This document shows positions 1-64,000 of a stretch of 64,000 nucleotides of DNA, one piece after another. The stretch is from Pseudonocardiales bacterium (GTDB taxonomy: Bacteria; Actinomycetota; Actinomycetes; Mycobacteriales; Pseudonocardiaceae), in assembly GCA_023252195.1 (NCBI GenBank), contig JAHEXI010000016.1, forward strand, positions 1-64,000. Reading direction: 5' to 3'. The position numbers were made by a program, and so were the translations under genes. The notes under the pieces are model-generated. The model was given only the letters and a program-made list of their open reading frames with translations. It was not told where the DNA came from and did not search any database. Each line of letters begins with the position of its first letter. Within the stretch, counting starts at the first letter, position 1.

Positions 1-377
1 GAAAGCGTCATCATCGCGCACAACCTCATACTAGCCTTCGATGTAATTCGACCAGGGCGACACTCCACATCCAGCAAATCATTCACCCGAACGAATTAGT
101 TATTAACTTACAGTTACTAAGTCCGCAGTTGAGGTCCTGAGGTCACTCGCATGGTGGCAGCGAGCAGGGCCATAGTTCTGGGGTCGGTGGGTGGAGCGGT
201 CGGGGTCGGAGGAGCTGTGCATCTGGTGCACCCGGAGTTTGCCGCGCTGTCTGGCGGGGCTCATGTGCTCGGCCGCGCCGCCGGCGTCTTCCATCGCGTC
301 ACCCGGACGCTACCGGCGACCGTGACAGGGCGATGCGCCGCCGGCCGGAGCATCCCACGACAACGGCGGGGCGAGCC
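1..377. other. Intergenic leader, no convincing gene
   Basis: The first ~130 bases are relatively AT-rich for this genome, then become GC-rich. Short open frames are present (for example from 151) but they have no recognisable domain and run into the regulator downstream. I see no terminator, RNA gene or repeat here. It probably holds the promoter of the winged-helix gene that follows. Confidence 0.5.
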
Positions 378-992
378 GTGAGCGAGAGAATCTTCTTGAG
401 TCCAGGCGAGAAGACGGCTGGGCATTACTTGTTGGTTGATCCTCAAACTCTCGGGCAGCTACGGATCCTGCGCGTGGGTGACGTGGAGCTGCAGCTCGAT
501 GGGCAGCGGCTCATGGTCCGAGGAATACCGGTTCACCTTCCGCGCAAGGAGTTCATCGTTCTGCGGCAGCTGATGGATAATGTCGGTCGGGTCGTCACCC
601 GGTGTGAGTTGCTGGACAACGCATGGGGCCCTGATCGAAAGGACGCGCGGAACTACCTGGAGGTGCACATTCGTCGGCTCCGTAGAAAGATTGAGGATGA
701 CGCCGACCGGCCGACTCGCATTCGTACGGTCCGCAGGGTTGGCTACATTTTCGATCTACCACCCGACGAACGCGACGAAGCGCTGCGGCAGCGGGTTGAG
801 GTACCGGGACCGTTCGATGAAACGGGTAAGGCCGTTCATCGAGTCGCGTCCTCGCGGAGGCCCTCGGATCACGACGGGTCTCCCGGCGCGGTGTCGGGTT
901 CGTTCTCGGTCGCCGCGACGGCAGCCGAGGCTCGCCGGGAGGCGGAATGGCGACTGTATAAGGAGCGAACAGGGAGGTCAGGACCTCGGTGA
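378..992 (+). CDS. Receiver-less OmpR/PhoB-type winged-helix regulator
   Basis: 204 aa from the GTG at 378; an in-frame ATG lies at 333, but the GTG aligns with the start of the paralogue at 4752. Residues ~15-130 form an OmpR-type DNA-binding winged helix, with the KEFIVLRQLMDN helix, the recognition region around LEVHIRRLRRKIE and the C-terminal hairpin IRTVRRVGYIF. There is no N-terminal receiver domain and no phosphoacceptor Asp, so it cannot be a classical two-component response regulator. A ~75-residue Ser/Arg-rich tail follows the domain. A close paralogue lies at 4752-5147 and the two bracket hypAB and the His-rich peptide. Target genes are unknown; control of the bracketed genes is an inference. 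Confidence 0.75.
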   Translation: MSERIFLSPGEKTAGHYLLVDPQTLGQLRILRVGDVELQLDGQRLMVRGIPVHLPRKEFIVLRQLMDNVGRVVTRCELLDNAWGPDRKDARNYLEVHIRRLRRKIEDDADRPTRIRTVRRVGYIFDLPPDERDEALRQRVEVPGPFDETGKAVHRVASSRRPSDHDGSPGAVSGSFSVAATAAEARREAEWRLYKERTGRSGPR

Positions 993-1104
993 GGTCGCGG
1001 GCCAGGTCGTAGGCAATGGGGGACACGACCACCACCCACGTCAACATATTGGCTGCGGTTGTGGCGGACTGCGCCGAGGATGTGGGCGCGTACGCTCTGG
1101 CTCT

Positions 1105-1506
1105 ATGAGCGCGTCCGCCGCGGATCGAGTGCTCGCCAACGCAGGTGTCCGGTTCGCCTACTTGTTCGGCTCCCGTGCGACCGGGCGACACCGCCCTACC
1201 AGCGACGCCGATGTCGCAATCATGCCCGGAGAGCCGCTGGATCTGCTCGCCGAGGCGCGTCTGTCCGACCGGTTGGCTCAGGCTCTGCAGGTTCCCACGG
1301 TTGACCTTGTCGACCTGCGGCGAGCGCCGCTGCGGGTGCGCGGACGAGTGTTGTCGGAGGCCCGGCTGCTGTACAGCGGCGACGAGCCTGGTCGGGTCGC
1401 CTTCGAAGTCCGTACCCGGAGCGAATACTTCGATTTTCTTCCCACTCAGCGAGCACACCGCGACGAATTCTTGCGCCGGGTGGCGGCGAAGGGACTAGAT
1501 GGTTGA
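1105..1506 (+). CDS. mntA: MntA-type nucleotidyltransferase antitoxin
   Basis: 133 aa minimal nucleotidyltransferase. Near residue 18 it has the GSX10DXD signature (GS in LFGSRATG, then DAD about ten residues later), which forms the metal and NTP site. In characterised MntA/HepT pairs the antitoxin transfers AMP groups to a tyrosine of the HEPN toxin and neutralises it. Its 3' end overlaps the HEPN gene by 8 bp, the usual arrangement for this type VII toxin-antitoxin system. The ATG at 1105 was chosen because the domain begins immediately after it; a longer upstream extension has no family similarity. Confidence 0.85.
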   Translation: MSASAADRVLANAGVRFAYLFGSRATGRHRPTSDADVAIMPGEPLDLLAEARLSDRLAQALQVPTVDLVDLRRAPLRVRGRVLSEARLLYSGDEPGRVAFEVRTRSEYFDFLPTQRAHRDEFLRRVAAKGLDG

Positions 1507-1942
1507 TCTCGACCGAATTCACCAGCGCCTGGAGTTGCTCGCCGGCTACCAGCGCGAGCTGCGGCGGCTGCGTGACCTACCGGTTGCCGAATACCTGCGC
1601 CACGAGGTATACGCCGGCCGTTACCTCGTCCAAGTCGCGGCGCAGACCTGCATCGATTTGGCCAACCACATCATCGCCTCCGAGGGTTGGCGGGCGCCGC
1701 GTGACTTCGGCGATAGCTTCACCATCCTTGCTGAGCAGAGCGTCATCGACGACGCGCTGGCGGGCCGGCTCCGTGGCCTCGCCGGGCTGCGGAATCGACT
1801 CGTGCACGTCTACGACGAGATCGACGACACTCGCGTGCACGAGTTGCTAGCTGCCGGACTGCCTGAGCTGGACGCGTTCGCCACTGCGTTGGCCCGGCTC
1901 GTGAACCCAGCAGCTCCGCCCGGTCAGAACCAATCCGGGTGA
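1499..1942 (+). CDS. hepT: HepT-like HEPN-domain toxin (DUF86)
   Basis: 147 aa, all-helical HEPN/DUF86 ribonuclease-type toxin. Near residue 100 it has the RX4HXY motif (RNRLVHVY), where Arg and His are the catalytic RNase residues and the Tyr is the site AMPylated by the partner MntA in characterised systems. It overlaps the upstream antitoxin by 8 bp and starts with ATG, so the two are translationally coupled. Both motifs are intact, so the module looks functional. The role (plasmid- or island-type stabilisation, phage defence) cannot be read from the sequence. Confidence 0.87.
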   Translation: MVDLDRIHQRLELLAGYQRELRRLRDLPVAEYLRHEVYAGRYLVQVAAQTCIDLANHIIASEGWRAPRDFGDSFTILAEQSVIDDALAGRLRGLAGLRNRLVHVYDEIDDTRVHELLAAGLPELDAFATALARLVNPAAPPGQNQSG

Positions 1943-2019
1943 CGAACGTGCCCTTTCTTGCCTACTATTGGCAACAATTCTATTGCCATGGATGGTCCTA
2001 CTGAACCTGGAGCGGGCCG

Positions 2020-2121
2020 GTGAGCGAGGCTGCGGAGCGAGCAAGGGCTGTGTGGTCGGCGCGGGACTACCCGCGCGTCGCCGAGCGCTTCGAGCCGCTC
2101 GCCGACGAGCTGCAATCGTGA
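2020..2121 (+). pseudogene. 5' fragment of a SAM methyltransferase gene
   Basis: A GTG-initiated 33-codon frame reads VSEAAERARAVW, then SARDYPRVAERFEPLADEL, then a stop. This is the typical N-terminus of actinobacterial class I SAM-dependent methyltransferases, which normally continue for about 230 more residues; the next 100 bases have no methyltransferase sequence in any frame. I read it as a truncated relic just upstream of hypA. The family assignment rests on a short stretch recognised by eye. Confidence 0.5.
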
Positions 2122-2226
2122 TCGCCACCGACATCACCCCTCGGATGCCTGAAGCTATCAGCCTAGATCAGCCGTTCTGGTCGGTCTGGGACCGGTGCGC
2201 AACTGGCAGCCGGTAGCGTTGTTCGG

Positions 2227-2565
2227 GTGCACGAATTGTCGATCGCCGAGGCCATCGCCCATAAGGTGCGGGAGCGGGCGGGTGGCCGGTCGGTGTCCGC
2301 GGTGGCCATCCGGGTCGGTCACTTCCGTCAAGCCGTTCCTGATGCGTTGCAGTTCTGCTGGACGATGGTCACCGATGGCACCGGGTTGGAGGGTTGCCGG
2401 CTGGAGATCGAGCAGGTGCCGGCCACCGTGAGGTGCCTCGACTGCGACACCGTCACCACCCTTGACGTCCCTATCCTCGTGTGCGGGTCCTGTGGGGAGT
2501 CCAACGTGACCCTGCTGACCGGCGAGGAGTTCATGGTCGTTTCGCTCGAGATACTGGAGGTTTGA
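2227..2565 (+). CDS. hypA: Hydrogenase/urease nickel metallochaperone HypA
   Basis: 112 aa. Begins with the invariant MHELSIAEAI (GTG start), whose His2 is a nickel ligand, and has the C-terminal zinc finger CxxC-x12-CxxC (CLDC...CGSC, residues ~74-92). HypA works with HypB to insert Ni into the large subunit of [NiFe] hydrogenases. The hypB gene follows 4 bp after its stop, so the two form an operon. No hydrogenase structural gene or other hyp gene (hypC-F) is present in this window, so the client enzyme must be encoded elsewhere. Confidence 0.95.
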   Translation: MHELSIAEAIAHKVRERAGGRSVSAVAIRVGHFRQAVPDALQFCWTMVTDGTGLEGCRLEIEQVPATVRCLDCDTVTTLDVPILVCGSCGESNVTLLTGEEFMVVSLEILEV

Positions 2566-2569
2566 TCGA

Positions 2570-3364
2570 ATGGGCCGCTTCCATCCCCACTCCGATGGGA
2601 CGATGCATGATCATGACCACCACGACCACGACCACGACGATGAGGGTCTGACTGCCCGGGATGTGGGGGACCACAGCGGCTACCCGGAGACGGGAACGGC
2701 GCGGGTGGCGGTGCTTGAGGACATCCTTTCCGAGAACGACCAGGTGGCCGATGCCAATCAGAAGGACTTTGCCGAGGCCGGGGTACGGGTCGTCAACATC
2801 ATGTCTTCGCCGGGCGCAGGCAAGACCGCCCTTCTCAAGCGGACTCTCGCCGCCCTCGCGGCGGGAACCCGGATCGGCATCCTGGAAGGCGACATCGCTA
2901 CCAGCATCGACGCTGATCAGCTCGACGGATACGGTGCCGTGGTGTCCCTGGTCAACACCAGCGCCGGGTTCGGTGGCGAGTGCCACCTGGACGCTGTCAT
3001 GGTCCGTTCGGGGCTGTCCCGGTTGCCGCTGCCCGAGCTCGACCTGCTGCTGATCGAGAATGTGGGCAACCTGGTGTGTCCGGCCGAGTTCCGGGTCGGT
3101 GAGCACGCCAAGGCCATGGTCTACTCGGTGACCGAGGGTGAAGAGAAGCCGCTGAAGTACCCGGTGATGTTCCGGGCCGTCGATGTGGTCGTGATCAACA
3201 AGGTCGACCTGTTGCCCTACCTCGACTTCGACCTGGACAAGTTCCTGGCCAACCTGCGGGCCGTCAACCCGCAGGCGACAACGATCCGCGCCAGCGCCCG
3301 CACTGGTGAGGGCGTCGAAGAGTGGTGCTCCTGGCTGCTCGGCCAAGCGGCGGCGGGCGCCTAG
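2570..3364 (+). CDS. hypB: Hydrogenase nickel incorporation GTPase HypB
   Basis: 264 aa SIMIBI-class GTPase that powers nickel delivery during [NiFe] hydrogenase maturation. The N-terminal ~25 residues are His/Asp-rich (MHDHDHHDHDHDDEG), a nickel-storage stretch found in many HypB proteins. The G1 loop is SSPGAGKT near residue 82, followed by EGDIATSIDADQL, the metal-binding region ENVGNLVCPAEF and the guanine-specificity NKVD motif. It follows hypA by 4 bp. Length is normal for the family. The adjacent minus-strand gene encodes an even more His-rich peptide, suggesting local specialisation in metal handling. Confidence 0.95.
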   Translation: MGRFHPHSDGTMHDHDHHDHDHDDEGLTARDVGDHSGYPETGTARVAVLEDILSENDQVADANQKDFAEAGVRVVNIMSSPGAGKTALLKRTLAALAAGTRIGILEGDIATSIDADQLDGYGAVVSLVNTSAGFGGECHLDAVMVRSGLSRLPLPELDLLLIENVGNLVCPAEFRVGEHAKAMVYSVTEGEEKPLKYPVMFRAVDVVVINKVDLLPYLDFDLDKFLANLRAVNPQATTIRASARTGEGVEEWCSWLLGQAAAGA

Positions 3365-3781
3365 AGCGCCTTCCCCTCTGGTTCCGCCGATCCGACGCAT
3401 ATCGAGCGCACGATCGTGCGAAGAGTCACAGGTAGCTGGGTTTATTTGGCTACAGCCAAATTATTGCAAGTGGTGCCATAGTGTAGTTAACTACCCCGTA
3501 GAGGACTTGGCTGCTGCGATATTGGAACTGTGTGTGAGGTGCACGGTCGGTCGCGGCAGCGCCGGGTCCCAGTCGCTTGCCTTGATCGATCCAAGTCCGC
3601 CCGCTCACCAGCTAGCGGCCGTGGCCTGTCGTCCGGACCCTCGACACTCCGGCTTGGCGCGCGCGGGGACTGGGGAGCCGGAGCCGGACTTGACGCAGCA
3701 GCGGTGCGAAGTCTGATCCGTCAACGCACCTAGAGCGCCCAATGTGACCGTTTAGCCGCATTTAGGTGTTGAGGTTGCGAT
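3365..3781. other. Intergenic region with an 18-bp inverted repeat
   Basis: No convincing gene. At 3444-3461 there is a perfect inverted repeat, ATTTGGCT-AC-AGCCAAAT, in an AT-rich pocket (about 3430-3500) that contrasts with the surrounding GC-rich DNA. It has no U-tract, so it looks more like a regulator-binding site or small structured element than a terminator. Open frames around 3530-3733 have no recognisable domain; I looked for hypC and did not find it. Confidence 0.45.
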
Positions 3782-3955
3782 TCAGTGCGCGTGGTCGTGC
3801 GCGTCCTCTAGCTCGCTATCGTGGACATGTGAGTGCGCGTGGGTCTGTCCGTTGTGACCGTGCTCGTGCTCGTGATCGTGATCGTGCAGAACATGCGTGT
3901 GAGTATGGGTCACATCGTCGTGCGTGTGCTCATGACTGTGCTGTGCTGCGGTCAT
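3782..3955 (-). CDS. Histidine-rich small protein, candidate metal-binding peptide
   Basis: 57 aa if started at the second ATG, which has a GGAG Shine-Dalgarno 6 nt upstream; an upstream in-frame ATG at 3967 has no properly spaced site. About 20 residues are His, mostly alternating with Asp, Glu or Thr (HEHTHDDVTHTHTH, HDHDHEHEHGH), so nearly the whole protein resembles a metal-binding tail. It has no signal peptide and no cysteine. It faces hypB, whose own N-terminus is His-rich, so cytoplasmic nickel (or zinc/cobalt) storage is the obvious guess. I know no named family for it. Repetitive composition can arise by chance; the ribosome site and context argue that it is real. Confidence 0.6.
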   Translation of the reverse strand: MTAAQHSHEHTHDDVTHTHTHVLHDHDHEHEHGHNGQTHAHSHVHDSELEDAHDHAH

Positions 3956-4751
3956 TGAATGCTCCATTCGATTGTGTCAGTTCGAGACCTCCGAATCATG
4001 TGCAATAGACCGGGCCCCCCGTAAGCGAGGCTACACGGCGCGGCGCAGAACCGCTAGGAAATGCCTATCATGGCAAATTAACTGCACGCTTCTTACAGCT
4101 AGCTAATCGACGTAGTTGCCTTTCTATATCTCCGTCTGATGGCGCGTCTCAAGGCGATCGGCTGAGCTGACTACGGGCCTTTCTGGTCCGCACGGCGGGT
4201 TGCGTGGCGTCCGGGTGCCTCGGTGCGCTTCGCGCGCCTCAGTCTCACCTGGGCCGAGACGAAAAGTCTGGCCTGCCGTTTGCTGGCGTCGCTCCGTGAC
4301 CAGGAGATTCGGCGAGGAAGTGGTTCAGCGCGGCCGTTACCGTCGGGAAGTCCCAGCTGAGCGGGCGACGGGTGCTGGCCACCTCGATGAATCCCGGCCA
4401 CAACCACCCGGCGAGGACCTGCGGGCGGCTCCAGTCATTCGGATCGGTGGTAGCCGGTGAACGTGGTCTCTGTACCGAGTCGATGCAACTTACTTGCAAT
4501 TGCGTCATACTGGTGGTTATTTTCATCCAGATGGGCGCCGTAGCGCGGTGCAACCAGGCGGATCGAGGACCCCTGTGACGGCCGACTCGGAGACAAACTC
4601 CCGCTACCCGATGTCCGGCGTTCGCTGCATCCAGGGGAACGGACTCCGCTGGGTGGGATGGCCGCGTTCGTCCCGCTGTTGCCCCCGGTCTGGTTCGGTG
4701 TTCTGACCGGTGTCGCATTGGCCATCGAGTAGGCCTCGATCGGGAGGACAC
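3956..4751. other. Gene-poor stretch with possible decayed coding scraps
   Basis: No intact gene. Two scraps look protein-like. At 4658-4732 (+) a 24-codon frame ends in hydrophobic sequence (FVPLLPPVWFGVLTGVALAI), reminiscent of the end of a membrane protein such as a P-type ATPase. On the minus strand around 4250-4450 a frame contains a tryptophan-rich run (RPQVLAGWLWPGFIEV) that I cannot assign. Neither has a start with a ribosome site. The region reads as decayed or shuffled DNA upstream of the second winged-helix regulator. Confidence 0.35.
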
Positions 4752-5147
4752 ATGTCATCGATCGAGAGATGCGTGCCAACCAGCATGCCGGAGGTGAGCT
4801 GTTATTTGTCGGTCGACCCGCAGACTTTCGGGCAGCTACGGATCCTGATAATCGGTGACGTGGAGCTGCAATTCGATAGCCACCGGCTCATCGTCCGAGG
4901 AACACCGGTTCATTTGCCACACAAGGAGTTCGTGATTCTGCAACAGCTGATGGACAATGCTGGTCGGGTCGTCAGGCGCCGTGATTTATTGAACAATGCT
5001 TGGGGTCGCTCAGACATCCGGAATCTCCTGGAGGTGCATATTAGCCGCCTTCGTGCGAAGATCGAGAGTAACATGGGTGGGCCGACTTATTATATTCGGA
5101 CAGTCCGCGGGGTCGGTTATATCTTTGACTTGCCACAAAACGATTAA
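4752..5147 (+). CDS. Second receiver-less winged-helix regulator (paralogue)
   Basis: 131 aa, almost only an OmpR/PhoB-type winged-helix domain (KEFVILQQLMDN, LEVHISRLRAKIE, IRTVRGVGYIFDLP) with no receiver. The ATG at 4752 has a GGGAGG ribosome site 5 nt upstream. By eye it is roughly 70% identical to the protein at 378-992, and blocks of nucleotide identity remain (for example GGGCAGCTACGGATCCTG in both), so the duplication is fairly recent. This copy lacks the long C-terminal tail and uses more AT-rich codons. Function unknown beyond DNA binding. Confidence 0.75.
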   Translation: MSSIERCVPTSMPEVSCYLSVDPQTFGQLRILIIGDVELQFDSHRLIVRGTPVHLPHKEFVILQQLMDNAGRVVRRRDLLNNAWGRSDIRNLLEVHISRLRAKIESNMGGPTYYIRTVRGVGYIFDLPQND

Positions 5148-5160
5148 CCGCCAATGCGTT

Positions 5161-6453
5161 TCACAGTCGCCCGGGTTGCAGGCGATCTTCCAACCCGCTG
5201 TCCGGGCTGCCTGGGAGCAGCCAGGTAGTACCCTGCGGGGTGTCGCGGACCTCGATACCGGCTGTGGTGAGGCGATCGCGTAGCGTGTCGGCGAGGGTCC
5301 ACGAACCTTGTTCGCGGGCCTGCTCTCGTAGATCCAGGAGTGCCTCGACGAAGGGCGCGACGATCTCCCGTGGATCCCGCGCCCCCAGCACGGCGAGCTC
5401 AGCCAATCGGGTCACCATCCGGCGCAGCATGGCGCGGGGCCCCTCGGCGCCGTCCATCTCTTCGGTGTCGGCCGACCAGTCGACGATCGCCTGCTCCAGC
5501 TCGAGGACGGCCGTGATGGCCGCGTTCACATCACGGGCCCGTAGCCCGGTGTCGAATACATACTCGAGTCGCTCGGCCTCCGCGCGCAGCGAAGGCGTCG
5601 GGGAAGTCGCCTCAACGGTGGCCGGCTGGGTATTCGCCGAGCGACGTGTCGACCCGCTACCGGTAGCGATCTCCCGAAGCTCATCGATCGCCACGGCGAC
5701 GCCTGACATGAAAACCGTGCTCACCGCCCGCCTACGCACCGTGAGTGTGGCCCGACCCAGGACCGTCACAGTGTCCGCATCGAGGTCGAACAAGGCAGCG
5801 GTGTGCTCGTCCACACCGAGAACGACAGTATCGGCGTCCAACATCGACTCCATCAGTCCCAGCCGGCGCTCGCCGAGGTAGCAGAACCGGGTGTCGTGGG
5901 TGCCTCCCTCGGCGTTGTCGTAGTGCGGGATCACTGCCGCGCGCAGACCGAGCTCGGCCAGCAGGTCCATCCCCGGCGCCCAGTATGGAGTTGCGCCGAC
6001 CTTATAGACTTCGTACACCGGCACGGTCGCGACTCCCAAGGTCGCCGCCGCCGCGCTGGAGAACGTCACGCATCCGCCGTTGGTGAGCTTGTCGGCCAGG
6101 ACATCCCGCAGTCGACTGTTTGCCCAGACCCCGAGCGCATAGGTCGGGCTACCTGGGCCAGCGAAGACATAATCGGCGTCGTCGATTCGCGCCAATGCCC
6201 GCTCGCGGGGCAGGACGTCGTCCGCGGCACGCCATGGTGCGACGTCGAGGGGAATCTGAAGATTCCGAAAATAGCCGACCGTGCGAAGGGATATCTCGTC
6301 AGCGTTTTCCTGGAAGCCATAGGGACTGTCGAGGAGCACCGCATCGACTGGTGGAGCGCCGAGACGCTCGACGAGCAGGCGATGCACCCGTGCCATCGTC
6401 GGTGCGGTCTCTCCGGATCCCATGATGGCAAGCAGCCGAGGGCGGGGCGTCAC
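5161..6453 (-). CDS. Peptidase S51/cyanophycinase-like protein fused to a CysS C-terminal-type domain
   Basis: 430 aa. Residues ~5-255 resemble the class I glutamine amidotransferase-like/peptidase S51 fold seen in cyanophycinase and dipeptidase E: GSGETAPTM near the start, the FAGPGSPTYAL glycine loop and a nucleophile region around VTFSSAAAATLG. Residues ~305-415 resemble the helical tail of cysteinyl-tRNA synthetase (LLDLREQAREQGSW, LADTLRDRLTTAGIEVRDTP), without any tRNA-synthetase catalytic core. The two parts are joined by a Ser/Thr-rich linker. The start is GTG with no clear Shine-Dalgarno, so the message may be leaderless. A peptide- or amide-processing role is an inference. Confidence 0.65.
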   Translation of the reverse strand: MTPRPRLLAIMGSGETAPTMARVHRLLVERLGAPPVDAVLLDSPYGFQENADEISLRTVGYFRNLQIPLDVAPWRAADDVLPRERALARIDDADYVFAGPGSPTYALGVWANSRLRDVLADKLTNGGCVTFSSAAAATLGVATVPVYEVYKVGATPYWAPGMDLLAELGLRAAVIPHYDNAEGGTHDTRFCYLGERRLGLMESMLDADTVVLGVDEHTAALFDLDADTVTVLGRATLTVRRRAVSTVFMSGVAVAIDELREIATGSGSTRRSANTQPATVEATSPTPSLRAEAERLEYVFDTGLRARDVNAAITAVLELEQAIVDWSADTEEMDGAEGPRAMLRRMVTRLAELAVLGARDPREIVAPFVEALLDLREQAREQGSWTLADTLRDRLTTAGIEVRDTPQGTTWLLPGSPDSGLEDRLQPGRL

Positions 6454-6485
6454 GAAAGGAGATCACCCCTAACCTAGGTTCCAGC

Positions 6486-6956
6486 TCAAGAGTTGACGAG
6501 CTGACCTGCCACATCGGGGGTGTGGGCTACCACAGCGTGCCACAGCTGGGGGTGCGAATCGACCGCCGCTATCACCGCGGGGTTGGTGCGGGCCACCAGT
6601 GACAGGTGCCGCAGCGCATGGGCCAGGACGTGCTCGACGGAGATCGCCGGCGGGGTGGGGGCCGCGGTGTCCGCGGAGCACAAGACGGTGGCGTCAGCCG
6701 GGACCGCACGCACGGCGCCTTCGGCAGGGGCCGGGTCTGGCAGGGCTGCGTAGGTGAGGATCAGCCCGTCCGGGACAGGTCGCCATGATGTCGAGTGCAC
6801 GACTGTCGCGGTCGGCACGGTGGTGCCCAGGCCCGCGAGTTCGCGGGCCCGGGCGTCGGGTCGGCATCCCGTCGGCAGGCTCCCGTGGGCCACCCGCCAT
6901 CTCAGGTTGCCGTCTGAGACTGACAGCAGTATCACTTCGATCTGTACCTGGTGCAC
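6486..6956 (-). CDS. Conserved actinobacterial hypothetical protein
   Basis: 156 aa, GTG start. The N-terminal part (VQIEVILLSVSDGNLRWRV) and the following SWRPVPDGLILTYAAL segment suggest a beta-rich fold with distant resemblance to NUDIX proteins, but no Nudix box is present. The C-terminal half is helical (AHALRHLSLVARTNPAV). It is cytoplasmic by appearance. It lies 32 bp upstream, on the same strand, of the S51-like gene and may be co-transcribed with it. I do not recognise its function. Confidence 0.55.
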   Translation of the reverse strand: MHQVQIEVILLSVSDGNLRWRVAHGSLPTGCRPDARARELAGLGTTVPTATVVHSTSWRPVPDGLILTYAALPDPAPAEGAVRAVPADATVLCSADTAAPTPPAISVEHVLAHALRHLSLVARTNPAVIAAVDSHPQLWHAVVAHTPDVAGQLVNS

Positions 6957-7100
6957 CGTACCCCCCTATCGCCATTTAATTGCAACCGCGATGCTAAGGC
7001 AAGCCCCTGCGCTATTCGGTCGGGGCGGCCCCCGGGCGCTCATTCTGTCGGGTGCCGCGCGTTACCCTCGGGTGAGCTGGCAAACATCGAAGCGGGGAAC

Positions 7101-8063
7101 ATGGATATCCCACCTCTGACCTGGCAGACTGCCGTGACGACTTGGACCTCGGCACCCGTCGTCGACGTACTCGCCGCGCTCGCGGTGGTCGGTTACTTGA
7201 TCGCGGTGGTCCGCCGTTCGCGGACGACCGAGCCGCGCTGGCCGCCGTGGGCAACGGTGTCCTGGTTGGCCGGAGTTGCGGTGTTGCTGGTTTCGGTGCA
7301 CAGCAGCGTTGAGGCGTACGGGCATGCGTTGCTGTGGGTGCACATGATCCAGCATCTCCTGTTGATCATGGTGGTGCCGGTGTTGCTGATCTGGGGGCAA
7401 CCCGTCCGGCTCTGGTTGAACCGCTCCCCGAGCAGCCGCCTGGCGCGATGGTTGACCTTCCCGGTGCTGACGGTGGGTTTTTATACCGCGGCGCTGGTAG
7501 TGACGCATCTCACTGGTTTCCAGGAACTGATGGCCACCCAGCCTCTGGTGCACCACGGCGAGCAGATCCTGTACCTGGTCAGCGGTTATCTGATGTTCTG
7601 GCCGTTGGCCGGCTCGGAGGCCAGCCCGTGGCCGGTGCCGCATATCGTCCGGTTCGCCCTGCTCGGCTTGGCGATGGGAGCCGACACGCTGGTGGGGGTG
7701 GCGCTGATGCTCACCAGCTATCCGCTGGCCCCCAGCACAGCAATGATGCGTCCGGGCTGGGGTCCCTCCCTGCTTGAGGACCAGAACTTGTCCGGGGCGA
7801 TCATGTGGGTCGGTGGCGACGTTCTGATGATGCTGCTGATGCTCGCCGTCGTTGCCCAATGGAGCGCTACCGGTTCCCGAGCTCGGCTCGGCGACTGGCT
7901 GGAATCGGCCCGTCGCCAGGCCCTCGCCGGGGTCGGGTCAGCTTCCCGCGGTGCGGACAACACGACCGTCGGGGTCAGTTCCGACGTCGACGACGACGAA
8001 GAGGCGCGGCAGGCCTACAACCGCATGCTGGCTGCCTTGCACCGACGCTCACCCCCCACGTAG
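7101..8063 (+). CDS. CtaG/Caa3-type cytochrome c oxidase assembly membrane protein
   Basis: 320 aa from the ATG at 7101, which is preceded by a purine-rich GCGGGGA ribosome site. It has about seven hydrophobic segments. The conserved His pattern of the CtaG_Caa3 family is present: HSSVEAYGHALLWVHMIQHLLL, then VTHLTGF and VHHGEQILYLVSGYLMFWPL. The soluble C-terminal tail (~55 residues) is acidic and variable. In Bacillus, CtaG of this family is needed for caa3 oxidase (CuA) assembly; here no oxidase gene is adjacent. An IS630 element lies 80 bp downstream. Confidence 0.82.
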   Translation: MDIPPLTWQTAVTTWTSAPVVDVLAALAVVGYLIAVVRRSRTTEPRWPPWATVSWLAGVAVLLVSVHSSVEAYGHALLWVHMIQHLLLIMVVPVLLIWGQPVRLWLNRSPSSRLARWLTFPVLTVGFYTAALVVTHLTGFQELMATQPLVHHGEQILYLVSGYLMFWPLAGSEASPWPVPHIVRFALLGLAMGADTLVGVALMLTSYPLAPSTAMMRPGWGPSLLEDQNLSGAIMWVGGDVLMMLLMLAVVAQWSATGSRARLGDWLESARRQALAGVGSASRGADNTTVGVSSDVDDDEEARQAYNRMLAALHRRSPPT

Positions 8064-8142
8064 AACAACCGGTGCGCGCACGCCGGTGAGAGTGCTCGGT
8101 TGGACCGGGGAGAACCGGCGATGCTGTCGCTTCTACCGTCTA

Positions 8143-9287
8143 GTGTGGTGTCTTGCAATTGAGTTTACGGTGCATTAGGCTATGAGGTATGAGTCGAGCA
8201 GCGGCGCCGTTGGCGATATCCGATGGGCAGCGAGAAGTATTGGAAACCTTGGCCGGTTCACAGGCGGCGCACCGTGTAGTGCAACGCGCACAGGTATTGC
8301 TGTTGGCCGCCGACGGTGTGTCGAATTCCGAGATCAGCGAGGTGGTCGGGGTATCTCGGCCGACCGTGCTGTCCTGGCGTGGCCAGTTCGAGAAAGACGG
8401 ACTGATCGGGTTCGGTGAGGTAGCCAAAGGACGCGGTCGCAAACCGTCGATCAGTGATGAAAAAGTCGCCGAGATCGTGGACTTGACGCTGCACTCGAAA
8501 CCGGAGGGCGAGACGCACTGGTCGTGCCGGTCAATGGCCACACGGGCCGGGGTGAGCTCGGCATCGGTGCAGCGGATCTGGTCGGCGAGAGGGCTCAAGC
8601 CCCATCTGGTGAAGACCTTCAAGCTCTCCAATGATCACCACTTCGAGGACAAGCTCATCGACGTGGTGGGTCTGTACCTCAACCCGCCCGACCAAGCCGT
8701 GGTGCTGTGCATGGACGAGAAGAGCCAGATCCAGGCCCTGGACCGCACCCAGCCGTCCCTGCCGATGAAAAAGGACCGGGCCGGCACCATGACCCACGAC
8801 TACAAACGCCACGGCACCACCACTCTGTTCGCCGCGCTGAACGTGCTCACCGGAACAGTGATAGGCCGCTGTCTACCCCGTCACCGCAACACCGAATTCC
8901 TTAAATTCCTCCGCACGATCGACCGCGAGGTACCCAAGGGACTACAGGTCCATATGATCCTGGACAATTACGCCACCCATAAACATCCCAACGTCAAGAA
9001 ATGGCTCGACAGCCACCCCCGATTCCACCTGCACTTCACGCCCACCTCCTCGTCATGGCTCAACCTCGTGGAACGATGGTTCCGGGAAATCACTGACAAG
9101 GCCATCCGGCGCGGCGTGTTCCACAGCGTGAATGACCTCATCACTGCCATCGAGGACTACCTGGAAGCCAACAACGGCAACCCGAAACCATTCGTGTGGA
9201 CCGCCACCGCTGAGCAGATCCTCGCCAAGGTCGCCCGCGGACGGGTCACCCTCCAGCAGGTGTAAAGTCAATAATGAAACACTACAC
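8143..9287 (+). mobile_element. IS630-family insertion sequence, complete
   Basis: About 1,145 bp with imperfect terminal inverted repeats: left end GTGTGGTGTCTTGCAATTGA, right end (reverse complement) GTGTAGTGTTTCATTATTGA. It is flanked by TA at 8141-8142 and 9288-9289, the TA target duplication expected of IS630/Tc1-mariner elements. It holds one uninterrupted transposase gene. It sits between the CtaG-like gene and the 3' end of a decayed 13E12 gene; the TAG that ends the latter is formed at the insertion junction. Confidence 0.9.
8189..9265 (+). CDS. IS630-family DDE transposase
   Basis: 358 aa. The N-terminal ~110 residues form helix-turn-helix DNA-binding domains (NSEISEVVGVSRPTVLSW). 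The catalytic half carries the DDE residues: Asp in VLCMDEKSQIQALDR, Asp in HMILDNYATHKH and Glu in SSSWLNLVERWFREI. The frame is intact and ends 22 bp before the right inverted repeat, so the element may still be active. Confidence 0.95.
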   Translation: MSRAAAPLAISDGQREVLETLAGSQAAHRVVQRAQVLLLAADGVSNSEISEVVGVSRPTVLSWRGQFEKDGLIGFGEVAKGRGRKPSISDEKVAEIVDLTLHSKPEGETHWSCRSMATRAGVSSASVQRIWSARGLKPHLVKTFKLSNDHHFEDKLIDVVGLYLNPPDQAVVLCMDEKSQIQALDRTQPSLPMKKDRAGTMTHDYKRHGTTTLFAALNVLTGTVIGRCLPRHRNTEFLKFLRTIDREVPKGLQVHMILDNYATHKHPNVKKWLDSHPRFHLHFTPTSSSWLNLVERWFREITDKAIRRGVFHSVNDLITAIEDYLEANNGNPKPFVWTATAEQILAKVARGRVTLQQV

Positions 9288-10250
9288 TAGCAGCGTAGTG
9301 GGTTGTGTAGTGGGGTGCGGGTGGGGTCGATGATTGCGGGTGGGATGAATTCGACGTGGCCGTGGTGGATGAGGATGTCCCAGCCGGTGTGGTGCACGTG
9401 CCGGTGATGCGTTTCACAGAGCAGGACGCAATTTTCGACGCTGGTTTCACCATTGTCGATCCAGTGTCGACAGTGATGCGCCTGGCATCTTCCCGGGGGT
9501 CGATCGCAGCCGGGGAAAGCGCATCCGCGGTCTCGGGCGACGAGCGCGCGGCGGATGGCTAGCGGGACGGTCCGCATAGCGCGACCGACGTCGAGTGGCT
9601 CGGATTTCCCACCCAGGACGACCGGGATGATTTTCGCGTCACACGCCCACCGCCGGGCCTCCGCGGCGCTGAGCAGCGGGGGCGGGTTGTGGCTGGTCGC
9701 GGGGTTCGGGGCCGTCGGGGTCGAGGTGCGCGAGGATGTGTTGGCCGATCCGGTGCAGTGACGTGGAGTTAAACGACCGGGCATGGCGAGCGAGCTCAGT
9801 CTCGGCGGCGTCGCGGTCGGTGGCGCTGACGTCGGTGGGGATCGCGCCCATCGTCTCGGTGATCACCCGTACTTGCGCCGGACCGATTTCCCCAGCGGCC
9901 AGCGCCGCAGCGGTGTTTGGCAGCAACGGGGCGAGGACCTCACCGATCAACGCACGGCGCGGAGCGAGCTGGGTGGCGTGGGTGACTCGGGTGCCGGCCT
10001 CGGTCGGTGACAGGTTCAACATCCCGGCGAGGAGTTGTTTGGTGTTGCGGAACCCGGTGGTGACCGCAATGTTGCGGCATTCTAGTTCCGCGACGGTATC
10101 CAGCATCACCGAATACACCATCCGTGACACCGATTCAATATCTCGAACGTGCGCCGGCAACCCCGCGTCGTCGCAGTCGACGATGACGCGACGCCACTGG
10201 TCGAGGCAAGCGGCGATTGCCTGCTTCGTATCCAGTCGGGTCACTATCAC
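9287..10250 (-). pseudogene. Decayed 13E12-type DUF222/HNH endonuclease gene
   Basis: The upstream part (10250 down to ~9640) encodes a DUF222 domain in one frame (DTKQAIAACLDQWRRV to HILAHLDPDGPEP). The downstream part (~9700 to 9287) encodes the HNH nuclease end in another frame (LSAAEARRWACDA, RDRGCAFPGCDRPP, CQAHHCRHW, CETHHRHVHHTGW). Normal family members have roughly 100 more residues between these blocks, so an internal deletion plus frameshift has occurred around 9640-9700. The 3' end abuts the IS630 right end. This repetitive family is common in actinobacteria. Confidence 0.85.
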
Positions 10251-10380
10251 GGAACCATTGTCGCACCCACCCCTGACAATCTTGCGGCTCAACCACGGCC
10301 GCCTGCATGAGGGAAGAGGCAAACGGCGTGACACTTTCTGGCAGCGGGGTGCTGCGCTATGCTGCCCAGGTGGGTAAGGC

Positions 10381-10584
10381 ATGAACGATCAGCGTTACAG
10401 CATGGCAGCCAGGTGCCCCCGCTGTGAGCATCGAGCCATCCTGACCGTGGCCGCAGCCAACCGCCTGGTGTCTGCGTCAAGGCAACGGCTGGAGTCGTTT
10501 CCGTGCCCGGTCAGGCACGGCTGGCACGTGCGGTATCCAGGCATCGAAAATGGTGGCAAGGGGCCCCGTCGCGGGTGGCGCTAA
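10381..10584 (+). CDS. Small Cys-containing hypothetical protein
   Basis: 67 aa. The sequence has a CPRC motif at residues ~12-15 (AARCPRCEHRAILTV) and a second FPCP...GWHV segment about 30 residues later, which looks like a one-domain zinc ribbon. A GGTAAGGC sequence precedes the ATG. The last ~10 residues are basic and low in information. Short actinobacterial proteins of this pattern are common but I cannot name a family or function. Confidence 0.5.
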   Translation: MNDQRYSMAARCPRCEHRAILTVAAANRLVSASRQRLESFPCPVRHGWHVRYPGIENGGKGPRRGWR

Positions 10585-10701
10585 ACCGTCGACTCGGCAC
10601 CGCTGCTGGTCGCGTGGCGATGATCCACGCGCGAGCGCATCACCAACGGCTCGGCGGCCTCGGTGACTCGCAGCAGACAGGCCAAAGGTGAAAGGCGATA
10701 G

Positions 10702-11214
10702 GTGCAGCTTGTCGTGATGGGCGTCTCCGGATGCGGCAAGAGCACCGTGGCCGCGCTGATCGCCAGCCGAACCGGCTGCGCACTGGCCGAGGGTGACGAC
10801 TTCCACGCCGCGTCGAGCATCGCCAGGATGGCTGTTGGGTACCCGCTCGATGACACGACGCGGACGCCCTGGTTGGCGGCCATCGCGACTTGGCTCACCG
10901 AGCGAGCCGCCGGTGGCGAGTGCGCCGTGGTGAGCTGCTCGGCGCTGACCCGGGCCTACCGCGACGTGCTTCGCGCCGCGGGTCCGGAGGTCCGGATGGT
11001 GCACCTGGCGGGTCCGTATGAACTGGTCGCACAACGGCTGGCTGCCCGCCATGATCATTTCATGCCGCCGCAGCTGCTGGCATCCCAGTACGCCGTGCTG
11101 GAACCGCTCGCCCCCGACGAGCCCGGCATCACCCTCAACTTAGAAGCCAACCCTGACCACCTCGCCGAGGAGATCCTCCAAACCTTCGGCTTGGGACCGC
11201 ATTGCGCGGCCTGA
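10702..11214 (+). CDS. gntK: Gluconokinase, GntK/thermoresistant type
   Basis: 170 aa, GTG start. P-loop kinase that phosphorylates D-gluconate to 6-phosphogluconate. The Walker A loop is GVSGCGKST (residues 5-13), the substrate region is EGDDFH, and the family motif GYPLDDTTRTPWL follows, then VSCSALTRAYRDVLR and a C-terminal DEPGITL. Length is typical. No gluconate permease or regulator is adjacent, so it seems to be a stand-alone housekeeping gene. Confidence 0.92.
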   Translation: MQLVVMGVSGCGKSTVAALIASRTGCALAEGDDFHAASSIARMAVGYPLDDTTRTPWLAAIATWLTERAAGGECAVVSCSALTRAYRDVLRAAGPEVRMVHLAGPYELVAQRLAARHDHFMPPQLLASQYAVLEPLAPDEPGITLNLEANPDHLAEEILQTFGLGPHCAA

Positions 11215-11357
11215 GCGGGGCTGCTCAGCGTGGGAAACCCCGCTGAGCCTGCTGAATGCGGACGGAGCTGATGGAATGTAACCGGGTGGTAAGGGTTGCA
11301 GGACGGATCATGGGGCAAGATGTCCGGCAGCGTCTGATGCGAGGGGAGGTCGCCGTC

Positions 11358-11435
11358 ATGCCGCTTGTCGATGCCTTATCGCGCTCGCGCGGCGATGTCG
11401 GGGGCTCGCGGGGTGAAACCGGGGCGCGGCGCTGA
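11358..11435 (+). other. Possible 25-codon leader frame upstream of the DUF2064 gene
   Basis: ATG at 11358 has a strong GGGGAGG ribosome site 8 nt upstream and encodes 25 residues (MPLVDALSRSRGDVGGSRGE...). Its TGA (11433-11435) overlaps a CTG at 11432 that is in frame with the following DUF2064 gene. That arrangement looks like translational coupling of the ATGA/CTGA kind. There is no homology evidence that the peptide itself matters. Confidence 0.3.
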
Positions 11436-11458
11436 CCGCCCCGCGCGCGACGCTGCTG

Positions 11459-12124
11459 GTGCTGGCCAAGGCGCCGGTACCGGGGAGGGTGAAGACCCGG
11501 CTATGCCCGCCTGCCAGCCCGACTCAGGCCGCCCGGATCGCCGCGGCGGCCTTTTTGGACACAGTGGATGCGGTGCTCGCGGTGCCCGACGTGACACCCG
11601 TGGTAGCGCTGACAGGTGATCTCACTCAGGCGATCGAGACCGAGGCGCTGACCGAACGGCTGCGGGCCACCACGGTGCTACCGCAACGTGGTACGACGTT
11701 GGGGCAACGGATCGCCGCCGCGTACGCCGATACCGCGGCGGCAGTCGGTGACCGGCCGGTGCTGCAGATCGGGATGGACACCCCACAGGTCGACGCGAAG
11801 CTGCTCAGCTACTGCCTGGAACTGCTCGACGGCGACGGCGTGGACGCCGCGCTCGGCATGGCCGCCGATGGTGGTTGGTGGATTCTGGGCGTGCGACGCC
11901 CCGAGCTGGCCGCTGTGATCGCTGATATTCCGACGTCGCTGCCGGACACCGGGCAACAGACGCTGGCCGCGCTACGCGCCTCCGGATGCCGGCTGGCAGA
12001 ACTGCCGGAATTGTCCGATGTGGATACCTGGCAGGACGCGGTTGCGGTGGCCGCCGAGGCGCCTGACGGTCGCTTCGCCGCAGCGGTCGCCGCCGCCGCG
12101 GCTGACCTGGAGTACCGCCGGTGA
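11459..12124 (+). CDS. DUF2064 / TIGR04282-family glycosyltransferase-like protein
   Basis: 221 aa from the GTG at 11459. The family signature AKAPVPGRVKTRL is at the very N-terminus, followed by GTTLGQRIAAAYADT, IGMDTPQV and DGGWWILGVRRPE; these are the nucleotide-sugar-binding features of this GT-A-like family. Family members normally begin ~10 residues earlier with a beta strand (here TLLVLAKAP), which would need a CTG start at 11432, because no ATG, GTG or TTG is available before the stop at 11414. Its stop overlaps the next gene's GTG, so it is co-translated with a methyltransferase. Confidence 0.82.
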   Translation: MLAKAPVPGRVKTRLCPPASPTQAARIAAAAFLDTVDAVLAVPDVTPVVALTGDLTQAIETEALTERLRATTVLPQRGTTLGQRIAAAYADTAAAVGDRPVLQIGMDTPQVDAKLLSYCLELLDGDGVDAALGMAADGGWWILGVRRPELAAVIADIPTSLPDTGQQTLAALRASGCRLAELPELSDVDTWQDAVAVAAEAPDGRFAAAVAAAAADLEYRR

Positions 12125-12759
12125 TCGCCGAACACACGTCAGTCTTCGATCCGGCGTTGGCCGGAAGGGCCGCCCATCTCGTCGGCGACGACGGGCGGAT
12201 CCTTCCGGTTGCCCCCCAGCGCTGGCTGGCCCCGGCTGACGGCGAAGATGCCTGGCTGTTGAACCGCTGCACCGGGCCAACCGTTGACGTGGGCTGCGGT
12301 CCCGGCCGGCTGGTGGCCGAGCTAGCCGGCCGAGGCGTCCCCGCGCTCGGTGTGGACTGCTCGCCGCTGGCGGTCCGGCAATGCCATTCCCGTGGCGCTG
12401 CGGTGCTGCACCGCGATGTCTTCGCCACGCTGCCCGCTGAGGGTCGGTGGCACCACGTGTTGCTAGCGGACGGCAACATCGGGATCGGCGGGGATCCGCT
12501 GCGCCTGCTGCGCCGCTGCGCCGCCCTGCTCAGACCCGGCGGCACCATGCTGGTCGAGGCTGGACAGCCCGGAGCTGGGCTGTGGCGGGGGGCTGCCAGG
12601 CTCCAAGTGATCGGCAGCGCGGCGGGTCCCTGGTTTCCGTGGGCGGTCGCCGAGCTGACGGCGCTCGTCGCGCTCGCCGCACTGGCCGGGTTTCAGGCCC
12701 GGGACCGCTACCGCGCCGGCCGTTGCTTCCTCGAGCTGCGCTATGTCAGCGGACGGTAA
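12121..12759 (+). CDS. Class I SAM-dependent methyltransferase
   Basis: 212 aa, GTG start overlapping the upstream stop (GTGA). The SAM-binding motif I is VDVGCGPGRL near residue 60, motif II LGVDCSPLAV, and the post-motif region is LLADGNIGIGGDP and LLRPGGTMLVEAG. In similar actinobacterial loci this methyltransferase, the DUF2064 transferase and a sulfite-oxidase-like membrane protein occur together; the same order is seen here. The substrate is unknown. Confidence 0.82.
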   Translation: MIAEHTSVFDPALAGRAAHLVGDDGRILPVAPQRWLAPADGEDAWLLNRCTGPTVDVGCGPGRLVAELAGRGVPALGVDCSPLAVRQCHSRGAAVLHRDVFATLPAEGRWHHVLLADGNIGIGGDPLRLLRRCAALLRPGGTMLVEAGQPGAGLWRGAARLQVIGSAAGPWFPWAVAELTALVALAALAGFQARDRYRAGRCFLELRYVSGR

Positions 12760-12795
12760 GCCCCAGTAACCTGCTGGAACGCTAGCGTTGCGGCC

Positions 12796-14097
12796 ATGAG
12801 TGTGCTGGATCGGTGGGTCAATCGAGCAGCCGAGCACCCGCCGCCGGGACCGTTTCGAGCCGGCTTCTGGCGTAGCCCACTACGCGGCCCCTGGTTCACT
12901 GCAATGCTCAGCGTGGCGCTGCTGCCCGGAATCACGCTGATGTTCCTCACCGGCCTGGCGTCCTACGCCGCTTACAACCCGAACCTGGCGCCCGGCAACG
13001 ACACCACACCCGACAAGGGGTTGCTCGGCTCGTGGCTGCCGGGCTGGCCGACCGGCCCGTCCTGGCTGTACTGGGTGAACCAAGGCGTACACGTGACGCT
13101 CGGGTTGGTGCTCATCCCGGTTGTGCTGGCCAAGCTGTGGTCGGTGTTGCCCAAGCTTTTCGAGTGGCCACCGGCCCGCTCGGTGACCCAGCTGGTGGAA
13201 CGGACCTCGTTGCTGCTACTTGTCGGTGGCGCGGTGTTCGAGCTGGTCACCGGTGTGATGAACATCCAGTACTACTATGCCTGGCCGTTCGGTTTCTACC
13301 AGGCGCACTACTACGGAGCGTGGGTGTTCATCGCTGCCTTCGTCGTACACGTGTCGTTTCGGTTGCGCACCATGGTCAGCGCGCTGCGCGGCCGTAGCCT
13401 CCGGGTGGAGCTTCGCACCCCGGCGTCCCAGACCACCGCTGAGGAACCTGATCCCGATCACCTGGTGTCGTCGGATCCCGCCCCGGCGACGATCTCGCGG
13501 CGGGGCGCGCTGGGCATGGTCGCGGCTGGCTCGTTGACGCTGTTCGCACTGAGCGTGGGTCAGACCATCGGCGGGGCGACCCGCTCGACCGCGCTGCTGG
13601 CGCCGCGCGGGCAGAACATAGGACCGGGCCCTACGGACTTCCAGGTGAACAAGACCGCTGCGGAGGCAGGGATCGGTCCGGCCGACGCCAGCTGGCGGCT
13701 CGACCTCAAGGGCGCGGCCAGCACGTCACTGTCCCGCGCCCAGCTGCTCGCCCTGCCACAGCACACCGCGCGGCTACCGATCGCCTGCGTAGAGGGCTGG
13801 TCCACCGGCGTGCAAACCTGGACTGGGGTGCGGCTGGCCGACCTCGCCGCCATGGTCGGCGCCACGCCGGACACCAGTCTGTTCGTCGAGTCGCTGCAGC
13901 GCGGTGGCGGTTTCGGCTCGGCGACGCTGTCCGCTGGCCAGGTACAGTCCTCCGACGCTCTGCTCGCGCTGCGGGTCAACGGCGCGGACCTGAGCATTGA
14001 CCACGGTTTCCCGGCCCGGGTGATCGTGCCGGCCCTGCCCGGAGTGCACAACACAAAATGGGTCACCCGCATGACGTTCCAACCGGGCCAAGGGTGA
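12796..14097 (+). CDS. Membrane-anchored molybdopterin-dependent oxidoreductase (SUOX-fold) with cytochrome b561-like domain
   Basis: 433 aa. Residues ~35-200 hold four to five membrane segments of a cytochrome b561-like module (VALLPGITLMFLTGL, VNQGVHVTLGLVLIP, AHYYGAWVFIAAFVVH, with His residues positioned as haem ligands). After a linker and another membrane segment comes a sulfite-oxidase-like molybdopterin domain (~290-433): LLALPQHTARLPIACVEGWS contains the conserved Cys that coordinates molybdenum, and GVRLADLAAMVG follows. Electrons would pass between the extracytoplasmic Mo site and the haem module. The substrate is not known. A small membrane protein and a two-component system follow directly. 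Confidence 0.85.
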   Translation: MSVLDRWVNRAAEHPPPGPFRAGFWRSPLRGPWFTAMLSVALLPGITLMFLTGLASYAAYNPNLAPGNDTTPDKGLLGSWLPGWPTGPSWLYWVNQGVHVTLGLVLIPVVLAKLWSVLPKLFEWPPARSVTQLVERTSLLLLVGGAVFELVTGVMNIQYYYAWPFGFYQAHYYGAWVFIAAFVVHVSFRLRTMVSALRGRSLRVELRTPASQTTAEEPDPDHLVSSDPAPATISRRGALGMVAAGSLTLFALSVGQTIGGATRSTALLAPRGQNIGPGPTDFQVNKTAAEAGIGPADASWRLDLKGAASTSLSRAQLLALPQHTARLPIACVEGWSTGVQTWTGVRLADLAAMVGATPDTSLFVESLQRGGGFGSATLSAGQVQSSDALLALRVNGADLSIDHGFPARVIVPALPGVHNTKWVTRMTFQPGQG

Positions 14098-14104
14098 TAC
14101 AGCC

Positions 14105-14551
14105 GTGACTCGCCGCGAAGGAGTGCAACTGCTGGCGCTGCTGGCCAGCTTCGTCGTCGCCGGCTACGCCGGGATCCGGTTACTGGCCGGCAATGTGATC
14201 GGGACCGGCGTCTGGTTCGTCGGCAGCGCCGTCGTCCACGATCTGGTGCTTTTCCCGCTCTATGCGGGTATCGACGCCGCACTGGTGCTGCTGCTGCGCT
14301 GGCGTCCCGAGTGGGCCACCGTGGCCGGCGTGCGGTGGCTGAACTACCTGCGGGTACCCGTCGTGATCTCCGGCTTGTTGCTGCTGGTGTGGTCACCGCT
14401 GATCCTGCGAGTATCCAACGGTGCCTACTACGCGGCATCGGGGCTTTCGGCGCAGCCGTTCGCACCGCGCTGGCTTGCCGTCACCGCGGTCCTGTTCGCG
14501 ATCTCGGCAGTGATCCTGGTGGTTCGCGCCATGCAAGGCGTTAAGCCATGA
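14105..14551 (+). CDS. Small four-helix membrane protein of the Mo-oxidoreductase operon
   Basis: 148 aa, GTG start 7 bp after the oxidoreductase stop. It has four hydrophobic segments (LLALLASFVVAGYAGI, VHDLVLFPLYAGIDAALV, VPVVISGLLLLVWSPLIL, LAVTAVLFAISAVILVV). The stop overlaps the ATG of the response regulator (ATGA). I do not recognise a named family; it probably assists or anchors the neighbouring oxidoreductase. Confidence 0.65.
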   Translation: MTRREGVQLLALLASFVVAGYAGIRLLAGNVIGTGVWFVGSAVVHDLVLFPLYAGIDAALVLLLRWRPEWATVAGVRWLNYLRVPVVISGLLLLVWSPLILRVSNGAYYAASGLSAQPFAPRWLAVTAVLFAISAVILVVRAMQGVKP

Positions 14552-15246
14552 CCGCAGCCGGAGCGGTGCTCGTCGTTGACGACGATGTGCTCGTGCGTGA
14601 TGTGGTCGGGCGCTATCTCAGCCGCGCCGGCTACCAGGTCACTGTCGCCGGGGACGGTGAGCACGCCCTGCGTGCGGCCCAAGCCTGCCCACCTGACCTG
14701 GTAGTACTCGATCTCATGCTGCCCGGTGTGTCTGGGCTGGAGGTGTGCCGGCGGTTGCGGGCGGCAGGTCCGGTGCCGGTCGTCATGCTCACCGCCCTGG
14801 GTGAGGAGGAGGACCGCATCGTCGGTCTGGAGTTGGGCGCCGACGACTACATCACCAAGCCGTTCAGCCCCCGCGAACTCGTGCTGCGCGTCGCCTCTGT
14901 GCTGCGCCGGGCCCGATCCCCCCAGACGCGAACTCAGGTGCCACCGATCGACGACGACGGGCTGATGGTGGATGTCGCCGGGCGCCGGGCGATGCTGGGC
15001 GGCCAGGAGTTGGCGCTGACTGTTCGGGAGTTCGAGCTGCTGGCCTTCCTCATCCAGCACCCTGGTCGCGCCTTCACCCGCAGCGAGCTGCTCGAGCAGG
15101 TCTGGGGTTGGACCTTCGGTGACCATTCCACGGTGACCGTCCACGTGCGACGGTTGCGGGAGAAGGTGGAGGTCGATCCAACCGCGCCGAGCCGGATCGC
15201 CACCGTGTGGGGTGTGGGTTACCGCTACGACCGCGCCGCCGGCTGA
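14548..15246 (+). CDS. OmpR/PhoB-family response regulator
   Basis: 232 aa with a complete receiver domain (residues ~6-118: acidic pocket VDDDV, phosphoacceptor Asp in VVLDLMLP, Thr in VVMLTALG, Lys in YITKPFSP) and a C-terminal winged helix ([37 protein letters not shown]). It is translationally coupled to the upstream membrane protein and followed 29 bp later by its histidine kinase, so signal sensing is tied to the Mo-oxidoreductase operon. Confidence 0.95.
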
Positions 15247-15275
15247 GCCGGCAATCAGACAGGGGAGTGACCGCG

Positions 15276-16301
15276 GTGTTCGACGAGCTGCGACACGTCG
15301 GCCTGGTCGCGTTGTTGTGCACGTTGCCGGTGGCCCTGCTCGGCGCGCTGCTGCTGCACCGGATGCGCCGGTACTCGATCACCGCCGCGGTCACCGTGCT
15401 GGTGCTGGTGCCGGTGGCCGCGACCCTGGCCGGGGTGCTGGGGGTCAACGGGTGGATGTTCACCCCGGTGCTCAGCGTCGAGCTCGCGGTGGCCGCCGCG
15501 GTGGCCGCGGTGAGCGTACCGACCGGGCTGCTGCTCGGCCGGGGCATCGCGCAGGAGGTCACCTGGCAGCGGGAAGCTCGTGCCCGGGACCGGGCGGCCG
15601 AATCGGCGCGCCGCGAGCTCGTCGCTTGGATCAGCCACGACCTGCGCACCCCACTGGCCGGAATCCGCGCGATGACCGAAGCACTGGCTGACCGGGTGGT
15701 CACCGACCCCGCCGAGGTCGCCCAGTACGCGCACCGCATCGGGCGCCAGACGCAGCGGCTGGGCGGCATGGTCGACGACCTGTTCCAGCTCTCCCGGATC
15801 AGCTCCGGGGCACTGCGGTTGACGCTGTCCGCGATCCCGTTGGGCGAGGTCGTCTCCGAGGCACTGGCCGCCGAAGCCGTCACCGCCGCACGCAAGGGCG
15901 TCCGGTTGCATGCCGACGCCGGCAGTCAATGGCCGGTCGTCCACGGCAGCGACCCGGAGCTGGCCCGCGTGCTGCGCAACCTGCTGTCCAATGCGATCCG
16001 GCACACGCCGCCGGATGGCACCGTGGTGGTCGCCGCGGGAGCCCGCGACGGGCACGCGTGGTTACGGGTCGACGACGCCTGCGGCGGCATCCCCGAGCAG
16101 GACCTGGACCGGGTCTTCGACGTCGCCTACCGGGGCAACACCGCCCGCACCCCGGCGTCCGCTGACGAGTCCGGCGCCGGCTTGGGCCTGGCCATCGCGC
16201 GCGGCCTAGTCGAAGCTCACGCCGGGCACATCGAAGCCCGCAACCACGGCACCGGTTGCCGCTTCGAGATCCTCCTACCGCTGGCGCCCCATCCCGAGTG
16301 A
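15276..16301 (+). CDS. Sensor histidine kinase partner of the preceding regulator
   Basis: 341 aa from the GTG at 15276 (AGGGGAG ribosome site 8 nt upstream). Three N-terminal hydrophobic segments ([52 protein letters not shown]) are followed directly by the kinase core: H-box [13 protein letters not shown]-box [15 protein letters not shown]1 [12 protein letters not shown] and G2 [16 protein letters not shown]. No large extracytoplasmic sensor loop is present, so it may sense within the membrane or through the neighbouring membrane proteins. Confidence 0.93.
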
Positions 16302-16377
16302 GCTGTTCCCGCGTGAAGCGCCGTAGCAGCGCGCGGCGAATGGACAGCCGTGTACTAGCTATGTAGAGTTACGGGGT

Positions 16378-16734
16378 ATGGGGGGTTTGCGGATGACGGT
16401 GGGTGTGCTGGCGGTGCTGGGGGCGCTCCTCGATCGCCCCGACAACGAGCTGTATGGGTTGGAGATCGTGCGCGCCAGCGGTCTGGAGCCGGGCACGATC
16501 TACCCGATTCTGCAACGACTGCGCGGCGCCGGCTGGGTCAACGATCGATGGGAGGACCCGGCCCCTGCTCGCAGCCAGGGTCGGCCCCCACGCCGCTACT
16601 ACCGGCTGACCATCGAGGGCCGTGCCCGTGCCGTGCACGCCCTGCAACAGGGTCGTGACCGCAGTGGCCTGAGTCGGTTGCTCACCCCTCCCAGCCGCCG
16701 TAGCACTCCTACCATCGAGGGAGGCTCAGCATGA
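16378..16734 (+). CDS. PadR-family transcriptional regulator
   Basis: 118 aa. PadR winged helix with the typical LYGLEIVRASGLEPGTIYP and LQRLRGAGWV segments and the YYRLTIEGRARA wing. It has only a short C-terminal helix, as in the PadR-s2 subgroup. The stop overlaps the ATG of the following gene (ATGA). It likely regulates its own operon. Confidence 0.88.
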   Translation: MGGLRMTVGVLAVLGALLDRPDNELYGLEIVRASGLEPGTIYPILQRLRGAGWVNDRWEDPAPARSQGRPPRRYYRLTIEGRARAVHALQQGRDRSGLSRLLTPPSRRSTPTIEGGSA

Positions 16735-17507
16735 CCGGTCAGAGTGGACTCCTCACCGGGGTGCGGCCGGCGGTGCCACATCCCGCGCCGGCTCTGCGAT
16801 CACTGGGTTGGGTACGCGGCCTGCTGCCGGCAGAGGAGGGCACGGCCTGGTGGGCTGAAGTGACCTCCTGCGTCTCCGAGACCTCCGACCCTGGCGAACG
16901 ACGCCGGTATCTGCGGAGTTACCGGCAGGCGATACCGCAGCTGGTCTGGACCAGCTGGACATCCGAGGTTCGTTCGGCAAAACCCGCGCTGGCGGGCGTC
17001 GACTACAGAAACGTCAAGTGGAAGGGAACAGACGTGACGTTTGTTAATACCGAAGACAAGTTCGGGATCAAGCTTCAGAGCGCCAGGGCGCCCCGGACGC
17101 TCGAGCAGAGCTTCTCGATGATCGCCGGCAGTATCTATGTAGTCGGTGGAATCATCGGGTTCTTCGTCACGGGCTTCGGCAGCATTACCGAGGTGACCAA
17201 CCATTCACTTTTCGGCATCTTCATGCTGAACCCCTTTCATAACATCGTGCACATCGCTCTTGGCGGGCTCTGGCTGCTCGCGGCCTTCGCGCTCACCCCG
17301 GCCGGCACCGAGGGGATGAACGTCGCCATCGGTGGGACCTACGCACTAGCCACCGTGCTGGGCTTTTTTGGCTACTTCTCGCTGCTGTCCATCCCAGCCG
17401 GCGCGTCTGGAGACAACTTCCTCCACCTGGTGACCGCTCTGGTGACATTCGTATTCGGTTGTGGTCTGCTCAGGGCGATGGGTGGTGCTCAAGCCGCTAC
17501 TGCGTAG
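16731..17507 (+). CDS. PadR-partner protein fused in frame to a DUF4383 membrane protein
   Basis: 258 aa reading straight through two modules. Residues 1-~95 look like the small protein often encoded after PadR in actinobacteria (WWAEVTSCVSETSDPGERRR, YRQAIPQLVWTSW). Residues ~125-250 are a DUF4383 four-helix membrane domain (SMIAGSIYVVGGIIGFF, MLNPFHNIVHIALGGLWLL). An in-frame GTG at 17034 has a GAAGGGA ribosome site 7 nt upstream, so the DUF4383 protein (157 aa) may also be made separately. Either a true fusion, or two genes whose separating stop has been lost. A strong terminator follows. Confidence 0.7.
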   Translation: MTGQSGLLTGVRPAVPHPAPALRSLGWVRGLLPAEEGTAWWAEVTSCVSETSDPGERRRYLRSYRQAIPQLVWTSWTSEVRSAKPALAGVDYRNVKWKGTDVTFVNTEDKFGIKLQSARAPRTLEQSFSMIAGSIYVVGGIIGFFVTGFGSITEVTNHSLFGIFMLNPFHNIVHIALGGLWLLAAFALTPAGTEGMNVAIGGTYALATVLGFFGYFSLLSIPAGASGDNFLHLVTALVTFVFGCGLLRAMGGAQAATA

Positions 17508-17527
17508 GCGTACGAGGCGAGGCACTT

Positions 17528-17570
17528 GGGCCGTGTTCCCTGGTCGTTCGGGAACACGGCCCTCTTTTGT
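17528..17570 (+). terminator. Perfect rho-independent terminator
   Basis: A perfect 13-bp stem (GGGCCGTGTTCCC at 17528-17540 with GGGAACACGGCCC at 17550-17562), a 9-nt loop, then TCTTTTGT. It ends the PadR/DUF4383 transcript. Such canonical terminators are uncommon in high-GC actinobacteria, so it is a useful operon boundary. Confidence 0.9.
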
Positions 17571-17634
17571 CAGCCCGGTGGCAGCGCGTGACACCGAGGC
17601 GCTGTCCTTGGCGTCCACCGGCTAGCGTAAGACG

Positions 17635-18390
17635 GTGACTGATGCGCCGTATCGCTGCGTGGCGCGCACCGCTGTGGGCTTGTTCCGGGCGCTGGACCTA
17701 CGGATCGACGTCGTCGGGCGGGAGCATGTGCCGGCTACCGGTGGCGCTGTGGTGGTGATGAACCACACCGGGTACTTCGATTTCGCCCTCGCGGCCATGC
17801 CGTTCTGGCGCGAGAGTGGCCGGTTCGTGCGTTTCATGGCCAAGCAGGAGGTCTTCAGCCATCGGGTAACAGGGCCGTTGATGCGCGCCATGCACCACAT
17901 CCCGGTCGATCGCGCGGCCGGGGCGGCGTCCTTCCGGGCAGCGGTCGACGCGCTGCGCGCGGGTGAGTTGGTGGGAGTGTTCCCCGAGGCGGGGATCAGC
18001 CGCAGCTTCTGCCTCAAGGAGTTCAAGTCCGGCGCCAGCCGGATGGCCCGCGCTGCAGGCGTCCCACTGATTCCGGTGACGCTGTGGGGCAGCCAGCGGG
18101 TATGGACCAAGGGTCGCAAGCCGAGCATCGGCGCGGCGCGCCACGTCCCGATCAGCATCACCATCGGCGCACCACTGCAACCCAGCCGCGGGAGGGGCAC
18201 CGACACCGCTCTGCTCGACGCGATGAGCGCGCTGCTCGACGAGACCCGGGCGCGCTATCCCGACCCGCCGGGTGACGATCCCTGGTGGATGCCGGCGCAC
18301 CTTGGTGGCACCGCTCCCACGCCGCAACAAGCGGCCGAGTTGGACGCCGCCGACGTGCTGGAGCGAGCGCAGCGCCGCACTCGCTCGTGA
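17635..18390 (+). CDS. 1-acyl-sn-glycerol-3-phosphate acyltransferase (PlsC family)
   Basis: 251 aa, GTG start. The catalytic HX4D motif is NHTGYFD near residue 43, and the phosphate-binding motif is GVFPEAGIS near residue 118. It would acylate lysophosphatidate or a related lysolipid at the membrane. The C-terminus is extended with an Asp/Pro-rich stretch. Its stop codon lies inside a 50-bp perfect palindrome shared with the convergent desaturase gene. Confidence 0.88.
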   Translation: MTDAPYRCVARTAVGLFRALDLRIDVVGREHVPATGGAVVVMNHTGYFDFALAAMPFWRESGRFVRFMAKQEVFSHRVTGPLMRAMHHIPVDRAAGAASFRAAVDALRAGELVGVFPEAGISRSFCLKEFKSGASRMARAAGVPLIPVTLWGSQRVWTKGRKPSIGAARHVPISITIGAPLQPSRGRGTDTALLDAMSALLDETRARYPDPPGDDPWWMPAHLGGTAPTPQQAAELDAADVLERAQRRTRS

Positions 18391-18431
18391 GTGGGAAACA
18401 GTGTTATAACACTGTTTCCCACTCACGAGCG
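18382..18431. repeat. 50-bp perfect palindrome, repeat family A, copy 1
   Basis: The two 25-bp arms are fully complementary with no loop; the centre is GTGTTATAACAC and the outer part reads CGCTCGTGAGTGGG. It contains the stop codons of both convergent genes (acyltransferase and desaturase) and would form a hairpin in either transcript, so it likely serves as a bidirectional terminator. A closely related palindrome, CTCGTGAGTGCGTAACAGTG..., lies at 63737-63782, which shows a dispersed element rather than a one-off. Confidence 0.85.
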
Positions 18432-19355
18432 GGCCGCGGCTCGCGCCTGGGCCTGCGCGCGGCGCTGCTCGAAGCGGCTGGCCTGCGCGTCGAGTTGGCT
18501 GAGGAACTCGGCTAACTCGACGCGGGCTTTCTCGCCCTCCGCGTCGAGGCCCTCAAGGTCGAAGACCGCCCAGTGCCGGAGCAGCGGCAAGATCACCTCA
18601 TCGTGGTGGATCCGCAGGTCGTAGATGCCGGCCCGGGCGATCTGCGCGGCTTTGCGGGCAAACCCGGGGATGACGATGCCGGGCATGTTGAACGCGGCGA
18701 CCTCGTCGGTGATCGCACGCAGGGTGGGGCCGGGGGAGATGTCGAGGGCGGCCTTGAGCAGATTGCGGTAGAAGACCATGTGCAGGTTCTCGTCGGTGGA
18801 GACCCGGGTGAGCAGCCGTTCAGCGATGGGGTCGCCGGCATAGCGGCCAGTGTTGCGATGCGAAATTCGGGTGGCGAGTTCCTGGAAGGAGACGTAGGCC
18901 AGGACATGGAGCAGTGGCGCCTCCTGGGTGTCGTACCCGGTTTGCATGACCTGCATCCGGGCCCGCTCCAGCTCCACTGGATCGACGCCCCGGGTGACCA
19001 GCAGGTAGTCGCGGATGCAGTAGGCGTGCCGACCCTCCTCGGCAGTCCAACGGTGCACCCAGGTCCCCCAGGCGCCGTCGCGTCCGAAGGCGCGCTCGAT
19101 CTCCCGGTGATAGCTGGGCAGGTTGTCCTCGGTGAGGAGGTTGACTTCCAATGCGGTCCGGGCGATCGGTGACAACCCCGACTGCTCGGGGTCCCAAGCC
19201 TGCCCGCCGAGGTCGGCGTAGTCGCGGCCGAGACTCCACGGCACGTACTCGTGCGGCATCCACTCTTTGGCGGCGGCCAGGTGCCGGTGGAGATTCTCGG
19301 TGACCACCGGCTCTAGTTCATGCAGTAACCGGACGGTGTCCGAGGTCGTCGTCAT
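18423..19355 (-). CDS. Acyl-[acyl-carrier-protein] desaturase (diiron)
   Basis: 310 aa from the ATG at 19355, which has GAGGA 7 nt upstream. Ferritin-like diiron enzyme of the plant/mycobacterial acyl-ACP desaturase family (DesA-like). Iron ligands are visible in EDNLPSYHREIE, in the EEGRH motif (TAEEGRHAYCIRDYL) and in DENLHMVFYRN. It introduces a double bond into ACP-bound fatty acids, using ferredoxin electrons. It is convergent with the PlsC-type gene, so lipid genes face each other. The C-terminal tail is Gln/Ala/Arg-rich and coiled. Confidence 0.9.
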   Translation of the reverse strand: MTTTSDTVRLLHELEPVVTENLHRHLAAAKEWMPHEYVPWSLGRDYADLGGQAWDPEQSGLSPIARTALEVNLLTEDNLPSYHREIERAFGRDGAWGTWVHRWTAEEGRHAYCIRDYLLVTRGVDPVELERARMQVMQTGYDTQEAPLLHVLAYVSFQELATRISHRNTGRYAGDPIAERLLTRVSTDENLHMVFYRNLLKAALDISPGPTLRAITDEVAAFNMPGIVIPGFARKAAQIARAGIYDLRIHHDEVILPLLRHWAVFDLEGLDAEGEKARVELAEFLSQLDAQASRFEQRRAQAQARAAARS

Positions 19356-19638
19356 TAAGGTCCTCAGCAGCAGATCGGGACGGCCTAGAAGTACCACCGT
19401 AGCGTGTGGGCTCGCCCACCCCACCTGCCCGGCACGCCATGCATCGAGCAACGACAGTGGCGGTCGCAGCGGCGCTGCATTCTTGAGTAGCCACTACTGG
19501 TAGTGATATAAGTACGCACCGTATAGGTTACCGGTTTCCGTCGAATGGGCTCTTCACCAATACGTGACTGGTCCATAGCGTTGAGCGACCGTCGGGGAGC
19601 TCTGTGGGTCATGTAACTCAACCGAGAGGACCTGATCC

Positions 19639-20559
19639 GTGCTCGTCCGAAGCCACCGCCGTGTGCTGGCTGCTGCCGTCGGCGTTCTGCTCAGTGTCGG
19701 CGTGGCGGTACCTGCGTCGGCTGCGCCCGCATCGCCCGAGCCGACGCGCTCGGCGCAGCGACTGCTTGCCTTGCAGGGTCTGATGGCGGTGCTGAACGCC
19801 CGGTCGGCCTCGGTCCCGAACTCGGTGACCGGTTGGTACGTCGACCCGGCCAGCAACTCTGTCGTGGTGTCGACCACCGATGACGCGGCTGCTCGGAGCT
19901 TCGCGGCGGGTCAACGCAACGTGCGCATCGAGCACGTCAACTCGCGCCCGCGGCTGCTGGCCGACCTGCGCGGCGGTGACACGATCACCACCAGTGTGGG
20001 CGGGCGCTGCTCGGTGGGCTTCAACGCCATCTCGGGCCGCACCCGCTACGTCATCACCGCGGGTCACTGCACCAAGCTGGGTGGCACCTGGTCCGGGCCG
20101 GACGGCACCGCGATCGGCCCGGTCGCGAAATCCACGTTCCCCGGTCATGACTTCGGGCTGGTCGAGGTGACATCGAAGGCCTGGGAGCAGACCCACGACG
20201 TCGAAAGCGACAACGGCTACCTCAACGTGGCCGGGGACGCACCGGCCGCTGTGGGCGACCAGGTCTGCCTGTCCGGGTCCACCACCGGGTACCACTGCGG
20301 CCAGGTAGAGACCGTCGGCGAGACCGTGAACTACGGCGACGGCGACGTGGTCAACGGGCTCACCGGGACCAACATCTGCGCCGAGGCCGGTGATTCCGGT
20401 GGCTCCATCATGAGCGGCGCCCAGGCTCAGGGCACCTTGTCCGGCGGCTCCGGGGGATGCCTGCTCGGTGGCAAGACGTACTACCAGCCGATCCAGGAGG
20501 TGCTGTCCACCTACGGGCTGACCCTGCTCACGGGGCCGCCAACCGCCGACGAACGCTAA
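19639..20559 (+). CDS. Secreted S1-family (chymotrypsin/alpha-lytic-like) serine protease
   Basis: 306 aa, GTG start. A signal peptide spans residues 1-~29 ([20 protein letters not shown], cleavage near ASA). A short pro-region (~30-105) is followed by the protease domain with catalytic His in TAGHC, Asp in HDFGLVEV and Ser in GDSGGS; paired cysteines around each are typical of streptogrisin-like enzymes. Exported and probably self-processed. The start codon was preferred because it gives a complete signal peptide. The 3' end overlaps the convergent thiE by 4 bp. Confidence 0.93.
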
Positions 20560-21212
20560 CGCAATGACCGCAACCGCTGCGCGAAGGCGGCGGCGGTCGC
20601 CTGCGGATCCGTTGCCTCAGTGATCGCGCGCACCACCACGACTCGCCGCGCACCAGCGGTACGTACCTGATCCAGCCGTTGGGTGTTCTCGATGCCGCCG
20701 ATAGCGAACCACGGCCGGGTCGGGTTTGCCATCGCGATGCGATGGATCAGGTCGAGCCCGGCGGCCGGGCGCCCGGGTTTTGTCGGGGTGGCCCAGCAGG
20801 GCCCCGCGCAGAAGTAGTCCACCCCGGCTTGGCCGGCGGCGTCGGCGGCCTGCCCGGCGTCACGCGTGGAACGGCCGATCGCCACCTCGTCGCCGAGTAT
20901 CCGGCGTGCCCAGCTGACCGGCAGGTCGTCCTGGCCCAGGTGCAGCACGTGGGCACCGGCGGCCAGCGCGACGTCGGCCCGGTCGTTCACCGCCAGCAGC
21001 GCGCCGTGGCGCCGGCATGCGTCGGCGAGTATCTCAAGGGCGGCGAGTTCCGGGCGCGCCTCCAGGGACTTGTCTCGTAGCTGGATGATGTCCACGCCCC
21101 CGGTCAGCGCTGCGTCGACGAACTCGGCAAGGTCGCCCCGGTCGGTCCGAGCGTCGGTGCACAGGTACAGCTGCGCGTCGGCCAGCCGGGCCCTGATCTG
21201 CTCGCCGTCCAT
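20556..21212 (-). CDS. thiE: Thiamine-phosphate synthase
   Basis: 218 aa TIM-barrel enzyme that joins HMP-pyrophosphate and the thiazole phosphate to make thiamine phosphate. Family motifs: [27 protein letters not shown], and the pyrophosphate loop [23 protein letters not shown] near the C-terminus. It is divergent from thiOSG; the TPP riboswitch between them reads on the other strand, so thiE is not obviously under that switch. Confidence 0.95.
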
Positions 21213-21241
21213 CTGGCGACCGTATCGAGGTAGGGTGGAAA

Positions 21242-21330
21242 CCGGTCCGCACGGGAGCCCGACCGGGCTGAGAGGGGGTCATGGCGACCCCGACCGTCGA
21301 ACCTGATCCGGGTCATGCCGGCGCAGGGAG
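21242..21330 (+). promoter_or_regulatory. TPP riboswitch (THI element) upstream of thiO
   Basis: Contains the hallmark segments CACGGGAGCCC, GGGCTGAGAGGG and AACCTGATCCGGGTCATGCCGG followed by CGCAGGGA, matching the conserved P2/P4/P5 core of the thiamine pyrophosphate aptamer. It ends next to the ribosome site and start of thiO, so control is probably by sequestering the ribosome site when TPP is bound. Confidence 0.95.
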
Positions 21331-21334
21331 CGTG

Positions 21335-22413
21335 ATGAGCGGTTCGGCTGGCACCGTCGCCGTGGTCGGCGGCGGCATCATCGGGTTGAGTTGCGCCTGG
21401 CGCGCGGCGTCTGCCGGGTTCGCGGTGACCGTGCACGATCCCGCGCCGGGATCGGGAGCCTCGCGCGTCGCCGGCGGGATGCTCGCCCCGGTCACCGAAG
21501 CAGCACCCGGTGAGGCGGAAGTGCTCGCGCTCGGGACGGCGTCGCTGCGCCGCTGGCCGGCATTCGCCGGTGAGCTCGTCGCCGCCGGCGCCGACCCTTG
21601 CCTACGGACCCGAGGCACGTTTGTGGTCGCGGTGGATCCCGGCGACCGCGCTGATCTCGACCGGCTCGCTGAGCAGCTGTCCCGGATGGGGCGGCAGGTG
21701 GAACTGCTGTCTGGCCGGCAAGCGCGCCGGGCCGAGCCGTCGCTGGGCCCGCAGGTGTGCCGGGCGCTGTCCGTCCCAGGCGATTTCTCGGTGGATAACC
21801 GGGCACTGCTGGAGGCCCTGCTGGCGGCCTGCCAAGGCGCCGGGGTGCACTTTTCCGGCCAACGGTGTGCGCGGCTACCGGCGGCCGATGTGGTCGTGTT
21901 GGCCGCGGGTGCGCACAGCGCTGCGCTGCACCCCACGCTGGCTCGAGTGATCCGCCCGGTGAAAGGGGAGATAATCCGGCTGAGGTCCCGGCCCGGCACG
22001 TTGGCGCCGCCGTCCCGGACCGTTCGCGCGATCGTCGGGGGGCGACACAGTTACCTGGTGCCCCGCGACGGCGGCGGGCTGGTGCTCGGCGCCACCCAGC
22101 GGGAGACCGGCTTCGACACCGACGTCACGGCCGGTGGGGTGCGCGAGCTGCTCACCGACGCCGAGCGCGTGCTGCCCGCGATCGCGGAGTACGCCCTGGA
22201 GGAGGTGGCGGCGGGACTGCGTCCGGGCAGCCCGGACAACCTTCCGGTGATCGGAGAACTGGAGCCTGGCGTGCTCGCCGCCACCGGTCACCACCGCAAC
22301 GGGATCCTGCTGGCGCCGCTGACCGCCGACGCGGTGCTTGCACTGCTCCGTGGTGAGCCCGTGCCGGCGGAGGCGCAGCCGGCTACGCCGGCACGCCTGG
22401 TGAGTGAGGTGCC

Positions 22414-22417
<4 letters not shown>
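21335..22417 (+). CDS. thiO: Glycine oxidase, thiazole branch of thiamine synthesis
   Basis: 360 aa FAD-dependent D-amino-acid-oxidase-type enzyme that converts glycine to dehydroglycine for thiazole synthesis. The dinucleotide-binding motif is VAVVGGGIIGLSCAW at the N-terminus; GASRVAGGMLAPVTEA and the C-terminal GLRPGSPDNLPVIGE and ATGHHRNGILLAP are typical of ThiO. The ATG at 21335 follows the riboswitch and a GCAGGGAG ribosome site. The stop overlaps thiS (ATGA). Confidence 0.95.
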
Positions 22418-23390
<973 letters not shown>

Positions 23391-23394
23391 CTGT

Positions 23395-23454
23395 CGTGAA
23401 CTCGACACCACGGACGTTTTCGTCGAGCAAAATGTCGGTACTGTCGAGTTCACG
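23395..23454. repeat. Dispersed repeat family B, copy 1 (stem-loop after thiG)
   Basis: A perfect 12-bp inverted repeat, GTGAACTCGACA (23396-23407) with TGTCGAGTTCAC (23442-23453), encloses the core CACGGACGTTTTCG...AAAATGTCGGTA. A degenerate copy of the entire unit, core included, lies at 33363-33423. Position just after the thiG stop suggests it acts as a terminator for thiOSG, although there is no U-tract. Confidence 0.75.
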
Positions 23455-23475
23455 GCGCTGACCGATGCGTCCGGT

Positions 23476-23985
23476 TCAGCTTTGGGGCGGGTCCCAGTGC
23501 GTGGATACCTTCCGCATCGTGCCGTCGCAGGCACAAGGTTCGGTGTTCACCGTCCGCGATTTCGAATCGCGGACGGGCAACGCCGCTGACGGTGGTGGGG
23601 ACGCCGGCCGGGGAGCCTGAGCGGGTGCGATCGACACCGCAGGGTTGGCCGCTGGGGCAGGCTGCTGCGGTACTGGTATCTGCACCTGGCGGTAGTGGGT
23701 TACTGGCTGGGTAGGCGCCGGGGCAGCGACATCGTGAGGCACCGGAGCGGCAGGCGCTGGCCCGGCAGGCGCAGGTGCAGGGGCTGCAGGCGCTGGGGCA
23801 GCGATATCCGGAGGCACCGGGGCGGTCCGAGCCGGGGCGGCGGCGTCCTGTTGCACCGAGGCGGACTGGCCAACTGGCGACCGTGCAGGCTGGGTAGTGA
23901 ACACCCCAGCGGACACACCCGCCAACACCAGGACAAGCCCGGCGCTCGCCACCAAGGCGATCACGGCGTTACGCAGACTGAGCAT
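23476..23985 (-). CDS. Pro/Ala-rich single-pass membrane or secreted protein
   Basis: 169 aa from the ATG at 23985. An N-terminal hydrophobic helix (NAVIALVASAGLVLVLAGVSAG) is followed by ~100 residues of low-complexity Pro/Ala sequence with PAPAAPAPAPAGP-type repeats, then a short C-terminal segment with a CAC motif (TEPCACDGTMRKVSTHW). It looks like a wall-spanning or exported stalk protein with a small conserved end. No enzymatic domain. Probably monocistronic. Function unknown. Confidence 0.55.
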   Translation of the reverse strand: MLSLRNAVIALVASAGLVLVLAGVSAGVFTTQPARSPVGQSASVQQDAAAPARTAPVPPDIAAPAPAAPAPAPAGPAPAAPVPHDVAAPAPTQPVTHYRQVQIPVPQQPAPAANPAVSIAPAQAPRPASPPPSAALPVRDSKSRTVNTEPCACDGTMRKVSTHWDPPQS

Positions 23986-24132
23986 GGCCCCCCCAACCTC
24001 GCTACTGAATGTACTTCTCACTAAGCGTGAGAAGACCCCGTTCTGTTAGCCGACATCGCCGAGTCACCTATTCGGGTTGATCTGGCTCAGTCAGTTGCTT
24101 AGTACTACAGCCGCACTTATGGGGAGGCGCCG

Positions 24133-24465
24133 CTACTTGCCGCGCAGGCCGACCGGGTTGCCGTCGGTGTCCTCCAGCACGCACACCCGCGCCCCCGGAC
24201 TGACCTCGCGCGGCGCGCTCCGCTCGGTCGCGCCGGCGGCGAGCAGACCGGCGCGGACGGCGTCGAGATCGTCGACATCGGCATAGGCCACCGGCCCACC
24301 AGCCACGTCGCCATGGGCAGCCAGGCTGACCTCGAAGCCGTCGGCGGAGTAGCCGACGTAATAGGGCTGGTCGGTGTGCGGCGCGCCGAGCAGTGCGGTG
24401 TAGATCGCCTTGACGGCGTCCAGGTCGGACACCGGGACCACCACGCTGCGGATCGTCGGACTCAT
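24133..24465 (-). CDS. VOC-superfamily (glyoxalase-like) protein
   Basis: 110 aa. One vicinal-oxygen-chelate module pair: IRSVVVPVSDLDAVKAIYT with LLGAPH, then VAYADVDDLDAVRAGLLAAG and VCVLEDTDGNPVGLRG. The start ATG at 24465 fits the family; an upstream extension has no similarity. Such proteins bind a metal and small molecules (dioxygenase, glyoxalase or antibiotic-binding roles). No neighbour suggests the substrate. Confidence 0.8.
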   Translation of the reverse strand: MSPTIRSVVVPVSDLDAVKAIYTALLGAPHTDQPYYVGYSADGFEVSLAAHGDVAGGPVAYADVDDLDAVRAGLLAAGATERSAPREVSPGARVCVLEDTDGNPVGLRGK

Positions 24466-24523
24466 CTGTTGCTCGGGTACGGCGGTCACATCCGCGACCG
24501 CTGCTTCGTCGATGAGGTGACGG

Positions 24524-24610
24524 ATCAACCGAGCAGAATGTGACCGAGGCCGAGCACGCCGATGCGGCGTGCCCAGAGCGCGAAGCCAGCATCCCGATCG
24601 ACGAGAGTGC
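24524..24610 (-). pseudogene. Fragment of a HAD-family hydrolase gene
   Basis: Reading on the minus strand, a short frame gives KLDGTLVDRDAGFALWAR followed by RIGVLGLGHILLG and a stop. The first part matches the DxDGTLxDRDAGFxxWA start of HAD-superfamily phosphatases (the first Asp is replaced by Lys). Nothing further of the ~230-residue family follows. I read it as a truncated relic between the VOC gene and a lipoprotein gene. Confidence 0.4.
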
Positions 24611-24680
24611 CGTCGAGCTTGGGCGTTGGTTGGGGTAACGTCCCGCCATCACGAACCTGCAACGCCGTCTTCGTCTCGCC

Positions 24681-25646
24681 GTGACGCTGGTGCTCGCTTG
24701 CGCGGCGATCATCGTGGTGGGCTGCGGACGCCCCACCGTCAATCCGGCTGCGGTATCGAAAACCTCGGTGCCACAGATGCTTGCGGTGCCGCGGGTACTG
24801 GTGCCGCCGGCGACACCTGCCGTGGCATCGCCGCCGCCGTCACCGCCGGCCGATTGCCCGGATCCGGCGTGGAGCTGCACCCAGCAGCAGCGTTTCGCCG
24901 CCGCCGGCGCCTACATCAGCCGCAATGTCAGCGGCAATGGTTACCTGGCCGTGGTATTCACCGATCGGCAGACCGGCGCAGTCTGGCGCTTCGGCCCGAC
25001 GCAGCACGAGGGTTGGACCGCGTCCACCATCAAGCTTGCGATCGCCACTGATCTGCTGCGCCGGCAGCGGGCCGGCCAGATCACCTTGACCGCTGCCGAC
25101 CGGCACGACATGGCCACCATGCTCAACTTCTCCGACGAAGCCGCTTCGGACCGGCTGTGGACGAAATACGGTGGCGAGGACATGCTCGCCCGGTTCCGCA
25201 ACCAGTACGGCATGACCGGCCTGCACTTCGTGCCCGGCTTTACCTCCAAGACGTACTGGGGCTTCGTCAAGTGCACCACCGATGACCTGGCCGCCCTCAC
25301 CCACTACGTCTTCACCCGGGTGAACCCGGCCGACCGCACCTACCTCGTCGACGCGCTGCGCGGGGTCGCGCCCAACCAGCAGTGGGGAGCCTGGGCCGCC
25401 GGCTCCGAGCAGCGACCGGGGAACAAGGACGGTTGGTCGTATGAGACCGATCCGTACGGCAAGCACTGGGTGACGAACACCGTCGGCTTCGCCGGACCTG
25501 ACGAGCGCTACCTGATCGCCGAGATGTACCAGGTGGATCCGCGCGGCGCTCTGCCCGGCGGTGTGCATACCGTCAGCGATGTCGTCGCCCTGCTGTTCGG
25601 CGTGCCGGTACCAGCACGGATCACGGTGCCATCCCCCGACGGCTGA
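24681..25646 (+). CDS. Lipoprotein with a serine beta-lactamase-like (class A fold) domain
   Basis: 321 aa from the GTG at 24681. The N-terminus is hydrophobic with a lipobox ending in VVGC (Cys ~15), but it lacks the usual positive residues; the preceding in-frame codons encode NLQRRLRLA, so a non-standard start just upstream would give a better signal peptide. After a Pro-rich linker, the domain has an SxxK-like motif in TASTIKLAIATDLL, then MLNFSDEAASDRLW and a C-terminal KDGW segment, resembling penicillin-recognising enzymes. It is probably surface-anchored and acts on peptidoglycan or beta-lactams. Confidence 0.72.
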   Translation: MTLVLACAAIIVVGCGRPTVNPAAVSKTSVPQMLAVPRVLVPPATPAVASPPPSPPADCPDPAWSCTQQQRFAAAGAYISRNVSGNGYLAVVFTDRQTGAVWRFGPTQHEGWTASTIKLAIATDLLRRQRAGQITLTAADRHDMATMLNFSDEAASDRLWTKYGGEDMLARFRNQYGMTGLHFVPGFTSKTYWGFVKCTTDDLAALTHYVFTRVNPADRTYLVDALRGVAPNQQWGAWAAGSEQRPGNKDGWSYETDPYGKHWVTNTVGFAGPDERYLIAEMYQVDPRGALPGGVHTVSDVVALLFGVPVPARITVPSPDG

Positions 25647-25827
25647 GGTCACTTTCCGTAACCGTCGGGGAAGAGGTGTTGCAGCTTACGAACGTGCCGT
25701 GCCGGGCAACTTTGCGCTGAAATTGCCTGGGGCGGCACATGCGCAGCGGATCCACCCAGCTCTCGCTGGGTTGGTGGGGTCGATGAGACCGGCGTCGGCT
25801 GTCGGCCTTCGTCTCTACGATGTAGGC

Positions 25828-26097
25828 ATGTGCCGCAACATCCGCCCGCTGCACAACTTCGACCCGCCCGCTACACGGGACGAGGTACACAGCGCGGCTC
25901 TGCAGTACGTACGGAAGATCAGTGGGTGCACCAAGCCGTCGCGGGTCAATGCCGACGCCTTCGAACGGGCGGTCGACGCGGTCGCCGACGTCTCGATGCG
26001 CCTGCTCGACGAGCTTGTGACGGCTGCACCACCGAAGGACCGGGAGGTAGAAGCCGCCAAGACCCGCGAGCGGTCCGCCGCCCGCTTCGCGACTTGA
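25828..26097 (+). CDS. DUF2277-family small protein
   Basis: 89 aa starting MCRNIRPLHNFDPPAT, the invariant opening of DUF2277, followed by AALQYVRKISGCTKPSR and a helical C-terminus. Widespread in actinobacteria; no biochemical function that I know. The two Cys residues (positions 2 and ~36) are conserved in the family. Monocistronic here. Confidence 0.9.
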   Translation: MCRNIRPLHNFDPPATRDEVHSAALQYVRKISGCTKPSRVNADAFERAVDAVADVSMRLLDELVTAAPPKDREVEAAKTRERSAARFAT

Positions 26098-26127
26098 CTG
26101 CCTACCTGCCGCGTCGACGTTCCTCGC

Positions 26128-27342
26128 TCATTCAGACGGGATGCGCCCGTCTTTGGCTAGTACCGGCACGTTCATCGGCACGGTATCGGGATACTTCATG
26201 CCGGTGCCGGTGTTGAGCACGACGACCTGCTCCGCACCGGTCAGCCAACCGGCCTCCCGCAACTGTGCGACGGCGGCGAAGCAGGCAGCGCCCTCGGGGC
26301 AGACGAATGCTCCTTCAGTGCGAGCTAGCTCCCCCAGTGCGTCGAGCAATGCCCCATCCGTGACGGCCACGGCGGTGCCGCCGGTCTCATACACCGCATT
26401 GAGCACCAGGAAATCACCCAGCGCTTTGGGCACGTTGATGCCGAACGCAACGGTCCGCGCGTCGGGGAACGGCTCACTCTCGGCCGCTCCACATTGGAAG
26501 GCCTTAACGATCGGCGCGCAGCCAGTGGCCTGCACCGCGATTAGCCGCGGCAGCTCCCCATGGATCCAGCCGAGCTCTCGCAGCTCGCCCAGCGCCTTGT
26601 AGATGCCGATGATCCCCACGCCGCCACCCGTCGGGTAGACGATCACGTCGGGAGTCCGCCAGTCCAGCTGCTCTACGAGCTCGTAGGCCATCGTCTTCTT
26701 GCCCTCCAACCGGTAGGGCTCTTTCAACGTGGAGACGTCCTGGTAGCCCGCCCGATCCGCGACCGAAGCCGCGATCAGCTTGCCGGCGTCACCGATGAGG
26801 CCGTCTACCAGGTACAGTTCGGCCCCGCTGATCCAACACTCTGCGCGAGTGATCCTGGGCGCATCCACTGGCATCATGATCAGACTGCGAATTCCCGCGC
26901 GGGCGGCGTAGAGCGCCCATGCGGCGCCGGCGTTGCCATTGGTCGGCATCGCGACACCAGCGACCCCGAGCTCCGCGGCGCGGGACACCCCGACCGCAGC
27001 CCCGCGTGCCTTGAATGTCCCGGTCGGGATGAGACCCTCGTCCTTCATCAGCAGACCGGGAACTCCGATACGGCTGCCGAAGCGCGGCAACGCCACCAGC
27101 GGAGTCATCCCCTCGCCCAGGCTCACAACCCGCTGAACCGACCGGACTGGAAGCAGCTCGTGATATCGCCACAGGGTCGCCGCGCGGCTGGCGATCTCCT
27201 CGCGGGTCACGGTCGCCGCCACCCGTTGGAGGTCGTAACGGGCCAGCAACGGCGCACCCACAGCTGATGTGCCCTGGATCTCGTCGGCTGCATAGCGTTC
27301 GCCGGTACGCGCGCACTCGAGGTGAGTCAAGGCGGAGAACAT
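26128..27342 (-). CDS. Threonine synthase-like PLP enzyme
   Basis: 404 aa from the ATG at 27342. Fold-type II PLP enzyme: HLECARTGERYAADE zinc-ribbon-like start, VSLGEGMTPLVALPR, PLP-binding Lys in PTGTFKARGAAVG, MPTNGNAGAAWA phosphate-binding loop region, and TGGGVGIIGIYKAL. The domain order matches threonine synthase (O-phosphohomoserine to threonine), in the longer bacterial class with an N-terminal CARTG segment. No hom or thrB gene adjoins it, so it may be a second copy or act on a related substrate. Confidence 0.82.
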   Translation of the reverse strand: MFSALTHLECARTGERYAADEIQGTSAVGAPLLARYDLQRVAATVTREEIASRAATLWRYHELLPVRSVQRVVSLGEGMTPLVALPRFGSRIGVPGLLMKDEGLIPTGTFKARGAAVGVSRAAELGVAGVAMPTNGNAGAAWALYAARAGIRSLIMMPVDAPRITRAECWISGAELYLVDGLIGDAGKLIAASVADRAGYQDVSTLKEPYRLEGKKTMAYELVEQLDWRTPDVIVYPTGGGVGIIGIYKALGELRELGWIHGELPRLIAVQATGCAPIVKAFQCGAAESEPFPDARTVAFGINVPKALGDFLVLNAVYETGGTAVAVTDGALLDALGELARTEGAFVCPEGAACFAAVAQLREAGWLTGAEQVVVLNTGTGMKYPDTVPMNVPVLAKDGRIPSE

Positions 27343-27572
27343 CACCACGAGCGCTGGCGGCGAGCAGCATCGCTGATGATCGGGGTCGGTGACATAGGCC
27401 CGTATTTTAGGACTCGTGACAGCTGTCTGGCCGGCGCTCGGCGCAGGGCACCGTGCGGGCACTGCGGACCGATGGGCCCCGTCAATGTTGTTGATCGCAA
27501 ATCTGGGCGCCGTGCCGTGAGGCGGCGAATCGGTGAGATACTGCGCCGTGCATCCGTGGGCTGCGCTTTACT

Positions 27573-27728
27573 GTGTCCCATCTGGTTAGGCTGGTCGCTG
27601 CAGGTTGGACACTCGAGCAAGTGCAGGCAGAGTTCCCCTTCGTCGAGCCGGAGGACGTCCACCAAGCGCTGCTGTACGCCGCGGAAGCAGCGGAGGTCAT
27701 TACGCTACCGCTGCGTGAGTCCGCGTGA
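27573..27728 (+). CDS. DUF433 antitoxin, shortened at the N-terminus
   Basis: 51 aa from the GTG at 27573 (VSHLVRLVAAGWTLEQVQAE, then FPFVEPEDVHQALLYAAEAA). This is the C-terminal two-thirds of a DUF433 antitoxin. The missing N-terminal residues are visible upstream in the same frame as APCIRGLRFT, but a TGA cuts them off 12 codons before the GTG, and no start exists between. Either the antitoxin is made as a short form, or a frameshift has damaged it. Its stop overlaps the toxin GTG (GTGA). Confidence 0.6.
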   Translation: MSHLVRLVAAGWTLEQVQAEFPFVEPEDVHQALLYAAEAAEVITLPLRESA

Positions 27729-28093
27729 GTTTTCTCGCCGACAAGAACATCTCCCATCGATTGTGCGCCTTTCTCAACAACGCTGGCTACGAAGCGGCGC
27801 ACGTCGACCAGTTTTCGCTCGGGGCTGCGGAGGATGTAGCGATACTGGATTTCGCTCGGTCGGGAGAGTGGGTAATCGTCACCTCCGACACCGACTTCGG
27901 CACGTTGCTGGCCGCGCAACGAGCGACGGACCCAGCTGTGATCCTCACTCGGGAGGTGTCCACACTGCGTGCCGACGATCTGGCTCGTCTGCTGATCGTC
28001 AACTTGTCGGCCTTCGACGAAGCGCTCAAGACTGGTGCCGTGGTGGCAATAAGCCCGCGCGGGATACGGGTCCGGCGGCTTCCGTTGCGATAG
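27725..28093 (+). CDS. DUF5615 PIN-like toxin
   Basis: 122 aa. PIN-like fold of the DUF5615 family: FLADKNISHRLCAFLNNAGY with the first acidic residue, then AILDFARSGEWVIVTSDTDFG containing the DTD catalytic acids, and a C-terminal IRVRRLPL strand. It pairs with the DUF433 protein, which it overlaps by 4 bp. This is a VapBC-like toxin-antitoxin arrangement; RNase activity is inferred from the family. Confidence 0.82.
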   Translation: MSFLADKNISHRLCAFLNNAGYEAAHVDQFSLGAAEDVAILDFARSGEWVIVTSDTDFGTLLAAQRATDPAVILTREVSTLRADDLARLLIVNLSAFDEALKTGAVVAISPRGIRVRRLPLR

Positions 28094-28160
28094 CCGATTC
28101 CGGGCGCTCGGCCGACCCTGCGGCGTCTGCGGTCGAACTCGGCGCGCTGAGAGCCGACAG

Positions 28161-28979
28161 TCACCGGACGCGCCAGAACGGGGAGACCGGGCCGATCCCT
28201 GCGCCGAGTGGGTAGGCGTGGGCTATCGCCTGCTTGATATAGCGCTTGCCGTACCCGACCGCCTCGGGCATCGGGGAGCCGTGGGCAAGCGCGGCGGTGA
28301 TCGCCGCGGCCAGCGAGTCGCCGCTGCCGTGAGTGTGTTGGGTAGCGAGCCGCGGACCGGTGAACTCGGTGAAGTCGGTGCCGTCGTACAGCAGGTCCAG
28401 GCACAGTTCATCGTCGGCCCCGGCAGGGGGGTGGCCGCCCTTGATCAGGACCCACCGGGGCCCCAGGGCGTGCAGCGCGCGGGCGGCCTCATGCTGGTCG
28501 GCCTGGGAACGGACGTCCACGCCAACCAGCAGCCGCACTTCATCGAGGTTTGGCGTAACCAGGGTGGCCCGGGAAAGCAACTCTGAGCGCAACGTCGTCA
28601 CAGCGTCGTTAGCCAGCAGTGGATCGCCGTGCATGGACGCGGCCACCGGGTCGACCACCAACGGCACCGAGTGACCGATGCCGACCTCGTCGCACACCTC
28701 GGCCACCGCCGCGATGATCGCCGCGCTGGACAGCATGCCGGTCTTCGCCGCGGCCACCCCGATATCGGTCGCCACCGCCCGGATCTGGTCAGCCACAGTG
28801 GACGGTGGGACCTCCACGTAGCCGCCCACGCCCAGCGAATTCTGCACCGTCACCGCGGTGACCGCGACGCAACCGTGCACGCCGCACACGGTGAATGTGC
28901 GCAGATCGGCCTGCAGCCCGGCCCCACCCCCAGAGTCCGACCCCGCGATGGTCAGCGCGACGGGAGGGGCCCCGATCAT
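28161..28979 (-). CDS. thiD: Hydroxymethylpyrimidine/phosphomethylpyrimidine kinase
   Basis: 272 aa ribokinase-fold kinase that phosphorylates HMP and HMP-P for thiamine synthesis. Motifs: ALTIAGSDSGGGAGLQADL at the N-terminus, TAVTVQNSLGV, VVDPVAASMHG, LIKGGHPP, and the anion-hole/catalytic HTHGSGDSLAAAI. It lies 7 bp after thiC on the same strand, so it is co-transcribed under the thiC TPP riboswitch. Confidence 0.95.
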   Translation of the reverse strand: MIGAPPVALTIAGSDSGGGAGLQADLRTFTVCGVHGCVAVTAVTVQNSLGVGGYVEVPPSTVADQIRAVATDIGVAAAKTGMLSSAAIIAAVAEVCDEVGIGHSVPLVVDPVAASMHGDPLLANDAVTTLRSELLSRATLVTPNLDEVRLLVGVDVRSQADQHEAARALHALGPRWVLIKGGHPPAGADDELCLDLLYDGTDFTEFTGPRLATQHTHGSGDSLAAAITAALAHGSPMPEAVGYGKRYIKQAIAHAYPLGAGIGPVSPFWRVR

Positions 28980-28986
28980 GACCCAG

Positions 28987-30745
<1,759 letters not shown>

Positions 30746-30866
30746 TTCAATTGACCTGCCCGACCGTAGCGCTATCGACAGCGAGCCCGCAAAAGGTGAT
30801 AGATGACCGCGATACCAGTAGTATTCGGGTAGTCGCTTACGGTGACTACTGACGTCGGGGGCATCA

Positions 30867-32145
30867 ATGTACGACATTTCTGGCATCCCAGCACGTCGCG
30901 TCGCCGTGCTCGGTCAAGGTTATGTGGGCCTACCGGTGGCTATCCGCGCTGTTGAGGTCGGTTTCGAAGTTGTCGGTTTTGACATCGACAAGACCCGCAT
31001 TGATTGCTTACGCAAAGCTGAAACGTATATCGATGATATTACCGACAGTGATCTCGCGATCGCGATGAGCACGGGACGTTACCTGCCCACCGACGACTCG
31101 GCGGCGCTGGCCGGTTTCGATGTCGCTGTAGTGTGCGTACCGACCCCACTACGTGACGGAGCACCCGATCTGAGCTATGTCGAGGATGCTGCAGCCGTGA
31201 TCGCTTCGCGCATCACACCTGGATGCTGCATCATCCTTGAGTCCACGAGCTACCCCGGGACCACCGAGGAGATCTTCATTCCGATCCTCGAAGCCGGTTC
31301 CGGGCTGCGCGCGGGGGTTGAGTTCTTCGCCGGCTACAGCCCTGAGCGCATCGACCCGGGAAACGAGATCTGGCGGTTCCACAACACCCCGAAGCATCGC
31401 GGGAGTGAACCAGGCCTCGCTAGACGCGCTGCAGGACTTCTATGGCCGGCTCGTCGAACACACGGTGCCGGTGCCGGGGCTTCGGGAAGCTGAGCTGGCC
31501 AAGCTGCTGGAGAACACGTTCCGCCACGTCAATATCGCCCTGGTCAACGAGCTCGCAGTGTATTGTCACGACCTCGCGCTCGACGTCTGGGCGGTGGTCG
31601 AGGCGGCCGCAACGAAGCCGTTCGGGTTCATGAAGTTCACGCCGGGGCCCGGAGTCGGTGGGCACTGCCTGCCGATCGATCCCTCTTACCTGTCCTGGCA
31701 GGCGCGGCGGTCCCTCGGTCGGGCGTTTCGTTTCGTCGATATCGCCAACGACGTCAACGACAGCATGCCCGACCATGTGGTCTCCCGCGTGGTCACCCAC
31801 CTCAACCAGCAGCGCAAGTCCGTCAACGGCAGCAGAATCCTGCTGGTGGGGCTGGCGTACAAGCGAAACTCGCGGGACACCAGGCAGTCGCCGGCCGTCG
31901 CAGTCGCCAAGAAACTCGCCGATCTGGGAGCTGATCTCCGCGGAATCGATCCACTCGTCAGCGCTGATGGGCTCCCCAGCTACATCCGGATGGTGCCGTG
32001 CGAGCCTGGCCAGATCGTCGATGCCGATCTGGTGATCGTGCTCGCAGACCACGACGCGATCGACTGGGAACTCTTCGAGCCGCACGCCGATCGGATCCTG
32101 GACACTCGCAACCGGCTGCGCTCCCGGGTGGTGGTGCGACTGTAG
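30867..32145 (+). pseudogene. Nucleotide-sugar dehydrogenase (UDP-Glc/GDP-Man DH family), frameshifted
   Basis: The N-terminal half (30867 to ~31394) encodes the NAD-binding domain (VAVLGQGYVGLPVAI, VVCVPTPLRDG, ESTSYPGTT, GYSPERIDPGN) and breaks at FHNTPK. The rest continues in another frame as IAGVNQASLDALQDFY, with the catalytic GPGVGGHCLPIDPSYLSW (nucleophile Cys) and the C-terminal GLAYKRNSRDTRQSPA. The join is at ~31392-31396; restoring two bases would give the usual NTPKxIAGVN. All domains are otherwise intact, so this is a very recent mutation, a sequencing error or a shift site. Family substrates are UDP-GlcNAc/ManNAc-type sugars. Confidence 0.85.
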
Positions 32146-32282
32146 GTCATTGCCCGGCAATGTTCAGGGCCGGCCTCGTCAAGATCACGGTTTATGTGCC
32201 TAACGCGACAGAACTTGTCGTCCGTGACACACAAACAGTGACGTGATCACGAGTGCTGTTTCAGCGCTGGCCGTCCCGCACC

Positions 32283-33251
32283 TCAGCCGCCCCACACCTG
32301 GGGGTTGAGCAACTGGTCTGGCTGCTCACCGCGCATGGTCTGCACCACGATCTCCGCCGCCAGCGCCGCACTCGCGGCCCAGACGCCGTCGGTGTTCGCT
32401 GCGCTGTGCGGGGTGAGCACGACGTTGTCGAGCTCGGCCCAGCGCGGATCGGTCATCGGCTCGGCGGTCCAGGCGTCGATGCCGGCACCGGCGATCTCAC
32501 CGGATTTCACCGCTGCGTAGACGGCGTCCTCGTCGACCAGATTGCCGCGGCCGGTGTTAATCAGAAAGGCGCTGGGTTTCATCAGTGCCAGTTTCGCTGC
32601 GTTGATGATGCGCTCGGTCTCGGGCATCGCCGGCAGATGCAGCGTCACGAAGTCGCTCCGCCGCAATACGTCGTCCAGCGACGTCAGCTCGACCTGATGT
32701 TCCTCGACGAATTCCATGACTGGATACGGTTCATGGGCGATCAATCGCATATCGAAGCCCATCACCCGCCGGGCGACGGCCCGGCCGATGCGCCCTAGCC
32801 CGACGATGCCCAGCGTCGCTTGCCACATGTCGACGCCGCGGTGCGGTTGCCACTCGCCGCGCCGCATGGCTCGGTCATGCCGGGAGATCCCGTGCGCCAG
32901 GTCGACCATTAGCCCGATGGCGTGGTCAGCGACACCCCCGTCGCTGGTGCCCGGAATGGTCGCGACGAGCACCCCACGCTCGGTCGCTGCGTCGACGTCG
33001 ACGGTGTCGAAACCGACTCCGAAGCGCACCACGATCCGCAGCTCGGGGCAGGCGTCGAACACCTCGGCGGTGTAGAGCTCCTGGCCGGCGATAGACGCCG
33101 CGCAGCCACGCAGGCTCTCGATCACGTCTGCCGTCGGCGTGGATCGGCGTCCCGATCCGCAGCGCATCTCCAGCCCGGCCGCGCGGAGCGTGGCGGGAAT
33201 CTCGCCCAACTCCTCCTCCGGCCGAGTCAGGTTCACCGCAACCGTCACCAT
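32283..33251 (-). CDS. D-isomer-specific 2-hydroxyacid dehydrogenase (phosphoglycerate dehydrogenase-like)
   Basis: 322 aa, NAD-dependent. The Rossmann motif is [15 protein letters not shown] (residues ~148-162); catalytic Arg is in [11 protein letters not shown], the Glu region follows in DAWTAEPM, and catalytic His is in LTPHSAANT. No ACT domain, so it is not the regulated serine-pathway PGDH type. It lies in the sugar-acid cluster, where it could make or use an alpha-keto/hydroxy acid substituent or supply phosphohydroxypyruvate. The substrate is not determinable here. Confidence 0.85.
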
Positions 33252-33362
33252 GACTGACGTGCCTCCCCATTTGCGCTACCCAGCCTGGCGGCCAGCGTAG
33301 TGCGCCTGCCGTCATTTTGGACATGCACTGATGAGCCGTGTGAGGCCGGTGCGCCGGACGTT

Positions 33363-33423
33363 GTGACTCGACATCGCGGACGTTTAGGCCGGGCAGAATG
33401 TTCGGTAGCGTCTAGTTCACGAC
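33363..33423. repeat. Dispersed repeat family B, copy 2 (degenerate)
   Basis: GTGACTCGACATCGCGGACG...GCAGAATGTTCGGTAGCGTCTAGTTCAC aligns along its whole ~60 bp with the unit at 23395-23454, sharing the core (GCGGACGTTT versus ACGGACGTTT; GCAGAATGTTCGGTA versus GCAAAATGTCGGTA). The terminal arms are no longer perfectly complementary. It lies between the divergent hydroxyacid dehydrogenase and seryl-tRNA synthetase genes, so here it cannot be a simple terminator. Confidence 0.7.
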
Positions 33424-33553
33424 ACTCACGCACAGTGTATGGACGTGTGATAGTGCTGCGGGCAGGTCCATGCGGTGTTACCGGGTTGGCTACGCTTACG
33501 GTGCGGAGTCGATCCGCTATCCGGCCGCCAAGTCACCACGCACGGGAGCGCGC

Positions 33554-34867
33554 ATGCACGATCCTCGGGTTCTCCTCGACCCGGCCACTGATGCGGTGCG
33601 CAAACTCGCTCGACGAGGCTACGATCTCGACCTCGGGCAGCTGGATAAGCTGCTGACGCACCGCACGTCGGCGATCCAACGGATCGACAACGCTCGCGGG
33701 GAGGTCAAGCAGGTCGCCAACCAGGTGCAGGCGAAGGCCCGGGCCGGTGAGGATGTCGTTGAGCTTCGGGAACGCGCTCGGGCGCTGAAGACCGAGATCC
33801 AGCAGACCGAAGAGCAGCACCGGCAGTTCGAAGCCGACCTGCAGGACTTTATTCTGGGTATTCCCAACCTGCCCGACGACCGCCTTCCGGACGGCAACTC
33901 CGACGAATTCGCCGTCGAGGTGCGTACCTGGGGCGACACTGCCGCCTTCGATTTCGAGGCCGCCGACCACGTGGACATCGGGGAGCGTCTTGGGATCTTC
34001 GACTTCCCTCGAGCGACGAAACTCGCCGGCCCCCGGTTCGCCATCCTCAAAGGTCCCGGTGCGCAGCTGGAGCGGGCCATCGCCACGTTCCTGCTGCAGT
34101 TGCACACCCAACGGCATGGCTACATAGAGTATTCGGTACCGGCGTTGGTGAACCGGGCAACGATGACCGGCACGGGCAACCTTCCGAAGTTCGAGGCGGA
34201 CCTGTTCAAGACGGGTGTCGACGATCGTGAGTTGTTTCTGATCCCGACCGCCGAGGTTCCGCTGACCAACCTGCACGCCGGAGAGACCCTGCCAGCAGAG
34301 GGCCTGCCGCTGGCCTACACCGCGCACACGCCGTGCTTTCGCAGTGAGGCAGGCTCCTACGGGCGGGATACCCGCGGACTGATCAGACTGCACCAGTTCT
34401 CGAAGGTGGAACTCGTGCGCGTCGTCGATGCGCAGCGCTCGGCGGACGAGCTGGAGATCATGCTCAGCCACGCGGAGACCTGCCTGCAGGAACTCGGCCT
34501 GGCGTACCGCGTCGTCACGCTCCCCGCCGGTGATATCGGCTTTTCCGCGCAGTACACCTACGACATCGAGGTGTGGTTGCCCAGCCAGCAGCGCTACCGG
34601 GAAATCTCCAGCGTGTCGGACTGCGGGACGTTCCAGGCACGTCGAGCTGGGATCCGCACCAAGACAAAGGAGGGCAAGCGCGGGTTCGCCGCCACCCTCA
34701 ACGGCTCCGGGCTCCCCATCGGCCGCACGCTGGTCGCGATCCTGGAACAATGCCAGCAACCAGACGGTTCGGTTCGCATCCCCGGCGTGTTAGTGCCCCA
34801 TTTAGGCTTCAGCCGGATCAAGCCCGACGGCACGACCTACGGCGTGCGGGTCGGCGTCTGGGGTTAG
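33554..34867 (+). CDS. serS: Seryl-tRNA synthetase
   Basis: 437 aa from the ATG at 33554 (MHDPRVLLDPATDAVRKL). It has the N-terminal coiled-coil tRNA-binding arm (~30-110), class II motif 2 (CFRSEAGSYGRDTRGLIRLH) and motif 3 (NGSGLPIGRTLVAILEQCQ), and the serine-binding TAEVPLTNLHAGE. All look functional. It sits inside a sugar-acid biosynthesis cluster rather than a housekeeping block, and the motif 3 and tail (VLVPHLGFSRI) differ from the usual SALAVGRT and YMGG pattern. It may be a paralogue serving seryl-tRNA-dependent biosynthesis, or the cell's only copy; the window cannot tell. Its 3' end overlaps the convergent NeuC-like gene by 66 bp. Confidence 0.9.
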   Translation: MHDPRVLLDPATDAVRKLARRGYDLDLGQLDKLLTHRTSAIQRIDNARGEVKQVANQVQAKARAGEDVVELRERARALKTEIQQTEEQHRQFEADLQDFILGIPNLPDDRLPDGNSDEFAVEVRTWGDTAAFDFEAADHVDIGERLGIFDFPRATKLAGPRFAILKGPGAQLERAIATFLLQLHTQRHGYIEYSVPALVNRATMTGTGNLPKFEADLFKTGVDDRELFLIPTAEVPLTNLHAGETLPAEGLPLAYTAHTPCFRSEAGSYGRDTRGLIRLHQFSKVELVRVVDAQRSADELEIMLSHAETCLQELGLAYRVVTLPAGDIGFSAQYTYDIEVWLPSQQRYREISSVSDCGTFQARRAGIRTKTKEGKRGFAATLNGSGLPIGRTLVAILEQCQQPDGSVRIPGVLVPHLGFSRIKPDGTTYGVRVGVWG

Positions 34868-36040
34868 CAGCAGGGCGGCGGAGTCGTAGTGCAGGCGCTT
34901 CTGCACAGGGGGAGTCACCGTCGCCAGCACGTCGGCGATGTCGCGCCCCGCGGTGCCGCAACCGAACAGATTGCTGCGCTGGTAGCGCCCATGCGCGAGC
35001 TGCGCCCGGACCGCCTCAGCGATATCGCCGGGATCCTGTGCGGTGAACATCACGTTGGGACCGCATTCCCGGTCGTGCTGGCGGGTGCCGACGCTGACAG
35101 CCGGCGTGCCGAGGAATGCGCCTTCGCGCAGCGGAGCCGACGAGTTTCCGATCATGCAGGCGCAATGAATCATCAGCCGGGCGAAATCCTCGGCTGGGAG
35201 GTGGCAGAAGAACTGGCAGCGGTCGGCCAAAGCGTGTTCGCGGAACCGCCGGATAGCGGTGGCGACCTCGGCGCTGCCGGCATCGACATTCGGCCAGAAG
35301 ACCAGCGCCTGCATCCCGATCGACGAGATCGCGCGCAACGTCGCGGTCATCTGATCGAGGCCGTGGCCGTACTCGGTGGTGACGCCGTGTTGCATCACCA
35401 GCAGGAAGGGTTTCTCCGGGTCGATCGGCGAACCGGCACCACAGTGGTCGATCAGTGCGTCGCGGCGCGACCCCGGGCGGGCGCGGGCGGCCAGGTCGAT
35501 CGACGGGCAGCCGACGTTGAACACATACCGCGGGTCCTCACCCATCGCGATCACGCGGCGGGCGCTGAGCTCGGTCGCCGGGAAGTGGATATGAGACAGC
35601 TTGGTGATCGCGTGCCGGACACTCTCATCAATCGATCCGGACACCTCGCCACCTTGGGTGTGGGCGACGGGAATGTTCATGTAGGCACCGGCGATGGCCG
35701 TCGCGATCGTCTCGAAGCGGTCGGCGACGGTGACCACGACGTCGGGTTCCAGGCGCTCGAACGCCGTCGGCAACTCCAGCAGGCCTAGCCCAGTGGATCT
35801 GGCCATCATCGCCGGCGTCTGGCCCTCGATGATGAACGGGACCTTGGCGTCAGGGATGAACCCGGCGGCCTCCATGACCTCCACGGCACAACCGAACCGT
35901 TCCAGCAACGCGGACGCGGCGGCGATCACTTGCAACTCTAGGGCGGGATGATCGCGCACCGCCTCGAGGACCGTGGTGATCCGTGCCAGATTGGCCCGGC
36001 TGGCGACGACGACGCAGATCTTCTTGCGACGATCAAGCAC
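34802..36040 (-). CDS. neuC: UDP-GlcNAc 2-epimerase (hydrolysing), NeuC-like
   Basis: 412 aa GT-B-fold enzyme. VVVASRANLARITTVLEAV, DVVVTVADRFETIATAIAG, VAHTQGGEVSGSIDESVRH and MIGNSSAPLREGAFLGTPAV are typical of the hydrolysing epimerase family that makes ManNAc (or a related 2-epimeric acetamido sugar) from a UDP-sugar for nonulosonic acids. It partners with the NeuB-like synthase at 37008. The C-terminal ~30 residues overlap the serS gene on the opposite strand. Confidence 0.87.
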   Translation of the reverse strand: MLDRRKKICVVVASRANLARITTVLEAVRDHPALELQVIAAASALLERFGCAVEVMEAAGFIPDAKVPFIIEGQTPAMMARSTGLGLLELPTAFERLEPDVVVTVADRFETIATAIAGAYMNIPVAHTQGGEVSGSIDESVRHAITKLSHIHFPATELSARRVIAMGEDPRYVFNVGCPSIDLAARARPGSRRDALIDHCGAGSPIDPEKPFLLVMQHGVTTEYGHGLDQMTATLRAISSIGMQALVFWPNVDAGSAEVATAIRRFREHALADRCQFFCHLPAEDFARLMIHCACMIGNSSAPLREGAFLGTPAVSVGTRQHDRECGPNVMFTAQDPGDIAEAVRAQLAHGRYQRSNLFGCGTAGRDIADVLATVTPPVQKRLHYDSAALLLTPDADPHAVGRAVGLDPAEA

Positions 36041-36075
36041 GTCGGTGACTCTAGCGGCCGCAACGCCGCTCCCAG

Positions 36076-36978
36076 TTAGCTGACGTTGGCGACGAACTGC
36101 GCTGCGCTGGCCGCCAGTGCCGGCCAGTTGGGTTCGCCGGCGGGACCCTGGGCCAGCACGAAGCCTCGATGACCGTCATCGGTGAGTCGCTCAGCGACGA
36201 TCGTGAAACCGGTGAGAGTGAACAACGCGGCAGCGGTGGAGCGGGTCAGGTAGTACGGATGATCGATCTTTACCGCCCGTTCGATATCGCCGGTCCGGTC
36301 CACCAGGACATCGACGTCGACGATGTCGACGAACGCGCGACCGCCGGCTGCTGTCATCCGGCGCAGCGCCGCCAGCGTCCCGCGGACGTCGAGGAGGTGA
36401 TCGATCGTCTGGCACAGCAACACCAGATCCCAGCTGCGCTCACCCGGATCGAAGTCCTCGACCAGGCCCGCGATCGTCTCCATACCGCCGGCCCGCGCCA
36501 CCGCGAGTTCGTCCGGGCTCGGGTCGAGGACGGTTGCGCGCGCGTTGCTGCGTGCCGCCAGTACGCTGGCGACCACTCCGGTTGAGCCGCCGATGTCGAG
36601 GATCGTGCGCGGCGACGACGGCAGCAGGGGGAGCAAGAAGGCGGCGAGCCCAGCGGAGTAGTCGCGCTGCTCCAGCTGCACGGTCTCGGCGTCGATGCGG
36701 CGGCCGTGGTAGGCCGACACCAGCGGGCGATAGATCTCGGAGTAGAAGTGCGCGTACTGGGTGGCGCTCAGCCGGGGGCAGAGGTAGCCGAGCCCGCAAC
36801 GCCGGCAGACCACGAAGGTGGCCGGGTAGCCGTAACGATCACGTTCGGCGACCTCGACGGCGTGTTCCCGCGACTCGCAGAGATTGCACTCGGCTACTCG
36901 CAGCGCCGCCTGGCCGCCATAATCGTAACCGAGCGCTGCAACTCGCTCGCTAATCACCGTTTGTGTCATGTTTTTCAT
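36076..36978 (-). CDS. Class I SAM methyltransferase with N-terminal zinc-binding motif
   Basis: 300 aa. The N-terminus has paired CxxC motifs (CNLCES and CRRCGLGYL) typical of C-methyltransferases and related enzymes of sugar pathways. The Rossmann domain has TILDIGGSTGVVASVLA (motif I), TVLDPSP, and LVLLCQTIDHLLDVRGTLAAL. It lies between NeuC-like and NeuB-like genes and may modify the sugar-acid product. It is divergent from neuB with a short shared promoter region (36979-37007). Confidence 0.82.
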   Translation of the reverse strand: MKNMTQTVISERVAALGYDYGGQAALRVAECNLCESREHAVEVAERDRYGYPATFVVCRRCGLGYLCPRLSATQYAHFYSEIYRPLVSAYHGRRIDAETVQLEQRDYSAGLAAFLLPLLPSSPRTILDIGGSTGVVASVLAARSNARATVLDPSPDELAVARAGGMETIAGLVEDFDPGERSWDLVLLCQTIDHLLDVRGTLAALRRMTAAGGRAFVDIVDVDVLVDRTGDIERAVKIDHPYYLTRSTAAALFTLTGFTIVAERLTDDGHRGFVLAQGPAGEPNWPALAASAAQFVANVS

Positions 36979-37007
36979 CCATTCGAAAAGACTGGAGACT
37001 GCGTAGC

Positions 37008-38057
37008 GTGACTGTACTCGACTGGGACCACCGTGTTGCGCTAATCGGAGAGGTTGGCCAGGCCCACGACGGCAGCTTGGGCACTGCGCACGCGTTCATC
37101 GACGCGATCGCGGACGCGGGCGCCGATGCGGTGAAGTTCCAGACCCACATCGCGTCTGCCGAGAGCCGGACCGACGAGCCGTGGCGGGTCAAGTTCAGCT
37201 ACGCCGATGTCACCCGCTACGAGTACTGGAAGCGGATGGAGTTCGCCCCGCAGGCCTGGGCGGGTCTGCGACAGCACGCTCAGGATCGCGGGTTGGCGTT
37301 TTTGAGCTCCCCGTTCTCGCTGGAAGCGGTCGACCTGCTGCGCCGCGTCGGCGTCGCCGCCTGGAAGGTCGCTTCCGGTGAGGTCGCCAACCCGCAGCTG
37401 CTGGATGCGGTGGCCCAGACCGGCGCGCCGGTGCTGCTGTCCAGCGGGATGAGCGGCTGGACCGAGCTCGACGGCGCGGTCGCCCGGCTGCGCGACGGCG
37501 GGGCCGGGCCGCTGGCGGTCCTGCAGTGCACGTCGGCCTACCCGGTCGCACCGCAGGGGGTCGGCCTCAACGTCCTAGGCGAGATCCGGGAGCGATACGG
37601 CTGCGCGGCCGGGTTGTCAGACCATTCGGGGACGATTTTCCCGGCGCTGGCCGCGGTCGCGCTCGGCGGGCGGGTGATCGAGGTGCACGTGACGCTGTCT
37701 CGCGAGATGTTCGGCCCGGACGTGGCGGCCTCGGTGACCACCAGCGAGCTTCGCCTGCTCGTCGAGGGCGTCCGCTATGTCGAGTCCGCGCTCGCGGCCC
37801 CCGTCGACAAGGACGAGGTGGCGACCGAGCTCGCGCCGATGCGTGCGTTGTTCGGTCGATCGCTGGTGACTCGCTGCGCATTGCCGGCGGGGCACGTGCT
37901 CGCCGCGAGCGACCTGTCCGCCAAGAAGCCCGCCGGCGGGATCCCTCCAACCCGGCTAGAGTCGCTGATCGGCCGCCGGCTGCGTCGCGCAGTGGGTCCC
38001 GACGAACCGCTGCACGACGGTGATATCGACACTTCGCAGACCGCACCCCGCTCATGA
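37008..38057 (+). CDS. neuB: N-acetylneuraminate/nonulosonic acid synthase, NeuB-like
   Basis: 349 aa from the GTG at 37008 (GGAG 10 nt upstream). NeuB TIM barrel that condenses an acetamido-sugar with phosphoenolpyruvate: IGEVGQAHDGSLGTAHAFID, DAVKFQTH, SSPFSLEAVDLL, WKVASGEVANPQLLD, LLSSGMSGWTELD and LQCTSAYPV, and a C-terminal SAF (antifreeze-like) domain (~290-345, AGHVLAASDLSAKKP). With NeuC-like, this gives a complete core for making a nonulosonic acid; a CMP transferase (NeuA) is not seen in the window. Confidence 0.9.
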   Translation: MTVLDWDHRVALIGEVGQAHDGSLGTAHAFIDAIADAGADAVKFQTHIASAESRTDEPWRVKFSYADVTRYEYWKRMEFAPQAWAGLRQHAQDRGLAFLSSPFSLEAVDLLRRVGVAAWKVASGEVANPQLLDAVAQTGAPVLLSSGMSGWTELDGAVARLRDGGAGPLAVLQCTSAYPVAPQGVGLNVLGEIRERYGCAAGLSDHSGTIFPALAAVALGGRVIEVHVTLSREMFGPDVAASVTTSELRLLVEGVRYVESALAAPVDKDEVATELAPMRALFGRSLVTRCALPAGHVLAASDLSAKKPAGGIPPTRLESLIGRRLRRAVGPDEPLHDGDIDTSQTAPRS

Positions 38058-38065
38058 GCTGGTGG

Positions 38066-38782
38066 TCAGGACAGTGCGATCAGGGTGGCGAGGATGGCGG
38101 CGAGGGCCAGGGTGATTCGGAGGGACCGCTCGTGGTGCTGCCACTGGCGGTCCCACCAGGTGGCGTCGCCGCTGTGGTGACGACCCAGTGCCATCGCGGC
38201 GCGTCCGAGGCCGAAGCCGAGCCCAGCAGCCACCGCCGCGGCCCAGTTGGCCACCAGCAGTACCGCCATAAGCGGCAGGTAGGGCAGGTTGCTCGGCATA
38301 TGGGTGCGCACGCCGGTGCCCATCTCGAAGCCGAACTGCAGCGCTCCGGCTTGCTCGCCGGTGCCGATCACCGTCGAGGGCACCTGGGACCGACGGTGCG
38401 GCAGCGCCATGCGATGCAACCCGCACTCACCGGCCAACACGAATAGCGCTGTCGCGACGATCAAACATGCCCGCACCGCCGGAGGCATTACCGGCCGCAC
38501 CAGGCTGCCCAGTGCCACCGCCAGCGTGCTGATGGTGAGTCCCCCGGCGAGCAGCCCGACGGTGAAGTAAGCCCGTGACGAACCTCGCCAGACCGGCGAG
38601 CTCAGCAGGTACGCTGAGTTAGTGCTTCATGCCGAGCCGGACAGCGCGTAACCAGCAGTCAGACCCAGCAGCAGCCAGGCCAGTAGCCAACCTTCGCGCA
38701 TCACCGGCGCCGCCGCAGCGAGCACCGCCATCGCACCAGTCACCAGCACGGGACCGGAGGTGGCGCGTCGCAGGCGCGGCAT
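38066..38782 (-). pseudogene. Membrane protein of the mau-like operon, interrupted by an in-frame TGA
   Basis: From the ATG at 38782 a single frame runs to the stop at 38066, except for one TGA at 38627-38629 (codon 52, after YALSGSA). Reading through, the protein is a ~238-residue membrane protein (LLAWLLLGLTAGYAL; YFTVGLLAGGLTISTLAVAL; ACLIVATALFVLAG; PLMAVLLVANWAAAVAAGL). The same frame continues with normal composition on both sides, so a point nonsense mutation (for example TGG to TGA) or a sequencing error is likely. It is last in the operon after the MauA-like gene. Family unknown. Confidence 0.7.
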
Positions 38783-38798
38783 GATCAATCTAGGGTGA

Positions 38799-39302
38799 TC
38801 AATCGCCGGACAGCGTCGCGCTACAGATCAGCTGTTCTAAGTTCGGCGCTCCGCTGTAGTGGACCTCGCCGTCCGCGCAGCGGTAGACGGTATCGCCGTC
38901 CTTCCAGCGCCAGCCGTTGCGGGCCTCGCCGCCGGCACGGCAGATCGTGCGCGGTTGGTAGCAGTCGAGCCCGTCTTTCCAGTTTCCGTAACAACCGCTC
39001 TTGAACCACCGGTCGGAGCCGCAGTAGGAAGCGGAATAGGGCGCGCCGTAGCAGATCGGTGAACCCGGACGGTGGCGGTAGTGCCCGCAATCGAGATACT
39101 CGCTACCTTGCTCCGCCCTGGCCGGACGGGCCAGCGGGATCCATCCCAGCACGGTGAGTCCCAACGTCATGCCGGCCGTGCCGACGACGGCCAGGAACCC
39201 CCGACGGCGCACCGTCGGCGATGCGACGAGGAACTGCACACTGCGGGGCGCTGCGTCGGAGCCGGGCTGGTCGATCCGGGGGATGTCAGCTTGGATCATC
39301 AC
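38799..39302 (-). CDS. MauA-like Tat-exported, cysteine-rich small subunit
   Basis: 167 aa. A twin-arginine signal lies at ~30-65 (RRRGFLAVVGTAG...). The mature part (~100 residues) has eight Cys and several Trp (CGHYRH, CYGAPYSASYCG, CYGNWKDGLDC, GWRWKDGDTVYRC, LICSATL), resembling the disulfide-rich light chain of methylamine/aromatic amine dehydrogenase, which carries the tryptophan tryptophylquinone cofactor. The gene overlaps mauD by 4 bp, which supports the assignment because MauD and MauE are needed for light-chain folding. There is no MauB-type heavy chain in the window. Similarity is suggestive rather than certain. Confidence 0.6.
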   Translation of the reverse strand: MMIQADIPRIDQPGSDAAPRSVQFLVASPTVRRRGFLAVVGTAGMTLGLTVLGWIPLARPARAEQGSEYLDCGHYRHRPGSPICYGAPYSASYCGSDRWFKSGCYGNWKDGLDCYQPRTICRAGGEARNGWRWKDGDTVYRCADGEVHYSGAPNLEQLICSATLSGD

Positions 39303-39796
39303 GCTCCTTGGCGGTGCAGGGCAGTGTTCATCAGGCTCGTCACCTGCTCGTCGAGACGCTCCGGAGAAGACACCGGCTGCCCGGCCAGCACCGTGCCGTC
39401 GGCGCCGACGTGCAGCAGCGCCGGTGCCCAGGGCAGGTCCAGTTCATTGACGAGGTCGGGATCTACCCGGGACCGGATGTTCGGTGTGTCAGCCCACCGG
39501 GTACGCGGGGACAGCACCTCGAACCGGGTACCGGGATGCTCGCCGGCCAGCCGGGTGAACGGCTCGTGCACCGCGTCGCAGAAGCTGCACCCAGGGTCGA
39601 GTACCAGCAAGACCAGGGGATCCGTGCCAGCCAACTCCGCCACCCTGCGACCCGCCGCGGCGCGCCAAGGTGGTGCGCTGAGCTGAGCCACCTCGGCCTG
39701 CAGCTCCCGCAGCTGCCGCAAGATCCCGGCCATCGCCAGCGCCAGCACCGCTAGGCAGCCCCAGCTCAGCACCAGCGCCGCGGTGAGCGCGCTCAC
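39299..39796 (-). CDS. mauD: MauD-like thioredoxin-fold protein
   Basis: 165 aa from the GTG at 39796, which overlaps the mauE stop (GTGA). One N-terminal membrane anchor (TAALVLSWGCLAVLALAMAG) precedes a thioredoxin fold with the CSFC active site (LDPGCSFCDAVHEPF). In methylamine utilisation operons MauD is needed to form disulfides in the small subunit MauA; the same gene order (E, D, A) is present here. Confidence 0.82.
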   Translation of the reverse strand: MSALTAALVLSWGCLAVLALAMAGILRQLRELQAEVAQLSAPPWRAAAGRRVAELAGTDPLVLLVLDPGCSFCDAVHEPFTRLAGEHPGTRFEVLSPRTRWADTPNIRSRVDPDLVNELDLPWAPALLHVGADGTVLAGQPVSSPERLDEQVTSLMNTALHRQGA

Positions 39797-40284
39797 GCTG
39801 CACGCCCGTCGACCGCGGCGGGCAGCGTGTACAGCAGTACGGCCATCACCGCAGCGCAGGCGACCAGCAGGACCGCGATGCCTCCGCCGGGCAGCGCGAC
39901 AGCCGGATACAGCGTGGTCGCGGCACACGTGGCGGCGGCCAGCACTACGGCCCGGGCGATCCCACCGGGACCGACCTGGGTACCCATCCGGTTGCAGCCA
40001 CAGTCCGACTCGTCACGCTGGTAGCGGCGCCACGACAGGTGGGCGGCGAAGGCCACGTACATCGCGGTCTGGGCCGCGAGCGCCCACCGCAGCTCGGCGG
40101 TACCGAATACCACCGCGGCTACCGAAGGCACCCCGATGACGAATTCGACGGCCGCGATGGCACGCGCGGCCACCAAACCGGTACCCGCCGCGCGAGCCAA
40201 CATCTCGGGTGCCCTGATGTGCTCGAGGCCCGCCTCTACGAGGAGGAATGCGCCTGCGAGCACGGGCACCCCCAGCAGGATCAT
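39793..40284 (-). CDS. mauE: MauE-like membrane protein (methylamine utilisation family)
   Basis: 163 aa from the ATG at 40284, which overlaps the upstream stop (ATGA). Four hydrophobic segments (LLGVPVLAGAFLLVEAGLEH, AIAAVEFVIGVPSVAAVVF, VVLAAATCAATTLYPAVAL, AVLLVACAAVMAVLLYTL) and a CGC motif between the second and third, typical of MauE/DoxX-related redox membrane proteins. It probably works with MauD in the periplasmic-side disulfide formation of the MauA-like protein. Confidence 0.82.
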   Translation of the reverse strand: MILLGVPVLAGAFLLVEAGLEHIRAPEMLARAAGTGLVAARAIAAVEFVIGVPSVAAVVFGTAELRWALAAQTAMYVAFAAHLSWRRYQRDESDCGCNRMGTQVGPGGIARAVVLAAATCAATTLYPAVALPGGGIAVLLVACAAVMAVLLYTLPAAVDGRAA

Positions 40285-41015
40285 GCGGGCTCCCAAATCA
40301 CGCTCAAGTCGTCAAGAAAGGCTAACGCTTCGTTCGGGTCCGTGGTGTCGGTCGGGCCGGGAACCAGCCGGGTGATCGCTGTGGGTGTAGCCAGGATCAG
40401 GGCGTCGGAGCGGGACCGACCCTGCGCGCTGGGCCCGAGCGGCTCGCGCCACAGCTCGCCGTGCTGGGTCAGATGGCCCCGGAAGTCGGGGACCACGAGC
40501 TGGCTGGCGCCGGGGCGTTCGATGGTCAGATAGCCGATCCCGGGGATCTCCTTGGCCACCCGCACCGGTTCCAGCTGGGCCTGTCTCGCGCTGCGTGGCG
40601 CAGCGAGTAACCCCAGCGGGGTGTCGGTCAGTCGGAACGCGTCGAAAATCGTGCTGATCCCGTCCGGGGACCCGCTGCCTCGGGTGTGCAGCTCAAACCA
40701 CGGTCCACGCCAGGCCGCCCGATAATCCTCGGCCTTGTTCCGGATGCCGATGACCAGCTCGCCGACGTTGTAGGGCTGGCGGAGCAGCTGATCGGGGATC
40801 GTGGTGAAGGTGGCGTGCCAGTCGAAGGCGCCGGCCTCGGCGACGGTGAACGATCGGCGTATACCACGGACCAAGGCGATGAACCCGCACGACCACGGTC
40901 TGGACACGTCCAGCGCACGGCCGCGCAGGACGACCTGGGAGCCGTCCGGGGTGACGAATCCGGGACCGCCCCGCCACGGCCAGTCGTACCGCCCGCGTTC
41001 CAGCGACGTTGTCAT
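40281..41015 (-). CDS. Unrecognised first gene of the mau-like operon
   Basis: 244 aa from the ATG at 41015 (GGAG 6 nt upstream). It lacks a signal peptide, a membrane segment and the repeats of an amine dehydrogenase heavy-chain beta-propeller. It looks like a soluble alpha/beta protein with Trp-rich N-terminus (YDWPWRGGPGFVTPDG, FDWHATFTTIPDQLLRQP). Its stop overlaps mauE, so it belongs to the operon and may be a cytosolic or partner subunit. I cannot assign a function. Confidence 0.6.
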   Translation of the reverse strand: MTTSLERGRYDWPWRGGPGFVTPDGSQVVLRGRALDVSRPWSCGFIALVRGIRRSFTVAEAGAFDWHATFTTIPDQLLRQPYNVGELVIGIRNKAEDYRAAWRGPWFELHTRGSGSPDGISTIFDAFRLTDTPLGLLAAPRSARQAQLEPVRVAKEIPGIGYLTIERPGASQLVVPDFRGHLTQHGELWREPLGPSAQGRSRSDALILATPTAITRLVPGPTDTTDPNEALAFLDDLSVIWEPA

Positions 41016-41106
41016 AGCTAGCTCCCACTCCCGGACACTGCGCGCGATAGTCGCACACCTAGCGTGATCGGGGGCCACGATCCGTTACGGCGTGTCCCGG
41101 ACCGGA

Positions 41107-42018
41107 CTAGCTCGCGACCAGCTCGGTGGGCACGGTGATCACGTCGACCATCGCGCCGTTGCGCAGCACGGTGATAGGCAGGGTGGCGCCGATAGCCTCG
41201 GAGAACAACTGGCGCTGGATACCCTGGGCGTCGGTAACGGGCTTGCGCCCGGCGCTGAGCACGATATCTCCGGTGTGCAGTCCAGCCCGGTCAGCGGGAC
41301 TTCCCGGGATGACCTCCACCAGTCGCAGCCCCGACGTCTGACCGGTGCGTTGGGCAATCGGTCCGGGCAGTGGGGCGGGTGTCCCGACGAGCCCGAGGTA
41401 ACCGCGGCGCACCCGGCCGTCGGCCAGCAGCGCGCCGATGATCCGGCGGGTGGTCGCGTTGATCGGCACTGCCATCCCGAGCCCGACACCAGCGACGGCG
41501 GTGTTGATCCCGACCACCTCGGCGCTGGCGTCGGCCAGCGCGCCGCCGGAGTTGCCGGGGTTGAGCGCGGCGTCGGTCTGGATGACGTCCTCGATCACCC
41601 GCACGGCCCGGCCCGAGCGCACCGGCAGCGACCGGCCCAGCCCACTGACCACTCCGGCGGTCACCGATCCGGCGAGCCCGAGGGGATTGCCAACGGCGAT
41701 CACCAACTGTCCGACGACCAGACCGTCGGCGTCGCCTAGAACCGCCGCAGCCGGGGTGGCGCCGCGGGTCCGGAGCACCGCCAGATCGGACAACGGGTCG
41801 ACGCCCACTACGTCGAAGCGGCGCTCGGTGCCGTCGGTGAACGCCGCGACGCCATCCCGGGCGGGGCCGACGACGTGCGCGTTGGTCAGCAGCAATCCGT
41901 CGCCGGCGAACACGACAGCCGACCCGGCGCCCGACCCGACCCGCAAACTGGCGACGTGCGGGGTGACCGCCGCCGCCACTGAGCTGACCGTCCGCGAGTA
42001 GGAGTCCAAGGGATCCAC
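41107..42018 (-). CDS. HtrA/DegP-like trypsin-fold protease with PDZ domain
   Basis: 303 aa from the GTG at 42018; in-frame alternatives lie further upstream, to 42072. Catalytic triad: His in LLTNAHVVG, Asp in DLAVLRTRG, Ser in LNPGNSGGAL. A PDZ domain occupies ~205-300 (VEVIPGSPADRAGLHTGDIV). No signal peptide or transmembrane helix is apparent, unlike most actinobacterial HtrA proteins, so it may be cytoplasmic. It lies upstream of, and on the same strand as, the mau-like operon with a 91-bp gap. Confidence 0.85.
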   Translation of the reverse strand: MDPLDSYSRTVSSVAAAVTPHVASLRVGSGAGSAVVFAGDGLLLTNAHVVGPARDGVAAFTDGTERRFDVVGVDPLSDLAVLRTRGATPAAAVLGDADGLVVGQLVIAVGNPLGLAGSVTAGVVSGLGRSLPVRSGRAVRVIEDVIQTDAALNPGNSGGALADASAEVVGINTAVAGVGLGMAVPINATTRRIIGALLADGRVRRGYLGLVGTPAPLPGPIAQRTGQTSGLRLVEVIPGSPADRAGLHTGDIVLSAGRKPVTDAQGIQRQLFSEAIGATLPITVLRNGAMVDVITVPTELVAS

Positions 42019-42149
42019 CGCAACCACCGCCTCTTTTCGAGGATTACACCGTTGCCCAAGCAACGTCACCACATCACCTCCTGTTCCGCCAGCTTCTCGG
42101 CTTCAAACCGCCATTCGGAGCCGGATGGCGGTCTGACGCCTCCGCGGGG

Positions 42150-42237
42150 CGCCATCCGGAGCCGAACGGCGGTCGCACTGCCCGCCGATCTGCTCGCCCG
42201 GCTCGACGCTGCGCTTCGGCTACACCTCGATCTATGA
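42150..42237 (+). pseudogene. C-terminal remnant of a MazF-type toxin gene
   Basis: A frame ending at the TGA of 42237 reads VALPADLLARLDAALRLHLDL, the characteristic C-terminus of actinobacterial MazF/PemK toxins (compare the ELxxLDxALxLHLDL ending). No MazF core precedes it, and the upstream 80 bases contain a 10-bp stem (CCGGATGGCG at 42121 with CGCCATCCGG at 42150). It looks like a relic just upstream of an intact VapBC pair. Confidence 0.45.
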
Positions 42238-42264
42238 GTAGCACCTTTGTGCTACTCTGTGAGT

Positions 42265-42546
42265 ATGGAATCGGTGGGCATCCGTGAGCTGCGTCAGCAC
42301 GCTTCGCGGTACGTGGAGATGGCGAAGGCCGGCCAGCGGGTTGCGGTCACCGACCGCGGGACGCTGGTCGCGTACCTGGTGCCAGCAGACGACGCCGGAA
42401 CGTTGCTGGAGCGGCTCGCCGCGTCGGGAGACTACCTGCCGCCGGCGGCTGACATCGGCGATCTGCTCCCACCACCGACGATCCCGCAGGGGCGGCGACC
42501 GCTCAGCGAGGTCGTTGCAGAGCAGCGTGATGCGGAGCGTTGGTGA
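42265..42546 (+). CDS. Phd/YefM-type antitoxin of a VapBC pair
   Basis: 93 aa from the ATG at 42265. The N-terminal Phd/YefM fold is clear (VGIRELRQHASRYVEMAKAG, VAVTDRGTLVAYLVPAD); the C-terminal toxin-binding region is Pro-rich. Stop overlaps the toxin start. It should bind its own promoter and neutralise the downstream PIN toxin. Confidence 0.9.
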   Translation: MESVGIRELRQHASRYVEMAKAGQRVAVTDRGTLVAYLVPADDAGTLLERLAASGDYLPPAADIGDLLPPPTIPQGRRPLSEVVAEQRDAERW

Positions 42547-42950
42547 TCTATCTCGACACGTCCGCGTTCGTCAAGCTGATCTGGGCTGAGCCGGAAAGCG
42601 ACGCGCTCAGCCGCTTCCTCGCCGGGCAGCGCGCGACGCCGCTGGTGTCCAGCGCCCTGCTGACCATCGAGACTCGTCGCGCCGTACAGCGGGAGGACCC
42701 GTCCGCGCTTGCTCGGGCCGATCTGCTGCTGACCCGCGTTGGCCGCATCGGCATGACCGCGAGCCTTGTCGAGTCCGCGAGTCGGCTTCCCGACCGTTCG
42801 CTGCGTTCGCTGGATGCGATCCACCTGGCTACCGCGCTGATGCTGCGCGACGAACTTGACGTGATCGTCACCTACGACAAGCGGCTGGCAACCGTTGCCG
42901 AGGCACACCATCTGCCCGTCGACTCACCCGGCGTTGCAGCCACCGGCTAG
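42543..42950 (+). CDS. vapC: VapC PIN-domain ribonuclease toxin
   Basis: 135 aa, GTG start overlapping the antitoxin stop. PIN-domain acidic residues: Asp in IYLDTSAFVKL, Glu in LLTIETRRAV, Asp in SLDAIHLATAL and Asp in VIVTYDKRLA. Metal-dependent RNase typical of VapC. It is one of two VapBC pairs here, the other at 49969-50609. Confidence 0.93.
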   Translation: MIYLDTSAFVKLIWAEPESDALSRFLAGQRATPLVSSALLTIETRRAVQREDPSALARADLLLTRVGRIGMTASLVESASRLPDRSLRSLDAIHLATALMLRDELDVIVTYDKRLATVAEAHHLPVDSPGVAATG

Positions 42951-43110
42951 TGCAACTGTCGGACATCGGCCTGCACAGTTGCTTCGCTCCGGACTCGATT
43001 GCGCGCAGCAAGACGGTGCAGGAGCTGGCTGAGCTCGTCCGTTGAGGCGATCACGTCGGTGGCCACACCGGCCGTCCGACGGGGCGGTTGAGTGCAGGGG
43101 CTGCGCGTGC

Positions 43111-43674
43111 TCAGTCGTCGGGATGGGCTGCGGCAGGGTCCCAGCTCAGCCCGGGCTCGCCCCAACCTTGGGCCTTGAGCATCTTCTTCGCCTCGCGGGC
43201 GTAGCGGCCGACCAACCGGTTGAGGTAGAGCGTCCCGTCGAGGTGATCGGTCTCGTGCTGCAGGCACCGCGCCAGCAGGCCGGTGCCCTCCACGGTGACC
43301 GGCGCGCCGTCGGCGTCGACGCCGGTGACCCGCGCCCAGGCGGCTCGCCCGGTGGGGAAGGACTCACCGGGTACCGAGAGGCAACCCTCCCAGTCGTCGT
43401 CGGGGTCGGGCATGGTCTCGGGACGCTCGCTGGTCTCCAGCACCCCGTTGACCACCACACCCCGCTGGCGCACGCCCTCATCGGCGCAGTCGAAGACGAA
43501 CAGACGCAGGTCCACACCGATCTGGTTGGCGGCGAGCCCGACGCCCTGGGCGGCGGCCATCGTGTCGCACATGTCGTCAACCAGCGCGTGCAGCTCCGCG
43601 CCGAACTCCGTGACGAGCCTGGTGGGGTTGTGCAGCACCGGGTCGCCGACGATCCGGATCGGACATACAGCCAT
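43111..43674 (-). CDS. def: Peptide deformylase
   Basis: 187 aa from the ATG at 43674. Fe/Zn-dependent enzyme that removes the N-formyl group from nascent proteins. The three motifs are present: [18 protein letters not shown] (metal-ligand Cys) and HETDHLDG (metal-ligand His pair with catalytic Glu). It is divergent from the DUF3263 gene, as in the mycobacterial Rv0429c-Rv0430 arrangement. Confidence 0.96.
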
Positions 43675-43820
43675 GATGGGGAACAGTAATCGTTGGCGCT
43701 CGCCGCCCGGCATCCTGGGCACGTGTCGGGGCGCCCCCGGTCCCTACCAGCCACCGCATGGTTCAATGCTGGCCAGAATCACACCGCTGTGATTCGCATG
43801 GTTGGGAACCGAGGAGCGCG

Positions 43821-44117
43821 ATGGACGCCGCACAGGCGATGCACCTGATCGACGACCAGCCCGAGGGCCTCAGCGCCCAAGAGTGCGAGATGTTGGCCTT
43901 CGAGCGTCAGTGGTGGAAGTACGCCGGTGCCAAGGAGCAGGCCATTCGTGAGCTGTTCGACATGTCCGCCACTCGTTATTACCAGGCGCTCAACAGCATG
44001 ATCGACCGCCCTGCGGCGCTTGCCGCCGACCCGATGCTGGTCAAGCGACTGCGTCGGCTGCGGTCCGGTCGCCAACGCGCGCGGGCCGCCCGCCGGCTCG
44101 GCGTCGGGTCGACGTAG
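43821..44117 (+). CDS. DUF3263 DNA-binding-like small protein
   Basis: 98 aa from the ATG at 43821. DUF3263 family: LSAQECEMLAFERQWWKYAGAKEQAIRELF followed by SATRYYQALNSMIDRPAALAADPMLVKRLRRLR. A helix-turn-helix-like protein, and the C-terminus is Arg-rich. Widely conserved in actinobacteria between def and the LytR_C gene, matching the synteny seen here. Confidence 0.93.
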   Translation: MDAAQAMHLIDDQPEGLSAQECEMLAFERQWWKYAGAKEQAIRELFDMSATRYYQALNSMIDRPAALAADPMLVKRLRRLRSGRQRARAARRLGVGST

Positions 44118-44120
44118 GCC

Positions 44121-44756
44121 ATGGGCACGCCGGGTAGTGGAGGTAACGGAGGTAGCAGACGGCTGCGCACCGCCGGATTGGCGCTGTTCGCGCTCGCCGT
44201 CACGGCCGCCGTGATCGGGTTGGTGCTAGCGCTGACCCGTGGAGAGCGGACGGCGGCGAAACCGCCGGTCACTGCCACCCATGCGCCCGTCAGCACATCG
44301 ACGGTGCCCACTGTCATTCCCTTTCCGCCACCGGTGATCACGCCCTCCGCTGAAGCACCCCCCGCTGAAGCGCCCTCGACTGAAGCACCCGCAGTTTTCC
44401 CGCCCGCTCCGCCCAGCGCCGCCGAGGGCCCTCCCGCCGGCAACAATGGCGCTAGTGCCATAGCTGCTAGTCGCGGTGAGGTACGCGTCTACAACAACAG
44501 CACCATCCGAGGCTTGGCTGCGCGAGCTGCGCGCGATCTCAGTGCTGCTGGTTGGACGGTGATCGAGGTCGGCAATTACGCCCGTGGAACCATTCCGACG
44601 ACTACGGTGTACTACCAGGAGGGCACCGATCAGCGCGCCGCGGCTGAGGCCCTCGCTGCCCAGTTCAAGATACGTGTCGAGGCTCGGTTCCCGGGCATAG
44701 AGAACGCCTCTCCGGGCCTGATCCTGATCGTCACGAACGACTACGCATCCCCGTGA
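44121..44756 (+). CDS. LytR C-terminal-domain membrane protein
   Basis: 211 aa. A membrane helix (LALFALAVTAAVIGLVLAL, residues ~19-38) is followed by a Pro/Ala/Thr-rich extracytoplasmic linker (~45-110) and a LytR_C domain (~115-205: VRVYNNSTIRGLAARAARDL, AAGWTVIEVGNYA, TTTVYYQEGTDQRAAAEALA). The homologue in mycobacteria is Rv0431. It lies 3 bp after the DUF3263 stop, so they are co-transcribed. Confidence 0.93.
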   Translation: MGTPGSGGNGGSRRLRTAGLALFALAVTAAVIGLVLALTRGERTAAKPPVTATHAPVSTSTVPTVIPFPPPVITPSAEAPPAEAPSTEAPAVFPPAPPSAAEGPPAGNNGASAIAASRGEVRVYNNSTIRGLAARAARDLSAAGWTVIEVGNYARGTIPTTTVYYQEGTDQRAAAEALAAQFKIRVEARFPGIENASPGLILIVTNDYASP

Positions 44757-44872
44757 GTGCTAAACTGCAGTGATCTTGCACTCTCGCGCGGCGATATCTC
44801 CGCCATCGTCCTTAGGCTGATGCTGGCGTGGATAACCATCAGGGTCTCAAAGCGGGAGCGAACACCGACGCG

Positions 44873-45925
44873 ATGACCAACAAACCGCGGCTGTGGATGC
44901 GTCATGAGGTACGGCGGACTGAGCGTCGCGCACCTATCGTGCCGGCGGACGCCCGGCTTCTCATCGAGGCCGGTATAGCGGTCACCGTCGAGGATTCCCC
45001 CCAGCGACTTTTCCCGATTTCGGACTACGCCTCAGCGGGCTGCCGGATCACCGAGCCGGGCAGCTGGGTTGGTGCGCCCGGCGACGAGTACATCATCGGG
45101 CTCAAGGAGCTGCCGGACGTACCCGCGGCGCTCATCCACCGGCACGTGTTCTTCGGCCACGTGTACAAGGGACAGGGGGGCGCCAGGCAACTACTGCACC
45201 GATTCGCCGCAGGTGGCGGGACCCTGCTCGACCTGGAGTACCTCGCGGACTCCCGGGGACACCGTCTCGTAGCGTTCGGGTACTGGGCCGGTTTCGCCGG
45301 CGCCGCACTCGCCGTGCTGCACCACAGCGGCCGGCTCGACTCGCCGCTGCAGCCGCTGTCGAAGGAGTTCCTGGACCAGGCCCTCGATCAGACAGGCGCT
45401 GCGGCATCACCCCGGACACTGGTCATCGGAGCATTCGGGCGGTGCGGGAGTGGCGCGCGAGACGCACTCGCCGCCGCTGGCATCACACCGACCGGCTGGG
45501 GCCTTGAAGAGACGCGCCACCTGGACCGGGCGGCCTTGCTCCAGCACGACATTCTGATCAATGCGGTACATACCACCGAGCCGGAGTCGCCGTTCCTGAC
45601 TCAGATGGATCTCGACGACCCGACCCGGCGCCTGGCGGTTGTCTGCGACGTCACCTGCGACGTCACCTCGGACTGCAACGTGCTGCCCATTTACGACGGC
45701 ACCACCAGCTGGCGCGCGCCGGTGCGCCGATTGCGCCACGGACCCCGACCGTTGGACATCATCGCCATTGACAACCTGCCGTCGCTGCTGCCCCGGGAGG
45801 CGAGCGTCGCCTTCTCGGCGGACCTGCTGCCGCATCTGAAGTCGCTGGGCAGCTCGGCGCCGCCCTGGCAGCGCTGCCTACGAACGTTCCACGCGGCATG
45901 CGATTGCGTCGGCGTTGGCACATAA
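44873..45925 (+). CDS. Saccharopine dehydrogenase (lysine-forming)-like oxidoreductase
   Basis: 350 aa from the ATG at 44873 (MTNKPRLWMRHEVR); a GTG at 44828 would add 15 residues. The N-terminal alanine dehydrogenase/saccharopine dehydrogenase domain has ERRAPIVPADARLLIEAG and DEYIIGLKELP with HRHVFFGHVYKGQGG. The Rossmann domain has LVIGAFGRCGSGARDA. The C-terminal half has VVCDVTCDVTSDCNVLPIY. It resembles the NAD-dependent lysine-forming enzyme of fungi and some bacteria. It interrupts the def/LytR_C/AAA synteny, so it was probably inserted. Confidence 0.82.
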   Translation: MTNKPRLWMRHEVRRTERRAPIVPADARLLIEAGIAVTVEDSPQRLFPISDYASAGCRITEPGSWVGAPGDEYIIGLKELPDVPAALIHRHVFFGHVYKGQGGARQLLHRFAAGGGTLLDLEYLADSRGHRLVAFGYWAGFAGAALAVLHHSGRLDSPLQPLSKEFLDQALDQTGAAASPRTLVIGAFGRCGSGARDALAAAGITPTGWGLEETRHLDRAALLQHDILINAVHTTEPESPFLTQMDLDDPTRRLAVVCDVTCDVTSDCNVLPIYDGTTSWRAPVRRLRHGPRPLDIIAIDNLPSLLPREASVAFSADLLPHLKSLGSSAPPWQRCLRTFHAACDCVGVGT

Positions 45926-45964
45926 CGATGAAGGGTCGAGGTGCTCGTGGCGCCGGGTGCATTG

Positions 45965-46369
45965 ATGAGTCATGATCGACGCGTGGATCACAGCGATGCT
46001 GCAGCCTTCGCTGATGACTGGGTGGAGGCTTGGAATTCCCATGACCTCGACAGGATCCTGAGCCATTTCACCGATGACGTGGTCTTCACCTCACCGGTCG
46101 CCGCGCGGTTCCTCGACGGTAGCGACGGGGTTGTCCGCGGTAAGGCTGCGCTGCGGGCGTACTGGGCCGAGGGACTCCGACGCATCCCCGACCTGCACTT
46201 CGAGGTGGTCGGTGTCTACGTCGGGGTGGACACGCTGGCGATCAACTATCGCAACCAGATGGGGCGGCTGGTCAACGAGGTCCTGGTATTCGATGGCTCC
46301 CTGGTGAGGCAAGGGCATGGGACCTACCTGGGCAGTGACGCCAACCCTGCCGGGGTGACGACCCGCTGA
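45965..46369 (+). CDS. SnoaL/NTF2-like protein
   Basis: 134 aa from the ATG at 45965. The cystatin-like alpha+beta cone of the SnoaL-like family is visible: FADDWVEAWNSHDLDRILSHF, FTDDVVFTSPVAARF, VRGKAALRAYWAEGL, LHFEVVGVYVGVDTLAI. Such proteins bind or isomerise small hydrophobic molecules. It is 8 bp before an MFS transporter gene, so they probably form an operon. Confidence 0.82.
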   Translation: MSHDRRVDHSDAAAFADDWVEAWNSHDLDRILSHFTDDVVFTSPVAARFLDGSDGVVRGKAALRAYWAEGLRRIPDLHFEVVGVYVGVDTLAINYRNQMGRLVNEVLVFDGSLVRQGHGTYLGSDANPAGVTTR

Positions 46370-46377
46370 CCGACCAG

Positions 46378-47679
46378 GTGGAACGCCGCTTGATTCGCAA
46401 GGTCACCGTCCGGCTGGTGCCGTTCCTCGGACTGCTCTACCTGATCAACTATCTAGACCGGGTCAACCTCGGCTTCGCCGCGTTGACGATGAACAGCGAC
46501 CTGGGGCTCAGCGCGGCGGCGTACGGGCTGGGCGCGGGGTTGTTTTTCATCGGTTACTTCTTCTTCGAAGTGCCCAGCAACATCATCCTGCACCGCGTGG
46601 GAGCGCGGGTGTGGATCGCGCGGATCATGGTCACCTGGGGGCTGGTGGCGTCGGCCACGGCGTTCATCCAGGGCGAGATCAGCTTTTACGTTGTGCGGGT
46701 GTTACTCGGCGTGGCCGAGGCCGGGTTCTTCCCGGGGATCATCCTGTATTTGACCTATTGGTTCCCCCGCGCGCAGCGCGCCAAAATCGTCGGGTTGTTC
46801 TTCCTCGCGGTCCCGCTGTCGTCGGTAATCGGTAGCCCGTTGTCCACGCTGCTGATCCAGAGCGGCAACGGATTGCTGGGATTCGATGCGGGCTGGCGAT
46901 TCATGTTCTTCGTCGAAGGTGTACCCGCGGTCCTGCTAGGCGTGCTGGTCCTGGCGTTTCTGCCCAGTCGCCCACGCCAGGCGAAGTGGCTCACCGAGGA
47001 GGAGAGTTCCGCACTGGAGGCGCGAATCGCCGAGGAGGACGCCCGGGAGGTCGGCAAAGAGGTGCTCGCCCGGGCGGCGCTGATCCATCCGCGGGTGATT
47101 GCGCTCAGCGTCGTCTACTTCGGGATCGTGTACGGACTCTACGTCCTGGCGTTCTTCCTACCCCAAGTGATCAAGGGGTTTCAGGCGCAGTTCCAGGTGA
47201 CGTTCTCCCTGGTCGAGATCGGGCTGATCACAGCGGTCCCGTACGCGGTCGCGTCAGTGGCGATGGTCCTGTGGGCACGGCATTCCGACCGCACCGGCGA
47301 ACGGGCCGGACACGTCGCGATCGCCGCCTTCGTCGGGGCGGTGGCGATCGCCGCCGCGCTGTACATGAACTCCCCCCTGCTGGTGATGACCTGCATCACT
47401 GTATGCGCGATCGGGGTGTATGCGGCCATCCCGGTGTTCTGGCAGCTGCCGAATGCCTTTCTCACTGGGGTCGGCGCAGCCGCCGGCATCGGTCTGATCA
47501 ACTCCTTCGGCAACCTCAGCGGCTTCCTGGGCCCCTACCTCACGGGCTGGCTGCAAGGCTTGACCGGCAGCTTCCGCCCCGGTTTGTTGGTCGTGGCCGG
47601 GTTCATGGTTCTCGCCGGCGTCATCGCGCTGTCGTTGCGCCGCCACGCTGTACGCTCGCACCGCGGCGCCAGGCTGTAG
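46378..47679 (+). CDS. Major facilitator superfamily transporter (anion:cation symporter type)
   Basis: 433 aa, GTG start, 12 predicted membrane helices. The ACS-family signature near the start (FLGLLYLINYLDRVNLGFAA, with the Asp-Arg) and the FIGYFFFEVPSNIILHRVGARVW loop identify the organic-anion symporters (phthalate, tartrate, hexuronate type). The substrate is likely a small organic acid. It follows the SnoaL gene; the neighbours do not reveal a pathway. Confidence 0.9.
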   Translation: MERRLIRKVTVRLVPFLGLLYLINYLDRVNLGFAALTMNSDLGLSAAAYGLGAGLFFIGYFFFEVPSNIILHRVGARVWIARIMVTWGLVASATAFIQGEISFYVVRVLLGVAEAGFFPGIILYLTYWFPRAQRAKIVGLFFLAVPLSSVIGSPLSTLLIQSGNGLLGFDAGWRFMFFVEGVPAVLLGVLVLAFLPSRPRQAKWLTEEESSALEARIAEEDAREVGKEVLARAALIHPRVIALSVVYFGIVYGLYVLAFFLPQVIKGFQAQFQVTFSLVEIGLITAVPYAVASVAMVLWARHSDRTGERAGHVAIAAFVGAVAIAAALYMNSPLLVMTCITVCAIGVYAAIPVFWQLPNAFLTGVGAAAGIGLINSFGNLSGFLGPYLTGWLQGLTGSFRPGLLVVAGFMVLAGVIALSLRRHAVRSHRGARL

Positions 47680-47718
47680 ATCGCTGTGGGATCTGCCGTC
47701 AGGGCAGCGGCGAGTTGG

Positions 47719-49908
47719 CTATGGCGCTAGGCCGTGCGCGGCGGCGTAGCCGGCCAGCTCGGTGAGTTGCCTCGGGTCCAGCGAAGGCCGGACGCTCTGG
47801 CGAGCGGCGGCCAGCTGCGCGGCGGTGACCTCGGTGGCGTCCAGCGATTCCCGCATGGCGGTCAGCGCCGCCTCGCGGATCAGCGCCGCGCAGTCCGCGG
47901 CGGAATAGCCCTCTAGTTCACCGGCCAGCGCGTCGAGGTCGACGTCGGCCGATAGCGGGGTGTTGCGGGCCGTGGACCGCAGGATGGCCGCCCGGGCCGG
48001 CGCGTCCGGCGGCGGCACGTACACCAACCGCTCCAGTCGGCCGGGCCGCAGCAGTGCTGGGTCGATGAGATCAGGGCGGTTGGTGGCGCCGAGCACGACC
48101 ACGTCGCGCAGCGGCTCCACCCCGTTCAGTTCGGTGAGCAACGCCGCGACCACCCGATCGGCGACACCGGCGTCGGAGGACCCGCCCCGGCGCGGCGCCA
48201 GCGCGTCCACCTCATCGAGGAAGATCAGCGCGGGGGAGGCGTCGGAGGCGCGGCGGAACAGTTCCCGCACTGCCCGTTCCGACTCGCCAACCCACTTGTC
48301 GAGCAGCTCGGCGCCCTTGACCGAAAACACATTGAGCGCTCCCGACCCGGCCAGCGCGCGGACCAGAAAGGTCTTGCCGCACCCGGGTGGGCCGTAGAGC
48401 AGCACTCCGCGTGGCGGGTCGACGCCGAGCCGGGTGAATGAATCGGGGTAGCGCAGCGGCCACAGCACCGCCTCGGTGAGCGCCTGCTTGGTCTGCGTCA
48501 TGTCGCCGACGTCGTCCAAGGTCAGCCCACCGGTGCTGACGGTGTCCGAAGTGGACATCGAGATGGGGCGGACGGTGTCCAGCGCGCCGATCAGATCCTG
48601 TTGCATGATCACGAGATCGGTCCCGGCGGCTGACGAGTGGCGCAGCGCAGCGCGCACCGCGGCTTCGCGGCGCAGCGCGACAAGATCAGCCGCGACGAAC
48701 CCCGGGGTGCGCTCGCCCACGGCCGCCAGATCGACATCGGTGGCCAGCGGCACCGCGGCGAGCAGCACCCGGAGCAGCTCCTTGCGGGTCCGGGCATCGG
48801 GCGACCCCAGTGACAACTCACGGTCGATCAGTTCCGGCGCGCGCAACCGCGGATCCACCGACTCGGGATGCGCGGTGGTGACCACCAGCGCGACCCGTTC
48901 CAGCGCGGGCGCGAGAGCGTCGAGCACGACGGTGGCCAGTGGCGGCGGGTTGATAGCCGGCAGCAGCGCCTCGATGTCAGTGATCAGCAGCACGCCGGGC
49001 TGGCGCTGGGAGGCGGCCGCTACCGCGTCGTGGACCCGCTGGGTGGCGGCGTCGGGCTGCACAGCCGCCACGCTCGGCGCAGCCAGCTCGACGACCTGAG
49101 CGCCGGCGTCGCGGGCCACCGCGTGCACCATCGTCGCCTTGCCGACGCCCTCGGGGCCGTGCACCGCCACGCCGAGGCGGGTGCTGGCGCCGAGGCTGCG
49201 TAGCAGGTCGGGCCGGTGGAAGGTGAGCTCAAACCACTCGGCCAACCGCCTCGCGGCGTCCTGGGCGCCCACCAGATCGGCCACCGCAGGCACTGGGACC
49301 ACCGGAGTCGGGCTGTTGGAGGCTTGCGGGCGCCCGCGCGCGTCTCCGGTGTGCGAGCCGTCGCGCCAGCCGACGACAGTCGACGGGTGCGGGGCAACCG
49401 GCCCAGCCGGGTCGGTGGCCGTCACAGTGAGCAGCTCGTTGGTCCAGGTGATCCCGATTGCCGAGGCGAGTCGGCTACGCACCGCCGCAGTGTTGGACCC
49501 AGGTTCGAGGTCCTGCGGGAGCAGCGACACCGCGTCCCCGGCGGTGAGCACCTTGCCGGCTAGTGCGTGACGCAGCGTTTCGGGACTCACCGAATGGCTG
49601 ACCAGGACGGATCCTGTGACGGTGATCGAGCGGGCGGCGGGTACCTGTACCGGCGCGAGCACCACCTCGGAACCTTCGGTCAACCCCAGGTTGGACAGCG
49701 TGAGGTCGTCGAGTAGCGCGATACCGGGGGCGTTCTGCCCGGCGGCCGCCAGCGCGGCACTCACCCGGGCTCCGGTGAGCCGCACCGCGTCCCACGGCCG
49801 CAACCCCAGCGCGTCGAGTACTTCCGGGTGCAGCCGCACCACACCTCGCCGGGCATCCAGCGCCGAGGTGCTGAGTCGGGCGGTCAAGGTGATCTGCGGT
49901 GCGCTCAC
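47719..49908 (-). CDS. Cdc48/VCP-like double-AAA ATPase
   Basis: 729 aa from the GTG at 49908 (a TTG at 49929 would add seven residues). An N-terminal double-psi-barrel Cdc48 domain (~10-90) is followed by two AAA modules. D1 (~235-410) looks degenerate: Walker A is GPEGVGKAT (Ala where Ser/Thr is expected) and Walker B is LLITDIEAL. D2 (~470-690) is canonical: GPPGCGKTFLVRALAG, ALIFLDEVDAL and GATNRPDLIDPALLRPGRL. So D2 is probably the working ATPase. The mycobacterial homologue is Rv0435c. Role is likely protein unfolding or remodelling. Confidence 0.92.
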   Translation of the reverse strand: MSAPQITLTARLSTSALDARRGVVRLHPEVLDALGLRPWDAVRLTGARVSAALAAAGQNAPGIALLDDLTLSNLGLTEGSEVVLAPVQVPAARSITVTGSVLVSHSVSPETLRHALAGKVLTAGDAVSLLPQDLEPGSNTAAVRSRLASAIGITWTNELLTVTATDPAGPVAPHPSTVVGWRDGSHTGDARGRPQASNSPTPVVPVPAVADLVGAQDAARRLAEWFELTFHRPDLLRSLGASTRLGVAVHGPEGVGKATMVHAVARDAGAQVVELAAPSVAAVQPDAATQRVHDAVAAASQRQPGVLLITDIEALLPAINPPPLATVVLDALAPALERVALVVTTAHPESVDPRLRAPELIDRELSLGSPDARTRKELLRVLLAAVPLATDVDLAAVGERTPGFVAADLVALRREAAVRAALRHSSAAGTDLVIMQQDLIGALDTVRPISMSTSDTVSTGGLTLDDVGDMTQTKQALTEAVLWPLRYPDSFTRLGVDPPRGVLLYGPPGCGKTFLVRALAGSGALNVFSVKGAELLDKWVGESERAVRELFRRASDASPALIFLDEVDALAPRRGGSSDAGVADRVVAALLTELNGVEPLRDVVVLGATNRPDLIDPALLRPGRLERLVYVPPPDAPARAAILRSTARNTPLSADVDLDALAGELEGYSAADCAALIREAALTAMRESLDATEVTAAQLAAARQSVRPSLDPRQLTELAGYAAAHGLAP

Positions 49909-49968
49909 GGTGTCCGAGCCTACGGCCAACGTACCGGAGTGCTACGCTTGCTACGGAGGTGCCGGGCG

Positions 49969-50223
49969 ATGCCGAGGACCATTCCGCACCGGGAGCTGCG
50001 TAACAACAGCAGTGCCGTGCTGCGTGACGTGCAGGCTGGTGAGACGGTGTACGTCACCAACAATGGCGAGGTCGTCGCCGTCCTCGTGCCGCCACCAAGA
50101 GCAGCCGGCGCGTCGCTGCGGATCCGGCGGGCCACGGTCCGCGGGGGATTCGCCGAACTGGAGCGGACCCGGATCCAGGAGCCACTCCAGGACATGCTGG
50201 ACGAGCTCCGCGGCGATCGGTGA
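49969..50223 (+). CDS. Phd-type antitoxin, second VapBC pair
   Basis: 84 aa from the ATG at 49969, with GGAGG 8 nt upstream. The Phd/YefM fold is present (TIPHRELRNNSSAVLRDVQAG, YVTNNGEVVAVLVPP) with a C-terminal helix for toxin binding (LQDMLDELRGD). Stop overlaps the toxin GTG. It is divergent from the AAA ATPase gene. Confidence 0.9.
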   Translation: MPRTIPHRELRNNSSAVLRDVQAGETVYVTNNGEVVAVLVPPPRAAGASLRIRRATVRGGFAELERTRIQEPLQDMLDELRGDR

Positions 50224-50609
50224 TCCTCTACGTCGAGACGTCGGCAGCGGCGAAGCTGCTCGTCGACGAGCCCGCATCGAGCCGGCTGGCGGCGCGGCTC
50301 GATGATGCCGTTGACGCCGACGATGCCATCCTGTCGAGCACGCTGCTGGAGACCGAGCTGCGCCGGCTCGCACTCCGCGCTGAGTTCACCCAGTCCGCCG
50401 TGACACAGCTGCTTGCGCGCTTCGATCTGGTGGAGATCGACCGCTCCCTCTACCGGGAGGCGGGCCTGCTTCCGGGTCGTCATCTTCGCAGCCTCGGCGC
50501 GCTGCACCTCGCGGCCGCGCTGCGGGTCGGCGCCGACATCATGGTGACTTACGACCGCCGGCAGGCCGACGCAGCAGCCTCCGCCGGGTTGCCAGTCCTC
50601 GCGCCATAG
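50220..50609 (+). CDS. vapC: VapC PIN-domain toxin, second pair
   Basis: 129 aa, GTG start overlapping the antitoxin. PIN acidic residues: Glu in ILYVETSAAAKLL (Glu in place of the usual first Asp), Glu in LLETELRRLA, position in SLGALHLAAAL where the usual Asp is Gly, and Asp in IMVTYDRRQAD. Two of the four acidic positions are therefore altered compared with the copy at 42543, so nuclease activity may be reduced or use a variant site. Confidence 0.88.
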   Translation: MILYVETSAAAKLLVDEPASSRLAARLDDAVDADDAILSSTLLETELRRLALRAEFTQSAVTQLLARFDLVEIDRSLYREAGLLPGRHLRSLGALHLAAALRVGADIMVTYDRRQADAAASAGLPVLAP

Positions 50610-50979
50610 CAGGTAAAGGTCGCATGCCGTAGGGCGATCTTCTGCTGAGGCTTTGGTCAGGGTATGGGACACGCGGGGGTTAAGAGGCGGCGGTAGAGCT
50701 TGAGGCGCTGGTGCGCCGCCCGAACTCCTCACCGGCGATGTCGGGAAACGGCGCGATCCGCGGTTCTACGCGCGAGTCGACAGGTCGGAGGAACGTGCAA
50801 TGCAGCGCTATCGACAACCTCGACGGTTGTCTCATCGGCCTCTCCGGCCCGACGGGCGAGGTGTGTGGATCCGTGGCAGAGGTGCCGCCATCGGCAACAT
50901 TGAGCCAAATGTTGCCGATGGCGGCACCTCCTCATGTTGCGACAGTCCTTTCCTTGATATCACGGAGAGTGACATCGCA
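50610..50979. other. Gene-free stretch with a 23-bp perfect hairpin
   Basis: No intact gene. At 50879-50930 there is a perfect inverted repeat: arms of 23 bp (GAGGTGCCGCCATCGGCAAC...) and a 6-nt loop (GAGCCA). It has no U-tract. It borders the decayed nitrilase relic on its right. The rest has short frames without recognisable domains. It could be the 3' transcript end of the decayed gene's former operon or a remnant inverted repeat of a small mobile element. Confidence 0.5.
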
Positions 50980-51312
50980 TCAGTCGATCCGGTAGACATC
51001 GGGTTTGCGCTCGTCGAGGTGCCGCAGTACTCGACGAGCCTTGGCGATCTGGCCGCAACGTCCAGCTCGGCCGTCGCAATATCGGAGACCAGTAACAGAG
51101 GGCCTGGCGATCTTGTGCCATTCGCGGCGCATGGTTGGTGAGGCTGGTCGGCCACGCTGACAGGCAGGCCAGCACGTCGGCACCGTCGAGGGTGAGGCTG
51201 CGGGCCGATTCCGGGAAGGTCTTGTCGGCTGCCCAGCACCCCGTCGCCGTGCACACACAGCGCGGTGTTGTAGCGCCGATGTCCTTCGGCTTCGCAGACG
51301 ATCAGGACAAGC
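50980..51312 (-). pseudogene. Decayed nitrilase (carbon-nitrogen hydrolase) gene
   Basis: Three nitrilase segments occur in order on the minus strand but in different frames: CEAEGHRRYNTALCVHGDGV (upper), then DKTFPESARSLTLDGADVLA with CLSAWPTSLTNHAPRMAQDR, then IATAELDVAA / IAKARRVLRHLDERKPDVYR just before a stop at 50980. A functional nitrilase has these separated by ~40 and ~60 more residues, including the catalytic Lys and Cys motifs, which are deleted. The 5' end runs into the OsmC gene. The degraded copy lies next to the sll0787-type AIR-synthase gene, as intact nitrilases do in Nit1C clusters. Confidence 0.8.
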
Positions 51313-51700
51313 TCACGTCCACCGTCACCTCTGGGGTGCGGCGCAGGGTGTTGGTGACGTAGCACAGCCGCTCCGCCGCGGGCACCAGCCGGCGCAGGCC
51401 GTCGGTGTCCGGCGCGTCGGCCCGCACGGAAATCCGGATCGCGGAGAAGCTCGGGCCGTCGTAGTCGCCGCTCGCTCGCACCCGCAGCCCCGCCAGCTCG
51501 ATGCCCCGCTTGCTGGCTGAATAGGCCATTGCCAGCGTGAAGCAGGCTGCGATGGAGGCAAGCAGCAGCTCGGTGGGCTGCGGGCCTTGGTCGGTGCCAC
51601 CGACCGACTCCGGCTCATCAACGATCAGCTCGAAGCGCCCGGCAGATACCCGGCAGCGCAGCCCCCCGTCCCACGTCGCTTCCACCGAACGGGTGCTCAC
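51302..51700 (-). CDS. OsmC-family protein
   Basis: 132 aa from the GTG at 51700. OsmC/Ohr fold: VDEPESVGGTDQGPQPTELLLASIAACFTLA has the conserved Cys, and the second one is in AERLCYVTNTLRRTPEV. Such proteins reduce organic hydroperoxides with two Cys. The 3' end touches the nitrilase relic. Confidence 0.85.
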   Translation of the reverse strand: MSTRSVEATWDGGLRCRVSAGRFELIVDEPESVGGTDQGPQPTELLLASIAACFTLAMAYSASKRGIELAGLRVRASGDYDGPSFSAIRISVRADAPDTDGLRRLVPAAERLCYVTNTLRRTPEVTVDVSLS

Positions 51701-51815
51701 CGGCGTCCTCCTCAACCAGGAATCTGTGATGTTTCACCAGCGTGCAACGTGTGTGCAACGCTGCGGAGCACTGTGGCCGGGAACATTCATCCCAGCATGC
51801 CCAAGGAGGCCCCGG

Positions 51816-52166
51816 ATGACTGTTACCTGGTCCGGTACCGACGAGCGGGTCGCGGCACTGTCGTGCCGTGCCGGCTGCCGGGTGGACCCGGCGCTGCGCC
51901 GCCACCACGACCGGCTGCTCGCCGTCGAGTCCGACGTCGACGAGCTGCTCGAGCTCATCGAGCTGGCAGTGACGTGGGGCGAATTGAGCTACGGCGGAGT
52001 CAATGTCGTGCCGCCCGGGCAGTGGCTGGAGTTCGCCGCCCGCCACGAGTGGCGGGACCCGGATAGGGCGGCACGAATCTTCAGCGTGGCCACCGACATC
52101 GCGCTGCGGACCGGCCGGCGCGAGACGCCTTACCCGCTGACCGACGAGGTCGCAACCACCAGCTGA
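51816..52166 (+). CDS. Hypothetical protein, 116 aa
   Basis: From the ATG at 51816, with GGAGG 7 nt upstream. Cytosolic, acidic and rich in Leu/Val helices (LLAVESDVDELLELIELAV) with a C-terminal WRDPDRAARIFSVATDIAL. No recognisable domain, no signal peptide. It is convergent with the AIR-synthase-like gene and divergent from OsmC. Confidence 0.55.
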   Translation: MTVTWSGTDERVAALSCRAGCRVDPALRRHHDRLLAVESDVDELLELIELAVTWGELSYGGVNVVPPGQWLEFAARHEWRDPDRAARIFSVATDIALRTGRRETPYPLTDEVATTS

Positions 52167-52179
52167 GCGCGACAGCATG

Positions 52180-53178
52180 TCAGGAGCGCCCGAGTCGGGT
52201 GACGTCATCGACGGCCAAGTCGAGAACGGTGGCCGAGGCACCCTCGAACCGCAGCACAAGCTGCCCCGACTCATCGATTCGGCCCACTACGGCCGCGGAC
52301 AACCCGCGGTCCAGGAACGGTTGCGCGCAGTCCGCCTCCCGGCCGGCCGGGGCGCAGAGCAGGAACCCGAAGCTGGGGAAGCAGGTCAGCCAGGCCGCCA
52401 ACCCGACACCTGAGGGCACTGGCACCGCATCCACGTCGAGCGCGACGCCATGGCGACCCCACTCCAGAAGCATCGCCAGCGACCCGACCAGCCCGGCCAT
52501 GCTGATGTCCTTGGCCGCCACGCACGCTCCGGACTCGGCGAGCCTGGCGAAGAGCCGCACGTCCTCGGCGCACTGCGCCCCACGCTCCTCGATGGCGCCG
52601 AAGAACGGGAAGTCCGGGCGCATCCGGCCATCCAGCGCGGCGGCCACCAGCAGGCTCTGCCCGGCCCGCACCCGGGTCACCGATAGTGCCTGCCCGCTCG
52701 TCGTGCCGACGCCGAACGCCGAGACCGCGGGTTCCCCGTCGTGCAGCGTGAGGTGTCCGCCGAGGATCGGCACGTCGTAGAGCTCGCCTGCCCGCCGCAT
52801 TCCGAACAGCACCGAGCGAGCCACCTCCTCGGAGCCGACGATCGTGTCTACGATGCCCAGCGGTCGTGCACCCATCGCGGCCAGATCGTTGACGTTGGTG
52901 AGCACCGCGGCGAAGCCGGCGCCGTATGGGTCCGCGGCCACGAACGGCGGCCACAGCGCCTCACCGCAGGCCACCACCTGCCCGCCCAGCGCGGTCACCG
53001 CTGCGCCGTCGTCACCCGGGCCGGAGATCCAGTCACCCGGTCCCAGCACCTCGCTGACCAGCCCAATCGCCGCCTTGCCGCGCAGCCCGGGGTGGGCCCG
53101 CAGGGTCTGCACCAGCTCGGTCAGCGCGGCCGGTGCAGCCGATGCATCGATCCGTACCGCCGCCGTCGTGTCAGCCAT
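52180..53178 (-). CDS. sll0787-family AIR-synthase-like (PurM-fold) protein
   Basis: 332 aa PurM/HypE/SelD-superfamily protein: IGPGDD-type motif here WISGPGDDGAAV, then LTNVNDLAAMGARPLGIVDT and GGHLTLHDGEPAVSAFG. This subfamily (sll0787) is found next to nitrilase, radical SAM and acetyltransferase genes in Nit1C clusters; its reaction is unknown, but it should bind ATP or an aminoimidazole-like ligand. Here it is divergent from the seven-gene operon and faces the nitrilase relic's side, sharing a 69-bp promoter region with an inverted repeat. Confidence 0.85.
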   Translation of the reverse strand: MADTTAAVRIDASAAPAALTELVQTLRAHPGLRGKAAIGLVSEVLGPGDWISGPGDDGAAVTALGGQVVACGEALWPPFVAADPYGAGFAAVLTNVNDLAAMGARPLGIVDTIVGSEEVARSVLFGMRRAGELYDVPILGGHLTLHDGEPAVSAFGVGTTSGQALSVTRVRAGQSLLVAAALDGRMRPDFPFFGAIEERGAQCAEDVRLFARLAESGACVAAKDISMAGLVGSLAMLLEWGRHGVALDVDAVPVPSGVGLAAWLTCFPSFGFLLCAPAGREADCAQPFLDRGLSAAVVGRIDESGQLVLRFEGASATVLDLAVDDVTRLGRS

Positions 53179-53206
53179 CGCCGCCTCCGTCCCATCGTCG
53201 TTTCCG

Positions 53207-53228
53207 ATAGTAGGTGCTTACCCACTAT
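53207..53228. promoter_or_regulatory. Candidate operator between divergent operons
   Basis: ATAGTAGGT-GCTT-ACCCACTAT is an inverted repeat with 8 of 9 pairs in the arms, centred in the 69 bp between the AIR-synthase-like gene (minus) and the phosphosulfolactate-synthase-like gene (plus). It overlaps where promoters for either direction would lie. The obvious candidate regulator is the XRE-cupin protein at 60804-61478, but that link is inferred. Confidence 0.45.
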
Positions 53229-53247
53229 GTGATCTAACATCGAGGCC

Positions 53248-54030
53248 GTGCGACCGCCGAGGTTCCTCGAGCTGCCGGCCCGTAGCGGCAAGCCCCGCGC
53301 CACCGGACTGACGCACGTGCTGGACACCGGGGTGCCGCCTACCACCGCGGCCGCCGTGCTGGCGACCGGCGCTGGGTACGTCGACGTGTGGAAGACCGGG
53401 TGGGGCACTGCCTACGTCGACCCGGGCCTACCGGAGAAGATGCGATTGCTGGCCGAGGCCGACGTCGCAGCCTGCCTCGGCGGCACCCTGCTCGAGATCG
53501 CCTGGGCGCAGCGGCGGGCCGAGGAGTGCCTGGCCTGGGCGGACGAGGTCGGCTTCCGCTACGTCGAGGTCTCCCGCGGGACGGTGCTGATGAGCCTGGC
53601 CGATAAGCACGACCTCGTCGGGCTGGCCTCCGACCGGTTCGTCGTGCTCGCCGAGGTCGGGTCCAAGGACCCGGGCGAGCAGCCGACGCCGGCGCAGTGG
53701 CGGGCCGAGGCGCAGGCTGACCTCGCCGCCGGCGCCCACCTGGTGGTCACTGAGGGGCGGGCGAGCGGCACCGTCGGCACCTTCGACGCCACCGGGCGAG
53801 TCCGCGAGGATGTAGTGGCCGCGGTGGTGGACGGCGTCGGGTTGGAGCACGTGATCTTCGAGGCTCCACGGCTGGAGCAGCAGGCGTGGTTTATCCGCCG
53901 GTTCGGACCCGAAGTCAACCTCGGCAATGTGGGGCTGGAGCAGCTGATGACGGTGGAGACGCTGCGGCTGGGACTGCGCTCTGACACTGTGCGTTGGGAC
54001 ACAGCCGTGGTCGGGACGCTGGTGCGGTGA
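53248..54030 (+). CDS. Phosphosulfolactate synthase-like (ComA family) enzyme
   Basis: 260 aa, GTG start. TIM-barrel of the ComA family, which adds sulfite to phosphoenolpyruvate in coenzyme M and spore sulfolactate synthesis. Motifs: GYVDVWKTGWGTAYVDP, CLGGTLLEIAWAQ, FRYVEVSRGTVLMSL (cf. EISDGT), VLAEVGSKDP (cf. EVGKKD), VVTEGRASGTVGTFD, and FGPEVNLGNVGLEQLM. The family match is good, but the actinobacterial context has no ComB/ComC, so the substrate may differ. First gene of a seven-gene operon; its stop overlaps the next ATG (TGATG). Confidence 0.82.
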   Translation: MRPPRFLELPARSGKPRATGLTHVLDTGVPPTTAAAVLATGAGYVDVWKTGWGTAYVDPGLPEKMRLLAEADVAACLGGTLLEIAWAQRRAEECLAWADEVGFRYVEVSRGTVLMSLADKHDLVGLASDRFVVLAEVGSKDPGEQPTPAQWRAEAQADLAAGAHLVVTEGRASGTVGTFDATGRVREDVVAAVVDGVGLEHVIFEAPRLEQQAWFIRRFGPEVNLGNVGLEQLMTVETLRLGLRSDTVRWDTAVVGTLVR

Positions 54031-54905
54031 TGGCGGTGAACCTCGTACCCGGTCGCTACCGGGGCGTCGCAGTGGCCACTGCATCTGGGCCGCTGGACGA
54101 CGGGGCGCTGCGCACACATTTTCTCGGCCGGGAGGCCTACCGCCGCACCCGGTTCCTCGTCGTGTGCGCCGGCGAGCGCACCGCGGTGCTGCGGGTCGCC
54201 AAGGCTTCGGAGACCGAGCTGTTCAGCCCAATCGTCGAGCTGGAAGTGCTGGCCGGACCGCAGGAGTGCGTATTCTTGCACCGGCCCGACGTGGACACCG
54301 CGATCCCCTCCGTGCTGGCCGCGACCGCGGTCGCCGACGCACCCGGTGCCCGGGCCGTGGTGGTACGCGGCCGGTACGAGCACGTCAACTTCATCCTCAA
54401 CCCCCGTCCGCGCCGGGTGCTGGTGCGTGAGGTCGTTCCACCAGAGCCGGCCAAGCTGTTCGACCAAGCTCAGCGGGTGCTCGCGGTCACTGAGGACCTG
54501 CCCCCGCTCGAGCTGGTGCCCGACGTGGTGGACCTCACGGAGGTGGCCAGCGCGCACCCCGCCGGCCATTACTTGTTGCCCTGCCGGGGCTCCGGCGTCA
54601 CCGTCGCCGGAGCCAAGGTGTCCTATCTGGACGAGCGTCCGCCGCTGGCGGACTGGACGCTGCTCGGCTGCGAGCGATCCCGGCAAATCCACCGCTGGTG
54701 CTACGGCTCCGAGCCATTCACTGTGGACTTCTGCCCGAAGCGGGACCCGGTGCCTGGCACGCTGACCAAGTGCTGCCTGCAGGAGGAGCACGTCGAGGCC
54801 GGTGAGGGTTGGGTGTCGGTGCCGTGGGGGTCGTCGCTTGAGCAGGTCCGGGAGGCACTGACCGGGCTCGCCCGTGCACTGGAGCCGGCGTGGGCACCCG
54901 GCTGA
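54030..54905 (+). CDS. Unrecognised protein, second gene of the operon
   Basis: 291 aa from the ATG at 54030 (overlapping the previous stop). Begins YRGVAVATASGPLDDGALRTHFLGREAYR. Alpha/beta with a beta-rich middle (VVVRGRYEHVNFILNP). It has several Cys near the C-terminus (CLQEEHVEAG, PKRDPVPGTLTKCC), possibly metal ligands. It has no ComB or HAD motif. It is probably a dedicated enzyme or a small-subunit-like factor for this operon. The next gene's GTG overlaps its end by 16 bp. Confidence 0.6.
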   Translation: MAVNLVPGRYRGVAVATASGPLDDGALRTHFLGREAYRRTRFLVVCAGERTAVLRVAKASETELFSPIVELEVLAGPQECVFLHRPDVDTAIPSVLAATAVADAPGARAVVVRGRYEHVNFILNPRPRRVLVREVVPPEPAKLFDQAQRVLAVTEDLPPLELVPDVVDLTEVASAHPAGHYLLPCRGSGVTVAGAKVSYLDERPPLADWTLLGCERSRQIHRWCYGSEPFTVDFCPKRDPVPGTLTKCCLQEEHVEAGEGWVSVPWGSSLEQVREALTGLARALEPAWAPG

Positions 54906-56245
54906 CCGACTCGGCCAGCTACGCCCACCTGTGGGGAACCGACGAGCTGGCCCGGGTGTTCGACGAACCAGCGCGCCTGCAATGCTGGCTGGACATTCTC
55001 GTCGCGCTAGCCAGGGTGCAGGCGCGCCTCGGGATCGTGCCGGCGGACGCCGCCGAGGCGATCGCCGCCGGCGCCCAGGTGGCGTCGCTCGATCTGGACT
55101 ACGTCGCCGAGCAGACCCGGCTCACCTCGCACTCCACCCTGGGCCTGATCCGTGGCCTGCGGCGGGTGCTGCCTGAACATGCCCGGGAGTACGTCTACGT
55201 CGGTGCCACTGTGCAGGATCTCACTGACACCTGGTTCGGGGTGGTGCTGCGCGAGGTCGGTGCCCTCGTCTGGCGCGAGCTGCGCGCTCTGGAGGCCGAC
55301 CTGCTTGACCTGGTCCGGACTCATCGGGACACCGTCCAGGTAGGACGGACTCATGGCCAGCCTGGCGCGCCGATCACCTTCGGGTTCAAGGCGGCGTCCT
55401 GGGCCGACGAGGTGCGACGGCACCTGCAGCGGCTGCGCGACGGGCGCTCCAGATGGTTGGTCGGGCAGCTGGGCGGCGCGGTTGGGGTGCTGGGGTTCTT
55501 CGAGGCGGACGGAACGTCGCTGCGACGGCAGTTCTGCGCCGAGGTCGGACTCGCTGACCCCGGCATCTCCTGGCTCACCTCACGCGACCGGCTCGCCGAG
55601 TTCGGCCACCTACTGGCCATGGTGTGCGGCACCCTGGCTCGGATCGGCGGCGAGGTCTACGAGCTGCAGCGCCCGGAGATCGATGAGCTGGCAGAGCCCA
55701 CCACGGCCACCGCGGTCGGCAGCATCACTATGCCGCACAAGCGGAATCCGGAGAGCAGCGAGCACCTGGACACCCTGGCCCGGCTGGCCCGGTCCTCGGC
55801 CGCAGTCCTGACCGAGGGCATGACCCAGCTGCATGAGCGCGATGGTCGCGGATGGAAGGCCGAGTGGGTGGCGCTGCCTGAGGTATGCCTGCTGACCGGC
55901 GCAGCACTGCGGACCGCGCGCACGATCGTTAGCGGGCTGGAGGTGCACGCTGGCGTGATGGCGGCGAATCTGGTCCGGCACGGGGACGCGGTGGCTTCTG
56001 AGCGGGTGCTGGCCGGGCTCTCGACGCGGCTGGGCAAGCACCAGGCGCAGGCGGCGCTGCAGGAAGTACTGACTGGGCGGCCGGCGGACCTCGCGGCAGC
56101 GCTGGCTGAGTGCGGGCTGGCTTCGGTCGAGGACGTCCGCGGCTGGATTGGCCGGCCGCCGGTGGCCACGGCAGGAGAGATGGTCGACGCGGTACTGGCT
56201 CGCGCCGCGACGGCCCGAGCCGGCGAGCCGGAGACCTGGCCATGA
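54890..56245 (+). CDS. Fumarase/aspartase-superfamily lyase (adenylosuccinate lyase-like)
   Basis: 451 aa, GTG start. Long helical lyase domain with the superfamily signature GSITMPHKRNPESSEHL (residues ~280) and HGQPGAPITFGFKAASW. It resembles adenylosuccinate lyase and 3-carboxymuconate cycloisomerase, enzymes that eliminate fumarate-like products by anti-elimination. Which C-N (or C-C) bond it breaks is unknown. It overlaps its upstream neighbour by 16 bp and its stop overlaps the next ATG. The second lyase at 57222 suggests two consecutive eliminations. Confidence 0.82.
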   Translation: MGTRLTDSASYAHLWGTDELARVFDEPARLQCWLDILVALARVQARLGIVPADAAEAIAAGAQVASLDLDYVAEQTRLTSHSTLGLIRGLRRVLPEHAREYVYVGATVQDLTDTWFGVVLREVGALVWRELRALEADLLDLVRTHRDTVQVGRTHGQPGAPITFGFKAASWADEVRRHLQRLRDGRSRWLVGQLGGAVGVLGFFEADGTSLRRQFCAEVGLADPGISWLTSRDRLAEFGHLLAMVCGTLARIGGEVYELQRPEIDELAEPTTATAVGSITMPHKRNPESSEHLDTLARLARSSAAVLTEGMTQLHERDGRGWKAEWVALPEVCLLTGAALRTARTIVSGLEVHAGVMAANLVRHGDAVASERVLAGLSTRLGKHQAQAALQEVLTGRPADLAAALAECGLASVEDVRGWIGRPPVATAGEMVDAVLARAATARAGEPETWP

Positions 56246-57225
56246 TCCCACCGCGGTTCCCACTCGCGGTGCTGCCTACGCCGCTGGTGCGAGCACACCA
56301 GCTGGAGGCGGTGCTGGGACGGGGCCGGGTGCTGCTCAAGCGCGACGACCTGGCCGGGTTCGCGGTCGGCGGCAACAAGACCCGGCCGCTGGAGTACTTG
56401 CTGGGACGGGCCCTGGCCGACCGGTGCGACGTGCTGGTCACCGGCGGCGGCCCCGGCTCGAACTTCTGCCCGGCGGCCGCCGTGGCCGCCCGTGCCGCAG
56501 GCTTGGACTGTGAGCTAGTCGTTTGCGGCGGTGACGACTGGGACGACGGGTACGGCTCGGCCAACTTGGCCATCGCGGCGGCTGCCGGCGCCTGCATTCG
56601 GCCAATCGGTGACCACGCGCGCGAAGCCCTGGATGCCGCGATCGAGGAGCGCGCCGCCGACCTGGCCGCGGCCGGCCGCCGGCCGTTCCCGGTGCCGCGC
56701 GGGGGGTCAACCCCGCTGGGCACGGTGGGGTTCGCGGTCGCCGCGGACGAGCTGACGGCTCAGCTCGAGCAGTCTGTACTGGCCGGCGGCGCCGAACCTG
56801 CGCTGGTGGTGCTGGCCGTCGGCTCCGGAAGCAGCTGCGCCGGGCTGCTGGCCGCCGGGCCGCCGTGGCCGGTGCTGGGAGTATCGGTCAGCCGGCCACT
56901 GCAGGAGATCACCAGCAAGGTGCATGCGCTGGCGCAGGCGTGCGCCCGGCTGCTGGGCTATCCGCCACCCCGCCCCAGGCGGCTGGAGATCGTCGACGCC
57001 CGTGGGCCCGGCTTCGGCGTCGCGTCGCAGGCCGACCGGGCCGCCGCCCGCCTCGCGCTGCACACCGAGGGCCTACTCCTCGACGACACCTACGGCGCCA
57101 AGGCGTTCGCGGTGCTGACCCGGCGTGCCGGCGGCGTGCGGGGACCCGTGGTGTTCTGGCACACCGGCGGTGTGGTGCCGGCCGTGGCGGCGCTGCGCCG
57201 CCGGGTATTGGGAGGACGGATGTGA
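56242..57225 (+). CDS. PLP-dependent D-cysteine desulfhydrase/ACC deaminase-family enzyme
   Basis: 327 aa from the ATG at 56242. Fold type II PLP enzyme with the Lys in FAVGGNKTRPLEYLL, then TGGGPGSNFCPAAAVAARAAG (phosphate-binding loop), VLAVGSGSSCAGLLAAGP and LLDDTYGAKAFAVLTRRA. This family includes D-cysteine desulfhydrase, ACC deaminase and L-cysteate sulfo-lyase (CuyA), the last giving pyruvate, ammonia and sulfite. With the phosphosulfolactate-synthase-like gene, a sulfonate amino acid substrate is possible but not proven. Overlaps both neighbours. Confidence 0.82.
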   Translation: MIPPRFPLAVLPTPLVRAHQLEAVLGRGRVLLKRDDLAGFAVGGNKTRPLEYLLGRALADRCDVLVTGGGPGSNFCPAAAVAARAAGLDCELVVCGGDDWDDGYGSANLAIAAAAGACIRPIGDHAREALDAAIEERAADLAAAGRRPFPVPRGGSTPLGTVGFAVAADELTAQLEQSVLAGGAEPALVVLAVGSGSSCAGLLAAGPPWPVLGVSVSRPLQEITSKVHALAQACARLLGYPPPRPRRLEIVDARGPGFGVASQADRAAARLALHTEGLLLDDTYGAKAFAVLTRRAGGVRGPVVFWHTGGVVPAVAALRRRVLGGRM

Positions 57226-58736
57226 CGCCAAGACGCGAAGAGGGTCCTCCGCAGACCGGGGCGGCGCGCGAGCTGGTGGAGTCCGGCTTCACGCTGGAGA
57301 ACGCGGACGCCTCATTCCTGCACCGCGGCCTGAACCTGGCCGACCTGGCGCACGTACTCGACCTGGCCCGGCGTGGCATTGTGCCGGTGCCTGCCCAGCG
57401 CGAGCTGCTGGTGCTGCTGCTCGAGGTGTACGAGGTCCCCGCCGACGAGTTCCCCTACGACCCTTCCTACGGCGAGCCGTACAACTCCCGCGAGCACTAC
57501 TTCGTTTCCCGGATCGGCGACGTCGCAGGGTGGCTGCATGCCGGGCGGCCGCGGCGGGAGGCGGCTCGGATCGCGCTGCGGCTGCACCTGCGCCGCCAGC
57601 TCGTCGAGCTGGTCGCTGAGGCAGCCGCCTTCGCCCGGGTGGCCGTCGACCGGGCTGACGAGCACGTCGAAACCGTGATGCCCGACCAGACTTACCTGCA
57701 GCAGGCCCAGCCCTCGACGTTCGGGCACTACCTGCTGTCCTTTGTGTACTCCACGCTGCGGGACGCCCGCCGGCTGCTCGAGGAGCTGGACTGGGTCGAT
57801 TGCAGCCCGGGCGGCGCTGGCTGTGTCAACGGCACCCGGTTGCTCTCTGACCGCAGCTTCATCGCCGACGCGCTGGGGTTCCGCGGCGTGATCGAGCACA
57901 CCCGCGACGCGATGTGGCAGATCGATGGACTGATCCACGTACTGGCCACCGCGGCCAGCCTGCTGTCCGGGTTCAGCAAATTGGCTGAGGACCTGGAGAT
58001 CTGGTCGAGCAGCGAGTTCGACTTCGTCGATCTGGCGGACGCCTACACTCGGGCCAGCGTGCTCATGCCGCAGAAACGTAACCCGTACTCGCTGGCCATC
58101 GTCCGGGGTGCCTCCGGGATCGTCATCGGGCGGTTGGCCGGGTTCCTCGCGGTGGCCAAGAGCCCATCCGCCCGCAGCGACAACCTGATTTTCGCCTATG
58201 GCGAGGTGCCGCGGGCGCTCGACTTGTGCCTGCGGATCACCCGGCTGATCACCGGGGTGGTGCGCACGATGCGGGTCAACGCCGAGCGGATGGCCGAGCA
58301 GCTGCGCACCGGCTACACCCAGTCGACCGACCTCGCCGAGCACCTGGTGCAGGCCTGCGGAGTGGACTACCGCACCGCTTACGTCGTCGTCGGGCGCACT
58401 GTGCGGGCGGCCAGTCGAGCCGGCATCCCCGGCATGGAGATCACCGGCGAGATGCTCGACGAGGCTGCCCGCGAGCACACCGGACGATCCTGGGCGCTGT
58501 CCGGTATGGACCTGTCCGAGGTGCTCGACCCGTGGCAGATAGTGCTCTCCCGGCATGCCCAGGGCGGTGCCGCGCCGACGGCGGTGCACCGCATGACGGG
58601 GAACTTGCGAGCGTCGCTGGATGAACTGGACGCCACTGTGGGCGAGCGGGCCACGGCCCACGACCGCGCCGAGCGTGCGCTGCTGGCGGCGGCCAGGGCA
58701 GTGATTGAGGACGCCCAGCAAGAGGGTGCATCGTGA
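57222..58736 (+). CDS. Argininosuccinate lyase-like superfamily lyase
   Basis: 504 aa from the GTG at 57222, which overlaps the upstream stop. Helical lyase with YLQQAQPSTFGHYLLSF, SPGGAGCVNGTRL, ASVLMPQKRNPYSLAIVRG and FIADALGFRGV, resembling argininosuccinate lyases, though with no arginine pathway gene near it. It is long for the family, with ~40 additional N-terminal residues. A second lyase in the same operon suggests that an N-substituted amino acid such as an N-succinyl or ureido compound is being dismantled. Confidence 0.85.
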   Translation: MTPRREEGPPQTGAARELVESGFTLENADASFLHRGLNLADLAHVLDLARRGIVPVPAQRELLVLLLEVYEVPADEFPYDPSYGEPYNSREHYFVSRIGDVAGWLHAGRPRREAARIALRLHLRRQLVELVAEAAAFARVAVDRADEHVETVMPDQTYLQQAQPSTFGHYLLSFVYSTLRDARRLLEELDWVDCSPGGAGCVNGTRLLSDRSFIADALGFRGVIEHTRDAMWQIDGLIHVLATAASLLSGFSKLAEDLEIWSSSEFDFVDLADAYTRASVLMPQKRNPYSLAIVRGASGIVIGRLAGFLAVAKSPSARSDNLIFAYGEVPRALDLCLRITRLITGVVRTMRVNAERMAEQLRTGYTQSTDLAEHLVQACGVDYRTAYVVVGRTVRAASRAGIPGMEITGEMLDEAAREHTGRSWALSGMDLSEVLDPWQIVLSRHAQGGAAPTAVHRMTGNLRASLDELDATVGERATAHDRAERALLAAARAVIEDAQQEGAS

Positions 58737-60136
58737 GCGTGTTGCCGGGGCAGGCCAAGGTGGTCAACATCGGTCTACCGATGTTCGCCGACGCCCTACG
58801 GGCGCAGGGTGTGGCGGTGGAGCATGTCGACTGGCGGATCCCTGCCGGTGGCGACCTCACCGCGGTGGCCACGCTGAGCCGGCTATACGGGGACCATGGG
58901 TCCGCTGTGGACGGAGCTAACGCCGAGGTTCTGCGACGACTGGACTCCGGTGTGCCGCAGCTCGTCGAGGTATCCACGGCGCAGCAGGCCGTGCCCGGAA
59001 TGGGGGGACGCACCTTGCTGCACTGCGGCCCGGCAATCGACTTCGGGCAGGTGTGCGACCCGCTGCGCCGCTCAATGCGCGCCGCCGTGGTCGCCGAGGG
59101 TTGGGCGACCGACGTCGAAGAGGCGCAGCGGTTGCTGGCCGGCGGCGACGTGGCGCTGGAGCCGGCCAACCACCACCAGGCGGTGGTACCGATGGCCAGC
59201 GCGATCGGTCCGACGGCGCCAGTCTTTGTGGTGGCCGATCGCGAGGGAGGCACGCGGTCCTACGCGCCGGTCAACCAGGGCCCAGGAGAGGTGGCCTGGT
59301 TTGGCCGGGACACCGACGCAGCGGTGGAGCGACTGCGGTTCCTGCGCGATGTCGCCGGGCCGGCGCTGACCCGCGTTCTGAGCTCGGCGGGCCCGCTGGA
59401 CATCCTCAACCTGGCCGCGCAGGGCGTCTCGATGGGCGACGACCTGCACATGCGCACCCAGGCAGCGACCAACCTGCTCGTCCGCACGTGGCTGCCCCAA
59501 CTCGCTGAGCTGCCGGACCAGCAGCGCGGCGGGATGGCCCGCTTCCTATCCGGCAATCACCTCTTCTTCCTCACGCTGGCGATGGCCGCGGCCAAGGCGC
59601 TCACTCTGTGGGCCGAGCAGGTGAGCGGGTCGAGCATCATCACGACCATGTCCCGCAACGGGACCACGTTCGGGATCAAGCTCGCGGGCTCGCCGGAGTG
59701 GCACATCACGGCTGCCCCGCCCATCACTGACGCGTTGTACTACTCCGGCTACGGGCCCGAGGACGCCGCCCCGGACATCGGCGACTCCGCCGTGCTGGAG
59801 CTGGTCGGGCTGGGTGGCCCGGCGGCCGCCGGCTCGCCGGCCGTGGCGGCGTTCCTCGGCGGCTCGATGGCCGACGCCAGGCGGGCCACCGAGGCGTTCC
59901 GGCAGATATGCGTCGGCACCAGCAGCCGATTCACGTTGCCTCCATTGGACTTCAGCGGCACGCCGGTCGGGGTGGACGTGCGGCGGGTGGTGGAGCTGGG
60001 GATCACCCCGCAGATCACCACCGGCATCCTGCATTCCTCCTCGGGCGTCGGACAGATCGGCGCCGGGGTGGCCACCGCGCCGCTGGAGTGTTTCACCGAA
60101 GCGCTGGCCGCCCTGGACGCTCGCCTGGTGCGGTGA
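58733..60136 (+). CDS. allG: DUF1116 protein (AllG-like, oxamate carbamoyltransferase subunit family)
   Basis: 467 aa, GTG start overlapping the previous stop. DUF1116 (YlbE/YahG) family, identified by NIGLPMFADALRAQGVAVEHVDWR, NHHQAVVPMASAIG, MGDDLHMRTQAATNLLVR, FLSGNHLFFLTLAMAAAK, SSIITTMSRNGTTFGIKLAG and MADARRATEAFRQ. In E. coli, AllF (formerly FdrA), AllG (YlbE) and AllH (YlbF) form an oxamate carbamoyltransferase that makes carbamoyl phosphate. AllH follows here, but AllF is not in the window. Confidence 0.88.
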   Translation: MSVLPGQAKVVNIGLPMFADALRAQGVAVEHVDWRIPAGGDLTAVATLSRLYGDHGSAVDGANAEVLRRLDSGVPQLVEVSTAQQAVPGMGGRTLLHCGPAIDFGQVCDPLRRSMRAAVVAEGWATDVEEAQRLLAGGDVALEPANHHQAVVPMASAIGPTAPVFVVADREGGTRSYAPVNQGPGEVAWFGRDTDAAVERLRFLRDVAGPALTRVLSSAGPLDILNLAAQGVSMGDDLHMRTQAATNLLVRTWLPQLAELPDQQRGGMARFLSGNHLFFLTLAMAAAKALTLWAEQVSGSSIITTMSRNGTTFGIKLAGSPEWHITAAPPITDALYYSGYGPEDAAPDIGDSAVLELVGLGGPAAAGSPAVAAFLGGSMADARRATEAFRQICVGTSSRFTLPPLDFSGTPVGVDVRRVVELGITPQITTGILHSSSGVGQIGAGVATAPLECFTEALAALDARLVR

Positions 60137-60888
60137 AGGCGCTCGACGTCGGCCTCGGGGCTCGGAGGGTGCTCGACGATCTCGCCGAGGGCCGGGTGGT
60201 CGCGGTCTACTCGCGGGCTGCCTACTTGCGGTTTCCGGCCGGACTGCTCGCGGTGACGTCCGCGTGGGTGCCGCCCGGCCCGCTGAGCCTGCGGTGCCCG
60301 GCGCTACCAGCGCTGCGGCCGGGTGCTGCGGTGTGGACGGACGGTTCCCGGCTTTCGGGGCCAGGATGGGCGGTGGCATTAGATGCACCGACCTGGGTGG
60401 GCGAGCTGCCCCCGCCCCCGACAGTTGCGCTGCCCTGCGCCGTCGCCGTGCCTGACCTGACTGGGCTGGCCGCGCGTCTGGGCGGGCGGGGGCCAGGGCT
60501 TACCCCGGCCGGGGACGACGTGCTAGCCGGCGCGCTGCTTGCGGCACGGGCCCGCTGCGGGCCGGCGGCGGAACCCGAGTTATCCGCGGTGGCTGCCTCC
60601 GTACGCACCACCGAACCGGCCCTGGCGTTCCTGGCCTGGGCGGCCCGCGGCCAATGCATCGAACCGGCGCACGCCGTGCTGCTGGCGCTGACCGCCCGCG
60701 ATGAGGCCCGGGCGCATGCTGCGGCGACCCGGCTCGTCGCGGTCGGGGCCTCATCCGGGGCGGCGCTACTTGCCGGGCTGAGTCTCGGGCTGGGCGATCG
60801 GGATCAGCGGCCACGCAGGGAAAACCGGACCACCTGGGTCGGCCGACGCCCCGGGTTGGACCAGCGGTGGCGGTGGTCGGTCGGGTAG
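60133..60888 (+). CDS. allH: DUF2877 protein (AllH-like)
   Basis: 251 aa, GTG start overlapping the previous stop. DUF2877 (YlbF/AllH) family with the key GLTPAGDDVLAGALLAARA motif (GLTPSGDD in most relatives) near residue 122, and an N-terminal half made of beta strands. Partner of AllG in the characterised E. coli enzyme. The last ~40 residues (RENRTTWVGRRPG onwards) overlap the XRE gene on the opposite strand by 85 bp, so the true end may be earlier in function. Last gene of the operon. Confidence 0.86.
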   Translation: MKALDVGLGARRVLDDLAEGRVVAVYSRAAYLRFPAGLLAVTSAWVPPGPLSLRCPALPALRPGAAVWTDGSRLSGPGWAVALDAPTWVGELPPPPTVALPCAVAVPDLTGLAARLGGRGPGLTPAGDDVLAGALLAARARCGPAAEPELSAVAASVRTTEPALAFLAWAARGQCIEPAHAVLLALTARDEARAHAAATRLVAVGASSGAALLAGLSLGLGDRDQRPRRENRTTWVGRRPGLDQRWRWSVG

Positions 60889-61478
60889 TGCAGAGCGTCG
60901 CCCCGGTGCAGTGTGTACTGCTCGCCGGCGACCTCAACGGCCAGCGTGCCGTCGAGCACAAGGAGCAGTTCCTCGCCCGGGCGCTGGGTGACCTCAGAGC
61001 CGGACTCGGCGCCCGGCGCCAGCGTTGCTACGTCCCCGGCGGCCCGGAAGCGCCCCGGTGGGCCCCCGATGTCGGCCAGCTCCACCCCCGGAGCCGGTGC
61101 AGTCAGCGCCGGTCGCCCAGTGGCCAAGGTGTGCGCGGCCACCTGCACGGGACCGGACGCGGCGTCGACGAAGTGCCCGATCGGACGGCCCAATGCGGCA
61201 GCCAGCTTCAGCAGCGTGGTGATCGTCGGAACCATGTCGTTGCGCTCGACCTTGTGGATCGCGGCGGCTGACACGTCGGCCCGGCTGGCTAGCTGCTGCA
61301 GCGAGAGCCCGAGCTGCTGGCGGAGTTCGTGAACCTTGGCGCCGATGGCGCCGACGATCGGCTCCCATTCCGGCACTGGGCCAACGCCCACTCGGCCGCC
61401 GCGGTCACCCGCCTGTCCGTTTCGCTCCGGCCTGGCATCCGCAGAACCCGCGCCACCTGTGGTCGTCGACCTGGCCAT
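60804..61478 (-). CDS. XRE-family regulator with C-terminal cupin
   Basis: 224 aa from the ATG at 61478 (AAGGAG 9 nt upstream). N-terminal XRE helix-turn-helix (LRQQLGLSLQQLASRADVSAAAIHKVERND, ~55-110) and C-terminal cupin (PGEELLLVLDGTLAVEVAG, LHRGDALHYPTDHRHRW, ~155-220). This XRE-cupin arrangement is common for regulators that sense a small-molecule ligand. It is convergent with the operon and divergent from the flavoprotein gene, so it probably controls one or both. Confidence 0.9.
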   Translation of the reverse strand: MARSTTTGGAGSADARPERNGQAGDRGGRVGVGPVPEWEPIVGAIGAKVHELRQQLGLSLQQLASRADVSAAAIHKVERNDMVPTITTLLKLAAALGRPIGHFVDAASGPVQVAAHTLATGRPALTAPAPGVELADIGGPPGRFRAAGDVATLAPGAESGSEVTQRPGEELLLVLDGTLAVEVAGEQYTLHRGDALHYPTDHRHRWSNPGRRPTQVVRFSLRGR

Positions 61479-61489
61479 GAGTGATCTCC

Positions 61490-61517
61490 TTGACAGTGAC
61501 ATTGCGTTCAGTATGAT
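61490..61517 (+). promoter_or_regulatory. Strong sigma-70-type promoter for the flavoprotein operon
   Basis: TTGACA (61490-61495) and TATGAT (61512-61517) with a 16-bp spacer, a near-consensus -35/-10 pair unusual in this GC-rich genome. The GTG start of the flavoprotein gene lies ~75 bp downstream. The region just after has a TATG...CACTTATGGTGTATAC stretch that could hold an operator for the adjacent XRE-cupin regulator. Confidence 0.6.
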
Positions 61518-61592
61518 AAACGCACATCACTTATGGTGTATACAAAGCTGCGTGGACGAGCCCCATCGTAAACGCCGGAAGAAGGGTTATCC

Positions 61593-62936
61593 GTGCCACG
61601 CAAGACGGTGATCATTGGTGGGGGGGCCGCCGGTCTGGGCGCCGCCGGTGGTGTGAAGGCGGCCGATCCGGGAGCCGACGTCGTCGTCTACACCGAATAC
61701 GAGGATGTCGCTTACAGCCCCTGCGGCATCCCCTATGTGCACGGCAAGGAGATCCCCGACTTCGAGCGGCTGTTCCTGGCCGGCAAGCAGACCTACATCG
61801 ACGCCGGCATCGATGTGCACTACTCCACCGCGGTCACCGCGCTGGACACTGCGCACAAGGTGGTCACGGTTGTTGGCGAGGGTCAGGTCTCCTACGACAC
61901 CCTGGTCGTGGCCACCGGCTTCAACTATGCCGATCCCGGGGTGCCGGGCGGCGACCTCGCGGGCCTGTACTACGTCAAGAATATTCGCCGGGCCATGGAG
62001 TGGGACAAGGTTCTCGACTCGGTGAAGAAGGCCGTCGTAGTCGACGCCTCGCCGCTCGGGGTGGAGATGGTCACCGCGCTCGCCCAGCGCGGCATCGAGA
62101 CTCACCTGGTTGACCCATACCCGTGGCCGCTGGCTGAGATGGTCGACCCGGACATCATGGCGCCGGTCGAGGAGTCGTGGGGCGAGCTAGGCGTCGTCGC
62201 GCACTACAACAGCACGTTGGAGGCTTTTCTCGGCGACCACAGCGGCCACGTCCGTGCGGTGCAGACCTCGGAAGGTGAGCTAGAAGCCGAGATCGTCGTG
62301 GTGTGCACCCACAAGGAGCCGAACAACACCCTTGCCGCGAAGGCCGGTCTGAAGCTCGGCTCGACCGGCGGCGTGATCGTCGACGCACGGATGTCCACCT
62401 CGGCGTCCGACATCTTCGCCGCCGGCGACTGCGTCGAGATTCCGCACGGGCTGACCCGGGTTCCGCTGCAGGGGCTGACCGGCAGCCACGCATACGCTCA
62501 GGGCAAGGTCGCTGGCGCCAACGCCGGCGGCGGTAACCGGGCTTACCGCGCGGTGTACGTGCCGTGGGGTACCCCGGCTGGCAAGTGGGTGATCGGGGGT
62601 GCTTCCTTCGGCGAGACCACTGCCACCGCATTGGGCATCCCGTACGTAGTGGGGACCGCTCAGGGCATTTCGCGGGCCCGGTACTACCCGGGTGTCAAGC
62701 CGGTCAAGGTCAAGCTGCTCGCCGAGCCGGGCAGCCTGCGGCTGATCGGCGCCCAGATGGTCGGCCAAGAGGGGATCAAAGAGCGAGCCGACTTCCTCGC
62801 GATGGCGGTCAAGTTCGGCTTCACCCTGGGCGACCTGGCGACGATGGAGAACGTCTACTCGCCCGCGATCGGGGCGCTCAACGAGCCCATCGTCCTGGCC
62901 GCACAGAACGCCCTCGACTCACTCAAGAGGCGCTGA
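61593..62936 (+). CDS. CoA-disulfide-reductase/NADH-oxidase-like flavoprotein
   Basis: 447 aa, GTG start. Pyridine nucleotide-disulfide oxidoreductase with FAD motif VIIGGGAAGLGAAGGVKA, the single active Cys in VAYSPCGIPYVHG (Cys ~44), and C-terminal FAD motif SASDIFAAGDCVEIPHG. This is the single-cysteine class that includes CoA disulfide reductase, NADH oxidase and polysulfide reductase. The second nucleotide motif is unusual, VVVDASPLGVEMVTALA, lacking the GxGxxG of NAD(P)H binding. The C-terminal dimerisation domain is present. It begins the short operon with the MSMEG_0572-like gene. Confidence 0.87.
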   Translation: MPRKTVIIGGGAAGLGAAGGVKAADPGADVVVYTEYEDVAYSPCGIPYVHGKEIPDFERLFLAGKQTYIDAGIDVHYSTAVTALDTAHKVVTVVGEGQVSYDTLVVATGFNYADPGVPGGDLAGLYYVKNIRRAMEWDKVLDSVKKAVVVDASPLGVEMVTALAQRGIETHLVDPYPWPLAEMVDPDIMAPVEESWGELGVVAHYNSTLEAFLGDHSGHVRAVQTSEGELEAEIVVVCTHKEPNNTLAAKAGLKLGSTGGVIVDARMSTSASDIFAAGDCVEIPHGLTRVPLQGLTGSHAYAQGKVAGANAGGGNRAYRAVYVPWGTPAGKWVIGGASFGETTATALGIPYVVGTAQGISRARYYPGVKPVKVKLLAEPGSLRLIGAQMVGQEGIKERADFLAMAVKFGFTLGDLATMENVYSPAIGALNEPIVLAAQNALDSLKRR

Positions 62937-62937
62937 C

Positions 62938-63195
62938 ATGTCGTTCTTCCAGTGGCTACGCCGCAACTCTGAGCATTACCTGATGATCGCGGCGCACGAG
63001 CAAGTGGCGCATCAGTACGCCGCGCGGGCCCCGCGCCCGCCGCGCGGCCTCAAGGAGTTGTTCTGGCTGCGTCTGTTCGTCCCCATTTACCGGGCGCTGC
63101 CCTGGCTGGTGCGGCAGCGGATTATGCAGTCCATGCCGGGCAGCCATCGCCAACAATGGGCACCGCCTCCCCGGACGCAGAACCCGGCGGTGTGA
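62938..63195 (+). CDS. Small basic hypothetical protein
   Basis: 85 aa from the ATG at 62938, 1 bp after the previous stop. Aromatic/basic N-terminus ([21 protein letters not shown]), a hydrophobic middle ([18 protein letters not shown]) that could be membrane-associated, and a polar Pro-rich end. I do not recognise the family. Its fixed position between the flavoprotein and the MSMEG_0572-like gene suggests a small accessory subunit. Confidence 0.6.
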
Positions 63196-63247
63196 TCGCG
63201 AGATCCGCGCAAGAAAAACAACCTCGATAATGAAAGGAAGTTTCCCG

Positions 63248-63733
63248 GTGGCACAGATCGTGGGTGAAAGGGTTAGCAAGGGCGACGCGATCGTCGACTA
63301 CGAGGAAAAAGTATTCGAGGACATTCAGGCCGAGCCGGGCGAGAAGGCGTACATCCTCATGCACACGGTGCCATTCGAGGGCTCGGTGGGTCTGGTCAAT
63401 ATGCTGACGGCGACCCGGATCAACCGCAAGGGGTTCGACACGCATCTGGTGCTTTACGGCCCGGGATCACTGATGGCGGCGGCTACCCGCGGCTATCCGA
63501 AGGTCGGCGATGAGCCGTTCCCCGGTGCGCTGAGCTATAACAAGCAGCTGCAGACGTTCATGAACGAGGGCGGGCACGTCTACGCCTGCCGGTTCTCGGC
63601 CGCCGCGCTCTACGGCATGCGTGAGATCGACATGATGGAGGGCGTGAAGCCCATCAACCCGCTCGATGTCCTGGACTCAGTGCTGACGGCCCGACGGCAG
63701 AATGCGCTGATCATGCAGACCTGGACCGTCTGA
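63248..63733 (+). CDS. MSMEG_0572/Sll0783-type nitrogen-starvation response protein (DsrE-like fold)
   Basis: 161 aa from the GTG at 63248 (AAAGGAAG 7 nt upstream). Matches the MSMEG_0572-type family of the Nit1C neighbourhood: [74 protein letters not shown] and [20 protein letters not shown]. The fold is DsrE-like. Function is unknown, but the family is usually co-located with nitrilase and AIR-synthase-like genes; here those genes are ~10 kb away, and the nitrilase is decayed. Confidence 0.88.
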
Positions 63734-63736
63734 ACC

Positions 63737-63782
63737 CTCGTGAGTGCGTAACAGTGTTAGGACACTGTTACGCACACACGAG
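63737..63782. repeat. Repeat family A, copy 2 (46-bp imperfect palindrome)
   Basis: CTCGTGAGTGCGTAACAGTGT and ACACTGTTACGCACACACGAG form a 21-bp stem with one A/A mismatch and a TAGG loop. It is a diverged copy of the palindrome at 18382-18431 (same CTCGTGAGTG edge and AACAGTGTT core). It lies between the MSMEG_0572-like stop and the nitrile hydratase beta-like start, where it could act as a partial terminator. Confidence 0.8.
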
Positions 63783-63800
63783 CACCGGAGGTGCATCATC

Positions 63801-64000
63801 GTGAACCGGATCGCGGACCTGGGCGGCACCGAAGGCTGGGGCCGGGTTAAGACGCCGACCGCGGACGAACCTGTCTTCGCGCAGGAGTGGGAGAGTCGGG
63901 CGTTCGCGTTGGCCTTGCTGTCGATGGGCCGAATCTCCGGGCGCAACCTCGACGCCTTCCGGCACGCGCTGGAGCGGCTGGGCCCCGACGACTACTTCAA
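63801..64000 (+). CDS. Nitrile hydratase beta subunit-like protein, cut by the window edge
   Basis: 66 codons are visible from the GTG at 63801 (GGAGG 9 nt upstream). The sequence NRIADLGGTEGWGRV followed by ADEPVFAQEWESRAFALALL and LDAFRHALERLGPDDYF matches the N-terminus of nitrile hydratase beta subunits (compare MNGIHDxGGxDGFGPV). Thiocyanate hydrolase beta and NHase accessory proteins share this start, so the exact enzyme cannot be told from this fragment. It probably continues an operon with an alpha subunit outside the window. Confidence 0.75.
   Translation, partial: MNRIADLGGTEGWGRVKTPTADEPVFAQEWESRAFALALLSMGRISGRNLDAFRHALERLGPDDYF

Follow-up and report, generated by a model that had tools for sequence, protein, structure and literature searches.

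The window, a stretch of 64,000 nucleotides from a Pseudonocardiales bacterium, contains a block of seven genes in which the five families of bacterial coenzyme M (CoM) biosynthesis are followed by two subunits of the AllFGH carbamoyltransferase. The block lies among genes of a nitrogen-acquisition locus, and the genome lacks EaCoMT (2-hydroxypropyl-CoM lyase). We consider it probable (about 0.6) that CoM biosynthesis is here dedicated to the use of nitrile or cyanide nitrogen. Genes 1–5 would produce CoM, or a compound very like it, starting from PEP, sulfite and a donor of sulfur. CoM would act as the thiol carrier for the other genes of the locus, which together make up a nitrogen-acquisition system: Nit1C-type proteins, a nitrile hydratase of the Co type, AllFGH and carbamate kinase, with the NitC nitrilase in two other genomes and an amidohydrolase in some. 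A nitrile or cyanide-derived group would be hydrated to a carbamoyl group, AllFGH would move this group onto phosphate, and carbamate kinase would yield ATP, ammonia and CO2. We infer the substrate, the direction of the pathway and the carrier role of CoM from the gene content.

All seven genes lie on the + strand with frames open throughout; with starts set at overlapping ATG/GTG codons, the successive overlaps are 1, 16, 4, 4, 4 and 4 bases. Gene 1, comA (xcbB; 53248..54030, +; PF02679, 258 bits), codes for a (2R)-phospho-3-sulfolactate synthase (PEP + sulfite); gene 2, xcbA (54030..54905, +), for a CoM-biosynthesis-associated protein of the DUF7714 family (PF24830; NF052538, 336 bits, cut-off 150); gene 3, xcbD (54890..56245, +; NF052536), for an aspartase/fumarase-superfamily enzyme of CoM biosynthesis; gene 4 (56242..57225, +; NF052537), for an XcbE-like PLP enzyme of a divergent subgroup; and gene 5, xcbC (57222..58736, +; NF052535), for a phosphate-eliminating relative of ArgH. 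Genes 6 and 7 are allG (DUF1116; 58733..60136, +; PF06545, 234 bits) and allH (DUF2877; 60133..60888, +; PF11392, 75 bits), both for AllFGH carbamoyltransferase subunits. A preliminary description of this DNA had proposed one dedicated operon in which each stop overlaps the next start by 1–16 bp. This holds, as do the families it named (ComA, two Lyase_1, PALP, AllG and AllH, all matched by Pfam models); the protein it left unrecognised is XcbA. A tRNA scan of the window found none.

The order comA-xcbA-xcbD-xcbE-xcbC-allG-allH on one strand recurs in 10 of the 49 loci found by the XcbA search (L013, L014, L020, L027, L028, L030, L032, L033, L034 and L051) and in L095, from a separate search. 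The remaining loci are broken by contig ends, have no detectable AllH or carry AllG elsewhere. As the seven-gene block recurs in other genomes, it is not due to chance. The preliminary description had advised a search for this order in relatives; the operon is conserved in relatives within Pseudonocardia and beyond. Its worry that the operon might be rare and unconserved was half justified: XcbA, found in 7 of 397 genomes of the order, is indeed rare, yet most carriers that lack EaCoMT keep the arrangement.

Profile searches (Pfam and NCBIfam) place all five families xcbA-E together at the block, and the proteins are 37–46% identical to the Xanthobacter autotrophicus Py2 set (pXAUT01), which adjoins EaCoMT. 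The comA product is 37% identical to ComA of the Py2 cluster and scores 218 bits with TIGR03849, under the archaeal cut-off of 280. XcbA is 43% identical to its pXAUT01 match, in an alignment of two pieces; its AlphaFold2 model has a mean pLDDT of 93.3, and a fold search against the PDB gave no match at E ≤ 0.001. Its invariant cysteines (C185, C214, C235, C248 and C249) hint at a bound metal. XcbA passes its NCBIfam cut-off; XcbC, XcbD and XcbE fall below theirs but have these models as best matches. For XcbD the score is 574 bits (cut-off 600), by far the best, with 46% identity to Py2; for XcbE, 222 bits (cut-off 450); and for XcbC, 422 bits (cut-off 575) versus 290 with the argH model. The low scores say little by themselves for XcbC and XcbE because L049, an alkene-type control locus beside a true EaCoMT, also misses both cut-offs (it passes that of XcbD); L053 passes all three. 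In a tree, XcbC falls in the clade of Py2 XcbC (support 100/100), apart from 13 housekeeping ArgH sequences, and 14 alignment columns separate XcbC from ArgH. One very long row (orph_G020), present in an earlier tree, was left out of this one.

Gene 5 as the housekeeping ArgH was rejected: the genome's own ArgH is on contig C41 and scores 582 bits, whereas gene 5 scores 290. The prospect raised in the preliminary description, that the genes belong to separate housekeeping pathways, falls away for gene 5 with this distinct ArgH. The expectation of a sulfonate is supported, but the enzymes had been taken for one catabolic or salvage route with eliminations. Since the five genes match the known bacterial set for CoM biosynthesis, the eliminations, like the PLP step, most likely serve synthesis rather than breakdown, and the idea that genes 1–5 degrade a sulfonated nitrogen compound was rejected. 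Judged by sequence, the product of genes 1–5 would be CoM.

The last biosynthetic step may differ, as XcbE is divergent and below its cut-off; a CoM analogue is therefore possible. That the block makes such an analogue or another sulfonate (e.g. of the cysteate or sulfolactate type) through a diverged XcbE step is nevertheless unlikely. The 222 bits of the XcbE model compare with 178 for the CuyA model, and in the tree the window XcbE lies apart from alkene-type XcbE, with seven of the eight Nit-type rows in a separate group, both of which speak for an analogue; the five families, XcbA included, travel together, which speaks for CoM. The trees also contain exceptions that argue against an analogue: the Nit-type XcbE of a Chloroflexota genome (G435) falls with the alkene type, and an alkene-type XcbC (G427) nests among Nit-type XcbC. 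The GGNK motif is retained in the window XcbE.

The gene order here is B-A-D-E-C, then AllG-AllH, whereas that of Py2 is A-B-C-D-E. The Py2 set adjoins EaCoMT, a disulfide oxidoreductase and two SDRs, none of which is beside the block here. The etn (vinyl chloride/ethene) clusters of Mycolicibacterium and Nocardioides have CoM genes in common with the block, and carry EaCoMT and alkene monooxygenase (PMC8727900). The 308-residue hypothetical protein "xcbF1" located between xcbB1 and xcbE1 of an etn cluster (PMC8727900) is probably XcbA, since the NBB4 and JS614 plasmids match XcbA. CoM made for an alkene or epoxide pathway encoded elsewhere in the genome would agree with the bacterial role as described (PMC11507031, PMC8727900) but is hardly credible here: the best match to EaCoMT is methionine-synthase-like (31–39% identity), EaCoMT could hide only in the ~2% that the assembly lacks, and a further 41 genomes are without it. 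Alkene or epoxide use was rejected on the absence of EaCoMT.

The whole-genome survey comprised 51 entries, from 44 of the 49 loci (L025, L040, L043, L048 and L050 were left out) and seven genomes from the search of the order, this one included. G100 and G439 have equal coordinates and are one genome, giving 50 distinct genomes, with duplicates recognised by coordinates only; G439 was also set aside in the Fisher comparison. EaCoMT (criterion E ≤ 1e-60) is absent from 42 of the 50 distinct XcbA-bearing genomes, this genome among them. AllF (E < 1e-80) is found in 40 of these 42 and in one of the eight EaCoMT-bearing genomes (Fisher p 3e-6, kinship ignored); NitD (over the model cut-off) is found in 37/42 and 1/8, respectively (p 6e-5, kinship likewise ignored). 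The earlier suggestion of a link to nitrogen acquisition is supported. G431 and G432, though within the 40, should not count as support because their AllF (over cut-off) is unlinked to xcb; beside xcb they have no Nit or AllFGH genes, and they have no NitD. In G433 only AIR-synthase and GNAT matches lie beside xcb. The linkage holds across Actinomycetota, Chloroflexota and Alphaproteobacteria. Loci L013–L061 were found with XcbA itself and so say nothing of genomes without XcbA.

Counts of AllG, nitrile hydratase, NitC and amidohydrolase refer to the DNA stretches fetched around the loci; as more were fetched around EaCoMT-lacking loci, the comparison of the two classes is fair only for whole-genome searches. 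Among the 42 EaCoMT-lacking genomes, these stretches contain nitrile hydratase alpha in 21, NitC in two and amidohydrolase in some. Eleven show no nitrile hydratase alpha, strong NitC or amidohydrolase match there, and six of these have a match to the nitrile hydratase accessory protein. In six loci of Pseudonocardia (L117, L118, L119, L178, L183 and L187), AllG(-AllH) and nitrile hydratase lie side by side in the same direction. The fetched flanks of the eight EaCoMT-bearing genomes gave no match to Nit1C, nitrile hydratase or AllFGH.

Divergent from the operon is a NitF-like AIR-synthase of the sll0787 family (52180..53178, −; TIGR04049, 254 bits, below the cut-off of 321). On the same side are the matched stretch of sm100 (51876..52109, +), a small conserved protein that has no Pfam family, and an OsmC-family protein (51302..51715, −), a conserved neighbour with matches below cut-offs. 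On the other side are an HTH + cupin regulator (60804..61502, −; PF01381, PF07883), a CoA-disulfide-reductase (CoADR)-like flavoprotein with a CGxPY motif (61593..62936, +; TIGR03385, 235 bits, below the cut-off of 579), sm84 (62938..63195, +), which is likewise small, conserved and of no Pfam family, and NitB (MSMEG_0572/Sll0783 nitrogen starvation response protein; 63230..63733, +; TIGR04044, 227 bits, cut-off 110). The PDB relatives of the flavoprotein are NADH oxidase and CoADR; BLASTP gave no match at 1e-5 between it and the Py2 disulfide oxidoreductase beside EaCoMT. NitD (TIGR04043) is, like NitB, over cut-off in the genome; for the NitC nitrilase (TIGR04048) the best E in this genome is only 5.8e-4. 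Nitrile hydratase beta begins at 63801 (+) and runs past position 64000, the window end, to contig position 64469. The alpha subunit, with a CTLCSC motif, follows at contig positions 64466–65062 and the accessory protein from 65059. TIGR03888 and TIGR01323 are over cut-off, and the two subunits with CTLCSC indicate the Co type. Thiocyanate hydrolase was rejected: alpha scores 197 bits against an SCNase cut-off of 291, but 302 against 250 for nitrile hydratase.

In this genome the locus is divided between two contigs, and a second contig (C1) has NitD, carbamate kinase, AllF and the MSMEG_0565 glycosyltransferase together. A transporter that by eye resembles the nucleoside type lies near the C1 locus. 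AllF is just under the cut-off of the FdrA model (414 versus 433 bits) and carbamate kinase just under that of arcC (343 versus 358), with 280 versus 266 for subfamily NF009007. AllG of the block is the sole match of its family in the genome. With AllG and AllH in the block and AllF and carbamate kinase on C1, all the parts are present for the carbamoyl-transfer step that had been proposed. The allFGHK genes of E. coli, for oxamic transcarbamylase and a carbamate kinase, are the same four; the genes here differ in having no AllD, in lying on two contigs and in being joined to CoM and nitrile hydratase genes. AllD, which makes oxalurate, the known AllFGH substrate, is over cut-off in none of the 42 EaCoMT-lacking genomes and has no match at E ≤ 1e-30 in this genome, which argues against oxalurate as the substrate here; oxalurate degradation was rejected for this reason. 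Ordinary oxalurate or allantoin degradation, with an unrelated CoM operon adjoining by chance, would fit the oxamic transcarbamylase activity of AllFGH in E. coli (PMC11326118) and the nitrifier allFGHK near nucleoside-type transporters (PMC12625717), of which the C1 neighbour is reminiscent. It is very improbable given a linkage kept across phyla and the absence of AllD, the allantoin-pathway gene searched besides allFGH and carbamate kinase.

NitB, NitD, NitE-like and NitF-like proteins and the MSMEG_0565 glycosyltransferase are common to the locus and the Nit1C cyanide-assimilation cluster (nitA-H). Unlike in Nit1C, nitrile hydratase here replaces NitC, and CoM synthesis, AllFGH, carbamate kinase, the CoADR-like protein and OsmC are added; none of eight canonical Nit1C control loci has a match to Xcb, AllF-H, nitrile hydratase, CoADR or OsmC. 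Amidohydrolase is found in five of the eight and so does not set the CoM type apart.

Within the reading of CoM as made for nitrile or cyanide use, a tentative scheme has CoM as the catalytic carrier of cyano and carbamoyl groups; as a whole it is possible rather than probable. Cyanide and oxidised CoM (disulfide or persulfide) would give 2-thiocyanatoethanesulfonate (CoM-S-CN), which nitrile hydratase (or NitC) would hydrate to S-carbamoyl-CoM (CoM-S-CO-NH2). Its phosphorolysis by AllFGH would yield carbamoyl phosphate and release CoM, and carbamate kinase would follow. The scheme would be the chemical reverse of cyanide synthesis by HypF/HypE. The locus might instead run the other way, AllFGH loading carbamoyl phosphate onto CoM and NitF dehydrating the product to CoM-S-CN as a cyanyl donor, as for the hydrogenase cyanide ligands. 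The HypEF chemistry (PMC12130793), the weak HypE match of the PurM/HypE-like NitF-like protein (TIGR02124, E 1.6e-4) and the LarBCE genes of the nickel pincer, which many Pseudonocardia have close to the locus (first named by eye, then one each of LarE, LarB and LarC checked by models), would suit this direction. We regard it as quite improbable, since the nitrile hydratase and carbamate kinase of the locus would counteract its product and Nit1C is associated with the use of cyanide rather than with making it.

A 2024 paper gives CoM genes as known only from methanogens and alkene users. Literature searches found nothing that connects CoM to Nit1C, to nitrile hydratase or to cyanide, judged mainly by titles, starts of abstracts and term counts, which a passing mention may escape; "coenzyme M" and "nit1C" occur together in none of the matches listed. 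Most of the 42 EaCoMT-lacking XcbA genomes carry the nitrogen-acquisition locus instead, and bacterial "CoM genes" are not safe evidence of growth on alkenes. If CoM is used there, it has a further role outside methane and alkene metabolism; the poorly understood Nit1C cyanide system would gain a thiol cofactor as well as a branch that conserves energy, and AllFGH a likely new substrate. If the CoM-S-CN scheme is true, the role of CoM would reach beyond hydrocarbon metabolism to an energy-conserving route for cyanide nitrogen. Strains of Pseudonocardia (for example P. spinosispora and P. oceani) and of Actinomycetospora that carry the locus offer test systems.

A palindromic operator-like site, ATAGTAGGTGCTTACCCACTAT (53207..53228, no strand assigned), is located 19 nt before comA. 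It is the sole match to its pattern in the window, with 0.03 expected in shuffles. A loosened pattern gives 21 sites across the loci versus 5–7 in shuffles, statistics that are descriptive because the window site served as the source of the pattern, which was then loosened after viewing the same loci; L052 and L120 in this survey are identical DNA. Similar palindromic sites precede comA in 15 relatives, and in single relatives the site is found before OsmC, AllG and AmidoH.

We read this locus as CoM biosynthesis dedicated to nitrile or cyanide nitrogen use (probability about 0.6). The preliminary description had reported seven overlapping genes (53248-60888) and had named the families of six of them; both points were borne out, the families by Pfam, with overlaps of 1, 16, 4, 4, 4 and 4 bases. 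Gene 2 is DUF7714 in Pfam and an XcbA-family protein in NCBIfam (336 bits, cut-off 150). The best NCBIfam models for genes 3, 4 and 5 are XcbD (574 bits), XcbE (222 bits) and XcbC (422 bits), which all stand for enzymes of CoM biosynthesis; all three scores are below cut-off. Two loci with a true epoxyalkane:CoM transferase (EaCoMT) served as controls. L053 is over the cut-off for XcbC, XcbD and XcbE, and the actinobacterial L049 for XcbD, with XcbC (439) and XcbE (322) below; judged by these controls, the cut-offs are tight. Identity to the Xanthobacter Py2 plasmid set is 37% for genes 1 and 5, 43% for gene 2, 46% for gene 3 and 38% for gene 4. The XcbC proteins of Nit-type loci (no EaCoMT, beside Nit/AllFGH genes), of alkene-type loci (with EaCoMT) and of Py2 fall together in a single clade (100/100) that excludes 13 housekeeping ArgH, and the alkene-type XcbC of G427 nests among the Nit-type proteins. 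Fourteen alignment columns tell XcbC and ArgH sequences apart, with no more than one exception on either side; the housekeeping ArgH of this genome lies on another contig, C41 (582 bits). The putative XcbE, divergent in sequence, is the weak point of the assignment: seven of eight Nit-type rows, including the one from the window, group separately in the XcbE tree. The GGNK motif, which presumably holds the PLP lysine, is kept in the protein of the window. This divergence counts against a role of CoM in nitrile or cyanide use, as does the fact that AllF, carbamate kinase, XcbC, XcbD and XcbE each fall under at least one curated cut-off. In Mycobacterium sp. SM1 (L046, 12246-14792), xcbE and xcbC share a single 849-aa open frame, a possible fusion.

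The AlphaFold2 model of XcbA (54030-54905) is confident (pLDDT 93.3) and gave no match to the PDB at E≤0.001. Cysteines 185, 214, 235, 248 and 249 are invariant. The modelled fold is possibly new, and perhaps metal-binding. The XcbA model also gives a below-cut-off match in Methanosarcina acetivorans, whose route to CoM is a different one.

At its 3' end the window enters the nitrile hydratase (NHase) β gene, followed by α (CTLCSC, Co type) and an accessory protein. These are preceded by NitB (TIGR04044, 227 bits), which we take to be DsrE-like, and by a CoA-disulfide-reductase-like flavoprotein. BLASTP at 1e-5 did not match this flavoprotein to the disulfide oxidoreductase that adjoins EaCoMT in Py2. 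Divergent genes upstream of the operon encode an OsmC protein and a NitF-like AIR-synthase (52180-53178); the latter has a further match, to methanogenesis marker protein 2 (TIGR03267, 168 bits, cut-off 365). Contig C1 of this genome carries NitD, carbamate kinase, AllF, an MSMEG_0565 glycosyltransferase and a GNAT match. By eye, a nucleoside-type ABC transporter lies near this half of the locus (L108, 1322-4859), and recombinase- and transposase-like genes lie past the glycosyltransferase (14968-19381); the latter may account for the split. In a sister MAG (L013/L109, XcbA 95% identical) the C1-type genes come after NHase on a single contig, and G020 holds an almost complete set within one 20-kb stretch (L095). 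Three small conserved families, sm84 (62938-63195), sm100 (51876-52109) and fam31 (L109, 9712-10338), have no Pfam match. In many Pseudonocardia, nickel-pincer cofactor genes adjoin the CoM locus, with larE (L029, 6056-6922), larB (L022, 2029-2712) and larC (L034, 1533-2756) over cut-off.

XcbA is rare in the order (7/397 genomes; NitB, 65/397); four of the seven carry NitB, each with a copy on the XcbA contig within ~10 kb. A contig scan gave 49 XcbA loci, from Actinomycetota, Chloroflexota, Dormibacterota, Pseudomonadota and one deltaproteobacterial MAG. Whole-genome searches covered 51 handles, or 50 distinct genomes, of which 8 have EaCoMT and 42 have none at E≤1e-60. AllF (E<1e-80) is present in 40/42 genomes without EaCoMT versus 1/8 with it (p 3e-6), and NitD over cut-off in 37/42 versus 1/8 (p 6e-5), p-values that overstate independence as the genomes are related. 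The 40 include G431 and G432, in which AllF is away from the xcb genes and NitD is absent; against the nitrile/cyanide reading, the CoM genes of these two genomes have no Nit or AllFGH neighbours, and those of G433 adjoin AIR-synthase and GNAT only. In the fetched stretches of the 42, AllG occurs in 39 (G431's copy away from xcb), NHase α in 21, strong NitC in 2 and amidohydrolase in 9. At least one of the last three is present in 31, with NHase and amidohydrolase together in one genome. None of the three is visible in 11/42, which also argues against the reading; an accessory protein of NHase was matched in 6 of these 11. NitC (TIGR04048) exceeds its cut-off in 4/45 genomes and was absent from the window's genome in a genome search; it shares a contig with xcb genes in Nitrobacter sp. 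62-23 and Sphingobium chungbukense. AllG is followed by NHase on the same strand in six Pseudonocardia loci (L117, L118, L119, L178, L183, L187), two of which (L117 and L187) also gave an AllH match.

As a control we took eight 20-kb stretches that surround canonical NitB genes in this order. They contain NitB, NitD-type, GNAT, AIR-synthase and glycosyltransferase matches; Xcb, AllF-H, NHase, the CoA-disulfide reductase and OsmC were matched in 0/8. Unlike the window-type locus, canonical Nit1C has no adjoining CoM genes, a further point against the reading. Amidohydrolase occurs in 5/8 and so does not mark out the CoM type. Two NitD genes (470–500 and about 376–387 bits) in G410, G413, G414, G415, G418 and G428 suggest that canonical Nit1C coexists there with a CoM-type locus. 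The individual parts are of known kinds, but their combination appears undescribed: a CoM biosynthesis operon that runs on into carbamoyltransferase genes, within a locus for nitrile/cyanide nitrogen; the literature searched yielded no link of CoM to Nit1C, NHase or cyanide assimilation, which is not proof of absence.

In E. coli, AllFGH interconverts oxalurate plus phosphate and oxamate plus carbamoyl phosphate, with the carbamate kinase AllK acting next (PMC11326118, in the part available). Because AllD, the enzyme that produces oxalurate, exceeds its cut-off in 0/42 EaCoMT-lacking genomes, AllFGH here probably uses another carbamoyl donor. If NHase made that donor, phosphorolysis would, on chemical grounds, need the carbamoyl on nitrogen or sulfur. 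As the locus would supply a thiol of its own, CoM, to act as the carrier, the simplest scheme would be CoM-S-CN to CoM-S-CO-NH2 to carbamoyl phosphate and CoM; we regard this chemistry as unlikely in itself. HypF/HypE perform the reverse on a protein thiol (PMC12130793, in the part available). The CoA-disulfide-reductase-like protein, NitB and OsmC would deal with CoM disulfide or persulfide.

A palindromic operator-like site, ATAGTAGGTGCTTACCCACTAT (53207-53228), lies 19 nt 5' of the first start codon. A pattern derived from this site has no second match in the window with up to 3 mismatches (0.03 expected from shuffles). A pattern loosened after the data had been seen (≤2 mismatches of 12) gave 21 sites in 1.45 Mb of fetched loci versus 5–7 in shuffles; a putative regulatory element shared by comA, OsmC, AllG and amidohydrolase genes is for that reason suggestive only. 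Fifteen of the 21 end 8–20 nt 5' of the inferred comA start, and single sites precede OsmC in L028, AllG in L115 (P. dioxanivorans, whose AllG lies a long way from comA) and amidohydrolase in L116.
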